64,000 nucleotides of DNA from the NCBI GenBank assembly GCA_037974665.1, contig CM075765.1, positions 58,690,247 to 58,754,246 on the forward strand, written 5' to 3'. How positions within the stretch are numbered: the stretch's first letter is position 1; the number at the start of each line of letters is the position of its first letter. The notes under the pieces are model-generated. The model did no database searches and was not told where the DNA came from. It worked only from the letters and a program-made list of their open reading frames with translations. The position numbers and the translations under genes were made by a program. Below, piece after piece: positions 1-64,000 of this stretch. The stretch is from Ehretia macrophylla (lineage: Eukaryota; Streptophyta; Magnoliopsida; Boraginales; Ehretiaceae).

Positions 1-1429
1 AATCGGAGCACGAGCAACATCTACGGCTTGTCTTACAGAAGTTGCAAGAGCATCAGTTGTTTGCGAAGTTCAACAAATGCGAATTTTGGCTGCAACATAT
101 ATCTTTTCTCGGTCATATGATCACACAGAGTGGAATTTCTGTAGATCCCACTAAGATTGAAGTGGTGATGTCTTAGAAATGGGCAGAGAATGTTTCAGAG
201 GTTCGTAGCTTTCCTGGCTTGACGGGTTATTACTGTAGGTCTGTCAAGGACTTTTATAAGATTGCAGGGCCACTTTCTAAGTTAACTCAGAAACGGACTA
301 GCTTTGTTTGAGATGAGAAATGTGAGAGTGGATTTCAGGAGTTGAAAAAAAGATTGACTACTGCTCCAGTACTTGCTCTACCAGAAGGGACCGATAATAT
401 GGTTATCTACAGCGATGCATCCAAGGATCGCTTGGGTTGGGTACTTATGTAGAATGGCCGGGTTATCGCATATGCTTCTAGAAAATTGAAACCATATGAG
501 GTGAATTATCCGACTCATGATCTTGAGTTGGCAGCAGTTGTATTCGCACTAAAAAAGTGGCGTCATTATTTGTGGGGCACTAAGTTCTAGATTTTCACTG
601 ATCATAAGAGTCTGAAGTATTTGTTCTCACAGAAGGAGTTGAATATGCATCAACGGAGATGGATGGAACTTCTCGGAGATTATAATTGTTCTATTAGTTA
701 TCTGCCAGGGAAGGCAAATGTTGTGGCAGACACTCTTAGCCGTAAGGCGAGTATTTCTTGTTTGGTTGTCAAGAAGTGGGAGGTTCTTAAAGAATTCACT
801 TATTAGAGACCAGAGTTGACTCAGGTTGGGGTGATGTGTTCACATCTCTGTATTCAACCTTTATTGCTGTCTCAGATCAGAGAAGATCAGCAGCTTGATT
901 CAAAACTTCAGAAGATCAGGGATCAAATCACGGATGATCAGTCTGACTTTAAATTACATGAGGATGGTATTCTTCGGTTTCAGAACAGGGTTTGTATTCC
1001 CGATGAACCAGGTTTGAGGCGAGGTATTTTGGAGGAGGCTCATAATTCTAAGTACACCATTCATCCCGTTGAAAACAAGATGTATCGGGATTTGAAGCAA
1101 CATTATTGATGGAATAACATGAAAAGAGAGGTTGCTCAGTTTGTATCCAGATGTTTGACTTGTCAGCGAGTAAAGGCCAAACATCAACGACTTGCAGGGT
1201 TACTTCAGCCATTGGTAATACCACAGTGAAAATGGGAGCATATTACGATGGACTTTGTCTCTAGTTTTCCTAGAACACCAAGAGGTAACGACGCAGTTTG
1301 GGTTGTCGTAGATCGTTTGACAAAGTCAGCTCATTTCATTCCGATGAGGTTAGGGGATGAGGCTGCAAAGTTGGCAGATCTTTATTTGGATCAGATTGTT
1401 GGACTTCACGGGATTCCATCTAGTATTGT

Positions 1430-4236
1430 TGTAACACCCCGATCCCTCTCGAGACGGGAAGTTCTATTAATCAATCTAATCTCAACCCAATTCCAAACCC
1501 AGGAAATTTTTTTTTAGGGAAAACGGATAGAGTCTCCCCAGTTTCTAGGCAAAAATGCAAACCTGCGACAGCATATAAGTGGACCAGTACCTTGTCCAAC
1601 CATTCACAATTCCTCAAGGCCATCCAAGCCTCGGTTCTCAACAATTAAACACAACAAGTATATATATACATTTCCAAGTACCCAGGCTATTCTAACTCTT
1701 TCCTTTAGACATTACAAACATGCATTGAATCTAGATCTTATTAATCTATACATAAAACTTAAAAGACTTTTCTTTACACATTGATTTTATACATCTCATG
1801 AAAGTAAAATCTTTATATCTTTGACAACTCATGCCACATAGCACGCAAGGCAACTCTTCAAGCATGATCTACCACATAACCACGAACTTTCCAGCTAACA
1901 TGGTATTTCCTAAAATGTGGTAGCGAGGAGTGAGTATACACAACACGTATACTCAGTAAAGGCGAAACAGATATCGAGGTGGAGAGAAAGAAGATCGTGC
2001 AATGCAAATAAGATAGTTAAACCATATATCCAATAAGAACAACAATCAATATAAACAACAACACAATAAACAATTAAAGAAAGCATTAACGCAACCCATC
2101 AAAGCTATACCACACTTTGAAGGCTATGGTTCACTCATACGAGCAATGTACCATTTCACAAGAAATACATCAATCTCGAGCTTGATGTTGACAACGATGA
2201 CAATAAGCGCACAACCACCTTATAACTTCCACAGGGTGTACTTCGGATATACCCCGACACATCTACGACCCAAATCTCCCGGGGCAGCACCCCTAGCAAG
2301 AATGGGAATAGGACACAGAGCTAGAACAACCCAACCCTGGCAGCCCGAGACTGCCCAGAGAGGCCCATCACTCACTTGCCTGACACTATGCAATGCAATA
2401 CGAGATATAAGCAATAAACGAGCGATAGCACAAAAGTGCAGATAAGTGGCGATATACGAGATATCAAGCATTTACAATCAATATTAGCATTCAATTAACT
2501 TTTCAAGCATTATTATCTTTAATATCAACAATAACATCAATTAAACACGTAATAGCAGTTCAAACACGAAAACGACAAATATCACTATTCAATCTCTAAC
2601 TTCCAAAGGCCATTACAAGCAAACGAGCTACCGGATTACGAAACTGATTTCACTACCTTCACTTAGGCACTACAAGGCACGTTTCTATGTCACGAAATCT
2701 CACTTTCCCAACCGAAGCCCGAAAGTCTACCTATTGCATTTGAACTACAACTATGCTAATCGGTCGCTCAATCAACACCACAATAGCGTCAGAAGTGCTT
2801 CCATGCCCTCAATAGCAAAACCCCCAACTCAATTCGAGCACAGTCAACTCTTGGTCAAACGGCCCCTTTTCGTTTATTTGTCTAATTTCCAATTTAAGCA
2901 AAGGTCGGTCCGTTTTTATTGTACATTTTATCGTTCTAGCATTAATGGCACCTAACCAAACCAAGAAAACGCAATTCGGATCAAAAATCCAAAAATCTAG
3001 GGTTTTACTATTCAAAAATACTATTCATTATTTTTCTCCAATTTCAGTTTGCGTTTCTAGCTGTAAAAATTACTAAATAACTAACAAGCAATGCTCTACG
3101 AACCCTAAGGAAGTTATTTCAAGCAATAACAAGCATTATAACGCAATAAATATCAAATCTAAAAATTTGAAACAAAACTTAAATTCAAATAAAAATGCAC
3201 AAAAATGTGAAAACCCTCATAGAGATTGAAGGAGAGGACTCGCAAGAACCCTATCCTCGATTCTCTGTCAATTCTATGGAAGATTGGAGAATAAAAATGG
3301 AAAACAAATTTTTTTTTTCTTTTCCCTTGAACCTTCGGCCATCGGAGGGACTTGGGGAGAATTTAGGGAATTTTTTTTATGTCAATTTTTCCTTTGTTTT
3401 GCTTATTTAAAAGATTATTAAGGCTCAAGGGCATTTGGTAAAAAGGCAAGGTCAAATTCATGTTAAAAAATAGTCAAACAAGCTTATTTAATTAGCATTT
3501 AGTCTAATTCAAGTTAAAACAATGTAATTTTAATGAAAACCAACTAAAACTAGCTAAATTAAACTAAAAACACTATTTACGAAATCCGAGAAATATTCCT
3601 CTAACTCTCATTTTTTATGCGCTTCAATCAAACGATCAATAAACGATCACTACTAGAATGATAAACAATTTCTTAAAAATATAATTTTTGAAAAGTAATT
3701 TAGTTTAAAATTCACTCCGACTCAGAGTTACTTTTATCATTTAATTAAAAATCGAGTAATTAAATGCAAGAAAATAGAACCGATTATTAAAATAATCAAT
3801 ATTCATTTAAAAATAAATATTTTAGCTATTTCTAGAATATTTTAAAGAATTAAGAAATTAATACTAAGATACGAATGAACAAGTTAATATAAACACGTAA
3901 TCATATGCAATTAAATGCTAACATTTAAGATGACACTTAATTAAATACAAGAAAATAATTATTTAAAATATTTGAATATTTTTAAAAGAAATATCAAAAT
4001 AATACTTTAAATAATAGGTTAAGTAAAATAATCGATTAGTTAAATACAAGGAAATGAAACCTAGTATCAAATATAATAACATAGTTAATACTTATTTAAA
4101 ATAATTAATCCAAGTATTAGTTGAATACTTCTAAAAGAAACATGAAAATAGTGTGTAATGGATGATTTAACTAATTAAACACTTAATTAAATGCAGTCAT
4201 ATGCTATTCAATGCATGCCGGGTTCGGGGTATCACA
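1430..4236 (-). mobile_element. S1: solo LTR of the B/D family inside element A
   Basis: On the + strand it begins TGTAACACCCCGATCC and ends GGGGTATCACA, the reverse of a TG...CA LTR in minus orientation. It is 2807 bases long with no internal region. The flanks are ATTGT (1425-1429) and TTTGT (4237-4241), a near-perfect 5-base target duplication, and the integrase reading resumes just after it. It contains the family landmarks: the GC-rich block (about 2217-2400), the hairpin (1931-1955) and W-box-like GTCAA sites. A solo LTR usually arises by recombination between the two LTRs of a full copy. Confidence 0.88.
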
Positions 4237-5140
4237 TTTGTCTCAAATCAAGATCCTCAGTTTACTTCTCGTTTGTGGAAGAAACTTCAGAAAACTTTGG
4301 GTACTCAGTTAAACTTTAGCACAACGTATTATCCACAGACCGACGGTCAGTCTGAGAGGACTATTCTGATTCTGGAATATATGCTCAGGGCTTGTGTTCT
4401 GGACTTCGGGAAGAACTGGGAGAAACATCTACCACTTGCCGAGTTTGCCTATAACAATAGTTATCAAGCTACTATTGGGATAGCGCCTTTTGCAACTCTC
4501 TACGCCCGTAAGTGTCGTTCGCATTTGTATTGGGATGAAGTAGTAGAGATGAAGACTATTGATCCGACTATTATGCTAAAGCTTCTAGAGAAGATTGAGA
4601 ATGTTCAGTTGATCAGGCAGAGAATGCTTACAGCGTAGAGCAGATACACGAATTATGCTGATAAGCGTCGTCGGGATTTGGAGTTTGTAGTCGGGGATCG
4701 GGTTTTCTTGAAATTATCTTCTCGAAAGGGGTTTGCTCGTTATGGTAAAGGTGGTAAGCTGAGTCCGAGGTTTGCAGGGCCATTTGAGATTACTGGTAGG
4801 GTTGGTAAGTTAGCATATCGGTTGGCTTTACCGGAGAACTTCTTTAATGTCCACGATGTCTTTCATGTGTCTAATTTGTGAAGTATAATCTGGATCCTTC
4901 TCATATTCTCGAGCCAGAACCGTTACAGCTTTGTGAGAATCTGACTTATGATGAGAGGCCGATTCGCATTCTTGATCAGATGGAATGGGAACTGAGATCG
5001 AAGAAGATTCCGATGGTCAAAGTATTGTGGAAGCATCACGGGATTGAGGAGGCTACTTGGGAGAGGCGAGATCAGATACAGCAGCAATACCCAGATCTTT
5101 TCCATACAGCAAGTAAGAATTTCGGGGATAAAATTTCTTT

Positions 5141-5153
5141 AAAAGGGGGAGAA
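5141..5153 (+). other. Polypurine tract of element A
   Basis: A purine run (aaaagggggagaa) sits directly before the TGTGAGACCCC start of the 3' LTR. It is the expected primer site for plus-strand DNA synthesis. Confidence 0.8.
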
Positions 5154-7074
5154 TGTGAGACCCCATATTTTGTCTGTACCTCGATTTGCGTATTTTGCCT
5201 CTATTTGTTTGATTTGGACTGTTTATGTGTTATATGAATTAGAATGTGCTAAAAATGTGATTTATACTCCTAATACATGCTATGTGTGCATTCATAAAAT
5301 TTTTATCAAAATCAGCATCAGAAATTTTATCGCCGATTTTAGTGAATAGTATTTTTAACACCTGTCCGCTAAAATTTTTACATGGATGTTTTAAACGGTT
5401 TAAAACCTAGTCCTCGGGTATTAATAGACCCATTTTTGATTAAAACGGATTTTGAATCGATTTTGAAATTTTAACGGTTTTTACACTTTCTTTTGCGAAA
5501 AATGAGTTTTAAACCAAGTTGGGCAAAAATGTTTGCATGTAAAACTCTTTGTCACCTAAAATAAATTATCTAGAATTAGTCTAAGTGTCAATTTAATGTT
5601 TGAGCAAGAAATAGTCAAGAAACTAAATTAAAAGACAAGAAAACACTAAAAATAAACTAAGGAAACTAACTTTGACCATTTTAACTTAGTTGACCTTGAG
5701 TATATTAGCATCAACACACATTAGAAATCTCACAAAACACACTCACACATACACACAAGGCCGAGAGCACCATAGGAGAAAAGGGAATGTTTTTCTTCAA
5801 GTTTTCATTAAAAGTTGCAATTCAAGGCCAAACTTCGTCATCCAAGGCTTGATTCCACTTGTTGGGCATTCATTGAGCATCTTTCTAGCTTCATAACACA
5901 TCAAAGGTGAGAGAAAAATTCTAGATCTCAAAATATCATTTTTATGTTTTTGCATATAATTGAATTTTGAACTGTTAGAGTGTTGAATTGATGTTATATT
6001 ATTGTTCAGTGCATGCTAAGGATCGTTTATATGTGTTTATATAAGTTTTGAACCGTTGTAGCTTGAATTTTATTTTTCGGGTATTAAAAGTTGAATTGTT
6101 GGCTATTTATTGAATATCTGGATTTGTGGTGGTCGAAATCGATTGCTGTTAGCTTGTAAAAGTTTGTTAAATACGTGGTAGTAATGTTGTATTGCCAAAA
6201 TTTTGATTGTGATGTCGGTGTGAAAGTCCAAAAATTTTAGCCTTGATGCATTAGGGCTTTAGGGTAGTTGGGCTTGATGTGGATGGTTTATGGTTGGTTT
6301 CCGAAGGGGTGAATGTTGTTGATTGAGTGGGTGAGTGCTAGAAACTAGTTTGGAGGTTATCGGGCTAGTAGAATCTAAGTTATGACTTTTAGAAGTTTGT
6401 GTTGTCTTTCTTTAAAATGTTGAATTATGCCTTTGGATGTTTGGGTGGTGTTTGACTGATTAAATGGTGAGTTGTTGATGGCTAGATTAGGGTTTGGTTG
6501 TGTGTTTAATGCATGTTAAGTTGGGTGACCTAGTTTGTCATAAAACTTAGTTGTTTGTTGTTTAATTGATTAATTGTTGTTATGTTGTTGAATTGATGAT
6601 TATTGATTGATTATTGTTGAACAGGGAGATAGGCAACCTACTTTGTTGTCCTCCTGTGATAATTGATTATTGATGAACCGGGAGATAGTCAATGTGAAAG
6701 GTTGTCCTCTTGAGATTTGAATGATTATTATTATTGTAAAGTCTTGGTATATGTGTGCTACCTCTCGAGTAGCGTCGGGCTGTCGGGTTGAAACTGGCAT
6801 GACTATCATAGGCTACCCCCAGCTCGTATGACGGAGGTGTCATGAAGGGAGGGGCTAGAGATGTACCTCGGGTGCGTGATTAATGGGGAGTTACAAGAAG
6901 AACAGTTGAGATCATGATGGCGTTTGGAGCTACACCAACTAGAGTATCCTTTATTGATTGGTCATTATAGTTAATGTGCTTATATTGTTATTGATGATTA
7001 TTGTGTGTTTACTGCTCAAAGGATGATTTCCAAGAAGTATAGTAAATACTATTAGAGATCTATCGAATCCTCAC

Positions 7075-7097
7075 TAGGCTTGTTTTATATAAGCTTA
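7075..7097 (+). promoter_or_regulatory. LTR hairpin, element A copy
   Basis: Arms TAGGCTT (7075-7081) and AAGCTTA (7091-7097) pair with one G-U wobble around a 9-base loop. The hairpin lies 24 bases before an acceptor-like ATAG and matches in position the hairpins of the other LTRs. It is less regular than the E copy. Confidence 0.5.
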
Positions 7098-7123
7098 CTC
7101 TCAATTATTGCATGCATATAGGT

Positions 7124-7213
7124 GTTACCGATCCAGATTACGGGTACGTGCCTCCAAAAGAGGATTATGTGCCATATGTGGACGAGTCCTACATGCCAGA
7201 GTCTTGTCCATGA
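7124..7213 (+). other. Short acidic open frame in the element A LTR
   Basis: The frame is open from the acceptor-like AG at 7121 to a TGA at 7211. It reads DPDYGYVPPKEDYVPYVDES and ends in PESCP. The E copy has the same frame, nine bases longer, with the ends DYGYVPP and PES.P conserved. No start codon is evident, so translation is not shown. Confidence 0.4.
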
Positions 7214-7377
7214 TATCTGATGATGTACTTTTGTTATCTTGTATATTAAAACTAGTTGGTTTGTATTTATTTAGAAGTTTATGATATATAAGATGTTGTA
7301 GAGATAATGGATTAAAAGTTGCTAGTTTAGTGGTCTTGTTTTGGAATATGATTAGGCTACTAGATTGGTTATAATAG

Positions 7378-8322
7378 ATTGCAATTAAATTTGGATGTTG
7401 AATAGTATTTTGTGAATAGTAAACCCTTGGAATGATGAAGTTGTTCCATTATGCTGTCCGTTGATGTAGAATTGTGCTAGGTGTGCTAGAATGCCTAAAT
7501 GCATGGTTTGTTTGGGTTGCGTAATGGAAAAAACGGGAATTAAGCCTTGGTGAAAGTCGGGGTCATTTAGGTCGAGTTTGGTATTTTCTCATTTTGCGTG
7601 TTGGCATTGTTTCGGGAGGCCATGGAAGCACTTTTGGTGCGATTATGGCGTTGGTTTGGTGTTTGATTGGTATAGTTGTAGTTCAAACGAGCAAAGGGGG
7701 AAAACTGGACTTTGCGTGAATTCTAGTGTTAAGTAGGGTTTCGAGGTCTTTAGATGTGCCTTATAGTGACATAGGAGGATTGGCGAAGTCGGTTTCCAGA
7801 ACTCGTGGCTCGTTTGGAAATGGTAGCATTTTGATAGTTGGGGCCGATTTGTGTTTTTGCTTGTTTTCTTGACTCTATGCCTATAGAATGCTCAGGGTTG
7901 CTTGAAATACTTGTTTGAATTGATTTGGATTGAAATGCTTATCAATTGTTGCTATTGCGTGCGAGAGTAACCTACTTTGTTAGTCTCCCACGTGTGGCTT
8001 TATCGCCTTGTATCGAGTCTTGCATTGCATAGTGTCTCGCACGTGAGTGATAGGCCTCTCTGGGTAGCCTCGGGTTGCCAATGTTGGTTGCTCTAGCTCC
8101 GCTGCTATTCCCTTTCTCGTTTGGGTTGCCTCCCAGGGAGATTTGGGTCATAGGTTGATGGATACTTCCGGGGTATTCCAAACTGGTGTTATAAGGTGGT
8201 TTGGGTCGGCGCGTCGTCATCGAATTCTTGAATGAAAGTTGCTTGTGAAAAGAATACCGTATCCTTTGAATGAATGTTTATAGTCTTTAATGCTTGCCTT
8301 GTTATAATATTGACTTGCATGA
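7378..8322 (+). repeat. Element 2 5' LTR fragment
   Basis: It is collinear with 13911-14850 of the 3' LTR, from GATTGCAATTAAATTTGG through the GC-rich block (about 8008-8215). It then departs into sequence resembling the region after the primer site of element F (a shared GAGCCGGG...CTCGGTCTGTGGG signature). The two LTRs show clear divergence, so the element is not recent. Confidence 0.8.
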
Positions 8323-8597
8323 GCCGGGATATAATTCTCGGTCTGTGGGGTAAAGGTCTAAAATGCTAAAGTGTTTATGTATGATTGCTAAGTGAAAAGA
8401 AAATGTTATAGCATGACTTTGTGAACTTGAAATGTTTATGTGTTTAAGTGAAATAGTTTGGCAAGTTAAACTTGTCTTATGTGAATTGTGTGATAGAATA
8501 TTGGATTGTTATTGACTTGAGTATTAGCTAATCTTATGTGCTATATTTCTGTCTATAATCTGCTTTTAAATGTTGCCAGCCATTGTGAATTGCAACT
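8323..8597 (+). other. Untranslated leader of element 2
   Basis: This AT-rich stretch lies between the broken 5' LTR and the gag start. Its first 40 bases resemble the post-primer-site leader of F. I see no gene or other signal in it. Confidence 0.6.
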
Positions 8598-11500
8598 ATG
8601 CCGCCACGTCGTGGTACCCAAGGTATAGGATCAGATGAAGAGGCAGCAGAACAGGGTCAGCAGCCATTGCCTGAGCAGTTTATGGCTACTATGACTACTG
8701 CAGTAGACCGGATTACACAGGTGCTGCATGAGCAGAGGCAGGACATGAATAATCCCCAGGGAAATCAAGCTAATCCTGGTGGACAGGGGTATAGAGTTGA
8801 GAATAATCAGCTAGAGAAATTTCTGAAGCACGAGCCGGGAAAGTTCTTCGGAGAGCCGGATGATGAGGCAGCCGAGAGATGGATTAATCGTGTTGAGAAA
8901 ATTTTTACCGCTTTGAGGTACACTGATGAGGCAAGAATAGATTATGCGTCATTCTTATTTGAGGGTGATGCAGAGCAGTGGTGGAATACTGTCAGGAGGA
9001 GGTGGGATTATAAGGATGGACCAAATTTATGGGATGATTTTGCGAGTGAGTTTCGGGATAAGTATATTCCTGAGATGGCTATGGAAAGGAAGGAGGATGA
9101 GTTTGTGGCCCTGAAGCAGGGAAACATGACTGTTGCACAGTACGAGGCTAGGTTTGTTAGCCTGTCGAGGTATATGCCCGAGTTGGTACGGCCGGCTAGG
9201 AGGATGATTCATAGGTTTGTCCGTGGGCTGAGAATGGACATACAGTTGCATTTGACTGGGCAGACCTACACTACTTTTCCCGAGGCATTTCAGGCAGCCT
9301 CGAAGTTTGAGAAATGGAAGGCTGAGATGATAGCTGAGAGCAGTCAGCCGAGTAAGAAGCAGTATTTGGGCCAGAGCAGCCAGAGTCAGCCGAGGCAGTA
9401 TCAGTCTTCTGCACAGGTTCCTCAGCAACGTCCGTATTAGCCGCAGCAGCAGATTCAGGCTAGGCCAACTGTGACTAGACCCCAGCAGGGAGGTGCAGTT
9501 CCTACCCCTACCAGAGCCCCAGCACCTACGGGAAACACTGCAGTTAGGCAAAATCAGCAGTGTAACTATTGTAATCGATCGGGGCATATTAAGGCTAATT
9601 GCTAGAGCAAGAGTGGTAAATGCACAGGTTGTGGGAGTGATGACCATAGGGTGAGAGATTGCCCTAAGTATAACAATGTTCAGGGCCGTGGTAGAGGCCA
9701 AGGTGTTCAAAATAGGGCTGCAGGTGCACGTCCAGCACAGAGGGTTCAGGCTAAGGTCTTTGCACTAGATGCAGAGGAGCTACCCGATACTACGACTATA
9801 GTGGAAGGTACCTTTCTTCTCAATACACAGCCAGTTAAAGTTTTGATTGATCCCGGAGCTACACATTCGTTTATAACTCCTGCATGTGCACGATCTGTGA
9901 ATGTTTGCATTGATAAATTGCCGCATGAAGTTGAAGTTAGTACGCCTTTGGGTGCAAAATTTGTTACTGAGTCTATTTGCAAATCTTGTGATATATGTAT
10001 TGAGAACCGTAAATTTCCTGCTTATTTAATTATATTTCCATTCCGTGACTTTGAAATCATTTTGGGAATTGACTGGTTGGGAAAATATTATGCTCAGTTG
10101 GATTGTAGAACAAAGGTCGTTTATCTTCAGGTTCCTGACCTACCGGTACTAGAGATTGTTGGGAACTGCAGGGCTGCCCGAATTTCACTTTTATCAGCGA
10201 TCAAGACTTCTAAGTTGTTGAATAGGGGTTGTGAAGCTTACTTAGCTTATTTGATCAATCAACCTACTGATAAGTTGAGTTTGAATGAGGTTCCGATTGT
10301 CAGAGACTTCCCTGGTATATTTCCCGAGGAATTACCGGGTTTACCACCGGATAAGGAGATTGAGTTCGTGATTGATCTTGTGCCAAGCACTGTGCCAATT
10401 TCTAGGAGTCCTTATAGAATGGCATAGGCTGAACTTTAGGAGTTAAAAATTCAGCTTCAGAACTTGCTTGAGAAAGGGTTTATACAACCTAGTTCTTCGC
10501 CGTGGGGTGCGCCTGTGTTGTTTGTGAGAAAGAAAGACGGCACGCTACGGTTATGTATCGATTACAGGGGACTTAATAAAGTCACGATTAAGAACAAATA
10601 CCCCTTGCCGTTGATTGAGGAATTGTTTGACCAGTTGCAGGGTGCGAGTGTTTACTCTAAATTTGATTTGAGGCAGGGTTACTATCAATTTAGAATTCGG
10701 AGTGACGATATACCAAAGACGGCATTCAGGACTAGATATGGCCACTATGAATTTGTTGTTTTGCCGTTTGGTTTGACGAATGCACTAGCCGCATTCATGG
10801 ACTTAATGCAGAGGGTTTTTCAACCTTACCTTGATCAGTTTGTCGTGATCTTTATTGACGACATTTTAGTGTATTGAAAGAACGAGGCTGAACATGAGCA
10901 ACACTTGAGGATTGTGCTACAGACTTTGCAAGAAAACAAGCTTTTTGCTAAATTTAGCAAGTGCGAGTTCTGGTTGAATCAGATATATTTTCTAGGTCAT
11001 ATCATTTCAGATCAAGGAATTTCAGTGGACCCAGCTAAGATTGAAGTTGTTTCATCTTGGAAGAGATTTGAGATAGTGTCAGAGATTCGGAGTTTTCTTG
11101 GATTGGCAGGCTACTACAGGAGGTTTGTTAAAGACTTTTCCAAAATTTATGGACCTTTGAGCCAGTTGACTCGGAAGAAAGTTGCTTACAACTGGGATGC
11201 CAAATGTGAATCCAGTTTCCAAGAATTGAAGAAGAGACTAACTACAGCTCCTATACTAGCTTTACCTGAGGGAACAGAGAACTTCGTTGTCTACAGTGAT
11301 GCATCTAAGGAAGGATTGGGCTGTGTTTTAATGTAGAATGGTAAGGTGATTGCTTATGCTTCCAGGAAATTGAAACCTTATGAAGTCAATTACCCTACAC
11401 ATGATCTGGAGTTAGCTGCAGTTGTGTTTGCTTTGAAGAAGTGGCATCACTACTTGTGGGGTTGCAGATTTGAAATATTTACTGACCACAAGAGTCTCAA

Positions 11501-13200
11501 GTCTTTGTTTTCACAGAAGGATTTGAATATGAGGCAGCGAAGATGGCTAGAGCTATTGGGTGGTTATAACTGTTCTATTAACTACGTGCCAGGTAAGGCA
11601 AATGTTGTTGCTGATGCTTTGAGCCGGAAGGCTACTGTTTCAAGCTTAATTATCAAGGATTGGGAGACTTTGGAAGAAATTTTTTCATGGAAGCCAGAAG
11701 CTACTGAGCTAGGGATTTGATTTGCTAGTTTGCAGATTCAGTCAGGGTTGCTAGCACAGATCAAAGAGGCTCAGAAGACTGATCCTCACCTCTTGAAGAT
11801 CCAAGAAAAAGCTAAAGGGGGAGAGTCGGAGTTTAAATTACATGCAGATGGTATCTTCAGGTTCAGGGACAGAGTATGTGTTCCTGGTGATCTGACTTTG
11901 AAGAATGAGATTCTGTGCGAGGCACATAATTCGAGCTATACGATTCACCCGGGTAGTACTAAAATGTATGGAGATTTGAAACAACACTTTTGGTGGGAGA
12001 ATATGAAGAGGGAGATTGGTGGGTATATATCCAGATGTTTGACTTGTCAGAGGGTTAAAGTTGATCATCAGAGGCCAGCCAGACTTCTCCAGCCGTTGTC
12101 GATTCCGCAATGGAAGTGGGTACATATAACAATGGACCTTGTGACCGATCTTCCTAGATCTCCGAGAGGATGTGATTCTGTTTGGGTTGTTGTGGACCAC
12201 TTGACTAAAGTTACACATTTTATTCCCGTGAACAAACAGGATAGCCTTGATAAGCTAGCTGAGCTTTATGTTGCTAATATTGTGAGATTGCATGGTGTGC
12301 CACAAAGTATAGTGTCAGATAGGGATCCCAGATTCAGATCTCGTTTTTGGCAGAAGTTGCAAGAGGCCATGGGAACTAAGTTGAGCTTCAGTACTGCATA
12401 TCATCCACAAACTGATGGCCAGTCTGAGAGAACAATCAGGATCTTGGAAGACATGCTTCGGGCATGTGTGCTTGACTTTGGGAAGAATTGGGAGAAGTTT
12501 TTGCCTTTAGCGGAGTTCGCCTACAACAATAGTTATCAATCTACTATAGGTATGGCTCCTTACAAGGTGTTGTACGGTCATAAATGCAGATCCCCATTGT
12601 ATTGGGAAGAGGTTGGAGAAATGAGAACAGTTGATCCGACTGTGTTACCTGAGATAATTAAGATAGTAGATAATGTTCACCTTATTTGCCAATGTATGCT
12701 TACAGCTCAGAGTCGTCAGAAGAGTTATGTGGATAAGCACCGTCAGGATCTTGAGTTTGCTTTGGGAGATTGGGTGTTTCTTAAGATTTCTCCTCAAAAG
12801 GGATTGATTCGGCACGGTAATAGCGGGAAACTTAGTCCCAGGTATGTGGGTCCGTTTGAGATCACTGAAAAGGTAGGTCATTTGGCTTATCGGTTAGCTT
12901 TGCCTCCGAGCTTTTCGAGACTGCACGATGTGTTCCACGTGTCTATGTTGAAGAAATACCATCCAGACCCTTCATATGTACTTGAACCAGAGCCTTTGCA
13001 GATTGAAGAGAAGTTGTCCTATGAAGAGAAACCGATTCGAATTGTGGATCGAAAAGTTTAGGAGCTTCGCAGAAAGAGTATTCCGTTAGTAAAGGTTCTG
13101 TGGAATCATCATGGGTTTGAGGAAGCGACTTGGGAAAGAGAGGACCAAGTTCGGGATCAGTATCCGGTGTTGTTTGTTGACCAGGTAAAAATTGCGTGAG
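8598..13200 (+). pseudogene. Element 2 gag-pol remnant
   Basis: The start is ATG at 8598 (MPPRRGTQG), like the MGPRRR start of F. Parts in order are Gag (about 8810-9340, with FFGEPDDEAAERW), a Q/S/P-rich linker, two CX2CX4HX4C zinc knuckles (about 9560-9665), aspartic protease (about 9780-10120), RT (about 10430-11000, catalytic FIDD near 10850), RNase H (about 11285-11640, [10 protein letters not shown]), integrase (zinc-binding head about 11920-12070; core with D, D35E residues about 12130-12450) and a chromodomain (about 13040-13180). The product would be a self-processing polyprotein for packaging, reverse transcription and integration. It is a fossil with about six breaks. Confidence 0.87.
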
Positions 13201-13209
13201 CGCAATTGT

Positions 13210-13225
13210 TTTAAGGGGGAGAGGG
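13210..13225 (+). other. Polypurine tract of element 2
   Basis: The run tttaagggggagaggg sits immediately before the TGTAATACCC start of the 3' LTR. Confidence 0.8.
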
Positions 13226-13492
13226 TGTAATACCCGAGCCCGGAATGTGAAAAATCCTTGTTTATTATTTTGAAAATTATATTTCCTTAAATTCTTTGTG
13301 AATTAATTGTTACTTTCTCGTTGTCGCAACGTGCATTGCATTTCAGGAGAGATAGCTAGAGAACGGTTTCTAGTCCTCAGCAAACAGTGAAACTAGTATT
13401 TAGATGACTTAAATTTTATATTTTAATTGTTGCTAGCTGAAATTTATATTAGTTTTAGTTATTTTAGCTTAAAATGCATTGAAATAAGGCCT

Positions 13493-13545
13493 TTTGACCA
13501 AGTTTTAAGTAGTTGACCAAGGCTTGACCTTTGACCATTTGACTT
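13493..13545 (+). promoter_or_regulatory. W-box cluster in the element 2 LTR
   Basis: Five TTGACC/TTGACT cores stand within about 55 bases, upstream of the likely transcription start. TTGAC(C/T) is the known core of WRKY-factor binding sites. Similar GTCAA/TTGAC groups stand at the same place in the LTRs of A and B. Confidence 0.5.
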
Positions 13546-14941
13546 AGCACTTAAATAAGCTTAAAACAAAGCAAAATAAAAAAAAATAGCAGCTGAAATT
13601 ACTGTGTGCAGGCCGTGAGGTTCCAAGAGAAAAAACAAACCTTTCAACCTTCCAATAGATCAATCTTCGCGTGAGCTCGTGCGGGGTGGTTTTCGAGGCA
13701 ACTAGTGTTCTTTTCCTAGCGACTAGGAGTACCTAAGGTGAGGGAAGCATGTTATTTGTGCATTTAAACGTTATGTATGTTAACTTTGTAATTTTTTGAT
13801 TTTATCCGTAGATTGTTGTTTAAAGCGTTTTGATGCTTCTAGAATATTCCTTGGCAATTGTAGAATGTGTATTTATAGGTTTTTAACATTTTCTGCGGTT
13901 AAATGTTGAGATTGCAATTAAATTTGGATGTTGAATAGTGTTTTATGAATAGTAAACCCTTGGAACGATGAAGTTGTTTCGTTATGCTATCCATTGATGT
14001 AGAATTGTGCTAGGTGTGCTAGAATGCCTAAATGCATTGTTTGTTTGGGTTGCGTAATGGAAAAAATGAGAAATATGCCTTGGTGAAAGTCAGGGTCATT
14101 TAGGTCGAGTTTGGTATTTTCTCGTTTTGTGTGTTGGCATTGTTTCGGGAGGCCATGGAAGCACTTTTGGTGCGATTGTGGCGTTGGTTGGGTGTTTGGT
14201 TAGTATAGTTGTAGTTCAAACGAGCAAAGGGGGAAAACGGGACTTTGCGTGAATTCTAGGGTTAAGTAGGCTTTCGGGGTCTTTAGACGTGCCTCATAGT
14301 GACCTAGGAGGATTGGAGAAGTCGGTTTTCAGAACTCGTGGCTCGTTTGGAAATGGTAGCATTTTGATAGTTCGGGCCGGTTTGTGTTTTTGTGTGTTTT
14401 CTTGACTTTATGCCTATAGAATGCTTAGGGTTGCTTGAAATACTTGTTTGAATTGATTTGAATTGAAATGATTATCAATTGCTGCTATTGCGTGCGAGAG
14501 TAACCTACTTTGTTATTCTCCCACGTGTGGCTTTATCGCCTTGTATCGAGTCTTGCATTGCATAGTGTCTCGTGCGTGAGTGATGGGCCTCTCTAGGTAG
14601 CCTCGGGTTACCAGTGTTGGTTGCTCTAGCTCCGCTGCTATTCCATTTCTCACTTAGGTTGCCTCCCAGGGAGATTTAGGTCGTAGGTTGATGGATACTT
14701 CCGGGGTATTCCAAACTGGTGTTATAAGGTGGTTTGGGCTGGCGCGTCGTCATTGAATTCTTGAATGAAAGTTGCTCGTGAAAAGAGTACCGTATCCTTT
14801 GAATGAATGTTTATAGTCTTTAATGCTTGCCTTGTTATAATATTGACTTGTTTGTATCTTTAAATGATAATTGTATGCATTGCTTGGCTAATTGCATTGC
14901 ATACTCCTCTCATCTCCATCCTTGAGACCAATTGCCCTTGT

Positions 14942-14961
14942 TGAGCAATAGTTTTTGCTCA
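14942..14961 (+). promoter_or_regulatory. LTR hairpin, element 2 copy
   Basis: Arms TGAGCAA (14942-14948) and TTGCTCA (14955-14961) are perfectly complementary around a 6-base loop. The hairpin ends 27 bases before the acceptor-like CAG at 14988. Confidence 0.6.
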
Positions 14962-14990
14962 TTCCTCTCTATACTATATTTTTTACAGGA

Positions 14991-15053
14991 GTAGTTGAAG
15001 CAGACCCTCTTGAGGTAATTGAGGAGGAGGAACAGGTGGAGGTGTTTTCGTGA
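14991..15053 (+). other. Short acidic open frame in the element 2 LTR
   Basis: It lies two bases after the acceptor-like CAG, reads VVEADPLEVIEEEEQVEVFS and stops at 15051. It shares the acidic run and the phase with the frames in S2 and F. No start codon is seen. Confidence 0.45.
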
Positions 15054-15501
15054 TAGCACTTCTTTGCTTTGCTGGTGGTTGGTTACCAAATTTTTGTGCG
15101 AGCCTTGCTTGATATGTATATTGCTTGGATGTCGCTTAATTTTGAGGCTTGTAGCCTTGTATGTATTTTCTAGTTTGAGGCCTCTATAGTCTTTTATTGT
15201 ATAAGTTGAAAGAATGTAAAGTTGTAAACTTATACTCTTGTGACTAGTAAGAAAATGCATGCTAATGGAATTGATTAGTGGCATAAATACTTGTGTAGTA
15301 TGCATATCATTTTTGGGTTGCAAAGTTGGTTAATAAGAAATGTATGTTTTATAGGAAGTCGGCTTGTTATGATTGTTTATATGGCTTTCGCAAGTATTAT
15401 GTTGGTTTTAGAGTTTTCGGATCGTCCGCGGTACAGAGGAGACTCCGTCCGTGTGTCGGGTCCGGCCTTGGCCTTTCGCCGGGTCGGGTTGGGGTGCGAC
15501 A

Positions 15502-17555
15502 CTTAGAAGGACGGGAATGAGCAGAATCAATGTCTTCTAATTTCTGGCCTTGCACCGACCATCCAATGGACCATGGACTAAATGGCCATTGCCTGAAAGG
15601 ACTATGTCCAAGGGACCGCCGCCTCCCCTCCCCCTCCCCCCTTCCCATCCATACAAGGTACATCTTCCGCCTATGGGCCGCTATAACTATCTAAGAAGAT
15701 ACTCGAAACTGGAAGGATAAACAAACCCACCCGGTGGACTGCCGAGCTACAAGTCCTATGACACAGTAGCGGGATTCTCTAAAAAGACAAGGTTGTAGGT
15801 GGCCAAGAGGGCCCACTCGGAACTTGGGATCTCAGCAGGAAATGCGAAGGTTGCTTAAAGCCGGCCGGCCGGCCGGCAGATAGACAAAAGAGAATTAACT
15901 AGTTTAGTTATGATCTGAGTAGGCTCATAATAGGGAATACCCTAACCCTGGGACCCGGGTCCTGGCCATGCTTCGCTTGCGGTCGATGTTCTGGCTTTGT
16001 CCGTTGATAGCTGAATGTTTTGATCTGGTTTGATTCATGATCGCATCTGCAAACCTTATCCCGTAGGCCTTAGCAGGCGTTTTTCATTCTTTACTCGGTC
16101 CTTAGTAGCGTTGACTTTGTCAACCTAACCTGTTACCTTTGGAAACGCGCTAAACAGGCCTGTAAGTTCACCTTTATGCCTTTCTAATAGAAGAAAATTA
16201 GATAAAAGTATATAGAATTAGCCAGATCGTTTGAAGCATGAACAAAATTGCCTTTGTTCTGAAGGCCTAGCGAGTTCCTTTTTTTTTTCAAAGGCGGTCA
16301 TTTTATTTCCCCAGACCGATAACTCGCTTGGTCAGTATTGTTAACTATTATAGGAGGATGCCATCCCCTCGGGACTACCAATAGCTTCAGGTCTTGAATC
16401 TTGTGCAAGTTAGGTTGTGGTTATATTGGCTGCAAGCGGAACGTAGGCGCTTTAGGTGTGTGTTGACCATGCACTCTCGCTTCATGTAATGTAGTATGTA
16501 TGATAGAGGTGGTGTGGTGATTGACCTCAATGCTAATGGTTATCCCCAAGGTTCAATGAATGAAAGAAGCTATGATCGTCCCCGGATAGAGATGATAGTC
16601 TTCCTTTGATGTCTCCAAGCCGGCCATAATGGAATAGATGGGCGAAGCAGTCAATAGCAGTATGTTCTCGCCTATCGATAGATAGCAGGTTGCTTCCAAG
16701 CTCCAACCAGTTGAAACGGAATTGCTACTTTTTTTATTATTATTGATAGAGTGATATTCTCTGTCCCTGTCAAATAAAGTAGATGGGGAGAACTGGAAGA
16801 GAGAAGGAAAAATTGCAAAGGATTTACAAGTCTAATGGAAGAAGAATGGCTGACACGTTGACTGCCTTCGATACTAGAAAAAATAACCCAAGCGGTCTAA
16901 CCCCCGGGGCAGACCTCAACCAAAAAGCACTAGATAGACTAACGGCAAGCGAGATAAAGAAAGCCGCTGGCCCTATGTGTAAAACCTTGCCGCAGGAGAG
17001 TCTTTTGAAGATAAGAATAAAGAAAGTTTTTGGGCAATACAAGAAAGAAACTCGCCCTTTGACACCAAGGGATAAGAGCTGATTGCTGGTGATGACTTGG
17101 TGAAGGGAATTTATGAGAGAAGGTTCTCGAACCAGGTTCTGACCGAATAGAGCATGGAGCCAACGAGTTCAGTCGAACAAGGTAACGAGTGACATGGCAA
17201 GATCAAGCTTGAAAGGAGTGGACGTGCATAGGCTTAATAGTGAATGCAGACCCCCTGCTTATAGATATGAAATCAATGACTTAAAAGACAGAGGTCGAGA
17301 GAAACTGTTGGACTTCTTTATTGCATTGCAAAGAGAGATCGAAGACGAAGAATTTCTAACATAGTGCGGGCACTGGATGGAAAAGACAGATGAAGGAACA
17401 ACCCACCAAAAGGGCATACCTCAAGGAGCACCAATATCCCTCGGCAAAGATCTATCTGCACGAAGGCGACCTATGGATAGAAAGAAAGATGCAGGAAATG
17501 AAAATGAAATATGAAATCCAAATATGCTTTGGGAGTTTGAGATAGGCAGACGGGG
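15502..17555. other. Left part of the mitochondrial-derived segment
   Basis: This sequence is unlike the LTR families: more even in base composition, with no LTR motifs. It is continuous with 28725 onward once element B and its CGGGG duplication are removed. It is called mitochondrial because the right part carries plant mitochondrial tRNA relics. I recognise no gene here. A 99-codon open frame at 16783-17082 resembles nothing I know. An 18-base GGCC-repeat palindrome stands at 15860-15877. Confidence 0.55.
15860..15877. repeat. GGCC-repeat palindrome
   Basis: Gccggccggccggccggc is a fully self-complementary 18-base run in otherwise mixed sequence. Confidence 0.8.
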
Positions 17556-18171
17556 TGTAACACCCCGATCCCTCTCGAGACCGGGAGTTCTATTAATCGA
17601 TCTAATCACAACCCAAACCAAACCCGGTCAAAATTTTAGGAAAAGACGGACAGAGTCTCCCCTGTTTCTAGGCAAAAAGCAAACCTGCGACAGCATATAA
17701 GTGGACCAATACCATATCCAAACATTCAATCACCTCAAGGCCATCCGAGCCTCGGTTTTCAACAATTAAACTCAACAACTATACATACATTTCCAATTTA
17801 AAAGTTAACCTATCTCTTTTCATTTTTGACAAGTACATTCAAACTTGACAATTAAACCACACTAGGCTACCGCTTAAAATAAACTATCATGCCATTCTAA
17901 CTATTTTCCTTTGGACATTACAAACATGCATTGAAGTTAAACTATACTAACTAAATACATAAGCTAGCTTTTCAAATTACTTCAATAACCTAATAAAACT
18001 TAAATTATATTCTTTTAATATTAAATACATACAATACATGAAAGCATACATCTTTGCCACTTCGACAACGCAAGCCACATAGGCACGCAAAACAACTCTT
18101 CAGGCACGAACTGTCACATAATCACGAACTTCTAACTAACATGACATTTCCTGAAATGTGGTGGTGAGGAG

Positions 18172-18196
18172 TGAGTATACACAACACGTATACTCA
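18172..18196 (-). promoter_or_regulatory. LTR hairpin, B left LTR
   Basis: Nine-base perfect arms TGAGTATAC (18172-18180) and GTATACTCA (18188-18196) surround a 7-base loop. Confidence 0.6.
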
Positions 18197-19120
18197 GTGA
18201 GGGGGAGATAGATATCGAATTGGAGAGAAAGAAAGTCGTCCAAGCTAAATAAGACAGTTAAGCAATATAACTGACAATTAAGCAATCAAGACAAACAATC
18301 AATATAATAAGCAATTAATGAAAGTATTAACACAACCATTCAAAGCTATACGACACTCTGAAGGCTATGGTTCACTCTTATGAGCAATGTACCATTTCAC
18401 GAGCGATAAATCAATCTCGAGCTTGATGTTGACAACGATGACAATAAGCGCGCAACCACCTTATAACTCCAGTTTGGAATACCCCAGGAGTAATCATCAA
18501 TTCTACAACCCAAATCTCCCTGGCAGGCAACCCAAGCGAGAAAAGGGAATAGCCACGGAGTTAGAGTGTGACGCCCCGATCCCTCACGAGACTGGAGGCT
18601 CTAATAACCATGCTATTTTCAACCCAATACCAAACCCGGTCACAAAATTTTAGGGAAAAACAGACAGAGTTTCCTCTGTACCGCAGACATTTCTCAAACC
18701 TATAAATGCTCAAAATAGCCACAATATACTAAAACAAGCTTTTATAATTAAAATTCAAGGTTCTAGGCCATCCAAGCCTGGAGACAAACAACAGCTCCAA
18801 ATCGCACATGCATGCACCCAACTTAACTTTTCATTAAACCTTTTTAACATGCCATTCTATGATAACATTAGAGCAATTTTAGAAGTTGAAATCAACACCT
18901 CTAAACATACACACCCAAGCATGCAAGAACTAAAAGGAGAATTAAAAGTTATTACAAGCCATAATATCTCAAAGCTAACATTACAACCAACAACTTTCAA
19001 CTTGCAACTACAAGAATATACATAGCCTTAAGGCCACAAAATAGATCATGCTATAGCAATACAAGTACACCATGTAACAACAAGAAGAAAAATCTACCTT
19101 AGACAACAAACACATAACAA

Positions 19121-19197
19121 CTAGGGCAAAGGCTCAGTCTGAACTTCTTCCTCTTCCACTAGCACCTCAATTAGCTGGGGATTACCCTCAGCACTTC
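19121..19197 (-). other. Short acidic open frame in S2
   Basis: Read on the minus strand it begins two bases after an acceptor-like TTTCAG and reads SAEGNPQLIEVL, then VEEEEVQTEPLP and stop. The corresponding frame in F differs by one codon and several third-position changes. In S2 the frame also stays open upstream, across the acceptor-like site, to an ATG at 19309. A 62-codon unspliced reading is therefore also possible. Confidence 0.45.
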
Positions 19198-19217
19198 CTG
19201 AAACATATATCGAGGTA

Positions 19218-19237
19218 TGAGCAACCACTGTTGCCCA
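19218..19237 (-). promoter_or_regulatory. LTR hairpin, S2 copy
   Basis: On the + strand TGAGCAAC and GTTGCCCA pair around CACT; on the minus strand one pair is a G-U wobble. It has the same spacing to TTTCAG as in F. Confidence 0.55.
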
Positions 19238-22186
19238 GTGAGGGATATAGTCTCCCGGGGCGTGCAATGCAACAGGTAATACAGTTAAACGACAATAACA
19301 AATAAGCAATTAAAGAAACAATGGTAGGTTTAATAACCAGACATTTAAAAGGATACATTTCACATAGCCCCTATACACCAATCTTCGCTGGTCTTCATTC
19401 ATGATCCACGAACCACGATCACGATCACGATAAGCCGGCATCCCAAACACCAAAGGGTACTCCGGATGTACCCAATCCTACGACCCAACACCCCCTGGCA
19501 ATCTCCGGACCAGGCGAGTGAGGGAATAGGGTACGGAGCTAGAGCAACCAACCCTAGCAAGCCCGCTGCCGCCCAGAGAGGCCCATTGCATCTGCCCCGA
19601 TGATAAGGTTGCGCAACCATTGACCCGATAACACAGGAAGCAATAATAATAACAATATAACAAAATAAGCCGATATACAAACAAGAAGGACAACAAAAGA
19701 AGTTGTCCTCGAGTACACACATCATCAATCACGCCATACGATGAAATATAATACATTCATTAGTCTATAATTGCTAAACTAATCGAACTTAAACACTTAA
19801 ATCACTTAGTATCGAACATTTAGCATATAACAAGATAAGACACTTAGAATGCACATAGAAATGATCCCTCACCTTTTAGGAAGCCAAACCTGCATGAATT
19901 AAGCCAAGATTCCCTCAATTTTCTCCAAAAGCATCAATTCTCTTCAATTATCACTACCTAATACAATCAACTATATGCATAAGAAGTGATTTCTTATTCT
20001 CAACTAAAGCCAATTCATAAAGCCATTAATTTATCTAACTCTATTTGATTCCCTTTAATTCACATAACTAACAATATATTTCATGGTTTAACAATCATTC
20101 AAATCAATATTTGAACAATACATAAACTCAAGTGATCACATATGCAACATTCTTTAATTTCCAAGTATCAGACAAAGACAATAGCATAATAAATAACATA
20201 TACATAGACAATCATAGAAGTAGAAACACTATATAACAGCTAACCAAGAAGTAAGATAAGCGAATCTTTACACATATAATGCAATTAATAAACAATATAA
20301 ACATGTTTACTCCATCTTTAACTAGTATCAATATAACTTAACTCACAATTTCTCCGAATAGATGAACTTGTTACATAAGTACATTTAAACATTTATCCAA
20401 TCAATCAAGAATCAACTAACAACAATTATTACCATGGTTAATTACTAGTTCCTTTAGTCCATTCTAAATTCATACTCAACCAAATCCATATAAACCAAGC
20501 AACTTAATTCACGAGACTTCACTACTATAATACGTACACTACACAAAGGCATATAAACATTTAATTACTCAATTATAAAGCAATTATCATGAAATTAACT
20601 ATGCGAACACAAATGGGTCAATAATATACTTTTCACAAAACTTAACCTAAAGCTCACACATACCTTAGAATAGCATTTAGACACGCTAGGAGCAACTAAA
20701 AAGCAATACAAGTACTAACGCAATTAATTCATTCATTTCCCCTTTGTTCAACTAGGCTATTTAGCTTCCCATCGGAATTTAATGATCAAGTTAAGCTAGC
20801 TAACCATCCTACCAATCTAAGGATACCTAAATACCTCATTTAGAACCTCCAAATCATAACCTAGAGCACAAGTACACGAAAACACCAAAAATGCCTCTTT
20901 GTGGGTTTACACTACAAGTACCAATTTCAGAACCCAAACAAGCGAAACGAAAGCACTTCTAAGGTTTCAATACTTAATAAAGACTAGCCATAACCTCGAA
21001 ACGTGCCCGGATTCAAGTTAAACCCGAAACCCCTTATTAAAGTAGCCTATTTTGATCAAATTTCTCAAATTTTGAACATAGCAAGTGCAATTAACATTTT
21101 TTTCACGCTCAAGGGCCTAATTAGCAACTACTAGAAGCATTGAATCAAATTAAATTGTAACTTTTTTCGGAAACCCTAGTTTAGCACTATTCATCATCTT
21201 CCCCAAGTGTCATTTTCATTTTCAAGCATTCAACAAGCATTTTAAACCATCAAACATATTCTATGAAGTCATTAGAGCATATAAGAATCAACGGAACAAG
21301 AATTAAACCACTACAATATTATATCACAAAAATAATAATACAAACTTTAATTGAATTTAATACAAAAATAGAATGCACCCTCACCTCTTTTGAAGATCAA
21401 AGAATGGTCTTAAGGTCCTAAGGATGAAGCACAACCAATTTGGGAAGCAATGGAAGCAAGAATGAAGCAAAGAGTAATTTTTTTTTTTAAAGTTACTATT
21501 CCCGTAACTCTTTTTTGGCCATTTTTTTGACCCCTTTTTTTTTTGTTTCTCGGCTTTTAATATTCTCATAAGATGGTCAAAGGGTAGGTCAAGCAAATAG
21601 GGTATTTTAGTAAGGGTAAATAGGTCATTTGGGTGATTAAATTTCAGCAAAATAAAATGCCAAAAATCTGAAAAATCTGAAAAAATCCCGCTGGTACTAT
21701 TCATCAGACATTTCGCGAATTTTTCCCGTTGATCCCGATATGCAATGCACGCACAGTTAGGGCTATTGTCCCCTAAAAATATGTAGTACTTTATAAAAAA
21801 ATAAAATGCATGAAAAGAAATATTTGAATTTATGGAAATATAAAAAAAAATAAAGTAATTAGCTAAATTACATCTAAGTTAACCATTTAATGAATGTAAT
21901 TAGTGAAGTGCTGAGTTCGGGGTGTCACATAGAGCAACCAACACTGGCAACCCGAGGCTACCTAGAGAGGCCCATCACTCACGCACTGGACACTATGCAA
22001 TGCAGGACTCGATACAAGGCGATAAACGAGCGATAAACAAGATATCAAGCATTATCAACAATTGATAAACATTTCAATCAACAATCAACTCTACAAGCAT
22101 AATAAGCATTAACAAGCATTAACAAGCATTTACAATCAAATATGTAACAAGAACAACACCAACAATATTATCAAGCAATAATAAGT

Positions 22187-22305
22187 ATTCTATAGACATT
22201 ATAAGCATTCTATAGGCATTATAAACATTCTATAAACATTATAATCATTCTATAAGCATTATAAACATTCTATAGGCAATATAAGCATTCTATAGGCAAT
22301 ATACT
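22187..22305. repeat. 20-base tandem repeat in the B left LTR
   Basis: About six to seven units of roughly CATTCTATAGGCATTATAAG follow head to tail with small differences. Confidence 0.8.
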
Positions 22306-23882
22306 ATGAAAACACACAAAATTCCAAAAATGACCCCAACTTTCAAAACGCTACTACTTTCAAACGAGCCACGAGTTTTGGAAACCGACTTCACCAATCC
22401 ACCTAGGTCACCATAAGGCACGTCTAAAGACCCCGAAATCCTACTTAACCCTAGAATTCCTACAAAGCCTCGATTTCCCCCTTTGCTCGTTTGAACTACA
22501 ACTATACTAACCAAACCCCCAAACAACGCCATAATCGCACAAAAAGTGCTTCCATGGCCTCCAAAAACAATGCCATCACGCAAAACGAGAAAATGCTAAA
22601 CTCGACCTAAACGACCCCGACTTTCACCAAAGCATATTTCTTTTTTTTTTCATTATGCAACCTAAAAAAACCATGCATTTTGGCATTCTATCATACCTAG
22701 CACCTTTTCACATCAACAGACAGCATAACAACACAACTTTATCATTTCAAGGGTTTACTATTCACAAAATACTATTCATTACACAATTTATATTTCAAAT
22801 TCGATATTCAACCGTAGAAAATGTTAAAAAGCTATAAATACACGTTCTACATTTTCTAGGGAACATTCTTTAAGCAATGAAACAGACAAAATAACAACCT
22901 ACGGTTAAATCACAAAAATTAAAGTTTATGTTCAACATTTTCAAATGCACAAATAACGATGAAACCCTCACCTTAGACGCTAGGGAAACCTCATTGGCTG
23001 CCTCGAAAACCACCCCGTGCAAGCTCACGCAAAGATTTGATGATTTGAAGTTGAAATGTTTTTTTTTCTTCTCTCATATTTTCGGCCCTTGCTTATCTGT
23101 TTCAGCTCTGTTTTTTTTTGGTGCAATTTTAGGCTTTAATAAGATGACAATTCAAGTCAAAAGTCAAGGCTTGGTCAATGCTCACTTAAGTTGGTCAAAC
23201 TAGCTTATTTTATGCATTTTAAAGCTAAAACAAGTAACATAAATCCAATTCTAGTTAAATATAACTTAAAACACTAAAATTAAAACACTAAATACTAGTT
23301 TTCACTATTTGTTGAGGACTAGAATTCATTTCCTAACTATTGCTCTCGAAATGCTATGCACTTTGCAACAATAAAAGAATAACGATTAAATCTCAAAGAA
23401 TTTAAGAAATATATCATTTTTGAAAAGCATCATAGTTTAAAATTTACTCCGGCTCGGAGCTACTTTTCATTTAATTGAAAACCGAGTGATTTTAATACAA
23501 TACAATCAAAACCGATTATTAAAATAATCAAAACAATCAAGGTAATCAATATTCATTTAAAATAATTAATTTAACTATTTCTAGAATATTTTAAAGAATT
23601 ATGAAGTTAATATTAAGCTACAAATGAAAGTCAATATAAACGCGTAGTAAAATACAATTAAACACTAACATTTAAGATGACACTTAATTAATCACAAGAG
23701 AATAAATTCAATTACAATAATTATTAGAAATAGATAATAATTTTTTAATTATTCAATATACAACTACTAAATGCTTCCAAGAGAAATATTAAAATAGTGC
23801 AAATTGGTTGGTTTAACTAATTAAACATTTAATCAAATGCAGTCAAGTGCTATTAAATGCATGCCGGGTTCGGGTTACCACA

Positions 23883-25757
23883 TCCTTCTCCCCTTAAAAC
23901 AATTGCTTCCTCGCAATTCTTCTTCCAATAGAACTCAGCATCATCTGAAATCCAATTCTGACTAACCTTCATCGGTTGAAGAATCCCGTTGACACGAATA
24001 TCGAAGAAGAATAAAATTCCAACCAAGAGCGCCGAGATAGTACCAATAAAGACTAAAGCAAAGATACTGTAGATGTCATTAATACCACACAATAACGACA
24101 AGAAGAATACCCCACGCTCGAATCTCCAATAGAAGTCTAACTATTACTGCCCGAAAATCCCCAAACAAGAAACCAAGTAGAGGCTCAAACAAAGGTTCCA
24201 TCCAGAGGTCCAAAGAAGTACCCCGCTGGTCATGAATTTCATAGAAGAATTTCCTGTTAAGAGTGCTGAAGAAAATACCAAGAAACCCAATCAAATATAC
24301 TTCCAAAGTTCCAAAGAAGCCTTCCAAATAATAACCCTATGGAGCAACCAATTAGATTCCGAGTTTTTGCTATCAAATGCTGAGAAGAATGTCAACGAAA
24401 AATAGCAAAGAAAAGATAATGCGCCCAATAAGACAATCAAGTTGAATAACAAATATGGTTTCCCAGATAGACGGAAACCCTAAAGAAAGTACCGAGGTGG
24501 AGCACAAAATATACTAAACCAAACTTCGAGGCCTCTTCACTTTTGCCAAGTGAGGACTTTATACAACTTACCACCAAGAAAGCCCATAGTATTCCACAGC
24601 ATAGCATAAGCGATATGAGATAATAAATCTGATGGGAATTCCAATTACCAAACCAACTGAGGGATGCCAAAGAAAATACCCGAACAATGTTCCAGTAAGA
24701 AAGTACCAAGAATTGCCTAATAAGTAATACTAAATAAATGGCCACTAAGAATCCTAGAGAATGCCATTGAAGAATTTCCAAAAGGAATGTCAGTAACACA
24801 CCAATAAAGACCGAGACACATATGCCATAGATAATACCATTCAGTAAGTCTGTTTGGAATCCCAACAACCAAGTCTACCGAGAAGTACCAACAGAAGTTT
24901 CCAAGGAATACCCAATAAGGAAACCAAAGAATACTCCAGAGAACAACCAAATAGAAGCCCAAAAGAAAGCTATTCTTTTGCAATTGTTAAGCACAGAGAA
25001 GGACCTTAGAGGAATACCAATATAGAAATACCCGTTGAATACCCAATCATGAAAACATTAAGAAAGTGCTCCAAAGAATAATCATGTAGAACTCCAAAGG
25101 AAGTCATTTATCCAAAGCATAGAAGATAACCTTCAAGGAACCCCAATAAACAAACTCCCAGCTATAACTGTCAACACCCAAATAAAGGCCTAGTCAAGCA
25201 CTGTTCATTCCCGTCAATCCACATAACTTGGAGGGCCTGCTACTAACCACTTCTCTTCAGGGGAGGAATAAGTCTTTCTTACCATTTCCACGGGACATGT
25301 ATGAATGCCAAGATATCACATTTATACACATGCCTTAAACTATTATGCAAGCAAGTTTACAAAAGAGTTTATTCAACGAAGTCACTCAATCACGGCAATC
25401 AAGTCAAGCACAACATAATCAATTCAATTCACGGCATAGCTAATTCAAGATATTCTAATACACACATTACAAGTAATAATTCAAGCAAATAGCAATTCAC
25501 GAGGTCAATTCGATTCACAATGGTAATTCAATAGGTCAATCCAATGCACAACTAGACACTTCACTTCACTTAGCACACAATTAACACGTAACACATAACT
25601 ATATCACATAGGAGCATACATTCAGGTCCACACACACAATCTCACATACAAGCACACACTTTCAAGACACGCTTAACAAGCACACATTCAAGGATCACTA
25701 CCCACCAGACCGAGGACCCTGTCCTGGCTTATGAGCTAGACAAGCTATGATACCACC
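23883..25757 (-). other. Element B internal region, no coding potential
   Basis: A polypurine tract (minus-strand GTTTTAAGGGGAGAAGGA, 23883-23900) and a primer site (25744-25755) bound it. Between them the minus strand is dominated by irregular repeats around TTGGNATTCYTT, giving short hydrophobic open frames that I regard as by-products of T-rich repeats. No Gag, protease or RT motif is present in any frame. Confidence 0.75.
25744..25755 (-). other. Primer binding site of B
   Basis: On the minus strand it reads TGGTATCATAGC, close to the methionine-tRNA site TGGTATCAGAGC used by E and F. It lies two bases inside the 5' LTR edge. Confidence 0.75.
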
Positions 25758-26374
25758 TGTAACACCCCGATCCCTCTCGAGACCGGGAGTTCTATTAATC
25801 GATCTAATCACAACCCAAACCAAACCCGGTCAAAATTTTAGGAAAAGACGGACAGAGTCTCCCCTGTTTCTAGGCAAAAAGCAAACCTGCGACAACATAT
25901 AAGTGGACCAATACCATATCCAAACATTCAACCACCTCAAGGCCATCCGAGCCTCGATTCTCAACAATTAAACTCAACAAGTATACATTCATTTCCAATT
26001 TAAAAGCTAACTTATCTCTTTTCATTTTTGACAAGTACATTCAAACTTGATAATTAAACCACACTAGGCTACCGCATAAAATAAACTATCATGCCATTCT
26101 AACTCTTTTCCTTTGGACATTATAAACATGCATTGAAGTTAAACTATACTAACTAAATACATAAGCTAGCTTTTCAAATTACTTCAATAACCTAATAAAA
26201 CTTAAATTATATTCTTTTAATATTAAATACATACAATACATGAAAGCATACATCTTTGCCACTTTGACAACTCAAGCCACATAGGCACGCAAAACAACTA
26301 TTCAGGCACGAACTATCACATAATCACGAACTTTCCAGCTAACATGACATTTCCTGAAATATGGTGGTGAGGAG

Positions 26375-26399
26375 TGAGTATACACAACATGTATACTCA
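26375..26399 (-). promoter_or_regulatory. LTR hairpin, B right LTR
   Basis: Perfect 9-base arms TGAGTATAC (26375-26383) and GTATACTCA (26391-26399) surround a 7-base loop. On the minus strand an ATTTCAG acceptor-like site ends 21 bases further. Confidence 0.6.
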
Positions 26400-27021
26400 G
26401 TGAGGGCGAGACAGCTATCGAATTGGAGAGAAAGAAAGTCGTGCAATGCAAATTAGGCAGTTAAGCAATATAGCTGACAATTAAGCAAACAAGACAAACA
26501 ATCAATACAATAACCATTTAATGAAACGATTAACACAACCATTCAAAGCTATACCACACTCTGAAGGCTATGGTTCACTCTTACGAGCAATATACCATTT
26601 CACGAGCGATACATCAATCTCGAGCTTGATGTTGACAACGATGACAATAAGCGCGCAACCACCTTATAACTTCAGTTTGGAAAACCGCGGGAGTAACCAT
26701 CAATTCTACGAACCAAATCTCCCTGGGAGGCAACCCAAGCGAGAAAAGGGAATAGCCACGGAGCTAGAGCAACCAACACTGGCAACCCGAGGCTACCCAG
26801 AGAGGCCCATCACTCACGCGCTGGACACTATGCAATGCAGGACTCGATACAAGATGATAAACGAGCGATAAACAAGATATCACGCATTATCAACAATTGA
26901 TAAGCATTTCAATCAACAATCAACTCTAACAAGCGTAATAAGCATTAACAAGCATTAACAAGCATTTACAATCAAATATGTAACAAGAACAACACCAACA
27001 ACATTATCAAGCAATAATAAG

Positions 27022-27140
27022 TATTCTATAGACATTATAAGCATTCTATAGGCATTATAAACATTCTATAAACATTATAAACATTCTATAAGCATTATAA
27101 ACATTCTATAGGCAATATAAGCATTCTATAGGCAATATAC
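27022..27140. repeat. 20-base tandem repeat in the B right LTR
   Basis: These are the same units as at 22187-22305, in the partner LTR. Confidence 0.8.
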
Positions 27141-29401
27141 TATGAAAACACACAAAATTCCAAAAATGTCCCATACTTTCAAAACGCGAGCCACAAGCTT
27201 TGGAAACCGACTTCGCCAATCCTCCTAGGTCACATTAAGGCACATCTAAAGACCCTGAAACCCTACTTTACCCTAGAATTCACGCAAAGTCTTGATTTTC
27301 CCCTTTGCTCGTTTGAACTACAACTATACTAACCAAACACCCAACAAATGCCATAATCACACCAAAAGTGCTTCCATGGCCTCCCGAAACAATGCCATCA
27401 TGCAAAATGAGAAAATGCTAAACTCGACCTGAATAACCTCGACTTTCACCAAAGCATATTTCTCATTTTTTTCCATTACGCAACGTAAAGAAATCATGCA
27501 TTTAGGCATTCTAGAATACCTAGCACCTTTTCACATCAACAGACAGCATAACAGCGCAACTTTATCGTTTCAAGGGTTTACTATTCATAAAATACTATTC
27601 ATTACACAATTTATATTTAAATTTCAATATTCAACCGTAAAAAATGTTAAAAAGCTATAAATACACGTTCTACAATTGCTAGGGAACATTCTTTAAGCAA
27701 TGAAACGGACAAAATAACAACCTACGGTTAAATCACAAAAATTAAAGTTTATGTTCAACATTTTCAAATGCGCAAATAACGATGAAACCCTCACCTTAGA
27801 CGCCCCTAGACGCTAGGGAAACCACGTTGGATGCCTCGGAAACCACCCCGCACAAGCTCACGCGAAGATTTGATGATTTGATGTTGAATTGTTTTTTTTT
27901 TCTTCTCTCATATTTTCGGCCCTTGCTTCTCTGTTTCAGCTCTGTTTTTTTTTTTTTTTTTTTTGCAATTTTATGCTTTAATAAGATGACAATTCAAGTC
28001 AAAAGTCAAGGCTTGGTCAATGCTCACTTAAGTTGGTCAAACTAGCCTATTTCATGCATTTTAAAGCTAAAACAAGTAACATAAATCCAATTCTAGTTAA
28101 ATATAACTTAAAACACTAAAATTAAAATACTAAATACTAGTTTTCACTATTTGTTGGGGACTAGAATTCATTTCCTAACTATCGCTCTCGAAATGCTATG
28201 CACTTTGCGACAATAAAAGAATAACGATTAAATCTCAAAGAATTTAAGAAATATATCATTTTTGAAAAGCATCATAGTTTAAAATTTACTCCGGCTTGGA
28301 GCTACTTTTCATTTAATTGAAAACCGAGTGATTTTAATACAATACAACCAAAACTGATTATTAAAATAATCAAAACAATCAAGGTAATCAATATTCATTT
28401 AAAATAATTAATTTAACTATTTCTAGAATATTTTAAAGAATTATGAAGTTGGTATTAAGCTACAAATGAAAGTTAATATAAACACATAGTCAAATACAAT
28501 TAAACCCTAACATTTAAGATGACACTTAATTAATCACAAGAGAATAAATTCAATTACAATAATTATTAGAAATAGATAATAATCTTTTAATTATTCAATA
28601 TACAACTACTAAATGCTTCCAAGAGAAATACTAAAAAAGTACAAATTGGTTGGTTTAACTAATTAAACATTTAATCAAATGCAGTCAAGTGCTATTAAAT
28701 GCATGTCAAGTTCGGGTTACCACACGGGGAGTAAGTAGTCGAACAACCACGGGGGCTTCCAACAATTATAGCTGAAATAACAAGATGGGCCGCTCGAATC
28801 CTAGAGCTGTCATTCTAATCAGAAATCAACGTCAGGTCCTGGCTATCAGAAAAAGGCAGACTGAAGTAAAGGATCACAAAATACAACACAACAAGGGGCA
28901 AACCAAGCGCTTTTGTGAAGGAAGAAGCTAATCAATCAGAATTAAGACAGGGAGGAGAGGCGAAAGAGAGATTTTCAAGCCTGCAAGCAGCAAGCAAAAA
29001 TGGCTTAAAAGCAGTTGCGCGCTAGCTTGTAGTTTAGGGGTATAGTAGGGGTACCCCTTTCGAAAACTTTTCTATAATATAAGGTAAGCTTTTTGGGACC
29101 CTAGTTTTGGAGTTTTCCCCAACCTATACCTTACTAATAAAAATGGGCTTCTCTTTTTCAGCTGCATTGTATTGCTGCATAAACAATGGATCCACTGGGC
29201 TGGATGAACAACCTTCTATCTGGCCTCTGTACCAGTAGTAGAGTGGCATGCTACTTTCAATTATAAAAAGAAGATTTAGCAAGGCAAAGGAGGAAGAAGT
29301 AGTCCCCCTTTCTCGGGTAAGCCGCCACCACATATGTAGAAAAAGAGGGAGCAGAGAAAGAGGAACAACTGTTTGACTTTGGCATATGAGGTGGCAGGTT
29401 T

Positions 29402-29472
29402 GGCTAGGTAACATAATGGAAATGTATCGGACAGCAAATCCTGGAATAACGGTTCGACCCCGTCCTTAGCCT
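29402..29472 (+). tRNA. trnC: Mitochondrial-type tRNA-Cys (GCA) relic
   Basis: Seventy-one bases beginning GGCTAGGTAACATAATGG and ending CGTCCTTAGCCT match the plant mitochondrial trnC-GCA as I remember it. The anticodon GCA sits in GGACAGCAAATCC, and the base before the anticodon is A where T is expected. The acceptor stem GGCTAGG/CCTTAGC is formed. It is a nuclear copy and is unlikely to be used. Confidence 0.8.
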
Positions 29473-30971
29473 CGTGGAGTGGTGAGCAGCACAAAACTTT
29501 AATCAATCAAATGACATAGTATTAGGGTAAGGGGGCTTTCCTTTGTTAGAAATCCACAGACAGTATTCTGGAACTTCCAAACCAAAGAAATGCAAGATGA
29601 GAAGGATCTTTTTACGTTACACTTCAATAGAATGAATTCGGTAAGGGTATAATACGCCCTATGGTCAATCGAGGGTCCTGTGCCACTTGAACTCAAATCT
29701 ATCTGACCCTCAATCCATCTTTGTCCAGCCAGCTCATAACCAAATTTTAGACCAATCTCAGGGCTGACATAAACGAATTGGTTGAGGAAAAGGAAACCTC
29801 AGCGACCAAGCACTCTTGCCCCCAAAAGCGGAGACCGAAGAACAACTAGGTTGTTGAGGACATGTCTGAAGAAGAGGTGGATGCCCTATAAGTTTACTAC
29901 CCTACCCACTAATGGACTATGAGGGAGAAGGCAAACGAAAACCGACCGAAAACCCTAACCGCTTGATTGACCCTTGAATAGTCCATTCATTAGGGTTGAG
30001 GATGGATAGAACCAATTAGAAGTGCAAGTCGCGCAAGCAAAGTTGGGAAACGGACCGCAGCGCAACGACTAAGACTCGTGTCGGAGGAGTTTTGAGCGTT
30101 AGCTACCACTCATAAAGCGGCAAGGACCTGCAACTCTCGAAGACGCCACCAACTGCCTGAAACACTATAGTAAACCCTCGCTTTACTGAATAGGTATCAC
30201 TTATTCTCTTTCAATCAACAAAATGAGAAATTGGGGAGAAAGAAAAGAAAGAGGTCTTTATTGAAGAGGCTTTGCACCTAAAATAGGACTAAGATCTAGA
30301 AGAATGGGTTAGGGCTTTCGAAAAGATGAAGATGCAAAGGGTAAAGAGTTAGTCTTTTGAACAACCAAGCTCACATAAGGATTCTAGCTCGCGCCCACTT
30401 AAAGCAGATGTAGATTCTCAGACGGGGAAAAGCATGAATGATGAGACCGGCCTAACCTAAAGAAAAGGCTTTTCCCTCTCTTAAGGGCGAATCTTGATTG
30501 ACTGACACTAAAATGGATAGAGGGTATGAAATAGACCTCAAGCACGAAATCAATGTTGACTCAACAATCATCGAGAATGGTATTACCAAGCGAGATTAAG
30601 ACCAGCCCCTTGGTAAAGTGAATCTACTTAGTAGTCGAAACTCAGAGAGACAGATAGAGAGGGGACTTTTTCCTGCTAACTCTTAGGATGAGAAGTATGT
30701 CCCTTTAGGCAATAAGAGTTCCAGCCTTTGTTGCCCCTCAGTAAAGTGAGTCTACTTAGTTAACTAGCAGGACGCGGAGATCAATTGATCAATATGAATC
30801 TCAAGAGTGGATGGTTGATTGCCACCTCCTTTTCCTAGGGGCTCTTCGGCCGGGGATAGGCTTGCTATCGTAACCCTTAACCCAGTATATGTGAAAAAGA
30901 GTGACGAACTCATTTTTTTTCAATCATAGGTTGGTCTAAAGAACGAGAGTCATCTTCCTTAAGTCCGTTGT

Positions 30972-31043
30972 TCCTTAGTAGCTCAGTGGTAGAGCAGTCG
31001 GTTGTTAACTAATTGGTCGTAGGTTCAAATCCAACTTGGGGAG
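30972..31043 (+). tRNA. trnN: Mitochondrial-type tRNA-Asn (GTT) relic
   Basis: Seventy-two bases, TCCTTAGTAGCTCAGTGG to CAACTTGGGGAG, with anticodon GTT in TTGTTAACT. Compared with the plant trnN-GUU I remember (TCCTCAGTAGCTCAG...), about seven bases differ. All but one are C-to-T or G-to-A, and some weaken the stems. It is a decayed copy of the plastid-like trnN found in plant mitochondria. Confidence 0.82.
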
Positions 31044-31871
31044 AATTTTGAGTTATCATTTTTCTAACCTAGCGACCCATGTCCATCTCCTTTGTTTCTA
31101 AACTAGCAGAATCGTGGGACGTCAAAAGTGGAAAGTTGATTGTTGGTTTTTATTCCTCACTCTCGTATAGGTGAAGTTGGTTTGTTTAATTCTTCGGGAA
31201 AATAAGGATCCACTGGGAAGACTGGACTAGTATCTTCATTAGCTAGAAGCAATTAGTCTCTACTAGCCTCATTCAAAGAACGAACAAGAAAAGGGTTACT
31301 GTTTAGGTAGGATAGATGGATGTAGCCCAATGGCTAAAGCTCTGCCAGCTTCTTGTAGACGAAACTCTTTTCTCTTTTGGCTTCGAGTTGTTTTTGGGTG
31401 GGATGGTTGAATTTTTCTTCGCCACAAGTGGCAACGAAGTTCTTGGTAATTAGCAAGGGGGAAGGAAGATCTCCACTCATTTCATTTATTCAGTGCCTAC
31501 GGTGAGGTGCAACCTATAACAAATAAATGGGGAAAAGCTTGCTTTGCTTGCTGTAGCCCTATTTTAGTATATTAGGCTTGGTAAGCATAAGCTATTTAAT
31601 TTAAGTAGGCTCGTAACTTTGCCAAAAGCGACAAAGAGGGGCTGGGGAAGGCCAATGACTATATGAGGGAGAAGCTATCATAGAAGTTTGACCCCATGCT
31701 TTACAGATATTGTTATGAACTGACTAAATGACTAGATTCTCCCGGAACACTAGCTAAGCTAATAGTCCTAGTTCCCTTCAATTAAATCTATCAAAAATCT
31801 TTTTGATTGATTCAGGGCACTGCCCCCTTCTTAGAATTAGAACCCATTGAGGGGGGCTTCGGCCAGAGAAG

Positions 31872-31954
31872 GGGAGAGTGGCCGAGTGGTTAAAAGCGAT
31901 AGACTGTAAATCTATTGAAGTTTTTCTACGTAGGTTCGAATCCTTCCTGTTTGT
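31872..31954 (+). tRNA. trnY: Mitochondrial-type tRNA-Tyr (GTA) relic
   Basis: GGGAGAGTGGCCGAGTGG opens the gene, and anticodon GTA lies in ACTGTAAATC. The long variable arm and GGTTCGAATCC T-loop are present. The 3' acceptor strand reads CTGTTTG instead of the expected CTCTCCC, so the acceptor stem no longer forms and the copy is a pseudogene. Confidence 0.82.
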
Positions 31955-32371
31955 TGTAAACTTCAAAGAAGAGAAAAGAAGCATTCGTCAGTGAAGGAAG
32001 GCCAACCGAGCAAAGCTCTTTCTTTTTTTGGTCGTGCCCTGAAGTGAAATTGTATTGTATGTTAGTTAGAGAGGTTGGTGAACTACTATGATCTATAGAT
32101 TCCCCATCTATATCCAATACCATCAAGAATAGAAGTGAGTCGCTTCCGGCTTGTCTTGTAGTCATTGTCTTTTAGCTTATGTAGTCGATGGCCTTCCTAC
32201 ACGCATGAGTCCGCCAGATTGCCTCCTTATTTAGGACGAAGCCATGCCGATACGTATGATAGGTGAATGAAAGAATCCTATTTCATAGTGCCAGGGGAGC
32301 ACAAGTTTGATCGATGATTGGAGAGGAGAGGTGGAAGAAAAGGCTCAGGATGAATTTAGGAGTCTTTGTGC

Positions 32372-32405
32372 GAGCCGTATGCGGTGAGAGTCGCATGTAT
32401 GGTAA
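32372..32405 (+). ncRNA. Group II intron domain V hairpin relic
   Basis: Thirty-four bases from GAGCCGTATGCGG fit the domain V consensus. The lower stem is CCGTA/TATGG (one G-T), the upper stem TGCGGT/GTCGCA, closed by a GAGA tetraloop of the GNRA type. Its place downstream of trnY recalls the trans-spliced nad2 intron of plant mitochondria, but I cannot recognise a nad2 exon after it, so the host gene is undecided. Confidence 0.65.
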
Positions 32406-33381
32406 TGAGTGGGGTTCATGTCTATATGTGTAGTGTGGTCCTTGGGCCTACCCACCCTATTTCTTCACAGATCGGTTTCGGGGATGTATCCACCTTGGAA
32501 AGTAAGCAATATTCCCTTTCAAATGCGTAGCGCACTCTTCGCTACGAATGTAGAAAAGTATCTTGAAATAATCGATTTAGTAGCCTGCTTTTTTTCTCTG
32601 GGTATGAACTTCTCTCTTGAAGAAGGCCTATGTTGTGGCAATTCCACACAGAGGGTATAGTTACTATAACTAATAAGAAGCATAGTAAAGTCAGTGTAGA
32701 ATAATAGAATCTCTTATTAGCTTATGAAGGATTTTATTAGCTCGACCTATAGGGAGATTAATGGACCCATTTAAACAAATTTCTAATTCCCCGTGGTAGA
32801 TGATGTGACTGTATTTGCAGCACTCAAACCTTGATATTTGTACTATATTTGCATCTTAATTTGGGAATTATTGCAATACTTTGATATTTTCGAAGCAATG
32901 TAGGATGACACAGAAAAGTGGAAAATCAGACCCAAAATAATCCAAATTGCAAGTCAAGAAGTCAAGAATGTGGAAGCACGAGAAGCAGTTGAAGAATGAA
33001 GCTCATAGAGAAGAAATTTGGCTGAAACTAGCACAAAATTGGATTCAGAGCATTGACCCAGATGATCTTAAATAGTAACCCATGTCCGTTTTTGGCAAAC
33101 CATATCCATTTTTCGGGTAGAAACAACAGTCTAAGAAAAACACAGGACTTTGTCCTGTGGGTGGCGTGATTTTAGCCAAATTCCATCGTTTGGAGGGCCA
33201 AAACAGTGAAAAACGCCTGAAGATGCTGCGGTCAACGAACCGGTCAAAGTCAAAGACAAGCTCAAGTGTTGACCAAGAATTGAAGCCCGTAGAGGAAGAA
33301 TTTGACGAAACAGAATGCGGAAACGGACTCAGAACGCCGAATAAACTTGGAATAGCATTGGTCAACTTTTTGGTCAACGCA

Positions 33382-33549
33382 TGAATAGTAGCGGTCAATG
33401 CGTGAATAGTGATGGTCAACTAGTGAACAGTAAAAACTGCATGCAGAATACGTGAATAGTAGTTGCGTGAATAGTAATCACATGAATAGTAATCGCAAGA
33501 ATAGTAGTCGAGTGAATAGTAACTACGGGAATAGTACCGCGTGAATAGT
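33382..33549 (+). repeat. TGAATAGT minisatellite
   Basis: About ten copies of TGAATAGT or one-base variants are spaced mostly 13-15 bases apart in the second half, with GGTCAA interspersed in the first half. Confidence 0.8.
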
Positions 33550-33664
33550 AGCTAAATTTTCCAATAAATAGACATCAAGCCTCTTCATTTTTTTTTACAA
33601 TTTTTGAGAGCTTTGGATATTTTTTCAATATTTTCAATTTTTGTCAAGTTAATTTTATAGTTCT

Positions 33665-33831
33665 TATTTAGGATTTTGCCTAAATAGCTATATACGGAGG
33701 AAGTCCTTCCTAGTGGCTCTTATTCAGGGGCATTCTGCCTGAATAGCTACTGTACAGCAGACATCCTAACGTTCATTTTTGAGCCTTTGCTCAAAAATAG
33801 CTCTTATTCAGGGGGAAGCTCTGCCCGAATA
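33665..33831 (+). promoter_or_regulatory. Five serial hairpins in the T LTR
   Basis: Arm pairs are TATTTAGG/CCTAAATA (33665-33672, 33679-33686), AGGAAG/CTTCCT (33698-33703, 33706-33711), TATTCAGG/CCTGAATA (33721-33728, 33738-33745), ATTTTTGAGC/GCTCAAAAAT (33775-33784, 33789-33798) and a slightly imperfect TATTCAGGG/CCCGAATA (33805-33813, 33824-33831). Four of the five end in the tag AATAGCT. Confidence 0.7.
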
Positions 33832-34729
33832 GCTATAGAATTTTTGTTCAGACTTGGAGTTCAGAAATACGCGTTCGTCAATACGGGGGAGCCTTTCTTG
33901 ACTCTCTTTTATTTGTATAAACTCGTAATTATTATGTATGAGTAGAATTCTTATCTAGGGTAGGATATTGTAAATAATGGTCTTTTAATATATGGTATCA
34001 GATTCGGATAATTAAGTTTTAATGCAATATATGACTTGTATTAATTAAGTATTGTCTTTCATACATAATGCTTTTAAGTAGATGATATGATTGCTTTATT
34101 TTTGTGTCATATATCCATGCTTTAATAGCGAATCAATAGTTTGACGACCTTAAAGATTCCAAAAGACTATAGGTAATGCTTTTAAGTAGATCATAGTTTC
34201 TAGACTAGTAAGGAGATGTTGATTACTTATGTTGAAACAGACCTTTTACACTAGGTTGCAAAGACAGATCCATACTATGGCTATACGCTCGTAGATGGAA
34301 CGGCACCTACATCAGAGTTAGTAATCAAGATTTTAATAGACTAAGATAATTGACTAGGATAATGCTTGTAGCTTAACCTCTTGTATAAAATTTAAGAATT
34401 TGGATGCCGAGCCTACATTAATTGCCTTATTTACATATCTGATCCCTAGATATTCTTCCGTATTTAGCTATTATTTAGCTTAACTTAGGCAATTTTGTTA
34501 GTTATAGTTTAGTTTACATTCTCGCACGTTATTTCAAACTATTTGCGAACTGTTACTTAAGCGCTTTAACACTTTCACACTACTTCACTAACTTAACTAA
34601 CGAGCTTCCCTGTGGATACGATTCCGCACTCTTTGCACACTACACTACAAGATCCGTGCACTTGCGGGTTATTAAAACTTGGTTATTTTGCACATATTTA
34701 TAACACATACCAAGTTGCGATCAAGTTAT

Positions 34730-34747
34730 TGGCGCCATTGCCGGGGA
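34730..34747 (+). other. Primer binding site of T (tRNA-Asp type)
   Basis: TGGCGCCATTGCCGGGGA is nearly identical to the complement of the plant tRNA-Asp 3' end, the primer typical of Tat/Athila-group gypsy elements. It stands just after the LTR. Confidence 0.8.
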
Positions 34748-35497
34748 GGCACTGTGATAACCCGAACCTGGCATGCATTTAAAGGCATCTAACCGCATTT
34801 AGTTGAGTGTTTAATTAGTTAAACATCTATTTTGCACTATTTCGAGATTTCTTCTTAAAAAAAAAAATTCAATAATTTTTATATTGATTAACTAAAGATT
34901 ATCACTTATTTTTATTGTTTATAGTAATTAGATTTATTTACTTGTGTTCGATTAAGTGCCATTTTAGATATTAGCATTTAGTTGCATCTGACTACGTGTT
35001 TATGTTAACTAATTCTCTTGTATCTTCACACTAGTTTCATAATTCATGGAAAATATTCTAGAAATAGTTAAATTAATTATTTTTAAATAAATATTGATTA
35101 TTTTGAATGTTTTGATTATTTTAGTAATCGGTTTTAATTGTCTTGCATTAAAATCAGTGGTTTCAAATAAATGAGGAAAGTAACTTCGAGCCAGAGTGAA
35201 TTTTAAACTATTCTACCATTCTACTTTTCAAAGAATTAAAGTTTTATATTATTGCTTATCACTTTATTAGCGATCGATTATGGACTGTTCGATCGTAGAA
35301 TTTCGAAAATAAGAGTTAGAGAAATATTTTTCGGATTTAGTGAAAACTGTTTTTAGCTTAATTTAACTAGTTTTAGTTGTTTTTCATTTAATTGCATTGT
35401 TTTAACTTGAATTGGATTTAATGGCATCAAAATAACTTATTTGACTATTTTTAATTAAAGTTTGAATTTGCAAAAGACCAAAATGCCCTTGTCACCT

Positions 35498-35504
35498 TAT
35501 AAAA
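35498..35504 (+). promoter_or_regulatory. TATA box of the D1 LTR
   Basis: TATAAAA lies about 745 bases into the LTR, followed by an A/C-rich leader. It is conserved in D2 (39978-39984) and D3 (44457-44463). Confidence 0.5.
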
Positions 35505-36962
35505 CAAAAAAAACAAGTCAAAATTAGCTCAAAAAAAATTCCCAAAATTCCCCCCATGTCCCCCCCAAGGCCGAGAATCACCAAGGGAAAAAAAAAGATT
35601 TTGATTTCAAATTTCTTCTACAATCTTGCATGCAACTGCTCAAGGATCGCGGCTAGGGTCTTTGCAAGCCTTCCTCTTCGATCACTGTGAGGGTTTTCAC
35701 GCTTTTGTGCATTTAAATTCGAATTTGATTTTTGTGTCAAATTTTTAGATTTGATATTTATCGCGTAATAATGCCTGTTATTGCTTGAAATAGCTTGCTT
35801 ATGGTTCGTAGAGCATTGCTTGTTTGTTATTTAGCAATTTTTATGGTTGAAAATGCGTATTTGAGATTGGGGAAGAATATGAATAGTGAATTATGAATAG
35901 TGAATTATGAATAGTAAACCCTAGAATTTCGGATTTCGATTCAAATTGCGATTGATTGATTTGGATAGGTGCCATTAGTGATAGAAGGATAAAATGTGAA
36001 ATAAAAATGGATCGGCCTTTGTTAAAATTGGGAATTAGACGAAGAAACGTAAAGGGGCCGTTTGACCAAAAGTTGACCGTGCTCGAATTAAGTTGGGGGT
36101 TTCGTAATTGAGGGCATGGAAGCACTTTTGGCGCTGTTGTGGCGTTGATTGAACGACCGGTTAGCATAGCTGTAGTTCAAACGCAGTAGGTGGACTTCCG
36201 GGTCTCGGGTGAGAAAGTGAAGTTTAGTGACATAGAAACGTGCCTTGTAGTACCTGAGTGAATGTAGTGAAATCGGTTTCCTAATCCCGTAGCTCGTTTG
36301 CTCGTAATTGTCCTTAGAAGTTGGGGTTGAATAGTGATATTTGTTGTTTTCGTGTTTGAACTGCCGTTACTTGTTTAAATGTTGTTATTGTTGCTTATTA
36401 TTGCTTGTTATGCTTGAAAAGTTAGTTGAATGCTAGTATTGATTGTGATTGCTTGTTATCTCGTTTGTTGTCACTAGTTTGTATTGTTGTGCTATCGCTC
36501 GTTTATTGCCTTGTATCGAGTCTTGCATTGCATAGTGTCTCGCGCGTGAGTGATGGGCCTCTCTGGGTAGCCTCGGGTTGCCAGTGTTGGTTGCTCTAGC
36601 TCCGCTGCTATTCCCTTTCTCGCTTGGGTTGCCTCCCAGGGAGATTTGGGTCGTAGAATTGATGGATACTTCCGGGGTATTCCAAACTGGTGTTATAAGG
36701 TGGATGCGCGCTTATTGTCATCGTTGTCAACATCAAGCTCGAGATTGATGTATCGCTCGTGAAATGGTACATTGCTCGTATGAGTGAACCATAGCTTTCA
36801 AAGTGTGGTATAGCTTTGAATGGTTGTGTTAATGCTTTCAGTAATTGCTTATTGTATTGATTATTTGTTTTGATTGCTTATTTATCAATTATATTGCTTA
36901 ACTGTCTTATTTGCATTGCACGACTTTCTTTCTCTCCAATTCGATATCTGTCTCGCCCTCAC

Positions 36963-36987
36963 TGAGTATACGTGTTGTGTATACTCA
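36963..36987 (+). promoter_or_regulatory. LTR hairpin, D1 copy
   Basis: Perfect 9-base arms TGAGTATAC (36963-36971) and GTATACTCA (36979-36987) surround a 7-base loop, 21 bases before TTTCAG. Confidence 0.6.
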
Positions 36988-37604
36988 CTCCTCACCACCA
37001 CATTTCAGGAAATGCCTTGTTAGCTAGAAAGTTCGTGATTACGTGAAAGTTCGTGCTTGAAGAGTTGTCTTGCGTGCCTATGTGGCTTGAGTGTCGAAGT
37101 TTGCAAAGATATGTGCTTTCATATGTTGTATGTAATTTTTGTTAAAAGAAATGTAATTTAATATAGCTAAGTAGTTGAGATAGATTGATAAGCTAGTTTT
37201 GTATTCAGTAGCATAGTTAACCTCGATGCATGTTTGTAATTGTCTAAAAGAAAATAGTGAGAATGGTATGATAGAATATTTAATGTAGTAGATTAGAATG
37301 GATTAAATGTCAAGTTTGAATGTTCTTGTAAAAGATGTAAAGAGATAGGTTAGTTTTTAAACTGGAAATGTATATTTATATGATGTGTTTAGTTGTTGTG
37401 AACCAAGGCTCAGATGGCCTTGAGGTGGTTGAATGTTTGGACATGGTATTGGTCCACTTATATGCTGTCGCAGGTTTTACATTTTGCCTAGAAACAGGGG
37501 AGACTCCGTCCGTTTTCCCTGAAAATTTATGCTCGGGTTTGGTTTGGGTTGTGATTAGATCGATTGATAGAACTCCCAGTCTCGAGAGAGATCAGGGTGT
37601 CACA

Positions 37605-39227
37605 GCTGCTATCAGAGCTTGTCTAGCTCATAAGCCGGGACAGGCACCTCGCCCTGGTGGGTAGTGGTCCTTGAATGTGTGCTTGTTAAGTGTGTCTTGA
37701 AAGAGTATGCTTGTATGAGAGAATGTGTGTCTTGACATGAATGTGTGCTCCTATGTGATATAGTTATGTGTTATATGTTAATTGTGTGCTAAGGGAAGTA
37801 AAGTGTTTAGTTGTGCATTGAATTGACTTATCGAATTGGCATTGTGAATCGAATTGATCTCGTGAATTGTTATTTGCTTGAAGTATTGTTTGTAATGTGT
37901 GTTTTAAAATGTCTTGAATTGATTATGTTATGCTTGACTTGATTGCCGTGCTTGAGTGACTTTGTTGAATAAACTATTTTGTAAACTTGCTTGCATAATA
38001 GTTTAAGGCATATGTATAACTGTGATATATTGGCATTCATACATGTCCTATTGAAATGGTAAGTATGTCCTCTTCCTCCCCTGAAGAAAGTGGTTCACCG
38101 CTGGTTTTTCAAGGTGTATGGATTGGCAGGAAATGAATGGCATTTGACTAGCCTTTATTTGGGAATTGGTGTTTGCTTTTGGAGCTCGGTTATTGGAAAA
38201 TCTCTATGGTCCTTCTCTGTGCTTAACAGTTGTGAAAGGGTAGCTTTCTCTTGGGGTTTTATTTGGTTATTCTTTGGAGCATTCTTTGGTTTCTTAATGG
38301 GTATTCTTTGAAGACTTCTGTTGGCATTTCTCGGTGGATTTGGCTATTGGGATTTTAATCGGCCTTACTGCACAATATTATCTATGGCATATATGTCTCG
38401 GTCTTTATTGGAGTGTTACTGGTATTCCTTATTGGAAATTCTTCAATGGCATTCTCTAGGATCCTTAGTGGCCATTTATTTAGCATTTACTTATTGGGTA
38501 ATTCTTGGTACCTTCTTACTGGAGCATTGTTCGAGTATTTTCTTTGGCATCCCTCAGTTGGTTTGGTCACTGGAATCCCTATCAGACTCATTATCTCATA
38601 TTACTTACGGTATTCTTTAGAATTCTTATCGGGCATTCTACTAGTATTTTTCCTTATTGGCATTTATTGGAAGATCCTACACTTGGAAATTTGTTGGGAC
38701 ATATTATCTTGTACTGTTTGCGGCTTCTCCTTTGGCCTTTCCACTCGGGGGAAATCTATACTTGCTGTTTGACTAAGATGTTGCGATAGGAACACAGTGA
38801 TTGGAAGATTTCATTTAGAGGTTGGCCTTGGGTATTCCTTCTCTATATTCCTTTACAGAATTTTCAGCTTGGTCTATTTACGGTAGTCAGTACTGCATGA
38901 GGTGCATCTACTCTGGCTATCTCTTAACTTTCTTATTGGGTACTTGTTAGACTTCCATTGAAGATTCTTAAATAGGGTATTCCTTCAGTGCTCTTCCTGC
39001 CATTAGTATGTGGTATTGATAATATCAACAGTATCTTTGCTTCAGTCTTTAGTTGGTATTTTCCCGGCATTCTTGATTGGAATTTCTATTCGGGATTTCC
39101 TACGAGCATTCTTATATATTATTCTACTCAGCAACCGATGAAGATTTATCAGAGTTGAATTTTAGATGATGCAGAGTCCTATTGGAAGAAGAATTGTGAG
39201 GACGCAATTGTTTTAAGGGGGGAAGGA
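37605..39227 (+). other. D internal region 1
   Basis: A primer-site-like TGCTATCAGAGC (37607-37618) and a polypurine tract (39211-39227) bound 1.6 kb of T-rich repeats around TTGGNATTCYTT (about 38150-38800). No coding motif is seen. It is nearly identical to internal region 2. Confidence 0.8.
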
Positions 39228-42082
39228 TGTGATAACCCGAACCTGTCATGCATTTAATGGCATCTAACCGCATTTAGTTGAGTGTTTAATTAGTTAAACA
39301 TCTATTTTTGCACTATTTCGAGATTTCTTCTTTAAAAAAAAAAACATTCAATAATTTTTATATTGATTAACTAAAGATTATCACTTATTTTTATTGTTTA
39401 TAGTAATTAGATTTATTTACTTATGTTCGATTAAGTGCCATTTTAAATATTAGCATTTAGTTGCATCTGACTACGTGTTTATGTTAACTAATTCTCTTGT
39501 ATCTTCACACTAGTTTCATAATTCATGGAAAATATTCTAGAAATAGTTAAATTAATTATTTTTAAATAAATATTGATTATTTTGAATGTTTTGATTATTT
39601 TAGTAATCGGTTTTAATTGTCTTGCATTAAAATCACTGGTTTCAAATAAATGAGGAAAGTAACTTCGAGCCGGAGTGAATTTTAAACTATTCTACCATTC
39701 TACTTTTCAAAGAATTAAAGTTTTATATTATTGCTTATCACTTTATTAGCAATCGATTATGGACTGTTCGATCGTAGAATTTCGAAAATAAGAGTTAGAG
39801 AAATATTTTTCGGATTTAGTGAAAAATGTTTTTAGCTTAATTTAACTAGTTTTAGTTGTTTTTCATTTAATTGCATTGTTTTAACTTGAATTGGATTTAA
39901 TGGCATCAAAATAAGCTTATTTGACTATTTTTAATTAAAGTTTGAATTTGCAAAAGACCAAAATGCCCTTGTCACCTTATAAAACAAAAAAACAAGTCAA
40001 AATTAGCTCAAAAACATTTCCCAAAATTCCCCCCATGTCCCCCCCAAGGCCGAGAATCACCAAGGGAAAAAAAAGATTTTGATTTCAAATTTCTTCTACA
40101 ATCTTGCATACAACTGCTCAAGGATCGCGGCTAGGGTCTTTGCAAGCCTTCCTCTTCGATCACTGTGAGGGTTTTCACGCTTTTGTGCATTTAAATTCGA
40201 ATTTGATTTTTGTGTCAAATTTTTAGATTTGATATTTATCGCGTTATAATGCCTGTTATTGCTTGAAATAGCTTGCTTAGGGTTCGTAGAGCATTGCTTG
40301 TTAGTTATTTAGCAATTTTTACGGTTGAAAATGCGTATTTGAAATTGGGGAAGAATATGAATAGTGAATTATGAATAGTGAATTATGAATAGTAAACCCT
40401 AGAATTTCGGATTTCGATCCAAATTGCGATTGATTTATTTGGATAGGTGCCATTAGTGATAGAATGATAAAATGTGAAATAAAAACGGACCGGCCTTTGT
40501 TAAAATTGGGAATTAGACTAAGAAACGTAAAGGGGCCGTTTGACCAAAAGTTGACCGTGCTCGAATTGAGTTGGGGGTTTCGTAATTGAGGGCATGGAAG
40601 CACTTTTGGCACTGTTGTGGCGTTGATGGAACGACCGATTAGCATAGCTGTAGTTCAAACGCAGTAGGTGGACTTCCGGGTCTCGGGTGAGAAAGTGAAG
40701 TTTAGTGACATAGAAACGTGCCTTGTAGTACCTGAGTGAATGTAGTGAAATCGGTTTCCTAATCCCGTAGCTCGTTTGCTCGTAATTGTCCTTAGAAGTT
40801 GGGGTTGAATAGTGATATTTGTTGTTTTCGTGTTTGAACTGCCGTTACTTGTTTAAATGTTGTTATTGTTGCTTATTATTGCTTGTTATGCTTGAAAAGT
40901 TAGTTGAATGCTAGTATTGATTGTGATTGCTTGTTATCTCGTTTGTTGTCACTAGTTTGTATTGTTGTGCTATCGCTCGTTTATTGCCTTGTATCGAGTC
41001 TTGCATTGCATAGTGTCTCACGCGTGAGTGATGGGCCTCTCTGGGTAGCCTCGGGTTGCCAGTGTTGGTTGCTCTAGCTCCGCTGCTATTCCCTTTCTCG
41101 CTTGGGTTGCCTCCCAGGGAGATTTGGGTCGTAGAATTGATGGATACTTCCGGGGTATTCCAAACTGGTGTTATAAGGTGGATGCGCGCTTATTGTCATC
41201 ATTGTCAACATCAAGCTCGAGATTGATGTATCGCTCGTGAAATGGTACATTGCTCGTATGAGTGAACCATAGCCTTCAAAGTGTGGTATAGCTTTGAATG
41301 GTTGTGTTAATGCTTTCAGTAATTGCTTATTGTATTGATTATTTGTTTTGATTGCTTATTTATCAATTATATTGCTTAACTGTCTTATTTGCATTGCACG
41401 ACTTTCTTTCTCTCCAATTCGATATATGTCTCGCCCTCACTAAGTATACGTGTTGTGTATATTCACTCCTCTCCACCACATTTCAGGAAAATGCCTTGTT
41501 AGCTGGAAAGTTCGTGATTACGTGAAAGTTCGTGCTTGAAGAGTTGTTTTGCGTGCCTATGTGGCTTGAGTGTCGAAGTTTGCAAAGATATGTGCTTTCA
41601 TATGTTGTATGTAATTTTTATTAAAAGAAATGTAATTTAATATAGCTAAGTAGTTGAGATAGATTGATAAGCTAGTTATGTATTCAGTAGTATAGTTAAC
41701 CTCGATGCATGTTTGTAATTGTCTAAAAGAAAATAGTGAGAATGGTATGATAGAATATTTAATGCAGTAGATTAGAATGGATTAAATGTCAAGTTTGAAT
41801 GTTCTTGTAAAAGATGTAATGAGATAGGTTAGTTTTAAACTGGAAATGTATATTTATATGCTGTGTTTAGTTGTTGTGAACCAAGGCTCGGATGGCCTTG
41901 AGGTGGTTGAATGTTTGGACATGGTATTGGTCCACTTATATGTTGTCGCAGGTTTTACATTTCGCCTAGAAACAGGGGAGACTCCGTCCGTTTTCCCTGA
42001 AAATTTATGCCCGGGTTTGGTTTGGGTTGTGATTAGATCGATTGATAGAACTCCCAGTCTCGAGAGGGATCGGGGTGTCACA
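39228..42082 (+). repeat. D2 LTR
   Basis: It is collinear with D1 with scattered substitutions, and the GC-rich block is at about 40989-41190. The hairpin region (about 41440-41466) is present but less regular than in D1. It serves as 3' LTR of the left unit and 5' LTR of the right unit. Confidence 0.9.
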
Positions 42083-43704
42083 GGTGGTATCAGAGCTTGT
42101 CTAGCTCATAAGCCGGGACAGGGTCCTCGGTCTGGTGGGTAGTGGTCCTTGAATGTGTGCTTGTTAAGTGTGTCTTGAAAGTGTATGCTTGTATGTGAGA
42201 TTGTGTGTCTTGACATGAATGTGTGCTCCTATGTGATATAGTTATGTGTTATGTGTTAATTGTGTGCTAAGTGAAGTAAAGTGTCTAGTTGTGCATTGAA
42301 TTGACTTATCGAATTGGCATTGTGAATCGAATTGATCTCGTGAATTGTTATTTGCTTGAAGTATTGTTTGTAATGTGTGTTTTAAAATGTCTTGAATTGA
42401 TTATGTTATGCTTAACTTGATTGCCGTGCTTGAGTGACTTTGTTGAATAAACTATTTTGTAAACTTGCTTGCATAATAGTTTAAGGCATATGTATAACTG
42501 TGATATATTGGCATTCATACATGTCCTATTGAAATGGTAAGTAAGTCCTCTTCCTCCCCTGAAGAAAGTGGTTCACTGCTGGTTTTTCAAGGTGTATGGA
42601 TTGGCAGAAAATGAATGGCATTTGACTAGCCTTTATTTGGGAATTGGTGTTTGCTTTTGGAGCTTGGTTATTGGCAAATCTCTATGGTCCTTCTCTGTGC
42701 TTAACAGTTGTGAAAGGGTAGCTTTCTCTTGGGGTTTTATTTGGTTATTCTTTGGAGCATTCTTTGGTTTCTTAATGGGTATTCTTTGAAGACTTCTGTT
42801 GGCATTTCTCGGTGGATTTGGCTATTGGGATTTTAATCGGCCTTACTGCACAATATTATCTATGGCATATATGTCTCGGTCTTTATTGGAGTGTTACTGG
42901 TATTCCTTATTGGAAATTCTTCAATGGCATTCTCTAGGATCCTTAGTGGCCATTTATTTAGCATTTACTTATTGGGCAATTCTTGGTACCTTCTTACTGG
43001 AGCATTGTTCGAGTATTTTCTTTGGCATCCCTCAGTTGGTTTGGTAACTGGAATCCATATTAGACTCATTATCTCATATTACTTACGGTATTCTTTGGAA
43101 TTCTTAAATGGCATTCTACTAGTATTTTTCCTTATTGGCATTTATTGGAAGATCCTACACTTGGAAATAAGTTTGGACATATTATCTTGTACTGTTTGCG
43201 GCTTCTCCTTCGGCCTTTCCACTCGGGGGAAATCTATACTTGCTGTTTGACTAAGATGTTGCGGTAGGAACACAGTGATTGGAATATTTCATTTAGAGGT
43301 TGGCCTTGGGTATTCTTCTCTATATTCCTTTACAGAATTTTCAGCTGGGTCTATTTACGGTAGTCAGTACTGCATGAGGTGCATCTACTCTGGCTATCTC
43401 TTAAATTTCTTATTGGGTACTTGTTAAACTTCTATTGAGGATTCTTAAATAGGGTATTCCTTCAGTGCTCTTCCTGCCATTAGTATGTGGTATTGATAAT
43501 ATCAACAGTATCTTTGCTTCAGTCTTTAGTTGGTATTTTCCCGGCATTCTTGATTGGAATTTCTATTCGGGATTTCCTACGAGCATTCTTATATATTATT
43601 CTACTCAGCAACCGATGAAGATTTATCAGAGTTGAAATTTAGATGATGCAGAGTCCTATTGGAAGAAGAATTGTGAGGACGCAATTGTTTTAAGGGGGGA
43701 AGAA
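42083..43704 (+). other. D internal region 2
   Basis: The primer site TGGTATCAGAGC (42085-42096) matches the methionine-tRNA type exactly. The polypurine tract lies at 43688-43704. The same non-coding TTGGNATTC repeats as in region 1 fill it. Confidence 0.8.
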
Positions 43705-44841
43705 TGTGATAACCCGAACCTGGCATGCATTTAAAGGCATCTAACCGCATTTAGTTGAGTGTTTAATTAGTTAAACATCTATTTTTGCACTATTTCGAGA
43801 TTTCTTCTTAAAAACAAAAAACATTCAATAATTTTTATATTGATTAACTAAAGATTATCACTTATTTTTATTGTTTATAGTAATTAGATTTATTTACTTG
43901 TGTTCGATTAAGTGCCATTTTAGATATTAGCATTTAGTTGCATCTGACTACGTGTTTATGTTAACTAATTCTCTTGTATCTTCACACTAGTTTCATAATT
44001 CATGGAAAATATTCTAGAAATAGTTAAATTAATTATTTTTAAATAAATATTGATTATTTTGAATGTTTTGATTATTTTAGTAATCGGTTTTAATTGTCTT
44101 GCATTAAAATCACTCGGGTTTCAAATAAATGAGGAAAGTAACTTCGAGCCGAAGTAAATTTTAAACTATTCTACCATTCTAATTTTCAAAGAATTAAAGT
44201 TTTATATTATTGCTTATCACTTTATTAGCGATCGATTATGGACCGTTCGATCGTAGAATTTCGAAAATAAGAGTTAGAGAAATATTTTTCGGATTTAGTG
44301 AAAAATGTTTTTAGCTTAATTTAACTAGTTTTAGTTGTTTTTCATTTAATTGCATTGTTTTAACTTGAATTGGATTTAATGGCATCAAAATAAGCTTATT
44401 TGACTATTTTTAATTAAAGTTTGAATTTGCAAAAGACCAAAATGCCCTTGTCACCTTATAAAACAAAAAAACAAGTCAAAATTAGCTCAAAAACATTTCC
44501 CAAAATTCCCCCCATGTCCCCCCCAAGGCCGAGAATCACCAAGGGAAAAAAAAAGATTTTGATTTCAAATTTCTTCTACAATCTTGCATACAACTGCTCA
44601 AGGATCGCGGCTAGGGTCTTTGCAAGCCTTCCTCTTCGATCACTGTGAGGGTTTTCACGCTTTTGTGCATTTAAATTCGAATTTGATTTTTGTGTCAAAT
44701 TTTTAGATTTGATATTTATCGCGTTATAATGCATGTTATTGCTTGAAATAGCTTGCTTAGGTTTCGTAGAGCATTGCTTGTTAGTTGTTTAGCAATTTTT
44801 ATGGTCGAAATATCGTATTTGAAATTGGGGAAGAACATGAA
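43705..44841 (+). repeat. D3 LTR, left part, interrupted by E
   Basis: It is collinear with the first 1.1 kb of D1 and D2, including the TATAAAA box, and stops at the E insertion inside the TGAATAGT cluster. Its remainder must lie beyond the window. Confidence 0.9.
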
Positions 44842-46714
44842 TGTGAAACCCCACTTTCCTGCTTATCTCGTTCTACGTGTTATACCTCGTTTTGCGTGCA
44901 TATGATCTGTTTATGTGCTATAGGACCTATAAAGTTATAATTTTGATGTCAATACTCCTAATACGTGCTAAATGTGCATTCATGAAATTTTCATCAAAAA
45001 CGGAGTCAGAAATTTTATCGTCGATTTTCAGTGAATAGTGTTTTCGAAACACGTCCGCTATAATTTTGAAACTGGTCTTTTTAACCCTTCTAGACCTAGT
45101 CCACGGACTTTAATAGACCTGTGTTTGATGAAAACGGTTTTAAAATCGGCTTAAGAATTTATTAGGGTTTTTACACCGACTTTTGCGAAAATCGAGTTTT
45201 AAGCCGACTCGGGTGAAATTGTTGAATTGTAAAACTTCTTGTCACCTAAAAATAATCCACTTGAGATATCTTGGGGGTTGCATAACTATTTTTAATTTGG
45301 TGAGCTTAAAAATGCAATTAAAGTCATTAAAAACACAAAAATACCTATTAAAATAACTTTGACTTTAATAAATTAATTTACCTTATAAGCTAATGTCCTC
45401 AACACACACTCACACAACACAAAAACACCATCACACACACACACATTGCCGAGAGAAAAGAGGGAGAAAAGAGAAGAGAAAAACTCAAGCTTTCAATCCA
45501 ATTTTTCAAAGAAAAACCTAGTTTTTGTCCGTAGAACTTCGCACCGACTTGGATTCTGCTTGTTGGGCACGCATAGCACGCATTTCTAGGCTTATATCGC
45601 ATCTAAGGTGAGAGAAAAATTCTAGATCTCAAAATGTCATTTTTGTGTTTTTGCGTATAAATGAAGATTGAACCGTTAGAATTGAAATCTGATGATAGAT
45701 TATTGCTCCTTGCATGCTAGGGATCATTATATACTAATACTACGAGTTTATGTCGGATATAGCATAATTTTTATTTTCCGGGTATTTAATTTTGATTAAA
45801 ATGTTCAAAGTTGAATTAAATGAGTTGTGTTGATCGAAATCGATTGCCGTCGATTTCTAAATACTTGATAATTACGTGTTAGCGCTGTTGTAATGCCGAA
45901 TTTTCGATTACATTGTTTGTGTGAAAATCCAGAAAATCCAGCCATGACATCTTAGGATTTTAGGGTTATCGGGCATGATTTGGAGGGGTTATGGTGGATT
46001 TCCGAGAGGGCTAATGTAGTAGGTTGAATGGGTGAGTGATAGGAACTGATTTGGCAATGTTTGGATTAGTAGATTGTAAGTTATGAATTTTAGAAGTTTA
46101 GGTTGTCATTCTTTAATTTCTTGAACGATGCCTTTAGATGGTTGGGTAGTGTTCGAGTGATGAATGGTGAGTTGTTGTTGAGTAATTTAAAGTTTAATTA
46201 TGTATATTATGCATGTCCGGTTAGATGGCCTACTTTGTCATCTAACTACGTTGTTTGTTGTTTAATTTAATATTGATGTTATATTGATGTTATTGATTGA
46301 TTATTATTGAATGCGGGAATCGGGCACTCTTGTTGCTGATCTCCCAATTGATTGATTGATTGATTGATGATTGATGAATATGGAGTCTTGGTATGTGTGT
46401 GCCACCTCTCGGGCAGCGTCGGGCTGTCGGGTTGATAACGGCATGACTGCCATAGGCTACCCCCAGCTCGCATGACGGAGGTGTCATGGAGGGAGGGGCT
46501 AGTGAGGTACCTCGGGTGCGTGAGTAATGGGGAGTTATAAGAAGAACGGTTGAGATCGTGATGGCGTTTGGAGCTACACCAAATAGAGTATCCTTATTGA
46601 TTGGTTATATAGTTATGTGATGATAGCTTTATTTATGTTGTTGTGTGTTTACTTGCTCAAAGGACTAAATCCAAGGAGCGTAGTGAATACTGTCGAGATC
46701 TATCGGATCCTCAC

Positions 46715-46736
46715 TGGGCTTATGTATATAAGCTCA
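46715..46736 (+). promoter_or_regulatory. LTR hairpin, element E copy
   Basis: Arms TGGGCTTAT (46715-46723) and ATAAGCTCA (46728-46736) pair over nine positions with one G-U wobble around GTAT. Confidence 0.6.
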
Positions 46737-46762
46737 CTCTCTATTATTGCATGTTTTCAGGT

Positions 46763-46861
46763 GTGCTTTCACAAGATTACGGGTACGTGCCTCCTGAAGA
46801 GGAGAATGTGGAAAACGTGCCTTTCGTGGATGAGTCATATGTCCCTGAGTCTTATCCATGA
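46763..46861 (+). other. Short acidic open frame in the E LTR
   Basis: It begins two bases after the acceptor-like TTTTCAG and includes SQDYGYVPPEEENVEN and, near its end, VDESYVPESYP. The frame is also open upstream of the acceptor to an ATG at 46643, so it could be read without splicing. Its differences from the element A copy include a nine-base in-frame indel. Confidence 0.45.
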
Positions 46862-47260
46862 TTCTATGTTGTTAAACGTCATGTATATTAGCTTAATGGA
46901 CTTTTATATGCTTTACGGTTCTTAGTGTAATAGTTGTTGAAAAGATAATGATCTAAATGATGTTAATTTAGTGGCTTTCTTTTGTCTATGGTTAAGTTGT
47001 AGTTGTGTCTCAACTTACTTTTGAAATGTATGATAAAGTTGAGGTATTGTATGTCATGTTGGAACGGAGGCGTATAACGAGGATGTTTTATTGTATAATA
47101 TGGTTGTGTTGTATGTTGTTGTTTGTATTGAGGAATTACGGGATGTATGATGTTTTATGAGGTTGGTTTAGAACCTCGGAAATCTGTTTACTGTCGTTAT
47201 GCCGCCGAAATTCCGTTGCGTCCTGACTGATTATAGGTGGGGTCGAGTTGGGGCGTGACA

Positions 47261-47529
47261 GTTTAAGTGGTATCAGAGCCAGGTTAGTTGTCAGCCGGGG
47301 TATTCTCGGAATGTGGGTAATGGTCTTAGCATGAAATATGTATGAAAGGAAAGAAAAATGAAATATGTATTGGTATGATTAATTGATTAAGTGATTATGT
47401 GATTTAAGTGCTTATGTGATTATGTGATCAATTTGTTTATGTGTTTTATATGAGTTTGTTATTTATGTGTTAATAGTTGTTTATAACCTGTCTACGTGCT
47501 ATAATTGTGCTAACTCTTTGATTAGTGGA
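47261..47529 (+). other. Primer site and leader of E
   Basis: TGGTATCAGAGC at 47268-47279, seven bases after the LTR, is the methionine-tRNA-type primer site. The rest is an AT-rich leader before gag, without further signals. Confidence 0.85.
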
Positions 47530-50500
47530 ATGGCCGGTCGACCGAGAACCAGAGGTAGGCCTGAGATGACTGATGAGACTCCGAGTAACGTGGCACCGGG
47601 CCGTGACGGGGGTGATGACCGATTAGGAGCAGCTATGGAGCGGATTGCAGAGTTAGTGGCTAGTCAGGCACAGTTATTAGCGGGGCAGGCTGCCCAGAAT
47701 CAGGCTATGCAGGCTCAGCTTCTGAATATTCAGGGTGGTAACCACGGGCGTGGTACCCTGAAGGAGTTTTTAGGATATCACCCACGGAGATTTCAGGGGG
47801 AGCAGGATGATAGGAAGGCGGAGGTATGGATTAGCAAGTTGGAGAAGATTTATGATCCACTTGGCTATACTGATGAGCAGAAAGTCTCTTTTGCCGTGTA
47901 TTTGTTAGATGACGAGGCAGAGGAGTGGTGGCGCACGGTAAGGACTAGTTGGGCGGCACAGGGTATTCCTTATGTTTGGGGTACCTTTCTGATGGCTTTC
48001 CGAGCAAAGTATGTCCCGAGGATTTGCAGGGAACGGAGAGAGGCCGAGTTTCTAGCCTTGGTCCAGGGAGATGCTACAGTGGCTCAATATGAGGCCACAT
48101 TTACTCGATTGTCCCGGTATGCACCGGAGTATGTGGCAGACGAGGAGCGGAGGACTCGCAGGTTTATGTTGGGGTTGCGGCCCGAGATTCAGGATGTGAT
48201 GGCTCTGAATCGATATGATATTTTCACTGAGGCTTTTGAGGCAGCTTCTAGATTAGAGAAGAGGAAAGGGGATCAGATTGTCTCCAGTCAGCCTAGTAAG
48301 AGGCCGTATCAGCCACAGGGCCAGCAGGTTTTATATAGGCCTCCAGTACAGCAGGTTGTCTACAGGCCACCAGCCCAGCAGGGTTCTTATAGGCCACAGG
48401 GTCAGCAGAGTTACTATCGGCCTCAGTTTCAGCAGAGGCCATATCAGGTTCAGACTCAGTATAGGCCAGCGCAGTCTCAGGGTCAGTACAGGCCTAGTGT
48501 GGTGAGACCTCAGCAGCAGGCTGTATCAGCTGCTTCTTCAGCTTCTGGTTATTCTAGGGGCAGTGTTAGTGCCACATCATCGCAGTGTAATTACTGCAAG
48601 CGCCCAGGGCATGTAGAGTCCGACTGCAGGGTAAAGGCAGGGACATGTTTGGGTTGTGGTAGCAGCGAGCATAGGGCGGAGGATTGCCCTAAATATGCGA
48701 GGACTGAGGGTCGGGCAGCGACTCAGGGTTACCAGGGTAGGCCTACGGGCAGTGTACCACAGCAGCAGCGGGTTCAGGCTCGGGCTTATGCAGTTGACTT
48801 AGAGGAGATGCCTGAGGAGACTGCAGTTGTGGAAGGTAACTTCCTTATACTTGATCAACTTGTTAAAGTGTTGATTGATTCTGGTGCTACGCATTCTTTC
48901 ATTACTCCTGCTTGTGTGCAACGTGTTAAATTGCAACCTGAAAGATTGCCTTATGTGGTTGAAATTAGTACCTCTTTGACTGATAAGTATGTTACTGGCT
49001 TAGTATGTAAGGATTGTATAATACATGTTAAGGGGCATAATTTTCCTTCGGACCTTATTTTATTTCCTATCCGGGGGTATGATGTTATCTTGGGTATGGA
49101 TTGGCTTTCTAAGTATGATGCCCAGTTGAACTGTAGAACCAAGGTAGTACAGTTTCGTTTGCCAGATCAGCCAGTAGTTGAGGTAGCGGGTAACCGGGGT
49201 GCTAAGACGAGTTTTGTTATCTCAGCAACTAAAGCCGTTAAGTTGGTGAGTAAGGGGTGTTCGGGTTATCTAGCTTATTTGATCAACAAGCCATCTGATA
49301 AGCTACAGCTAGAGGAAGTCCCTATTATCCGGGAATATCCTAATGTATTTCCCGAGGAGTTGCCAGGGTTGCCGCCTGAGAGGGATATAGAGTTTGTGAT
49401 TAATCTTGTTCCCGGTACTCAACCTATTTCTAAATCGGCGTACCGGATGGCACCAGCTGAGTTGAAGGAGTTGAAGACTCAGTTACAGGAGTTGTTGGAG
49501 AAAGGATTTATTCAGCAGAGTTCTTCACCTTGGGGAGCTCCTGTTTTGTTTGTGAAGAAGAAGGATGGTACTTTGAGATTATGTATTGATTACCGTGGTT
49601 TGAATCAGGTGACCATCAAGAATAAATATCCTTTGCCACTGATTGATGAGTTGTTTGATCAACTTCAGGGAGCCAAAGTCTACTCTAAGTTTCATTTGAG
49701 GCAGGGGTATTATCAGCTTCGGATTCGTACGGAGGATGTTCCGAAGTCTGCCTTCAGAACTCGGTACGGGCATTATGAGTTTGTTGTTATGCCTTTTGGT
49801 TTGACTAATGCACCGGCAGCATTCATGGATCTTATGCATCGAGTCTTTCAGCCGTACTTGGACCAGTTTGTGGTGATTTTTATTGATGATATCTTGGTCT
49901 ATTCTAAATCTGAATTGGAGCACGAGCAACATCTACGGCTTGTATTAGAGAAGTTGCAGGAGCATCAGTTGTTTGCCAAGTTCAGCAAATGTGAATTTTG
50001 GCTGCAAAGGATTTCTTTTCTTGGCCATGTTATTACACAGAGTGGTATTTCTGTAGATCCCACTAAGGTTGAATCGGTGATGTCTTGGAAGCGGCCAGAG
50101 AGTGTTACTGATGTCCGTAGCTTTCTTGGCTTGGCGGGTTATTACCGTAGGTTTGTCAAGGACTTCTCAAAGATTGCGGGGCCACTATCTAAGTTGACTC
50201 AGAAGCGGACTAACATTAATTGGGACGAGAAGTATGAGAGTGGATTTCAGGAGTTGAAAAAGAGGTTAACTACCGCTCCAGTACTTGCTCTACCAGAGGG
50301 GACCGATAATATGGTCATTTACAGTGATGCATCCAAGGAGGGCTTGGGATGTGTTCTTATGCAGGATGGCCGAGTTATTGCCTATGCTTCTCGAAAGTTG
50401 AAGCCTTATGAGGTGAATTATCCGACTCATGATCTTGAGTTGGCAGCAGTTGTCTTCGCACTGAAAAAGTGGCGTCATTATCTGTGGGGCAGTAAGTTCG

Positions 50501-52293
50501 AGATTTTCACTGATCATAAGAGTCTTAAGTACTTATTCTCACAGAAGGAGTTGAATATGCGCCAGCGGAGGTGGATGGAGCTTCTTGGAGATTATAATTG
50601 TTCTATCAATTATCTGCCTGGAAAGGCAAATGTTGTGGCAGATGCTCTTAGTCGGAAGGCTAGTAATTCTTGTTTGGCTGTCAAGAAGTGGGAGGTTCTT
50701 GAGGAGTTTAGTTATTGGAGACCAGAGTTGACTCAGGTTGGGGTGATGTGTTCACATCTCCGTATTCAGCCTTTATTGTTATCTCAGATCAGGGAAGCTC
50801 AGCAGCTTGATGTTAAACTTCAGAAGATCAAGGATCAGATCACTGATGATCAGTCTGACTTAAAGTGCATGAGGATGGTATTCTTCGGTTTCGGAACAGG
50901 GTTTGTGTTCCCGATGAACCGGGCTTGAGACGAGGTATTCTGGAGGAAGCTCATAATTCTAAATATACTATTCATCCCGGTGGAACCAAGATGTATCGGG
51001 ATTTGAAGCAACATTACTGGTGGAACAACATGAAGAGGGAGGTTGCTCAGTTTGTGTCTAGATGTTTGACTTGTCAGAGAGTGAAAGCCGAGCATCAACG
51101 ACCAGCAGGTTTGCTTCAGCCGTTGGCTATACCAGAGTGGAAATGGGAGCATATTACGATGGACTTCGTCACAGGGTTGCCTAGATCACCGAGGGGTAAT
51201 GATGCAGTTTGGGTTGTCGTGGATCGTTTGACGAAGACAGCTCATTTTTATTGCAATGAGGTTAGGAGATGAGGTTACAAAGTTGACGGACCTCTATCTG
51301 GATCAGATTGTTAGACTTCACGGTATTCCATCTAGTATTGTCTCTGATCGAGATCCTCGATTTACTTCTCGTTTGTGGGAGAAACTTCAGGAGACTTTGG
51401 GTACTCAGTTGAACTTCAGTACCGCGTATCATCCACAGACCGACGGTCAGTCTGAGCGGACTATTCAGATTCTGGAAGATATGCTTAGGGCTTGTGTTCT
51501 GGACTTCGGGAAGAACTGGGAGAAACATCTACCACTTGCCGAGTTTGCCTATAACAATAGTTATCAAGCTACTATTGGGATGGCACCTTTCGCAGCTCTT
51601 TACGGTCGTAAGTGCCGTTCACCTTTATATTGGGACGAGGTAGGAGAGATGAAGACTATTGATCTGACTATTATGCCAGAACTTCTTGAGAAGATCGAGA
51701 ATGTTCAGTTGATCAGGCAGAGAATGCTTACGGCGCAGAGTAGATTCAAGAGTTATGCTGATAAGCGTCATCGAGACTTGGAGTTTGCAGTTGGAGATCG
51801 GGTTTTCTTGAGATTGTCTCCTCGAAAGGGGTTTGTTCGTTATGGTAAAGGTGGTAAGCTGAGTCCGAGATTTGTTGGGCCGTTTGAGATTACTGGCAGG
51901 GTTGGTAAGTTGGCATATCGGTTGGCTTTACCGGAGAACTTCTCTAATGTCCACGATGTGTTTCACGTGTCTAATTTGCGGAAATATAATCCGGATCCTT
52001 CTCATATTCTTGAGCCAGAGCCGTTACAGCTTCGAGAGAATTTGACTTATGACGAGCGTCCGATTCGTATTCTAGATCAGATGGACCGAGAGTTGAGGTC
52101 GAAGAGGATTCCGATGGTTAAGGTGTTGTGGAAGCATCACGGCATTGAGGAAGCTACGTGGGAGAGACGAGATCAGATGCAGCAACAATACCCAGATCTA
52201 TTCCGTACATCAAGTAAGAATTTCGAGGACGAAATATCTATAAGGGGGGGAGAATGTGAAACCCCACTTTCCTGCTTATCTCGTTTTACGTGA
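47530..52293 (+). pseudogene. Element E gag-pol, about two breaks
   Basis: I chose the ATG at 47530 (MAGRPRTRG); the frame is open 21 codons further upstream. Parts in order are Gag (about 47755-48285), a repetitive Q/Y/R/P linker (about 48300-48510), two CX2CX4HX4C zinc knuckles (about 48585-48690), protease (IDSGATHSF near 48880), RT (about 49480-49980, FIDD near 49880), RNase H (about 50310-50660), integrase (zinc-binding head about 50945-51085; core with TMDF, SDRDPRF and TDGQSER about 51150-51470) and a chromodomain (about 52070-52205). The reading ends 39 bases inside the 3' LTR. It would serve virus-like particle assembly, reverse transcription and chromatin-targeted integration. It is broken in about two places. 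Confidence 0.92.
52240..52254 (+). other. Polypurine tract of E
   Basis: A run of A and G (ataaggggggggagaa-like) stands directly before TGTGAAACCCC of the 3' LTR. Confidence 0.8.
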
Positions 52294-53872
52294 TATACCT
52301 CGTTTTGCGTGCATATGATCTGTTTATGTGCTATAGGACCTATAAAATTATAATTTTGATGTCAATACTCCTAATACGTGCTAAATGTGCATTCATGAAA
52401 TTTTCATCAAAAACGGAGTCATAAATTTTATCGTCGATTTTTAGTGAATAGTGTTTTCAAAACACGTCCGCTAAAATTTTGAAACTGGTCTTTTTAACCT
52501 TTCTAGACCTAGTCCACGGACTTTAATAGACATGTGTTTGATGAAAACGGTTTTAAAATCGGCTTAAGAATTTATTAGGGTATTTACACCGACTTTTGCG
52601 AAAATCGAGTTTTAAGCCGATTCGGGTGGAATTGTTGGATTGTAAAACTTCTTGTCACCTAAAAATAATCCACTTGAGATATCTTGGGGGTTGCATAACT
52701 ATTTTTAATTTGGTGAGCATTAAAAATGCAATTAAAGTCATTAAAAACACAAAAATACCTATTAAAATAACTTTGACTTTAATAAATTAATTTACCTTAT
52801 AAGCTAATGTCCTCAACACACACTCACACAACACAAAAACACCATCATACACACACACATTGCCGAGAGAAAAGAGGGAGAAAAGAGAAGAGAAAAACTC
52901 AAGCTTTCAATCCAATTTTTCAAAGAAAAACCTAGTTTTTGTCCGTAGAACTTCGCACCGACTTGGATTCTGCTTGTTGGGCACGCATAGCATGCATTTC
53001 TAGGCTTATATCGCATCTAAGGTGAGAGAAAAATTCTAGATCTCAAAATGTCATTTTTGTGTTTTTGCGTATAAATGAAGATTGAACCGTTAGAATTGAA
53101 ATCTGATGATAGATTATTGCTCCTTGCATGCTAGGGATCATTATATACTAATACTACGAGTTTCTGTCGGATATAGCATAATTTTTATTTTCCGGGTATT
53201 TAATTTTGATTAAAATGTTCAAAGTTGAATTAAATGAGTTGTGTTGATCGAAATCGATTGCCGTCGATTTCTAAATACTTGATAATTACGTGTTAGCGCT
53301 GTTGTAATGCCGAATTTTCGATTACATTGTTTGTGTGAAAATCTGGAAAATCCAGCCATGACATCTTAGGATTTTAGGGTTATCGGGCATGATTTGGAGG
53401 GGTTATGGTGGATTTGCGAGAGGGCTAATGTAGTAGGTTGAATGGGTGAGTGATAGGAACTGATTTGGCAATGTTTGGATTAGTAGATTGTAAGTTATGA
53501 ATTTTAGAAGTTTAGGTTGTCATTCTTTAATTTCTTGAACGATGCCTTTAGATGGTTGGGTAGTGTTCGAGTGATGAATGGTGAGTTGTTGTTGAGTAAT
53601 TTAAAGTTTAATTATGTATATTATGCATGTCCGGTTAGATGGCCTACTTTGTCATCTAACCACGTTGTTTGGTGTTTAATTTAATATTGTTGTTATATTG
53701 ATGTTATTGATTGATTATTATTGAATGCGGGAATCGGGCACTCTTGTTGCTGATCTCCCAATTGTTTGATTGATTGATTATTGATGATTATTATGGAGTC
53801 TTGGTATGTGTGTGCCACCTCTCGGGCAGCGTTGGGCTATCAGGTTGAAAACGGCATGACTGCCAGAGACTA
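52255..53872 (+). repeat. Element E 3' LTR, left part
   Basis: It is nearly identical to the 5' LTR up to the GC-rich block, where F is inserted. The donor-like CTAAGGTGAGAG recurs near 53020. The part with the hairpin and acidic frame lies beyond the window. Confidence 0.9.
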
Positions 53873-54382
53873 TGTCACGCCCCGACCCAACCCCCAAGCT
53901 AAAGGTTAAGTCCGGACCCGACACACGGACAGAGTCTCCTCTGTACCGTGGACATTCTAAAAACCTGTAAACACTTAAACAAGGTCTCTACAACACATAC
54001 AAGCTTAATTTAATTAAACAATAAAGCTATAAGGCCATCCGAGCCTTATAGTACACAATATCTCCAAAACACACAAGCATGCAAGAACTGGTTGTCAGCA
54101 TAGACTTATAATCATTACATTCTAGGAAATCAATATAACAACTTAAAGAGTAGAGCATTCTACATTAACCATCCACTCACAAGCATGCAAGGAAATAAGG
54201 CAAGAATAAAAGTTATTACAGATCATAGACTTACAAAGTTACAACCCAACCATCTAATCTTCGACTTATACAACAAGCATGTACAAAGCCCTTGGGCTAC
54301 AAAATAGTACATAAAGTAATCAGAGAAGTCTTCCACATAGCAGCAAAAATCATTAACCACCTCAAGTTATCAGACACAGCAA

Positions 54383-54456
54383 CTAAGGTAAAGGCTCGGT
54401 CTGAACTTCTTCTTCCTCAACTAAATCAACAAGCTGGGGATCACCCTCAGCGTCTC
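54383..54456 (-). other. Short acidic open frame, F 3' LTR
   Basis: It starts just after a minus-strand TTTCAG and reads DAEGDPQLVDL, then VEEEEVQTEPLP and stop. It is identical in the partner LTR. No start codon is evident. Confidence 0.45.
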
Positions 54457-54476
54457 CTGAAACAGATATCGAGGTA

Positions 54477-54496
54477 TGAGCAACCACTGTTGCCCA
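54477..54496 (-). promoter_or_regulatory. LTR hairpin, F 3' LTR
   Basis: Eight-position arms TGAGCAAC and GTTGCCCA (+ strand) surround CACT, with one G-U wobble in the minus-strand RNA. TTTCAG ends 20 bases further. Confidence 0.6.
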
Positions 54497-56286
54497 GTGA
54501 GGGATATAGTCCCGGGGCGTGCAATGCAACAGATAACACAATTACACAACAATAACACTTTAACAATTTAAGAATCAATGAAAACTTGAATAACCACACA
54601 ATTAAAAGGATACATTTCAACAATCCCCTATACACCAATCTTCACTGGTCTTCAATCACGATCCACGAACCACGAGCACGATCACGATAAGCCGGCATAA
54701 CCCCAATCACTCCAGTGGGTGTACTCCGGATGTACCCCGAATCCTACGACCCAACATCCCCTGGCAATCTCCGGACCAGGCGAATGAGGGAATAGGGTAC
54801 GGAGTTTGAATATCCACCGGCAAGCCCTCTGCCGCCCAGCCGATATTCAACACATCCGCCCCGACACTATGGTTGCGCAACCACTATGCAATGCACTTAA
54901 CGATGGCAAGTTAATAGCAATAATATAAGCATTAACACATATGAGGATCAACAAAGTAGGTTGACCTCGTTGCAATTAGGATAGAAGCAAATATAGAAGT
55001 TAATAAACAGTTTACAAATGAACTTATACCATATAAGCATAGAATCATTTCAAAAGCTCCAAATCAATTTAAAATCATATATAAACACTCATGAAGTCAT
55101 GCCGTGGGTTTAGAATTGTGAGACAAACGAAATTGCACTTAAACCCCTTTATTTTACATACTATTTCTCTTCCAAACCCAAGTTAATGATTTCATTTTCA
55201 AAAGAAACTCTCCCTACCTTCTAACTAACCCCCAAGGGACCCTCTAAACCCTCGCACTCAATCAAATGCTCGCGTTTACCCCGAAAGCCCCAATTTCCCT
55301 CTTTTGGCTTTAAACTACTACTACATTGTCCGGGCTTCAACTAAGGGATATCAAGGCATCTATAGCACCTAGGTAGCTTAAGGAAACTAGAATTGAAGCC
55401 CGAATCCACCCGGAATCGCATTAACCCCGAAAGCCCCAACTTAAAGTCGGCTATTTTCCATTTTTAGGCGATTTAAGGGCAATGCAAGTGCACGGGGTTA
55501 TTTAATTATCTTCACTAGTACCTAAGGCATCATTTAGAAGCATTAATTCAAGCCAATTCGAACAATTACACAAAACCCTAAAAAAAACGTCACTATTCAC
55601 CCTAAGAATCAAACTATCGATTTCTACCGTTTAATTCATGAAACAATAGCATAAAAGTGGTCTCTACTATGTGTACACAACATATATAAGCTTATTTGAG
55701 CCTTGCAATAGCATTAAACATCATTTCTAACAAATCAAGAAAATAGCAATTATTTCAAAATGCGAAATTAAGCCATGAAATCCCTCACCACTACGCGTAG
55801 AAGCACCTAGGGACCTTGCAAACACCCTACACTAGTTGCTCAAGGCTTGGAGAGGCTTGGATTGGAGGCTTGGTGAGCAAAATTCTCCTCCTTTTCTCCC
55901 TAGCTGCTGTCGGGTTTGCCTCTGTCCTGTTCAGCTTTTATTTTTTATTTTTTTGTTGTGATAAATGAGCTAAAGTGTGATATAATAAGGGTTTGAGTTG
56001 AGGTGGGGTCCTTTGGGTGCTTGAATGGTTTAATATAATACGCGTAGTAAGCTTTAAAAGCGAGTCTAAGGGGTGACACATTGGTTAACTAATTAAATCT
56101 ATAAAGTTATTACGTAACACTATTCACTTGACTTCTAAAATTATTTTCTAAACGAGCCTTCCTAACGTCTTAAGCTCAAAAGCACATTTTTCCCACTACT
56201 TTTACAATTAATATGATTTAATAAAAATGCTAATTAACTAATAGAAAGCATTTTAAAAACGGAGTGAATAGTAGTCACAAAGTCAA

Positions 56287-59200
56287 TTAATAAGGCATAG
56301 AAGTAAATGCACAAACAAGGGATGCAACAGTAATTAAATGCATGGCAAATTCTCGGGCGTCACATCCTCTCCCCCTTAAACTAATTGCGCCCACGCAATT
56401 CTTACATGATTCGGCGAATAACTCTGGATACCGATCCCGCATCTGATCCTCTCTTTCCCACGTCGCATCCTCTACTCCGTGATGATCCCACAGAACTTTA
56501 ACCATCGGAATGCTTTTAGTCCTCAGCTCCTGAACTTTCTGATCAACAATTCGAAGAGGTTTCTCTGTGTAGGTCAAAGTTTCACTGATCTCTAGCGGTT
56601 CCGGCTCAAGTACGTGAGAGGGATCTGGCTGATACTTCCGAAGCATGGAAACATGGAATACGTCATGAATTCTGCCCAGACTGGGAGGTAAAGCTAGACG
56701 GTAGGCCAAATCACCAACAGTTTCAGTTATCTCAAATGGTCCCACATATCGAGGACTGAGTTTACCTCCTTTACCATGCCGAATCAAACCCTTGCGAGGA
56801 GAAATTTTCAGAAATACTCGATCCCCTACAGTAAATTTCAGATCACGACGGCGTCTATCTGCATAACTCTTTTGCCGGCTCTGTGCTGTAAGCATTTTTT
56901 TTCTGATAAGCTGCACCTGATCATTCATCTTGTTCATTTCAGGTAAGAGAGTAGGGTCGATAGTCTTCATCTCACCAACATCATCCCAGTAGAGAGGAGA
57001 CCGACATTTACGCCCATACAGTGCCTCATAAGGTGCCATACCAATAGTAGCTTGATAACTATTGTTGTAGGCGCACTCTGCTAGTGGCAAATATTTCTCC
57101 CAACTTTTACCGAAATCCAGAATGCAAGCCCGCAACATATCCTCGAGGATCAAGATAGTTCTCTCGGATTGACCATCTGTCTGAGGATGATAAGCTGTAC
57201 TGAAATTCAAATTCGTGCCCAAAGCTTTCTGAATCTTCTGCCAGAACTGAGATGTGAATCTGGGATCTCTATCCGACACAATACTCTTTGGAATTCCATG
57301 TAGTCGGACAACATTCTCAATATACAACTCTACCAGTTTATCAAGAGAATCAGACTTCTTTTTAGCAATAAAATGAGAAGTCTTGGTCAGTCTATCCACA
57401 ATAACCCAGACTGAGTCGTTACCCCTCGAAGACCTCGGTAAATCGGATACGAAATCCATAGTAATATGATCCCATTTCCAAACAGGAATAGCCAAGGGCT
57501 GCAACAACCCTGCAGGTCTCTGATGTTCTGCTTTAACTTTCTGACAGGTAAGACATCGGGCAACATAGTCAGCAATTTCTCTCTTCATATTATTCCACCA
57601 GAAATTCTGCTTCAAATCTTTATACATTTTCGTACTGCCTGGATGGATAGTATATCTGGAACTGTGTGCCTCAGCAAGAATATCCTTCTTCAGAGTTGGA
57701 TCATTCGGAATACAGATTCTACCTTTGAATTTGAGAATACCATCGTCGTGCAGTTTGAAATCCGACTCTCCCCCTTTAGAATTCTCTAAGACTTTCAACA
57801 ATTGAAGATCAGCCTGTTGAGCTTCTCGAATCCTGGATAACAATAGAGATTGAATCTGCAAACTTGCAAATTGAATACCAGAATTTGAAGTACTAGGCTT
57901 CCATAAGCACAATTCTTCCATGAATTCCCAATTCTTGATAATCAAGCTGGCAACAGTAGCCTTTCGGCTCAAAGCATCAGCAACAATATTGGCCTTACCT
58001 GGAAGATAGCTAATAGTGCAGTTATAGTCCTCAAGTAATTCCAGCCAACGCCTCTGCCTCATGTTCAACTCTTTCTGGGAAAACAGATATTTCAAGCTCT
58101 TATGGTCTGTAAAGATTTCAAATTTGTTGCCCCAGAGATAATGACGCCATTTCTTTAATGCAAGAATGATAGCTGCAAGCTCAAGATCATGAGTCGGATA
58201 GTTGAGTTCATAAGGCTTCAGTTTTCTGGAAGCATAAGCAATAACCCTGCCATTCTGCATCAATACACAACCCAGACCTTCCTTCGAAGCATCACTGTAG
58301 ATCACCAGATTATCATAACCCTCAGGTAAAGCAAGAATAGGAGCTGTAGTTAATCTCTTCTTCAATTCCTGGAAGCTGGCCTCACATCTATCATTCCAGT
58401 CAAATACGGTTTTCTTCTGAGTAAGCTGAGTTAAAGGCCCTGCAATCTTAGAGAAATCCTTTACAAACCTCCGATAATACCCAGCTAAACCAAGGAAGCT
58501 ACGAATTTCCGTGACAGTTTCAGGTCGTTTCCAAGATAACACAACTTCAATCTTCGCTGGATCAACAGAAATACCATCCTGCGAGATAATATGGCCAAGA
58601 AAAGCAACTTGCTTAAGCCAGAATTCACACTTGCTAAACTTTGCAAATAACCGATGCTCCTGAAGAGTCTGTAACACAATTTTGAGATGCTGTTCATGTT
58701 CCGCCTCAGATTTAGAATAAACAAGGATATCATCAATAAATATGACTACAAATTGATCCAGATAAGGACGGAATACCCTCTGCATTAAATCCATGAATGC
58801 GGCGGGAGCATTAGTAAGACCAAACGGCAAGACAACAAACTCATAATGGCCATATCGAGTTCTGAAGGCAGTTTTAGGAACATCATCTTTCTTAATCCTC
58901 AGCTGATAATAACCCTGCCTCAGATCAAATTTAGAGAATACCCTGGCGCCTTGCAACTGATCAAACAACTCTTCGATTAAAGGCAAAGGATATTTATTTT
59001 TGACGGTTACCTGATTAAGACCCCGGTAATCGATGCATAGGCGAAGAGATCCGTCTTTCTTTTTAACGAAGAGTACTGGCGCACCCCACGGTGAAGAACT
59101 CGGCTGAATGAATCCCTTCTCAAGCAAGCCCTGCAATTGAACTTTCAATTCCTGCAACTCAGGTGGAGCCATTCTGTACGGAGTCCTAGAGATAGGTGAA

Positions 59201-61059
59201 GTCCCCGGCAATAAATCAATCATGAACTCTATCTCTCTATCAGGCGGTAACCCAGGTAATTCCTCAGGAAAGACCCCCGGAAACTCCCTCACGATAGGTA
59301 CATCAGTCAATTTCAGTTGATCCCCAGGTTGATTAATCAAATAAGCAAGATAAGCCTCACAACCCTTGCTTAATAATTTAGATGCCCTGATAGAAGAAAT
59401 AATAGGAGTTCCCGTAGATTTTCTACTACCAACTATTTTAAGTACAGGCTGGTCAGGCATCTCTAGATACACAATCTTCTTTCTACAATCAAGCTGGGCA
59501 TAATATTTACTTAACCAGTCCATCCCCAATATAATCTCAAAGTCATTGAAGGGTAGGATAATCAAATCAGCAGGAAAAACACGACCTTCAATAAATATGC
59601 TACATGCTCTGCAAATAGACCTAGTAACAAACTTCGGACCCATAGGAGTATAGACCACAATCTCATGCAACAGTTTATCATGTTTCAATTTAGCATTTTG
59701 TGCACAAGTAGGAGTAATAAAAGAATGCGAAGCCCCGGAATCAATTAAAACCTTAACTGATTGATCATTAAGAAGAAAAATACCTTCTACCACAGCAGTA
59801 GTGTCCGGAAGCTCCTCGGCATCCAAAGCAAATACTCGGGCCTGGCCTCGTGGTGGTGGTGCTGCAGCTGGGGCCCTGGTCTGAGAGTTCTGAGCTGATG
59901 TCTGACCCCTAGGGTTCTTAAATTTCTGACAGTCTTTAACCCTGTGCTGATCACTGCCGCAACCTGTACATTTGTTATGTTTCTTCCAACAAACATCCTC
60001 AGTGTGGCCCTGACGCTGACAGAAGCTGCACTGCTGGTGACGTCTTGCAACAGTGCCTCCCGAAGGAGCTCTGTAAGTAGAGGTAGCTGAACTACCCTGC
60101 TGCGAACGGGAAACTGCTGGACGGAACTGACTCTGAGTCTGACTCTGAACTGGTCGTGCCTGAGTCTGAGTAGGCCCTGTGTAACTCTGAGTCTGTCTCG
60201 GCTGCGAACTCTGACCAACTGATACAGCTTGCCCCTGGTACCCTTGACTCTGAGACTGAAACCGTTTACTCGATTGACTGGTCTCGGCTAATACATCGGC
60301 TTTCCGTTTCTCATATCTCGAGGCAGCTCGGACTACTGCAGCATAGTTAGGAAAATCATTTGAAGACAAGTTCAGCATAATATCTCTCCTCAAACCCATA
60401 ATGAACCTCTGAATCTTGATGTCCTCCGGCTGAATTAAAGCTGGTGCATAACGGGAAAGCCGGGTAAAAGTAGCCTCGTATTGATCTACCGTCATACTTC
60501 CCTGCCTCAAGTTTATGAACTCAGTCTGTCGCCTCTCGCGGGCAACTACCGATATATACTTGTCTCGAAATTCTCGGACAAAGTCGGCCCACGAATGATG
60601 ACCTCCCTCAGCTACCCATTTCTCACTGATGGTATTCCACCAATCTTCAGCATCACCCTCGAGAAGGAAAGTAGCATAAGTAATCTTCCTGTCATCATGG
60701 CACTCCAATATCTCTGCCACTCTCTCGAACTTTCTTAGCCACATTTCAGCTTTTATATCGTCCGGCTCCCCAAAGAAAGTATAAGCCCCATGATGTATAA
60801 ACCGATCATACAGATTACCTCCAGTAGGACCACTACCTCCAGCTCTCGCAGCCTGATTACCTGCAACGACCCCTGGCTGACCCTGTTGTGTAACAAACTG
60901 GGCGATAGTGTTCATGGCTGTGGCCATCGTGGCCAAGATCTGTGCAGTGCTCGGCTCTTGAACCTGCGGTGCATTTTCGGCTACCTCAGCTTCTTGCCCT
61001 TGTACCCCCTCGGGTTCTCCACCAACATTCGGATTATCAGCACGACGGCGAGGCCCCAT
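56287..61059 (-). CDS. Element F gag-pol polyprotein, open throughout
   Basis: It has 1590 codons from ATG (MGPRRRADN) at 61059. Domains by rough residue are: Gag 80-260 ([13 protein letters not shown]); Q/S-rich linker 265-335; zinc knuckles 344-357 and 364-377; aspartic protease with DSGA at 440-443; RT about 650-820 with FIDD at 774-777; RNase H about 920-1030; integrase head with H1132, H1139, C1169, C1172 and core with D1202, D1263, E1299 (D,D35E spacing); C-terminal chromodomain about 1505-1550. The frame ends 78 bases inside the 3' LTR. The single fused frame implies that Gag and Pol are made as one polyprotein, as known for many chromoviruses. The chromodomain suggests targeting to marked chromatin. 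Expression is not shown. Confidence 0.95.
56365..56380 (-). other. Polypurine tract of F
   Basis: On the minus strand it reads TTTAAGGGGGAGAGGA, next to the 3' LTR and inside the gag-pol reading frame. Confidence 0.85.
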
Positions 61060-61409
61060 CACGAATAGCTAGAATGCAAAGTGTTATGACAGGTATATAT
61101 GTATATATCCAAATTATTAGTAAACATATAAAGAAAAGTCCAATTAGATTCACATAAAGACAAGTACATAGGAATTCAAATAAATATTCCACATTCTTGA
61201 AGTAAACATAAATCACTAGATCATACTTGACATTCTAGACTCTTGATATTCTATTTCCATGCTAGCATGTTCATTCCTTATTCAAATTTCACTTAGGTCA
61301 ATCAAAATCAAAGACTCATGTATTCACAAAGTCACATAACAAGTCTCTACCCACAGACCGAGAAATTTAACCCGGCTTCATGCAATCTATAGCTCTGATA
61401 CCACTTAAA
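61060..61409 (-). other. Leader and primer site of F
   Basis: The primer site TGGTATCAGAGC (minus strand, 61392-61403) lies six bases inside the 5' LTR. It is followed by an AT-rich leader of about 330 bases with no other recognisable signal. Confidence 0.88.
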
Positions 61410-61919
61410 TGTCACGCCCCGACCCAACCCCCAAGCTAAAGGTTAAGTCCGGACCCGACACACGGACAGAGTCTCCTCTGTACCGTGGACATTCTAAAAA
61501 CCTGTAAACACTTAAACAAGGTCTCTACAACACATACAAGCTTAATTTAATTAAACAATAAAGCTATAAGGCCATCCGAGCCTTATAGTACACAATATCT
61601 CCAAAACACACAAGCATGCAAGAACTGATTCTCAGCATAGACTCATAATCATTACATTCTAGGGAATCAATATAACAACTTAAAGAGTAGAGCATTCTAC
61701 ATTAACCATCCACTCACAAGCATGCAAGGAAATAAGGCAAGAATAAAAGTTATTACAGATCATAGACTTTCAAAGTTACAACCCAACCATCTAATCTTCG
61801 ACTTATACAACAAGCATGTACAAAGCCCTTGGGCTACAAAATAGTACATAAAGTAATCAGAGAAGTCTTCCACATAGCAGCAAAAATCATTAACCACCTC
61901 AAGTTATCAGACACAGCAA

Positions 61920-61993
61920 CTAAGGTAAAGGCTCGGTCTGAACTTCTTCTTCCTCAACTAAATCAACAAGCTGGGGATCACCCTCAGCGTCTC
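61920..61993 (-). other. Short acidic open frame, F 5' LTR
   Basis: Same reading as in the 3' LTR: DAEGDPQLVDL followed by the EEEE tail and stop. Confidence 0.45.
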
Positions 61994-62013
61994 CTGAAAC
62001 AGATATCGAGGTA

Positions 62014-62033
62014 TGAGCAACCACTGTTGCCCA
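62014..62033 (-). promoter_or_regulatory. LTR hairpin, F 5' LTR
   Basis: TGAGCAAC (62014-62021) and GTTGCCCA (62026-62033) surround CACT; same structure as in the 3' LTR. Confidence 0.6.
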
Positions 62034-63899
62034 GTGAGGGATATAGTCCCGGGGCGTGCAATGCAACAGATAACACAATTACACAACAATAACACTTTAA
62101 CAATTTAAGAATCAATGAAAACTTGAATAACCAGACAATTAAAAGGATACATTTCAACAATCCCCTATACACCAATCTTCACTGGTCTTCAATCACGATC
62201 CACGAACCACGAGCACGATCACGATAAGCCGGCATAACCCCAATCACTCCAGTGGGTGTACTCCGGATGTACCCCGAATCCTACGACCCAACATCCCCTG
62301 GCAATTTCCGGACCAGGCGAATGAGGGAATAGGGTACGGAGTTTGAATATCCACCGGCAAGCCCTCTGCCGCCCAGCCGATATTCAACACATCTGCCCCG
62401 ACACTATGGTTGCGCAACCACTATGCAATGCACTTAACGATGGCAAGTTAATAGCAATAATATAAGCATTTACACATATGAGGATCAACAAAGTAGGTTG
62501 ACCTCGTTGCAATTAGGATAGAAGCAAATATAGAAGTTAATAAGCAGTTTACAAATGAACTTATACCATATAAGCATAGAATCATTTCAAAAGCTCCAAA
62601 TCAATTTAAAATCATATATAAACACTCATGAAGTCATGCCGTGGGTTTAGAATTGTGAGACAAACGAAATTGCACTTAAACCCCTTTATTTTACATACTA
62701 TTTCTCTTCCAAACCCAAGTTAATGATTTCATTTTCAAAAGAAACTCTCCCTACCTTCTAACTAACCCCCAAGGTACCCTTTCAACCCTCGAACTCAATC
62801 AAATGCTCGCGTTTACCCCGAAAGCCCCAATTTCCCTCTTTTGGCTTTAAACTACTACTACATTGTCCGGGCTTCAACTAAGGGATATCAAGGCATCTAT
62901 AGCACCTAGGTAGCTTAAGGAAACTAGAATTGAAGCCCGAATCCACCCGGAATCGCATTAACCCCAAAAGCCCCAACTTAAAGTCGGCTATTTTCCATTT
63001 TTAGGCGATTTAAGGGCAATGCAAGTGCACGGGGTTATTTAATTATCTTCACTAGTACCTAAGGCATCATTTAGAAGCATTAATTCAAGCCAATTCGAAC
63101 AATTACACAAAACCCTAAAAAAAACGTCACTATTCACCCTAAGAATCAAACTATCGATTTCTACCGTTTAATTCATGAAACAATAGCATAAAAGTGGTCT
63201 CTACTATGTGTACACAACATATATAAGCTTATTTGAGTCTTGCAATAGCATTAAACATCATTTCTAACAAATCAAGAAAATAGCAATTATTTCAAAATGC
63301 GAAATTAAGCCATGAAATCCCTCACCACTACGCGTAGAAGCACCTAGGGACCTTGCAAACACCCTACACTAGTTGCTCAAGGCTTGTAGAGGCTTGGATT
63401 GGAGGCTTGGTGAGCAAAATTCTTCTCCTTTTCTCCCTAGCTGCTGTCGGGTTTGCCTCTGTCCTGTTCAGCTTTTATTTTTTTTTTTTGTTGTGATAAA
63501 TGAGCTAAAGTGTGATATAATAAGGGTTTGAGTTGAGGTGGGGTTCTTTGGGCGCTTGAATGGTTTAATATAATACGCGTAGTAAGCTTTAAAAGCGAGT
63601 CTAAGGGGTGACACATTGGTTAACTAATTAAATCTATAAAGTTATTACGTAACACTATTCACTTGACTTCTAAAATTATTTTCTAAACGAGCCTTCCTAA
63701 CGTCTTAAGCTCAAAAGCACATTTTTCCCACTACTTTTACAATTAATATGATTTAATAAAAATGCTAATTAACTAATAGAAAGCATTTTAAAAACGGAGT
63801 GAATAGTAGTCACAAAGTCAATTAATAAGGCATAGAAGTAAATGCACAAACAAGGGATGCAACAGTAATTAAATGCATGGCAAATTCTCGGGCGTCACA

Positions 63900-64000
63900 G
63901 GCTACCCCCAGCTCGCATGACGGAGGTGTCATGGAGGGAGGGGCTAGTGAGGTACCTCGGGTGCGTGAGTAATGGGGAGTTATAAGAAGAACGGTTGAGA
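63900..64000 (+). repeat. Element E 3' LTR, continuation after F
   Basis: GGCTACCCCCAGCTCGCATG and the following bases match the E 5' LTR from about 46456 onward and run off the window. Confidence 0.9.

Follow-up and report, generated by a model that had tools for sequence, protein, structure and literature searches.

A covarying hairpin at the end of a likely LTR intron in chromovirus-type retrotransposons of Ehretia macrophylla

The LTRs of several chromovirus-type Ty3/gypsy families of Ehretia macrophylla carry a hairpin whose two arms covary, placed shortly before an AG. In one lineage, F, this AG is the splice acceptor that ends a leader intron, and the intron has been precisely lost from three genomic LTRs. 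These results come from a window of 64,000 nucleotides (contig CM075765.1 of assembly GCA_037974665.1), complemented by its flank and by searches of the whole genome. We consider it likely that the LTRs of these families have an intron that ends in the hairpin, that splicing takes place both in the leader and from gag to the 3' LTR, and that the stem tunes the use of the branch point.

A sequence-only reading of the window had described the hairpin before an acceptor-like AG in every LTR family that it named. We located it in all of them, always in the sense of the LTR, with a single D copy showing damaged outer pairs (Table 1). The same kind of stem was found by our scan of the 200-kb right flank in a family absent from that reading, family G, which has TGAGTTC-ATAA-GGACTCA at the same place before CAG/G. 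The distance from the end of the hairpin to the AG is 18-19 nt in G, 20 in F and S2, 21 in D, B and S1, 24 in E and A, and 26-27 in element 2; the spacing of 20-27 bases given earlier thus holds for most families and widens to 18-27 nt once G is included. The 5' flank of the hairpin has the motif YCCTCRCT in common among families, with exceptions such as CCTTTACT in B. The A of a CTYAY motif is the final base of the stem in E, A, element 2, F, D, and G, and lies 18-27 nt upstream of the AG, which we take, from the plant consensus, to be the position of a branch point. In three of the fetched copies (A18, A12b, and el2c), the acceptor CAG is replaced by CAA.

Table 1. Positions of the main features in the window. 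A slash within a sequence marks a splice junction.
Feature	Position	Strand	Remarks
Hairpin, E	46715..46736	+	TGGGCTTAT-GTAT-ATAAGCTCA; from sequence, alignment, and fold
Hairpin, A	7075..7097	+	
Hairpin, element 2	14942..14961	+	
Hairpin, F, 5' LTR copy	62014..62033	-	
Hairpin, F, 3' LTR copy	54477..54496	-	
Hairpin, S2	19218..19237	-	
Hairpin, B	1931..1955	-	
Hairpin, S1	18172..18196	-	
Hairpin, additional D-type	26375..26399	-	
Hairpin, D1	36963..36987	+	
Hairpin, D copy	41441..41465	+	damaged outer pairs, TAAG with TTCA
Branch-point-like motif CTCAC, E	46733-46737 (entry 46732..46737)	+	A at 46736 is the final stem base
Leader exon 1, E, 5' LTR, last 170 nt	45438..45607	+	no ATG; followed by donor
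Predicted leader intron, E, 1153 nt	45608..46760	+	donor GTGAGAG, acceptor CAG, 40 ATG
Exon 2, coding part, E	46761..46861	+	phase 1; VLSQDYGYVPPEEENVENVPFVDESYVPESYP then stop
Leader exon 1, F, 5' LTR, last 170 nt	63326..63495	-	junction base 63326; joined to exon 2 in L041-L043
Leader intron, F, 1332 nt	61994..63325	-	missing from three F-lineage genomic LTR copies
Exon 2, coding part, F, 5' LTR copy	61920..61993	-	DAEGDPQLVDLVEEEEVQTEPLP then stop
Exon 2, coding part, F, 3' LTR copy	54383..54456	-	predicted acidic Gag tail; putative use from gag
Gag-end donor, E	48830..48841	+	GTGGAAG/GTAACT; last exon base 48835
Gag-end donor, F	59778..59789	-	GTAGAAG/GTATTT; last exon base 59784
End-of-pol donor-like site, E	52214..52219	+	GTAAGA; partner in a rival explanation

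The gag pieces of E and F match Retrotrans_gag and Ty3_capsid above cut-off, which identifies their Gag as that of Ty3/gypsy elements, and SH3_Tf2-1 is above cut-off in both. A candidate chromodomain (PF00385), a domain expected at the end of the integrase, gives E-values of 5.3e-4 and 2.8e-4 in E and F, with 20.3 and 21.2 bits that stay below the curated cut-off of 25.1, and is unlisted with longer pieces; the integrase core (rve) reaches 21.7 bits in E, below its cut-off of 32.6. A Tekay-like placement for both elements would be a guess from LTR length. F is a young element (53872-63899) inserted in the 3' LTR of E; the hairpin copy of that LTR lies beyond the window (L009:149-209). The F lineage is abundant, with at least 150 near-identical matches scored out of 27,293 first-look candidates, many with an open frame of 1593 residues.

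The leader intron was delimited by a donor-like motif. In 8 of the 8 LTRs selected for counting (E, A, Ax, F, element 2 and its relative el2b, G2, and D1), GTGAGRG is found 1.15-1.63 kb before the acceptor, and the form AAG/GTGAGAG of E recurs in A and Ax. B was left out because its leader GT is lost, and S2 because its leader exon is unclear: it has GTGAGGG 640 nt before the hairpin, yet ATGs precede this motif. Exon 1 was taken as up to 170 nt before the donor. With this definition exon 1 holds 4 ATG per 1294 nt (11.0 expected) and the intron 281 per 10,339 nt.

We searched the entire 1.58-Gb genome with probes for the exon-exon junctions. The F probe, a 30-base pattern allowing up to 3 mismatches, found three places, its reversed-pattern control none, and a second probe built from the third place found the same three. 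Two of these places are the LTR pair of a single C5 element and share 98.3% identity across 589 nt; the third is an intronless LTR on C7 (84% identical over 422 nt). The C5 element has GAGTG on both flanks, a 5-bp target duplication, and its LTR spacing is 6211 nt versus 7537 in F, a difference of 1326 nt that approximates the intron of 1332 nt. Exon 1 runs directly into exon 2 at the predicted GT-AG boundaries, and the junction would read alike if shifted by one base. As expected of a retrocopy, this element lacks the intron between the predicted boundaries and is flanked by a target-site duplication, and absence of the intron from both LTRs is the trace that reverse transcription of a spliced RNA leaves. 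The corresponding probes for E, element 2, D, and G revealed no intronless copy in the genome. Hence, the earlier suggestion of a 3' splice site in the leader holds in the F lineage, where three genomic LTRs carry the junction; for E, element 2, D, and G, where the probes came back empty, we infer leader splicing.

The sequence-only reading did not recognise the coding nature of the exon past the AG, nor the match between this acceptor, as present in the 3' LTR, and a gag-end donor. Read in phase 1, exon 2 gives 20-33 residues, including the joining glycine, followed by a stop; the nine tails counted contain 6-9 acidic and 0-1 basic residues. The exon is under purifying selection in four groups, with pN/pS of 0.37 in E/A (8 copies), 0.40 in G (7), 0.24 in the F group (4), and 0.16 in element 2 (3). 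The variable columns at the first, second, and third codon positions number 16/13/21 in E/A, 7/10/11 in G, 4/2/10 in F, and 2/1/8 in element 2, which makes the third-position excess clear in F and element 2, smaller in E/A, and hardly visible in G. The A copies in this count include A14 (early stop), A12b (usual stop missing), and two with a damaged acceptor (A18 and A12b). The D, B, and S1 elements, which may be non-autonomous, keep the hairpin and have no acidic frame. Two other ways of translating the frame were rejected. If the acidic frame began in leader exon 1, a stop at the junction would close it in E, element 2, and G2. Translation of unspliced RNA would run into a stop within the hairpin of G, and the distance between hairpin and AG varies by one base among the copies of element 2, and likewise in G.

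The donor at the end of gag emerged from the comparison of five gag-pol copies (E, Ax, F, element 2, and G), which we count as four groups because E and Ax belong to the same one. GT is present in all five copies at 55 columns; AG/GT[AG] is present in all five at a single one of these, and the next best column has it in three. The conserved donor is GAAG/GTA within VEG codons, immediately upstream of the protease, in phase 1 in every copy, and it joins as glycine. Two of the 32 all-glycine columns are always GGT, and two of the 42 all-glutamate columns always GAA; this site is both. GAAG/GTA is also found in the intronless C5 element, and Pfam places a zinc knuckle before the donor in E. Two weaker conserved sites in pol also fall in phase at a glycine, so the choice of the gag donor rests on strength and place; its score was computed with hand-set weights drawn from no data set, and the column count, which uses no weights, repeats the point. 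A strong donor-like site at 47283, after the primer-binding site, was set aside as a tRNA complement, presumably that of the initiator tRNA.

A donor at the gag-protease border is thus present in all five copies, and in the nine tails counted a stop follows the acceptor after 20-33 residues, as in Gag-only RNAs of the copia, BARE1, and EVD kind. The gag-pol copies of G and Ax carry other stops and are therefore damaged elements. Joining the gag donor to the acceptor of the 3' LTR would produce Gag extended by an acidic tail, without Pol. The gag-junction probes for F and E found no copies in the genome, and none are expected because such an RNA, devoid of the polypurine tract and of the start of U3, would rarely if ever retrotranspose.

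These empty gag probes, together with the fact that the leader junction is the sole one found in genomic copies, would also fit a situation in which the elements splice the leader intron but produce no Gag-only RNA, the acidic frame being a relic or being translated by another route. We find this unlikely, as it is at odds with the purifying selection that four groups show on the frame, the conservation of GAAG/GTA, and the in-frame stop that exon 1 has at the junction in E, element 2, and G2. It is still less probable that the acidic exon is a tail of the integrase, produced by splicing to the acceptor of the 3' LTR from a GTAAG donor where pol ends, next to the polypurine tract. This idea was attractive from E and A alone: the motif is kept as GTAAG or GTAAA in E, A, Ax, F, and element 2 and is GTAATA in G, and the joined frame stays open in E, A, and Ax. 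However, the junction leads to an immediate stop in F (TGA), in element 2 (GAG TAG, in a damaged copy), and in G (AGG TGA), where 12 out of 12 additional fetched copies have the same phase, and the idea was dropped after these stops were seen. Splicing of the gag donor to the acceptor of the 3' LTR is thus the reading we retain.

The hairpin itself was compared with chance in the window and the 200-kb flank (264 kb in total). We scanned for stems pairing T[AG][AG]G with CT[TC]A, with at least 7 pairs, followed by [CT]AG. There are 41 such sites, more than expected by chance, versus 11-23 in each of ten Markov-1 controls; by count of the listing, 29 belong to the LTR families described here and the other 12 lie outside them. 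A covariance model derived from 13 hairpin sequences, which match it by construction, gives 37 places at E ≤1 in the same 264 kb. Rfam 15 has no match at gathering score over the hairpin, and its only matches in the window are three tRNAs.

The alignment of the hairpins, named A2, has 13 rows (11 distinct) and 8 pairs; the inner-pair cells of G were set aside because the alignment gaps its inner stem. Of its 72 cells, 98.6% are paired, a value attained in none of 500 shuffles, and structures slid along the alignment pair just 25-43%. Three pairs have changed on both sides, and the count of pair types shows no excess over shuffles (220/500). When a single stem is taken per family group (E, element 2, D, G, and F), the inner three pairs match in 15 out of 15 cases, against a mean of 8.6 when the arms are re-paired. 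Only 2 of the 120 re-pairings reach 15, namely the true one and a swap between two groups that share the 3' arm. The compensatory change first proposed from the letters of the window is thereby confirmed within one genome, the independent changes being few with no more than five family groups. All 7 sequences folded have the hairpin in their minimum-energy structure, at energies that are not striking (z from -0.33 to -1.93, E and A being ordinary), and its case therefore rests on covariation.

The paired letters might instead act as DNA, for example as a palindromic site bound by a protein, as the arms are palindromic and overlap a TATA-like stretch in E and A. We hold this to be very improbable: one pair is G-U in 5 of the 11 distinct rows of A2, which a DNA palindrome would not favour and which therefore speaks for RNA, and the sense orientation is fixed ahead of the acceptor. 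Least probable of all is that the complementarity was inherited by chance from a common ancestor and is under no selection, as the few family groups and the ordinary folding energies of E and A would allow, given the inner pairs, the shuffles, and the persistence of the hairpin in D, which has no acidic exon.

The window has other features. Between the end-of-pol GTAAG and the polypurine tract there is a further paired stretch, the letters of which differ by family: AATTTCG-AGGA-CGAAAT in E (52219-52237, +), AATTGCG-TGGG-CGCAATT in F (about 56382-56400, -), AATTGCG-TGAG-CGCAATT in element 2 (about 13190-13215, +), and GAATTTCG-GGA-CGAAATTC in most G copies. Stretches of D-type LTR are arranged in tandem at 34743-44847, with a spacing of ~4478 nt and some parts present three times. 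The three tRNA matches lie close together on the forward strand (29402-29473, 30971-31044, and 31872-31954), two of them called Cys and Asn by ARAGORN and the third by Rfam alone; this cluster is possibly organelle DNA.

We propose that the hairpin would be a mark of the 3' splice site of an LTR intron in several chromovirus-type Ty3/gypsy families. In the 5' LTR, the ATG-poor exon 1 would be joined to exon 2, removing an ATG-rich and structured leader intron of ~1.15-1.63 kb. Because the LTR stands at both ends of the element, one acceptor could serve two introns: in the 3' LTR it would be reached from the gag-end donor upstream of the protease, yielding Gag with an acidic tail of 20-33 residues. 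A single gag-pol frame could in this way give rise to both Gag alone and Gag-Pol. Since CTYAY closes the 3' arm, the hairpin may tune splicing through its cover over the branch point, which it would hide or pace, slowing splicing and leaving enough unspliced RNA for the genome and for Pol. The leader intron, which would be kept in genomes only, is a candidate packaging region. The fuller proposition, that one LTR acceptor is used twice in a plant chromovirus lineage and that a covarying branch-point hairpin balances mRNA, Gag, and genome, seems to us evenly poised between true and false.

The leader intron has a second conserved block, for which RNAalifold predicts 25 pairs over 10 LTRs, 9 of them changed on both sides in at least one row. 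In E this block is at 46385-46575 (+); a matching block is found in A, element 2, F, S2, D1, B, and G, ~150-430 nt upstream of the hairpin. Its arms vary, for example GGGTAC...GTACACCC versus GGATAC...GTATTCC. It is apparently structured and may be considered a candidate packaging or dimer region that would differ between the genome and the spliced mRNA.

Spliced retrotransposon RNAs have been described before, and we compare them here on the basis of the matched passages of the cited papers. In copia of Drosophila and BARE1 of barley, a single gag-pol frame is spliced to give an RNA for Gag alone, copia losing nearly all of pol (PMC3735527), which resembles the Gag-only RNA that we propose from sequence. 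However, both are Ty1/copia elements, those passages mention neither a conserved LTR-coded tail nor a hairpin, and the BARE1 intron has 104 nt, lies inside the frame, and is followed by a stop three codons on (PMC3735527). The shGAG RNA of EVADE (EVD) in Arabidopsis, from which alternative splicing removes the protease, is favoured in translation as a Gag RNA, in line with our proposal, but EVADE is again Ty1/copia and its frame shifts to an early stop; the review in question describes plant LTR elements as generally without introns, the exceptions being Ogre and EVADE (PMC12786077). Ogre and the centromeric retrotransposon CRR are, like the elements studied here, plant Ty3/gypsy with spliced RNA. 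Yet CRR reportedly loses rt and forms two frames, Ogre splices between two frames, and a Gag tail from the LTR is undescribed for either in these passages (PMC3735527, PMC6317226). The CERV RNA of Cer1 in C. elegans is also a spliced Ty3/gypsy RNA that joins pieces of the gag frame to a 3' coding part, but it has five exons and encodes a nuclear export protein of 517 residues (PMC10309623). In cDNA of a CRM4-derived repeat, a splice within a chromovirus LTR removes most of the UTR, as here, but the cDNA comes from maize tandem-repeat transcripts, and the passages describe no hairpin or coding exon (PMC3648361). Finally, SpIREs are integrated L1 copies of spliced element RNA and in this resemble our three intronless LTRs (L041-L043), but L1 is a LINE and not an LTR element (PMC5860796). 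We found no description of a hairpin at an LTR acceptor, nor of an LTR-coded Gag tail, among the matches listed from the open-licence PMC literature. Gag-only splicing is hence known in Ty1/copia elements, and what is undescribed among those matches is the hairpin at the LTR acceptor and the Gag tail encoded by the LTR.

Elements that carry gag and pol as a single frame must nevertheless produce Gag in excess. The splice site studied here probably lets the element trim the leader of its message and make extra coat protein, and the exact junctions that we provide can be searched for in long-read RNA. The analysis also places a coding exon inside LTRs, which are otherwise taken as non-coding. 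The intronless LTRs within a target-site duplication are a natural record of spliced element RNA that was packaged and reverse transcribed.
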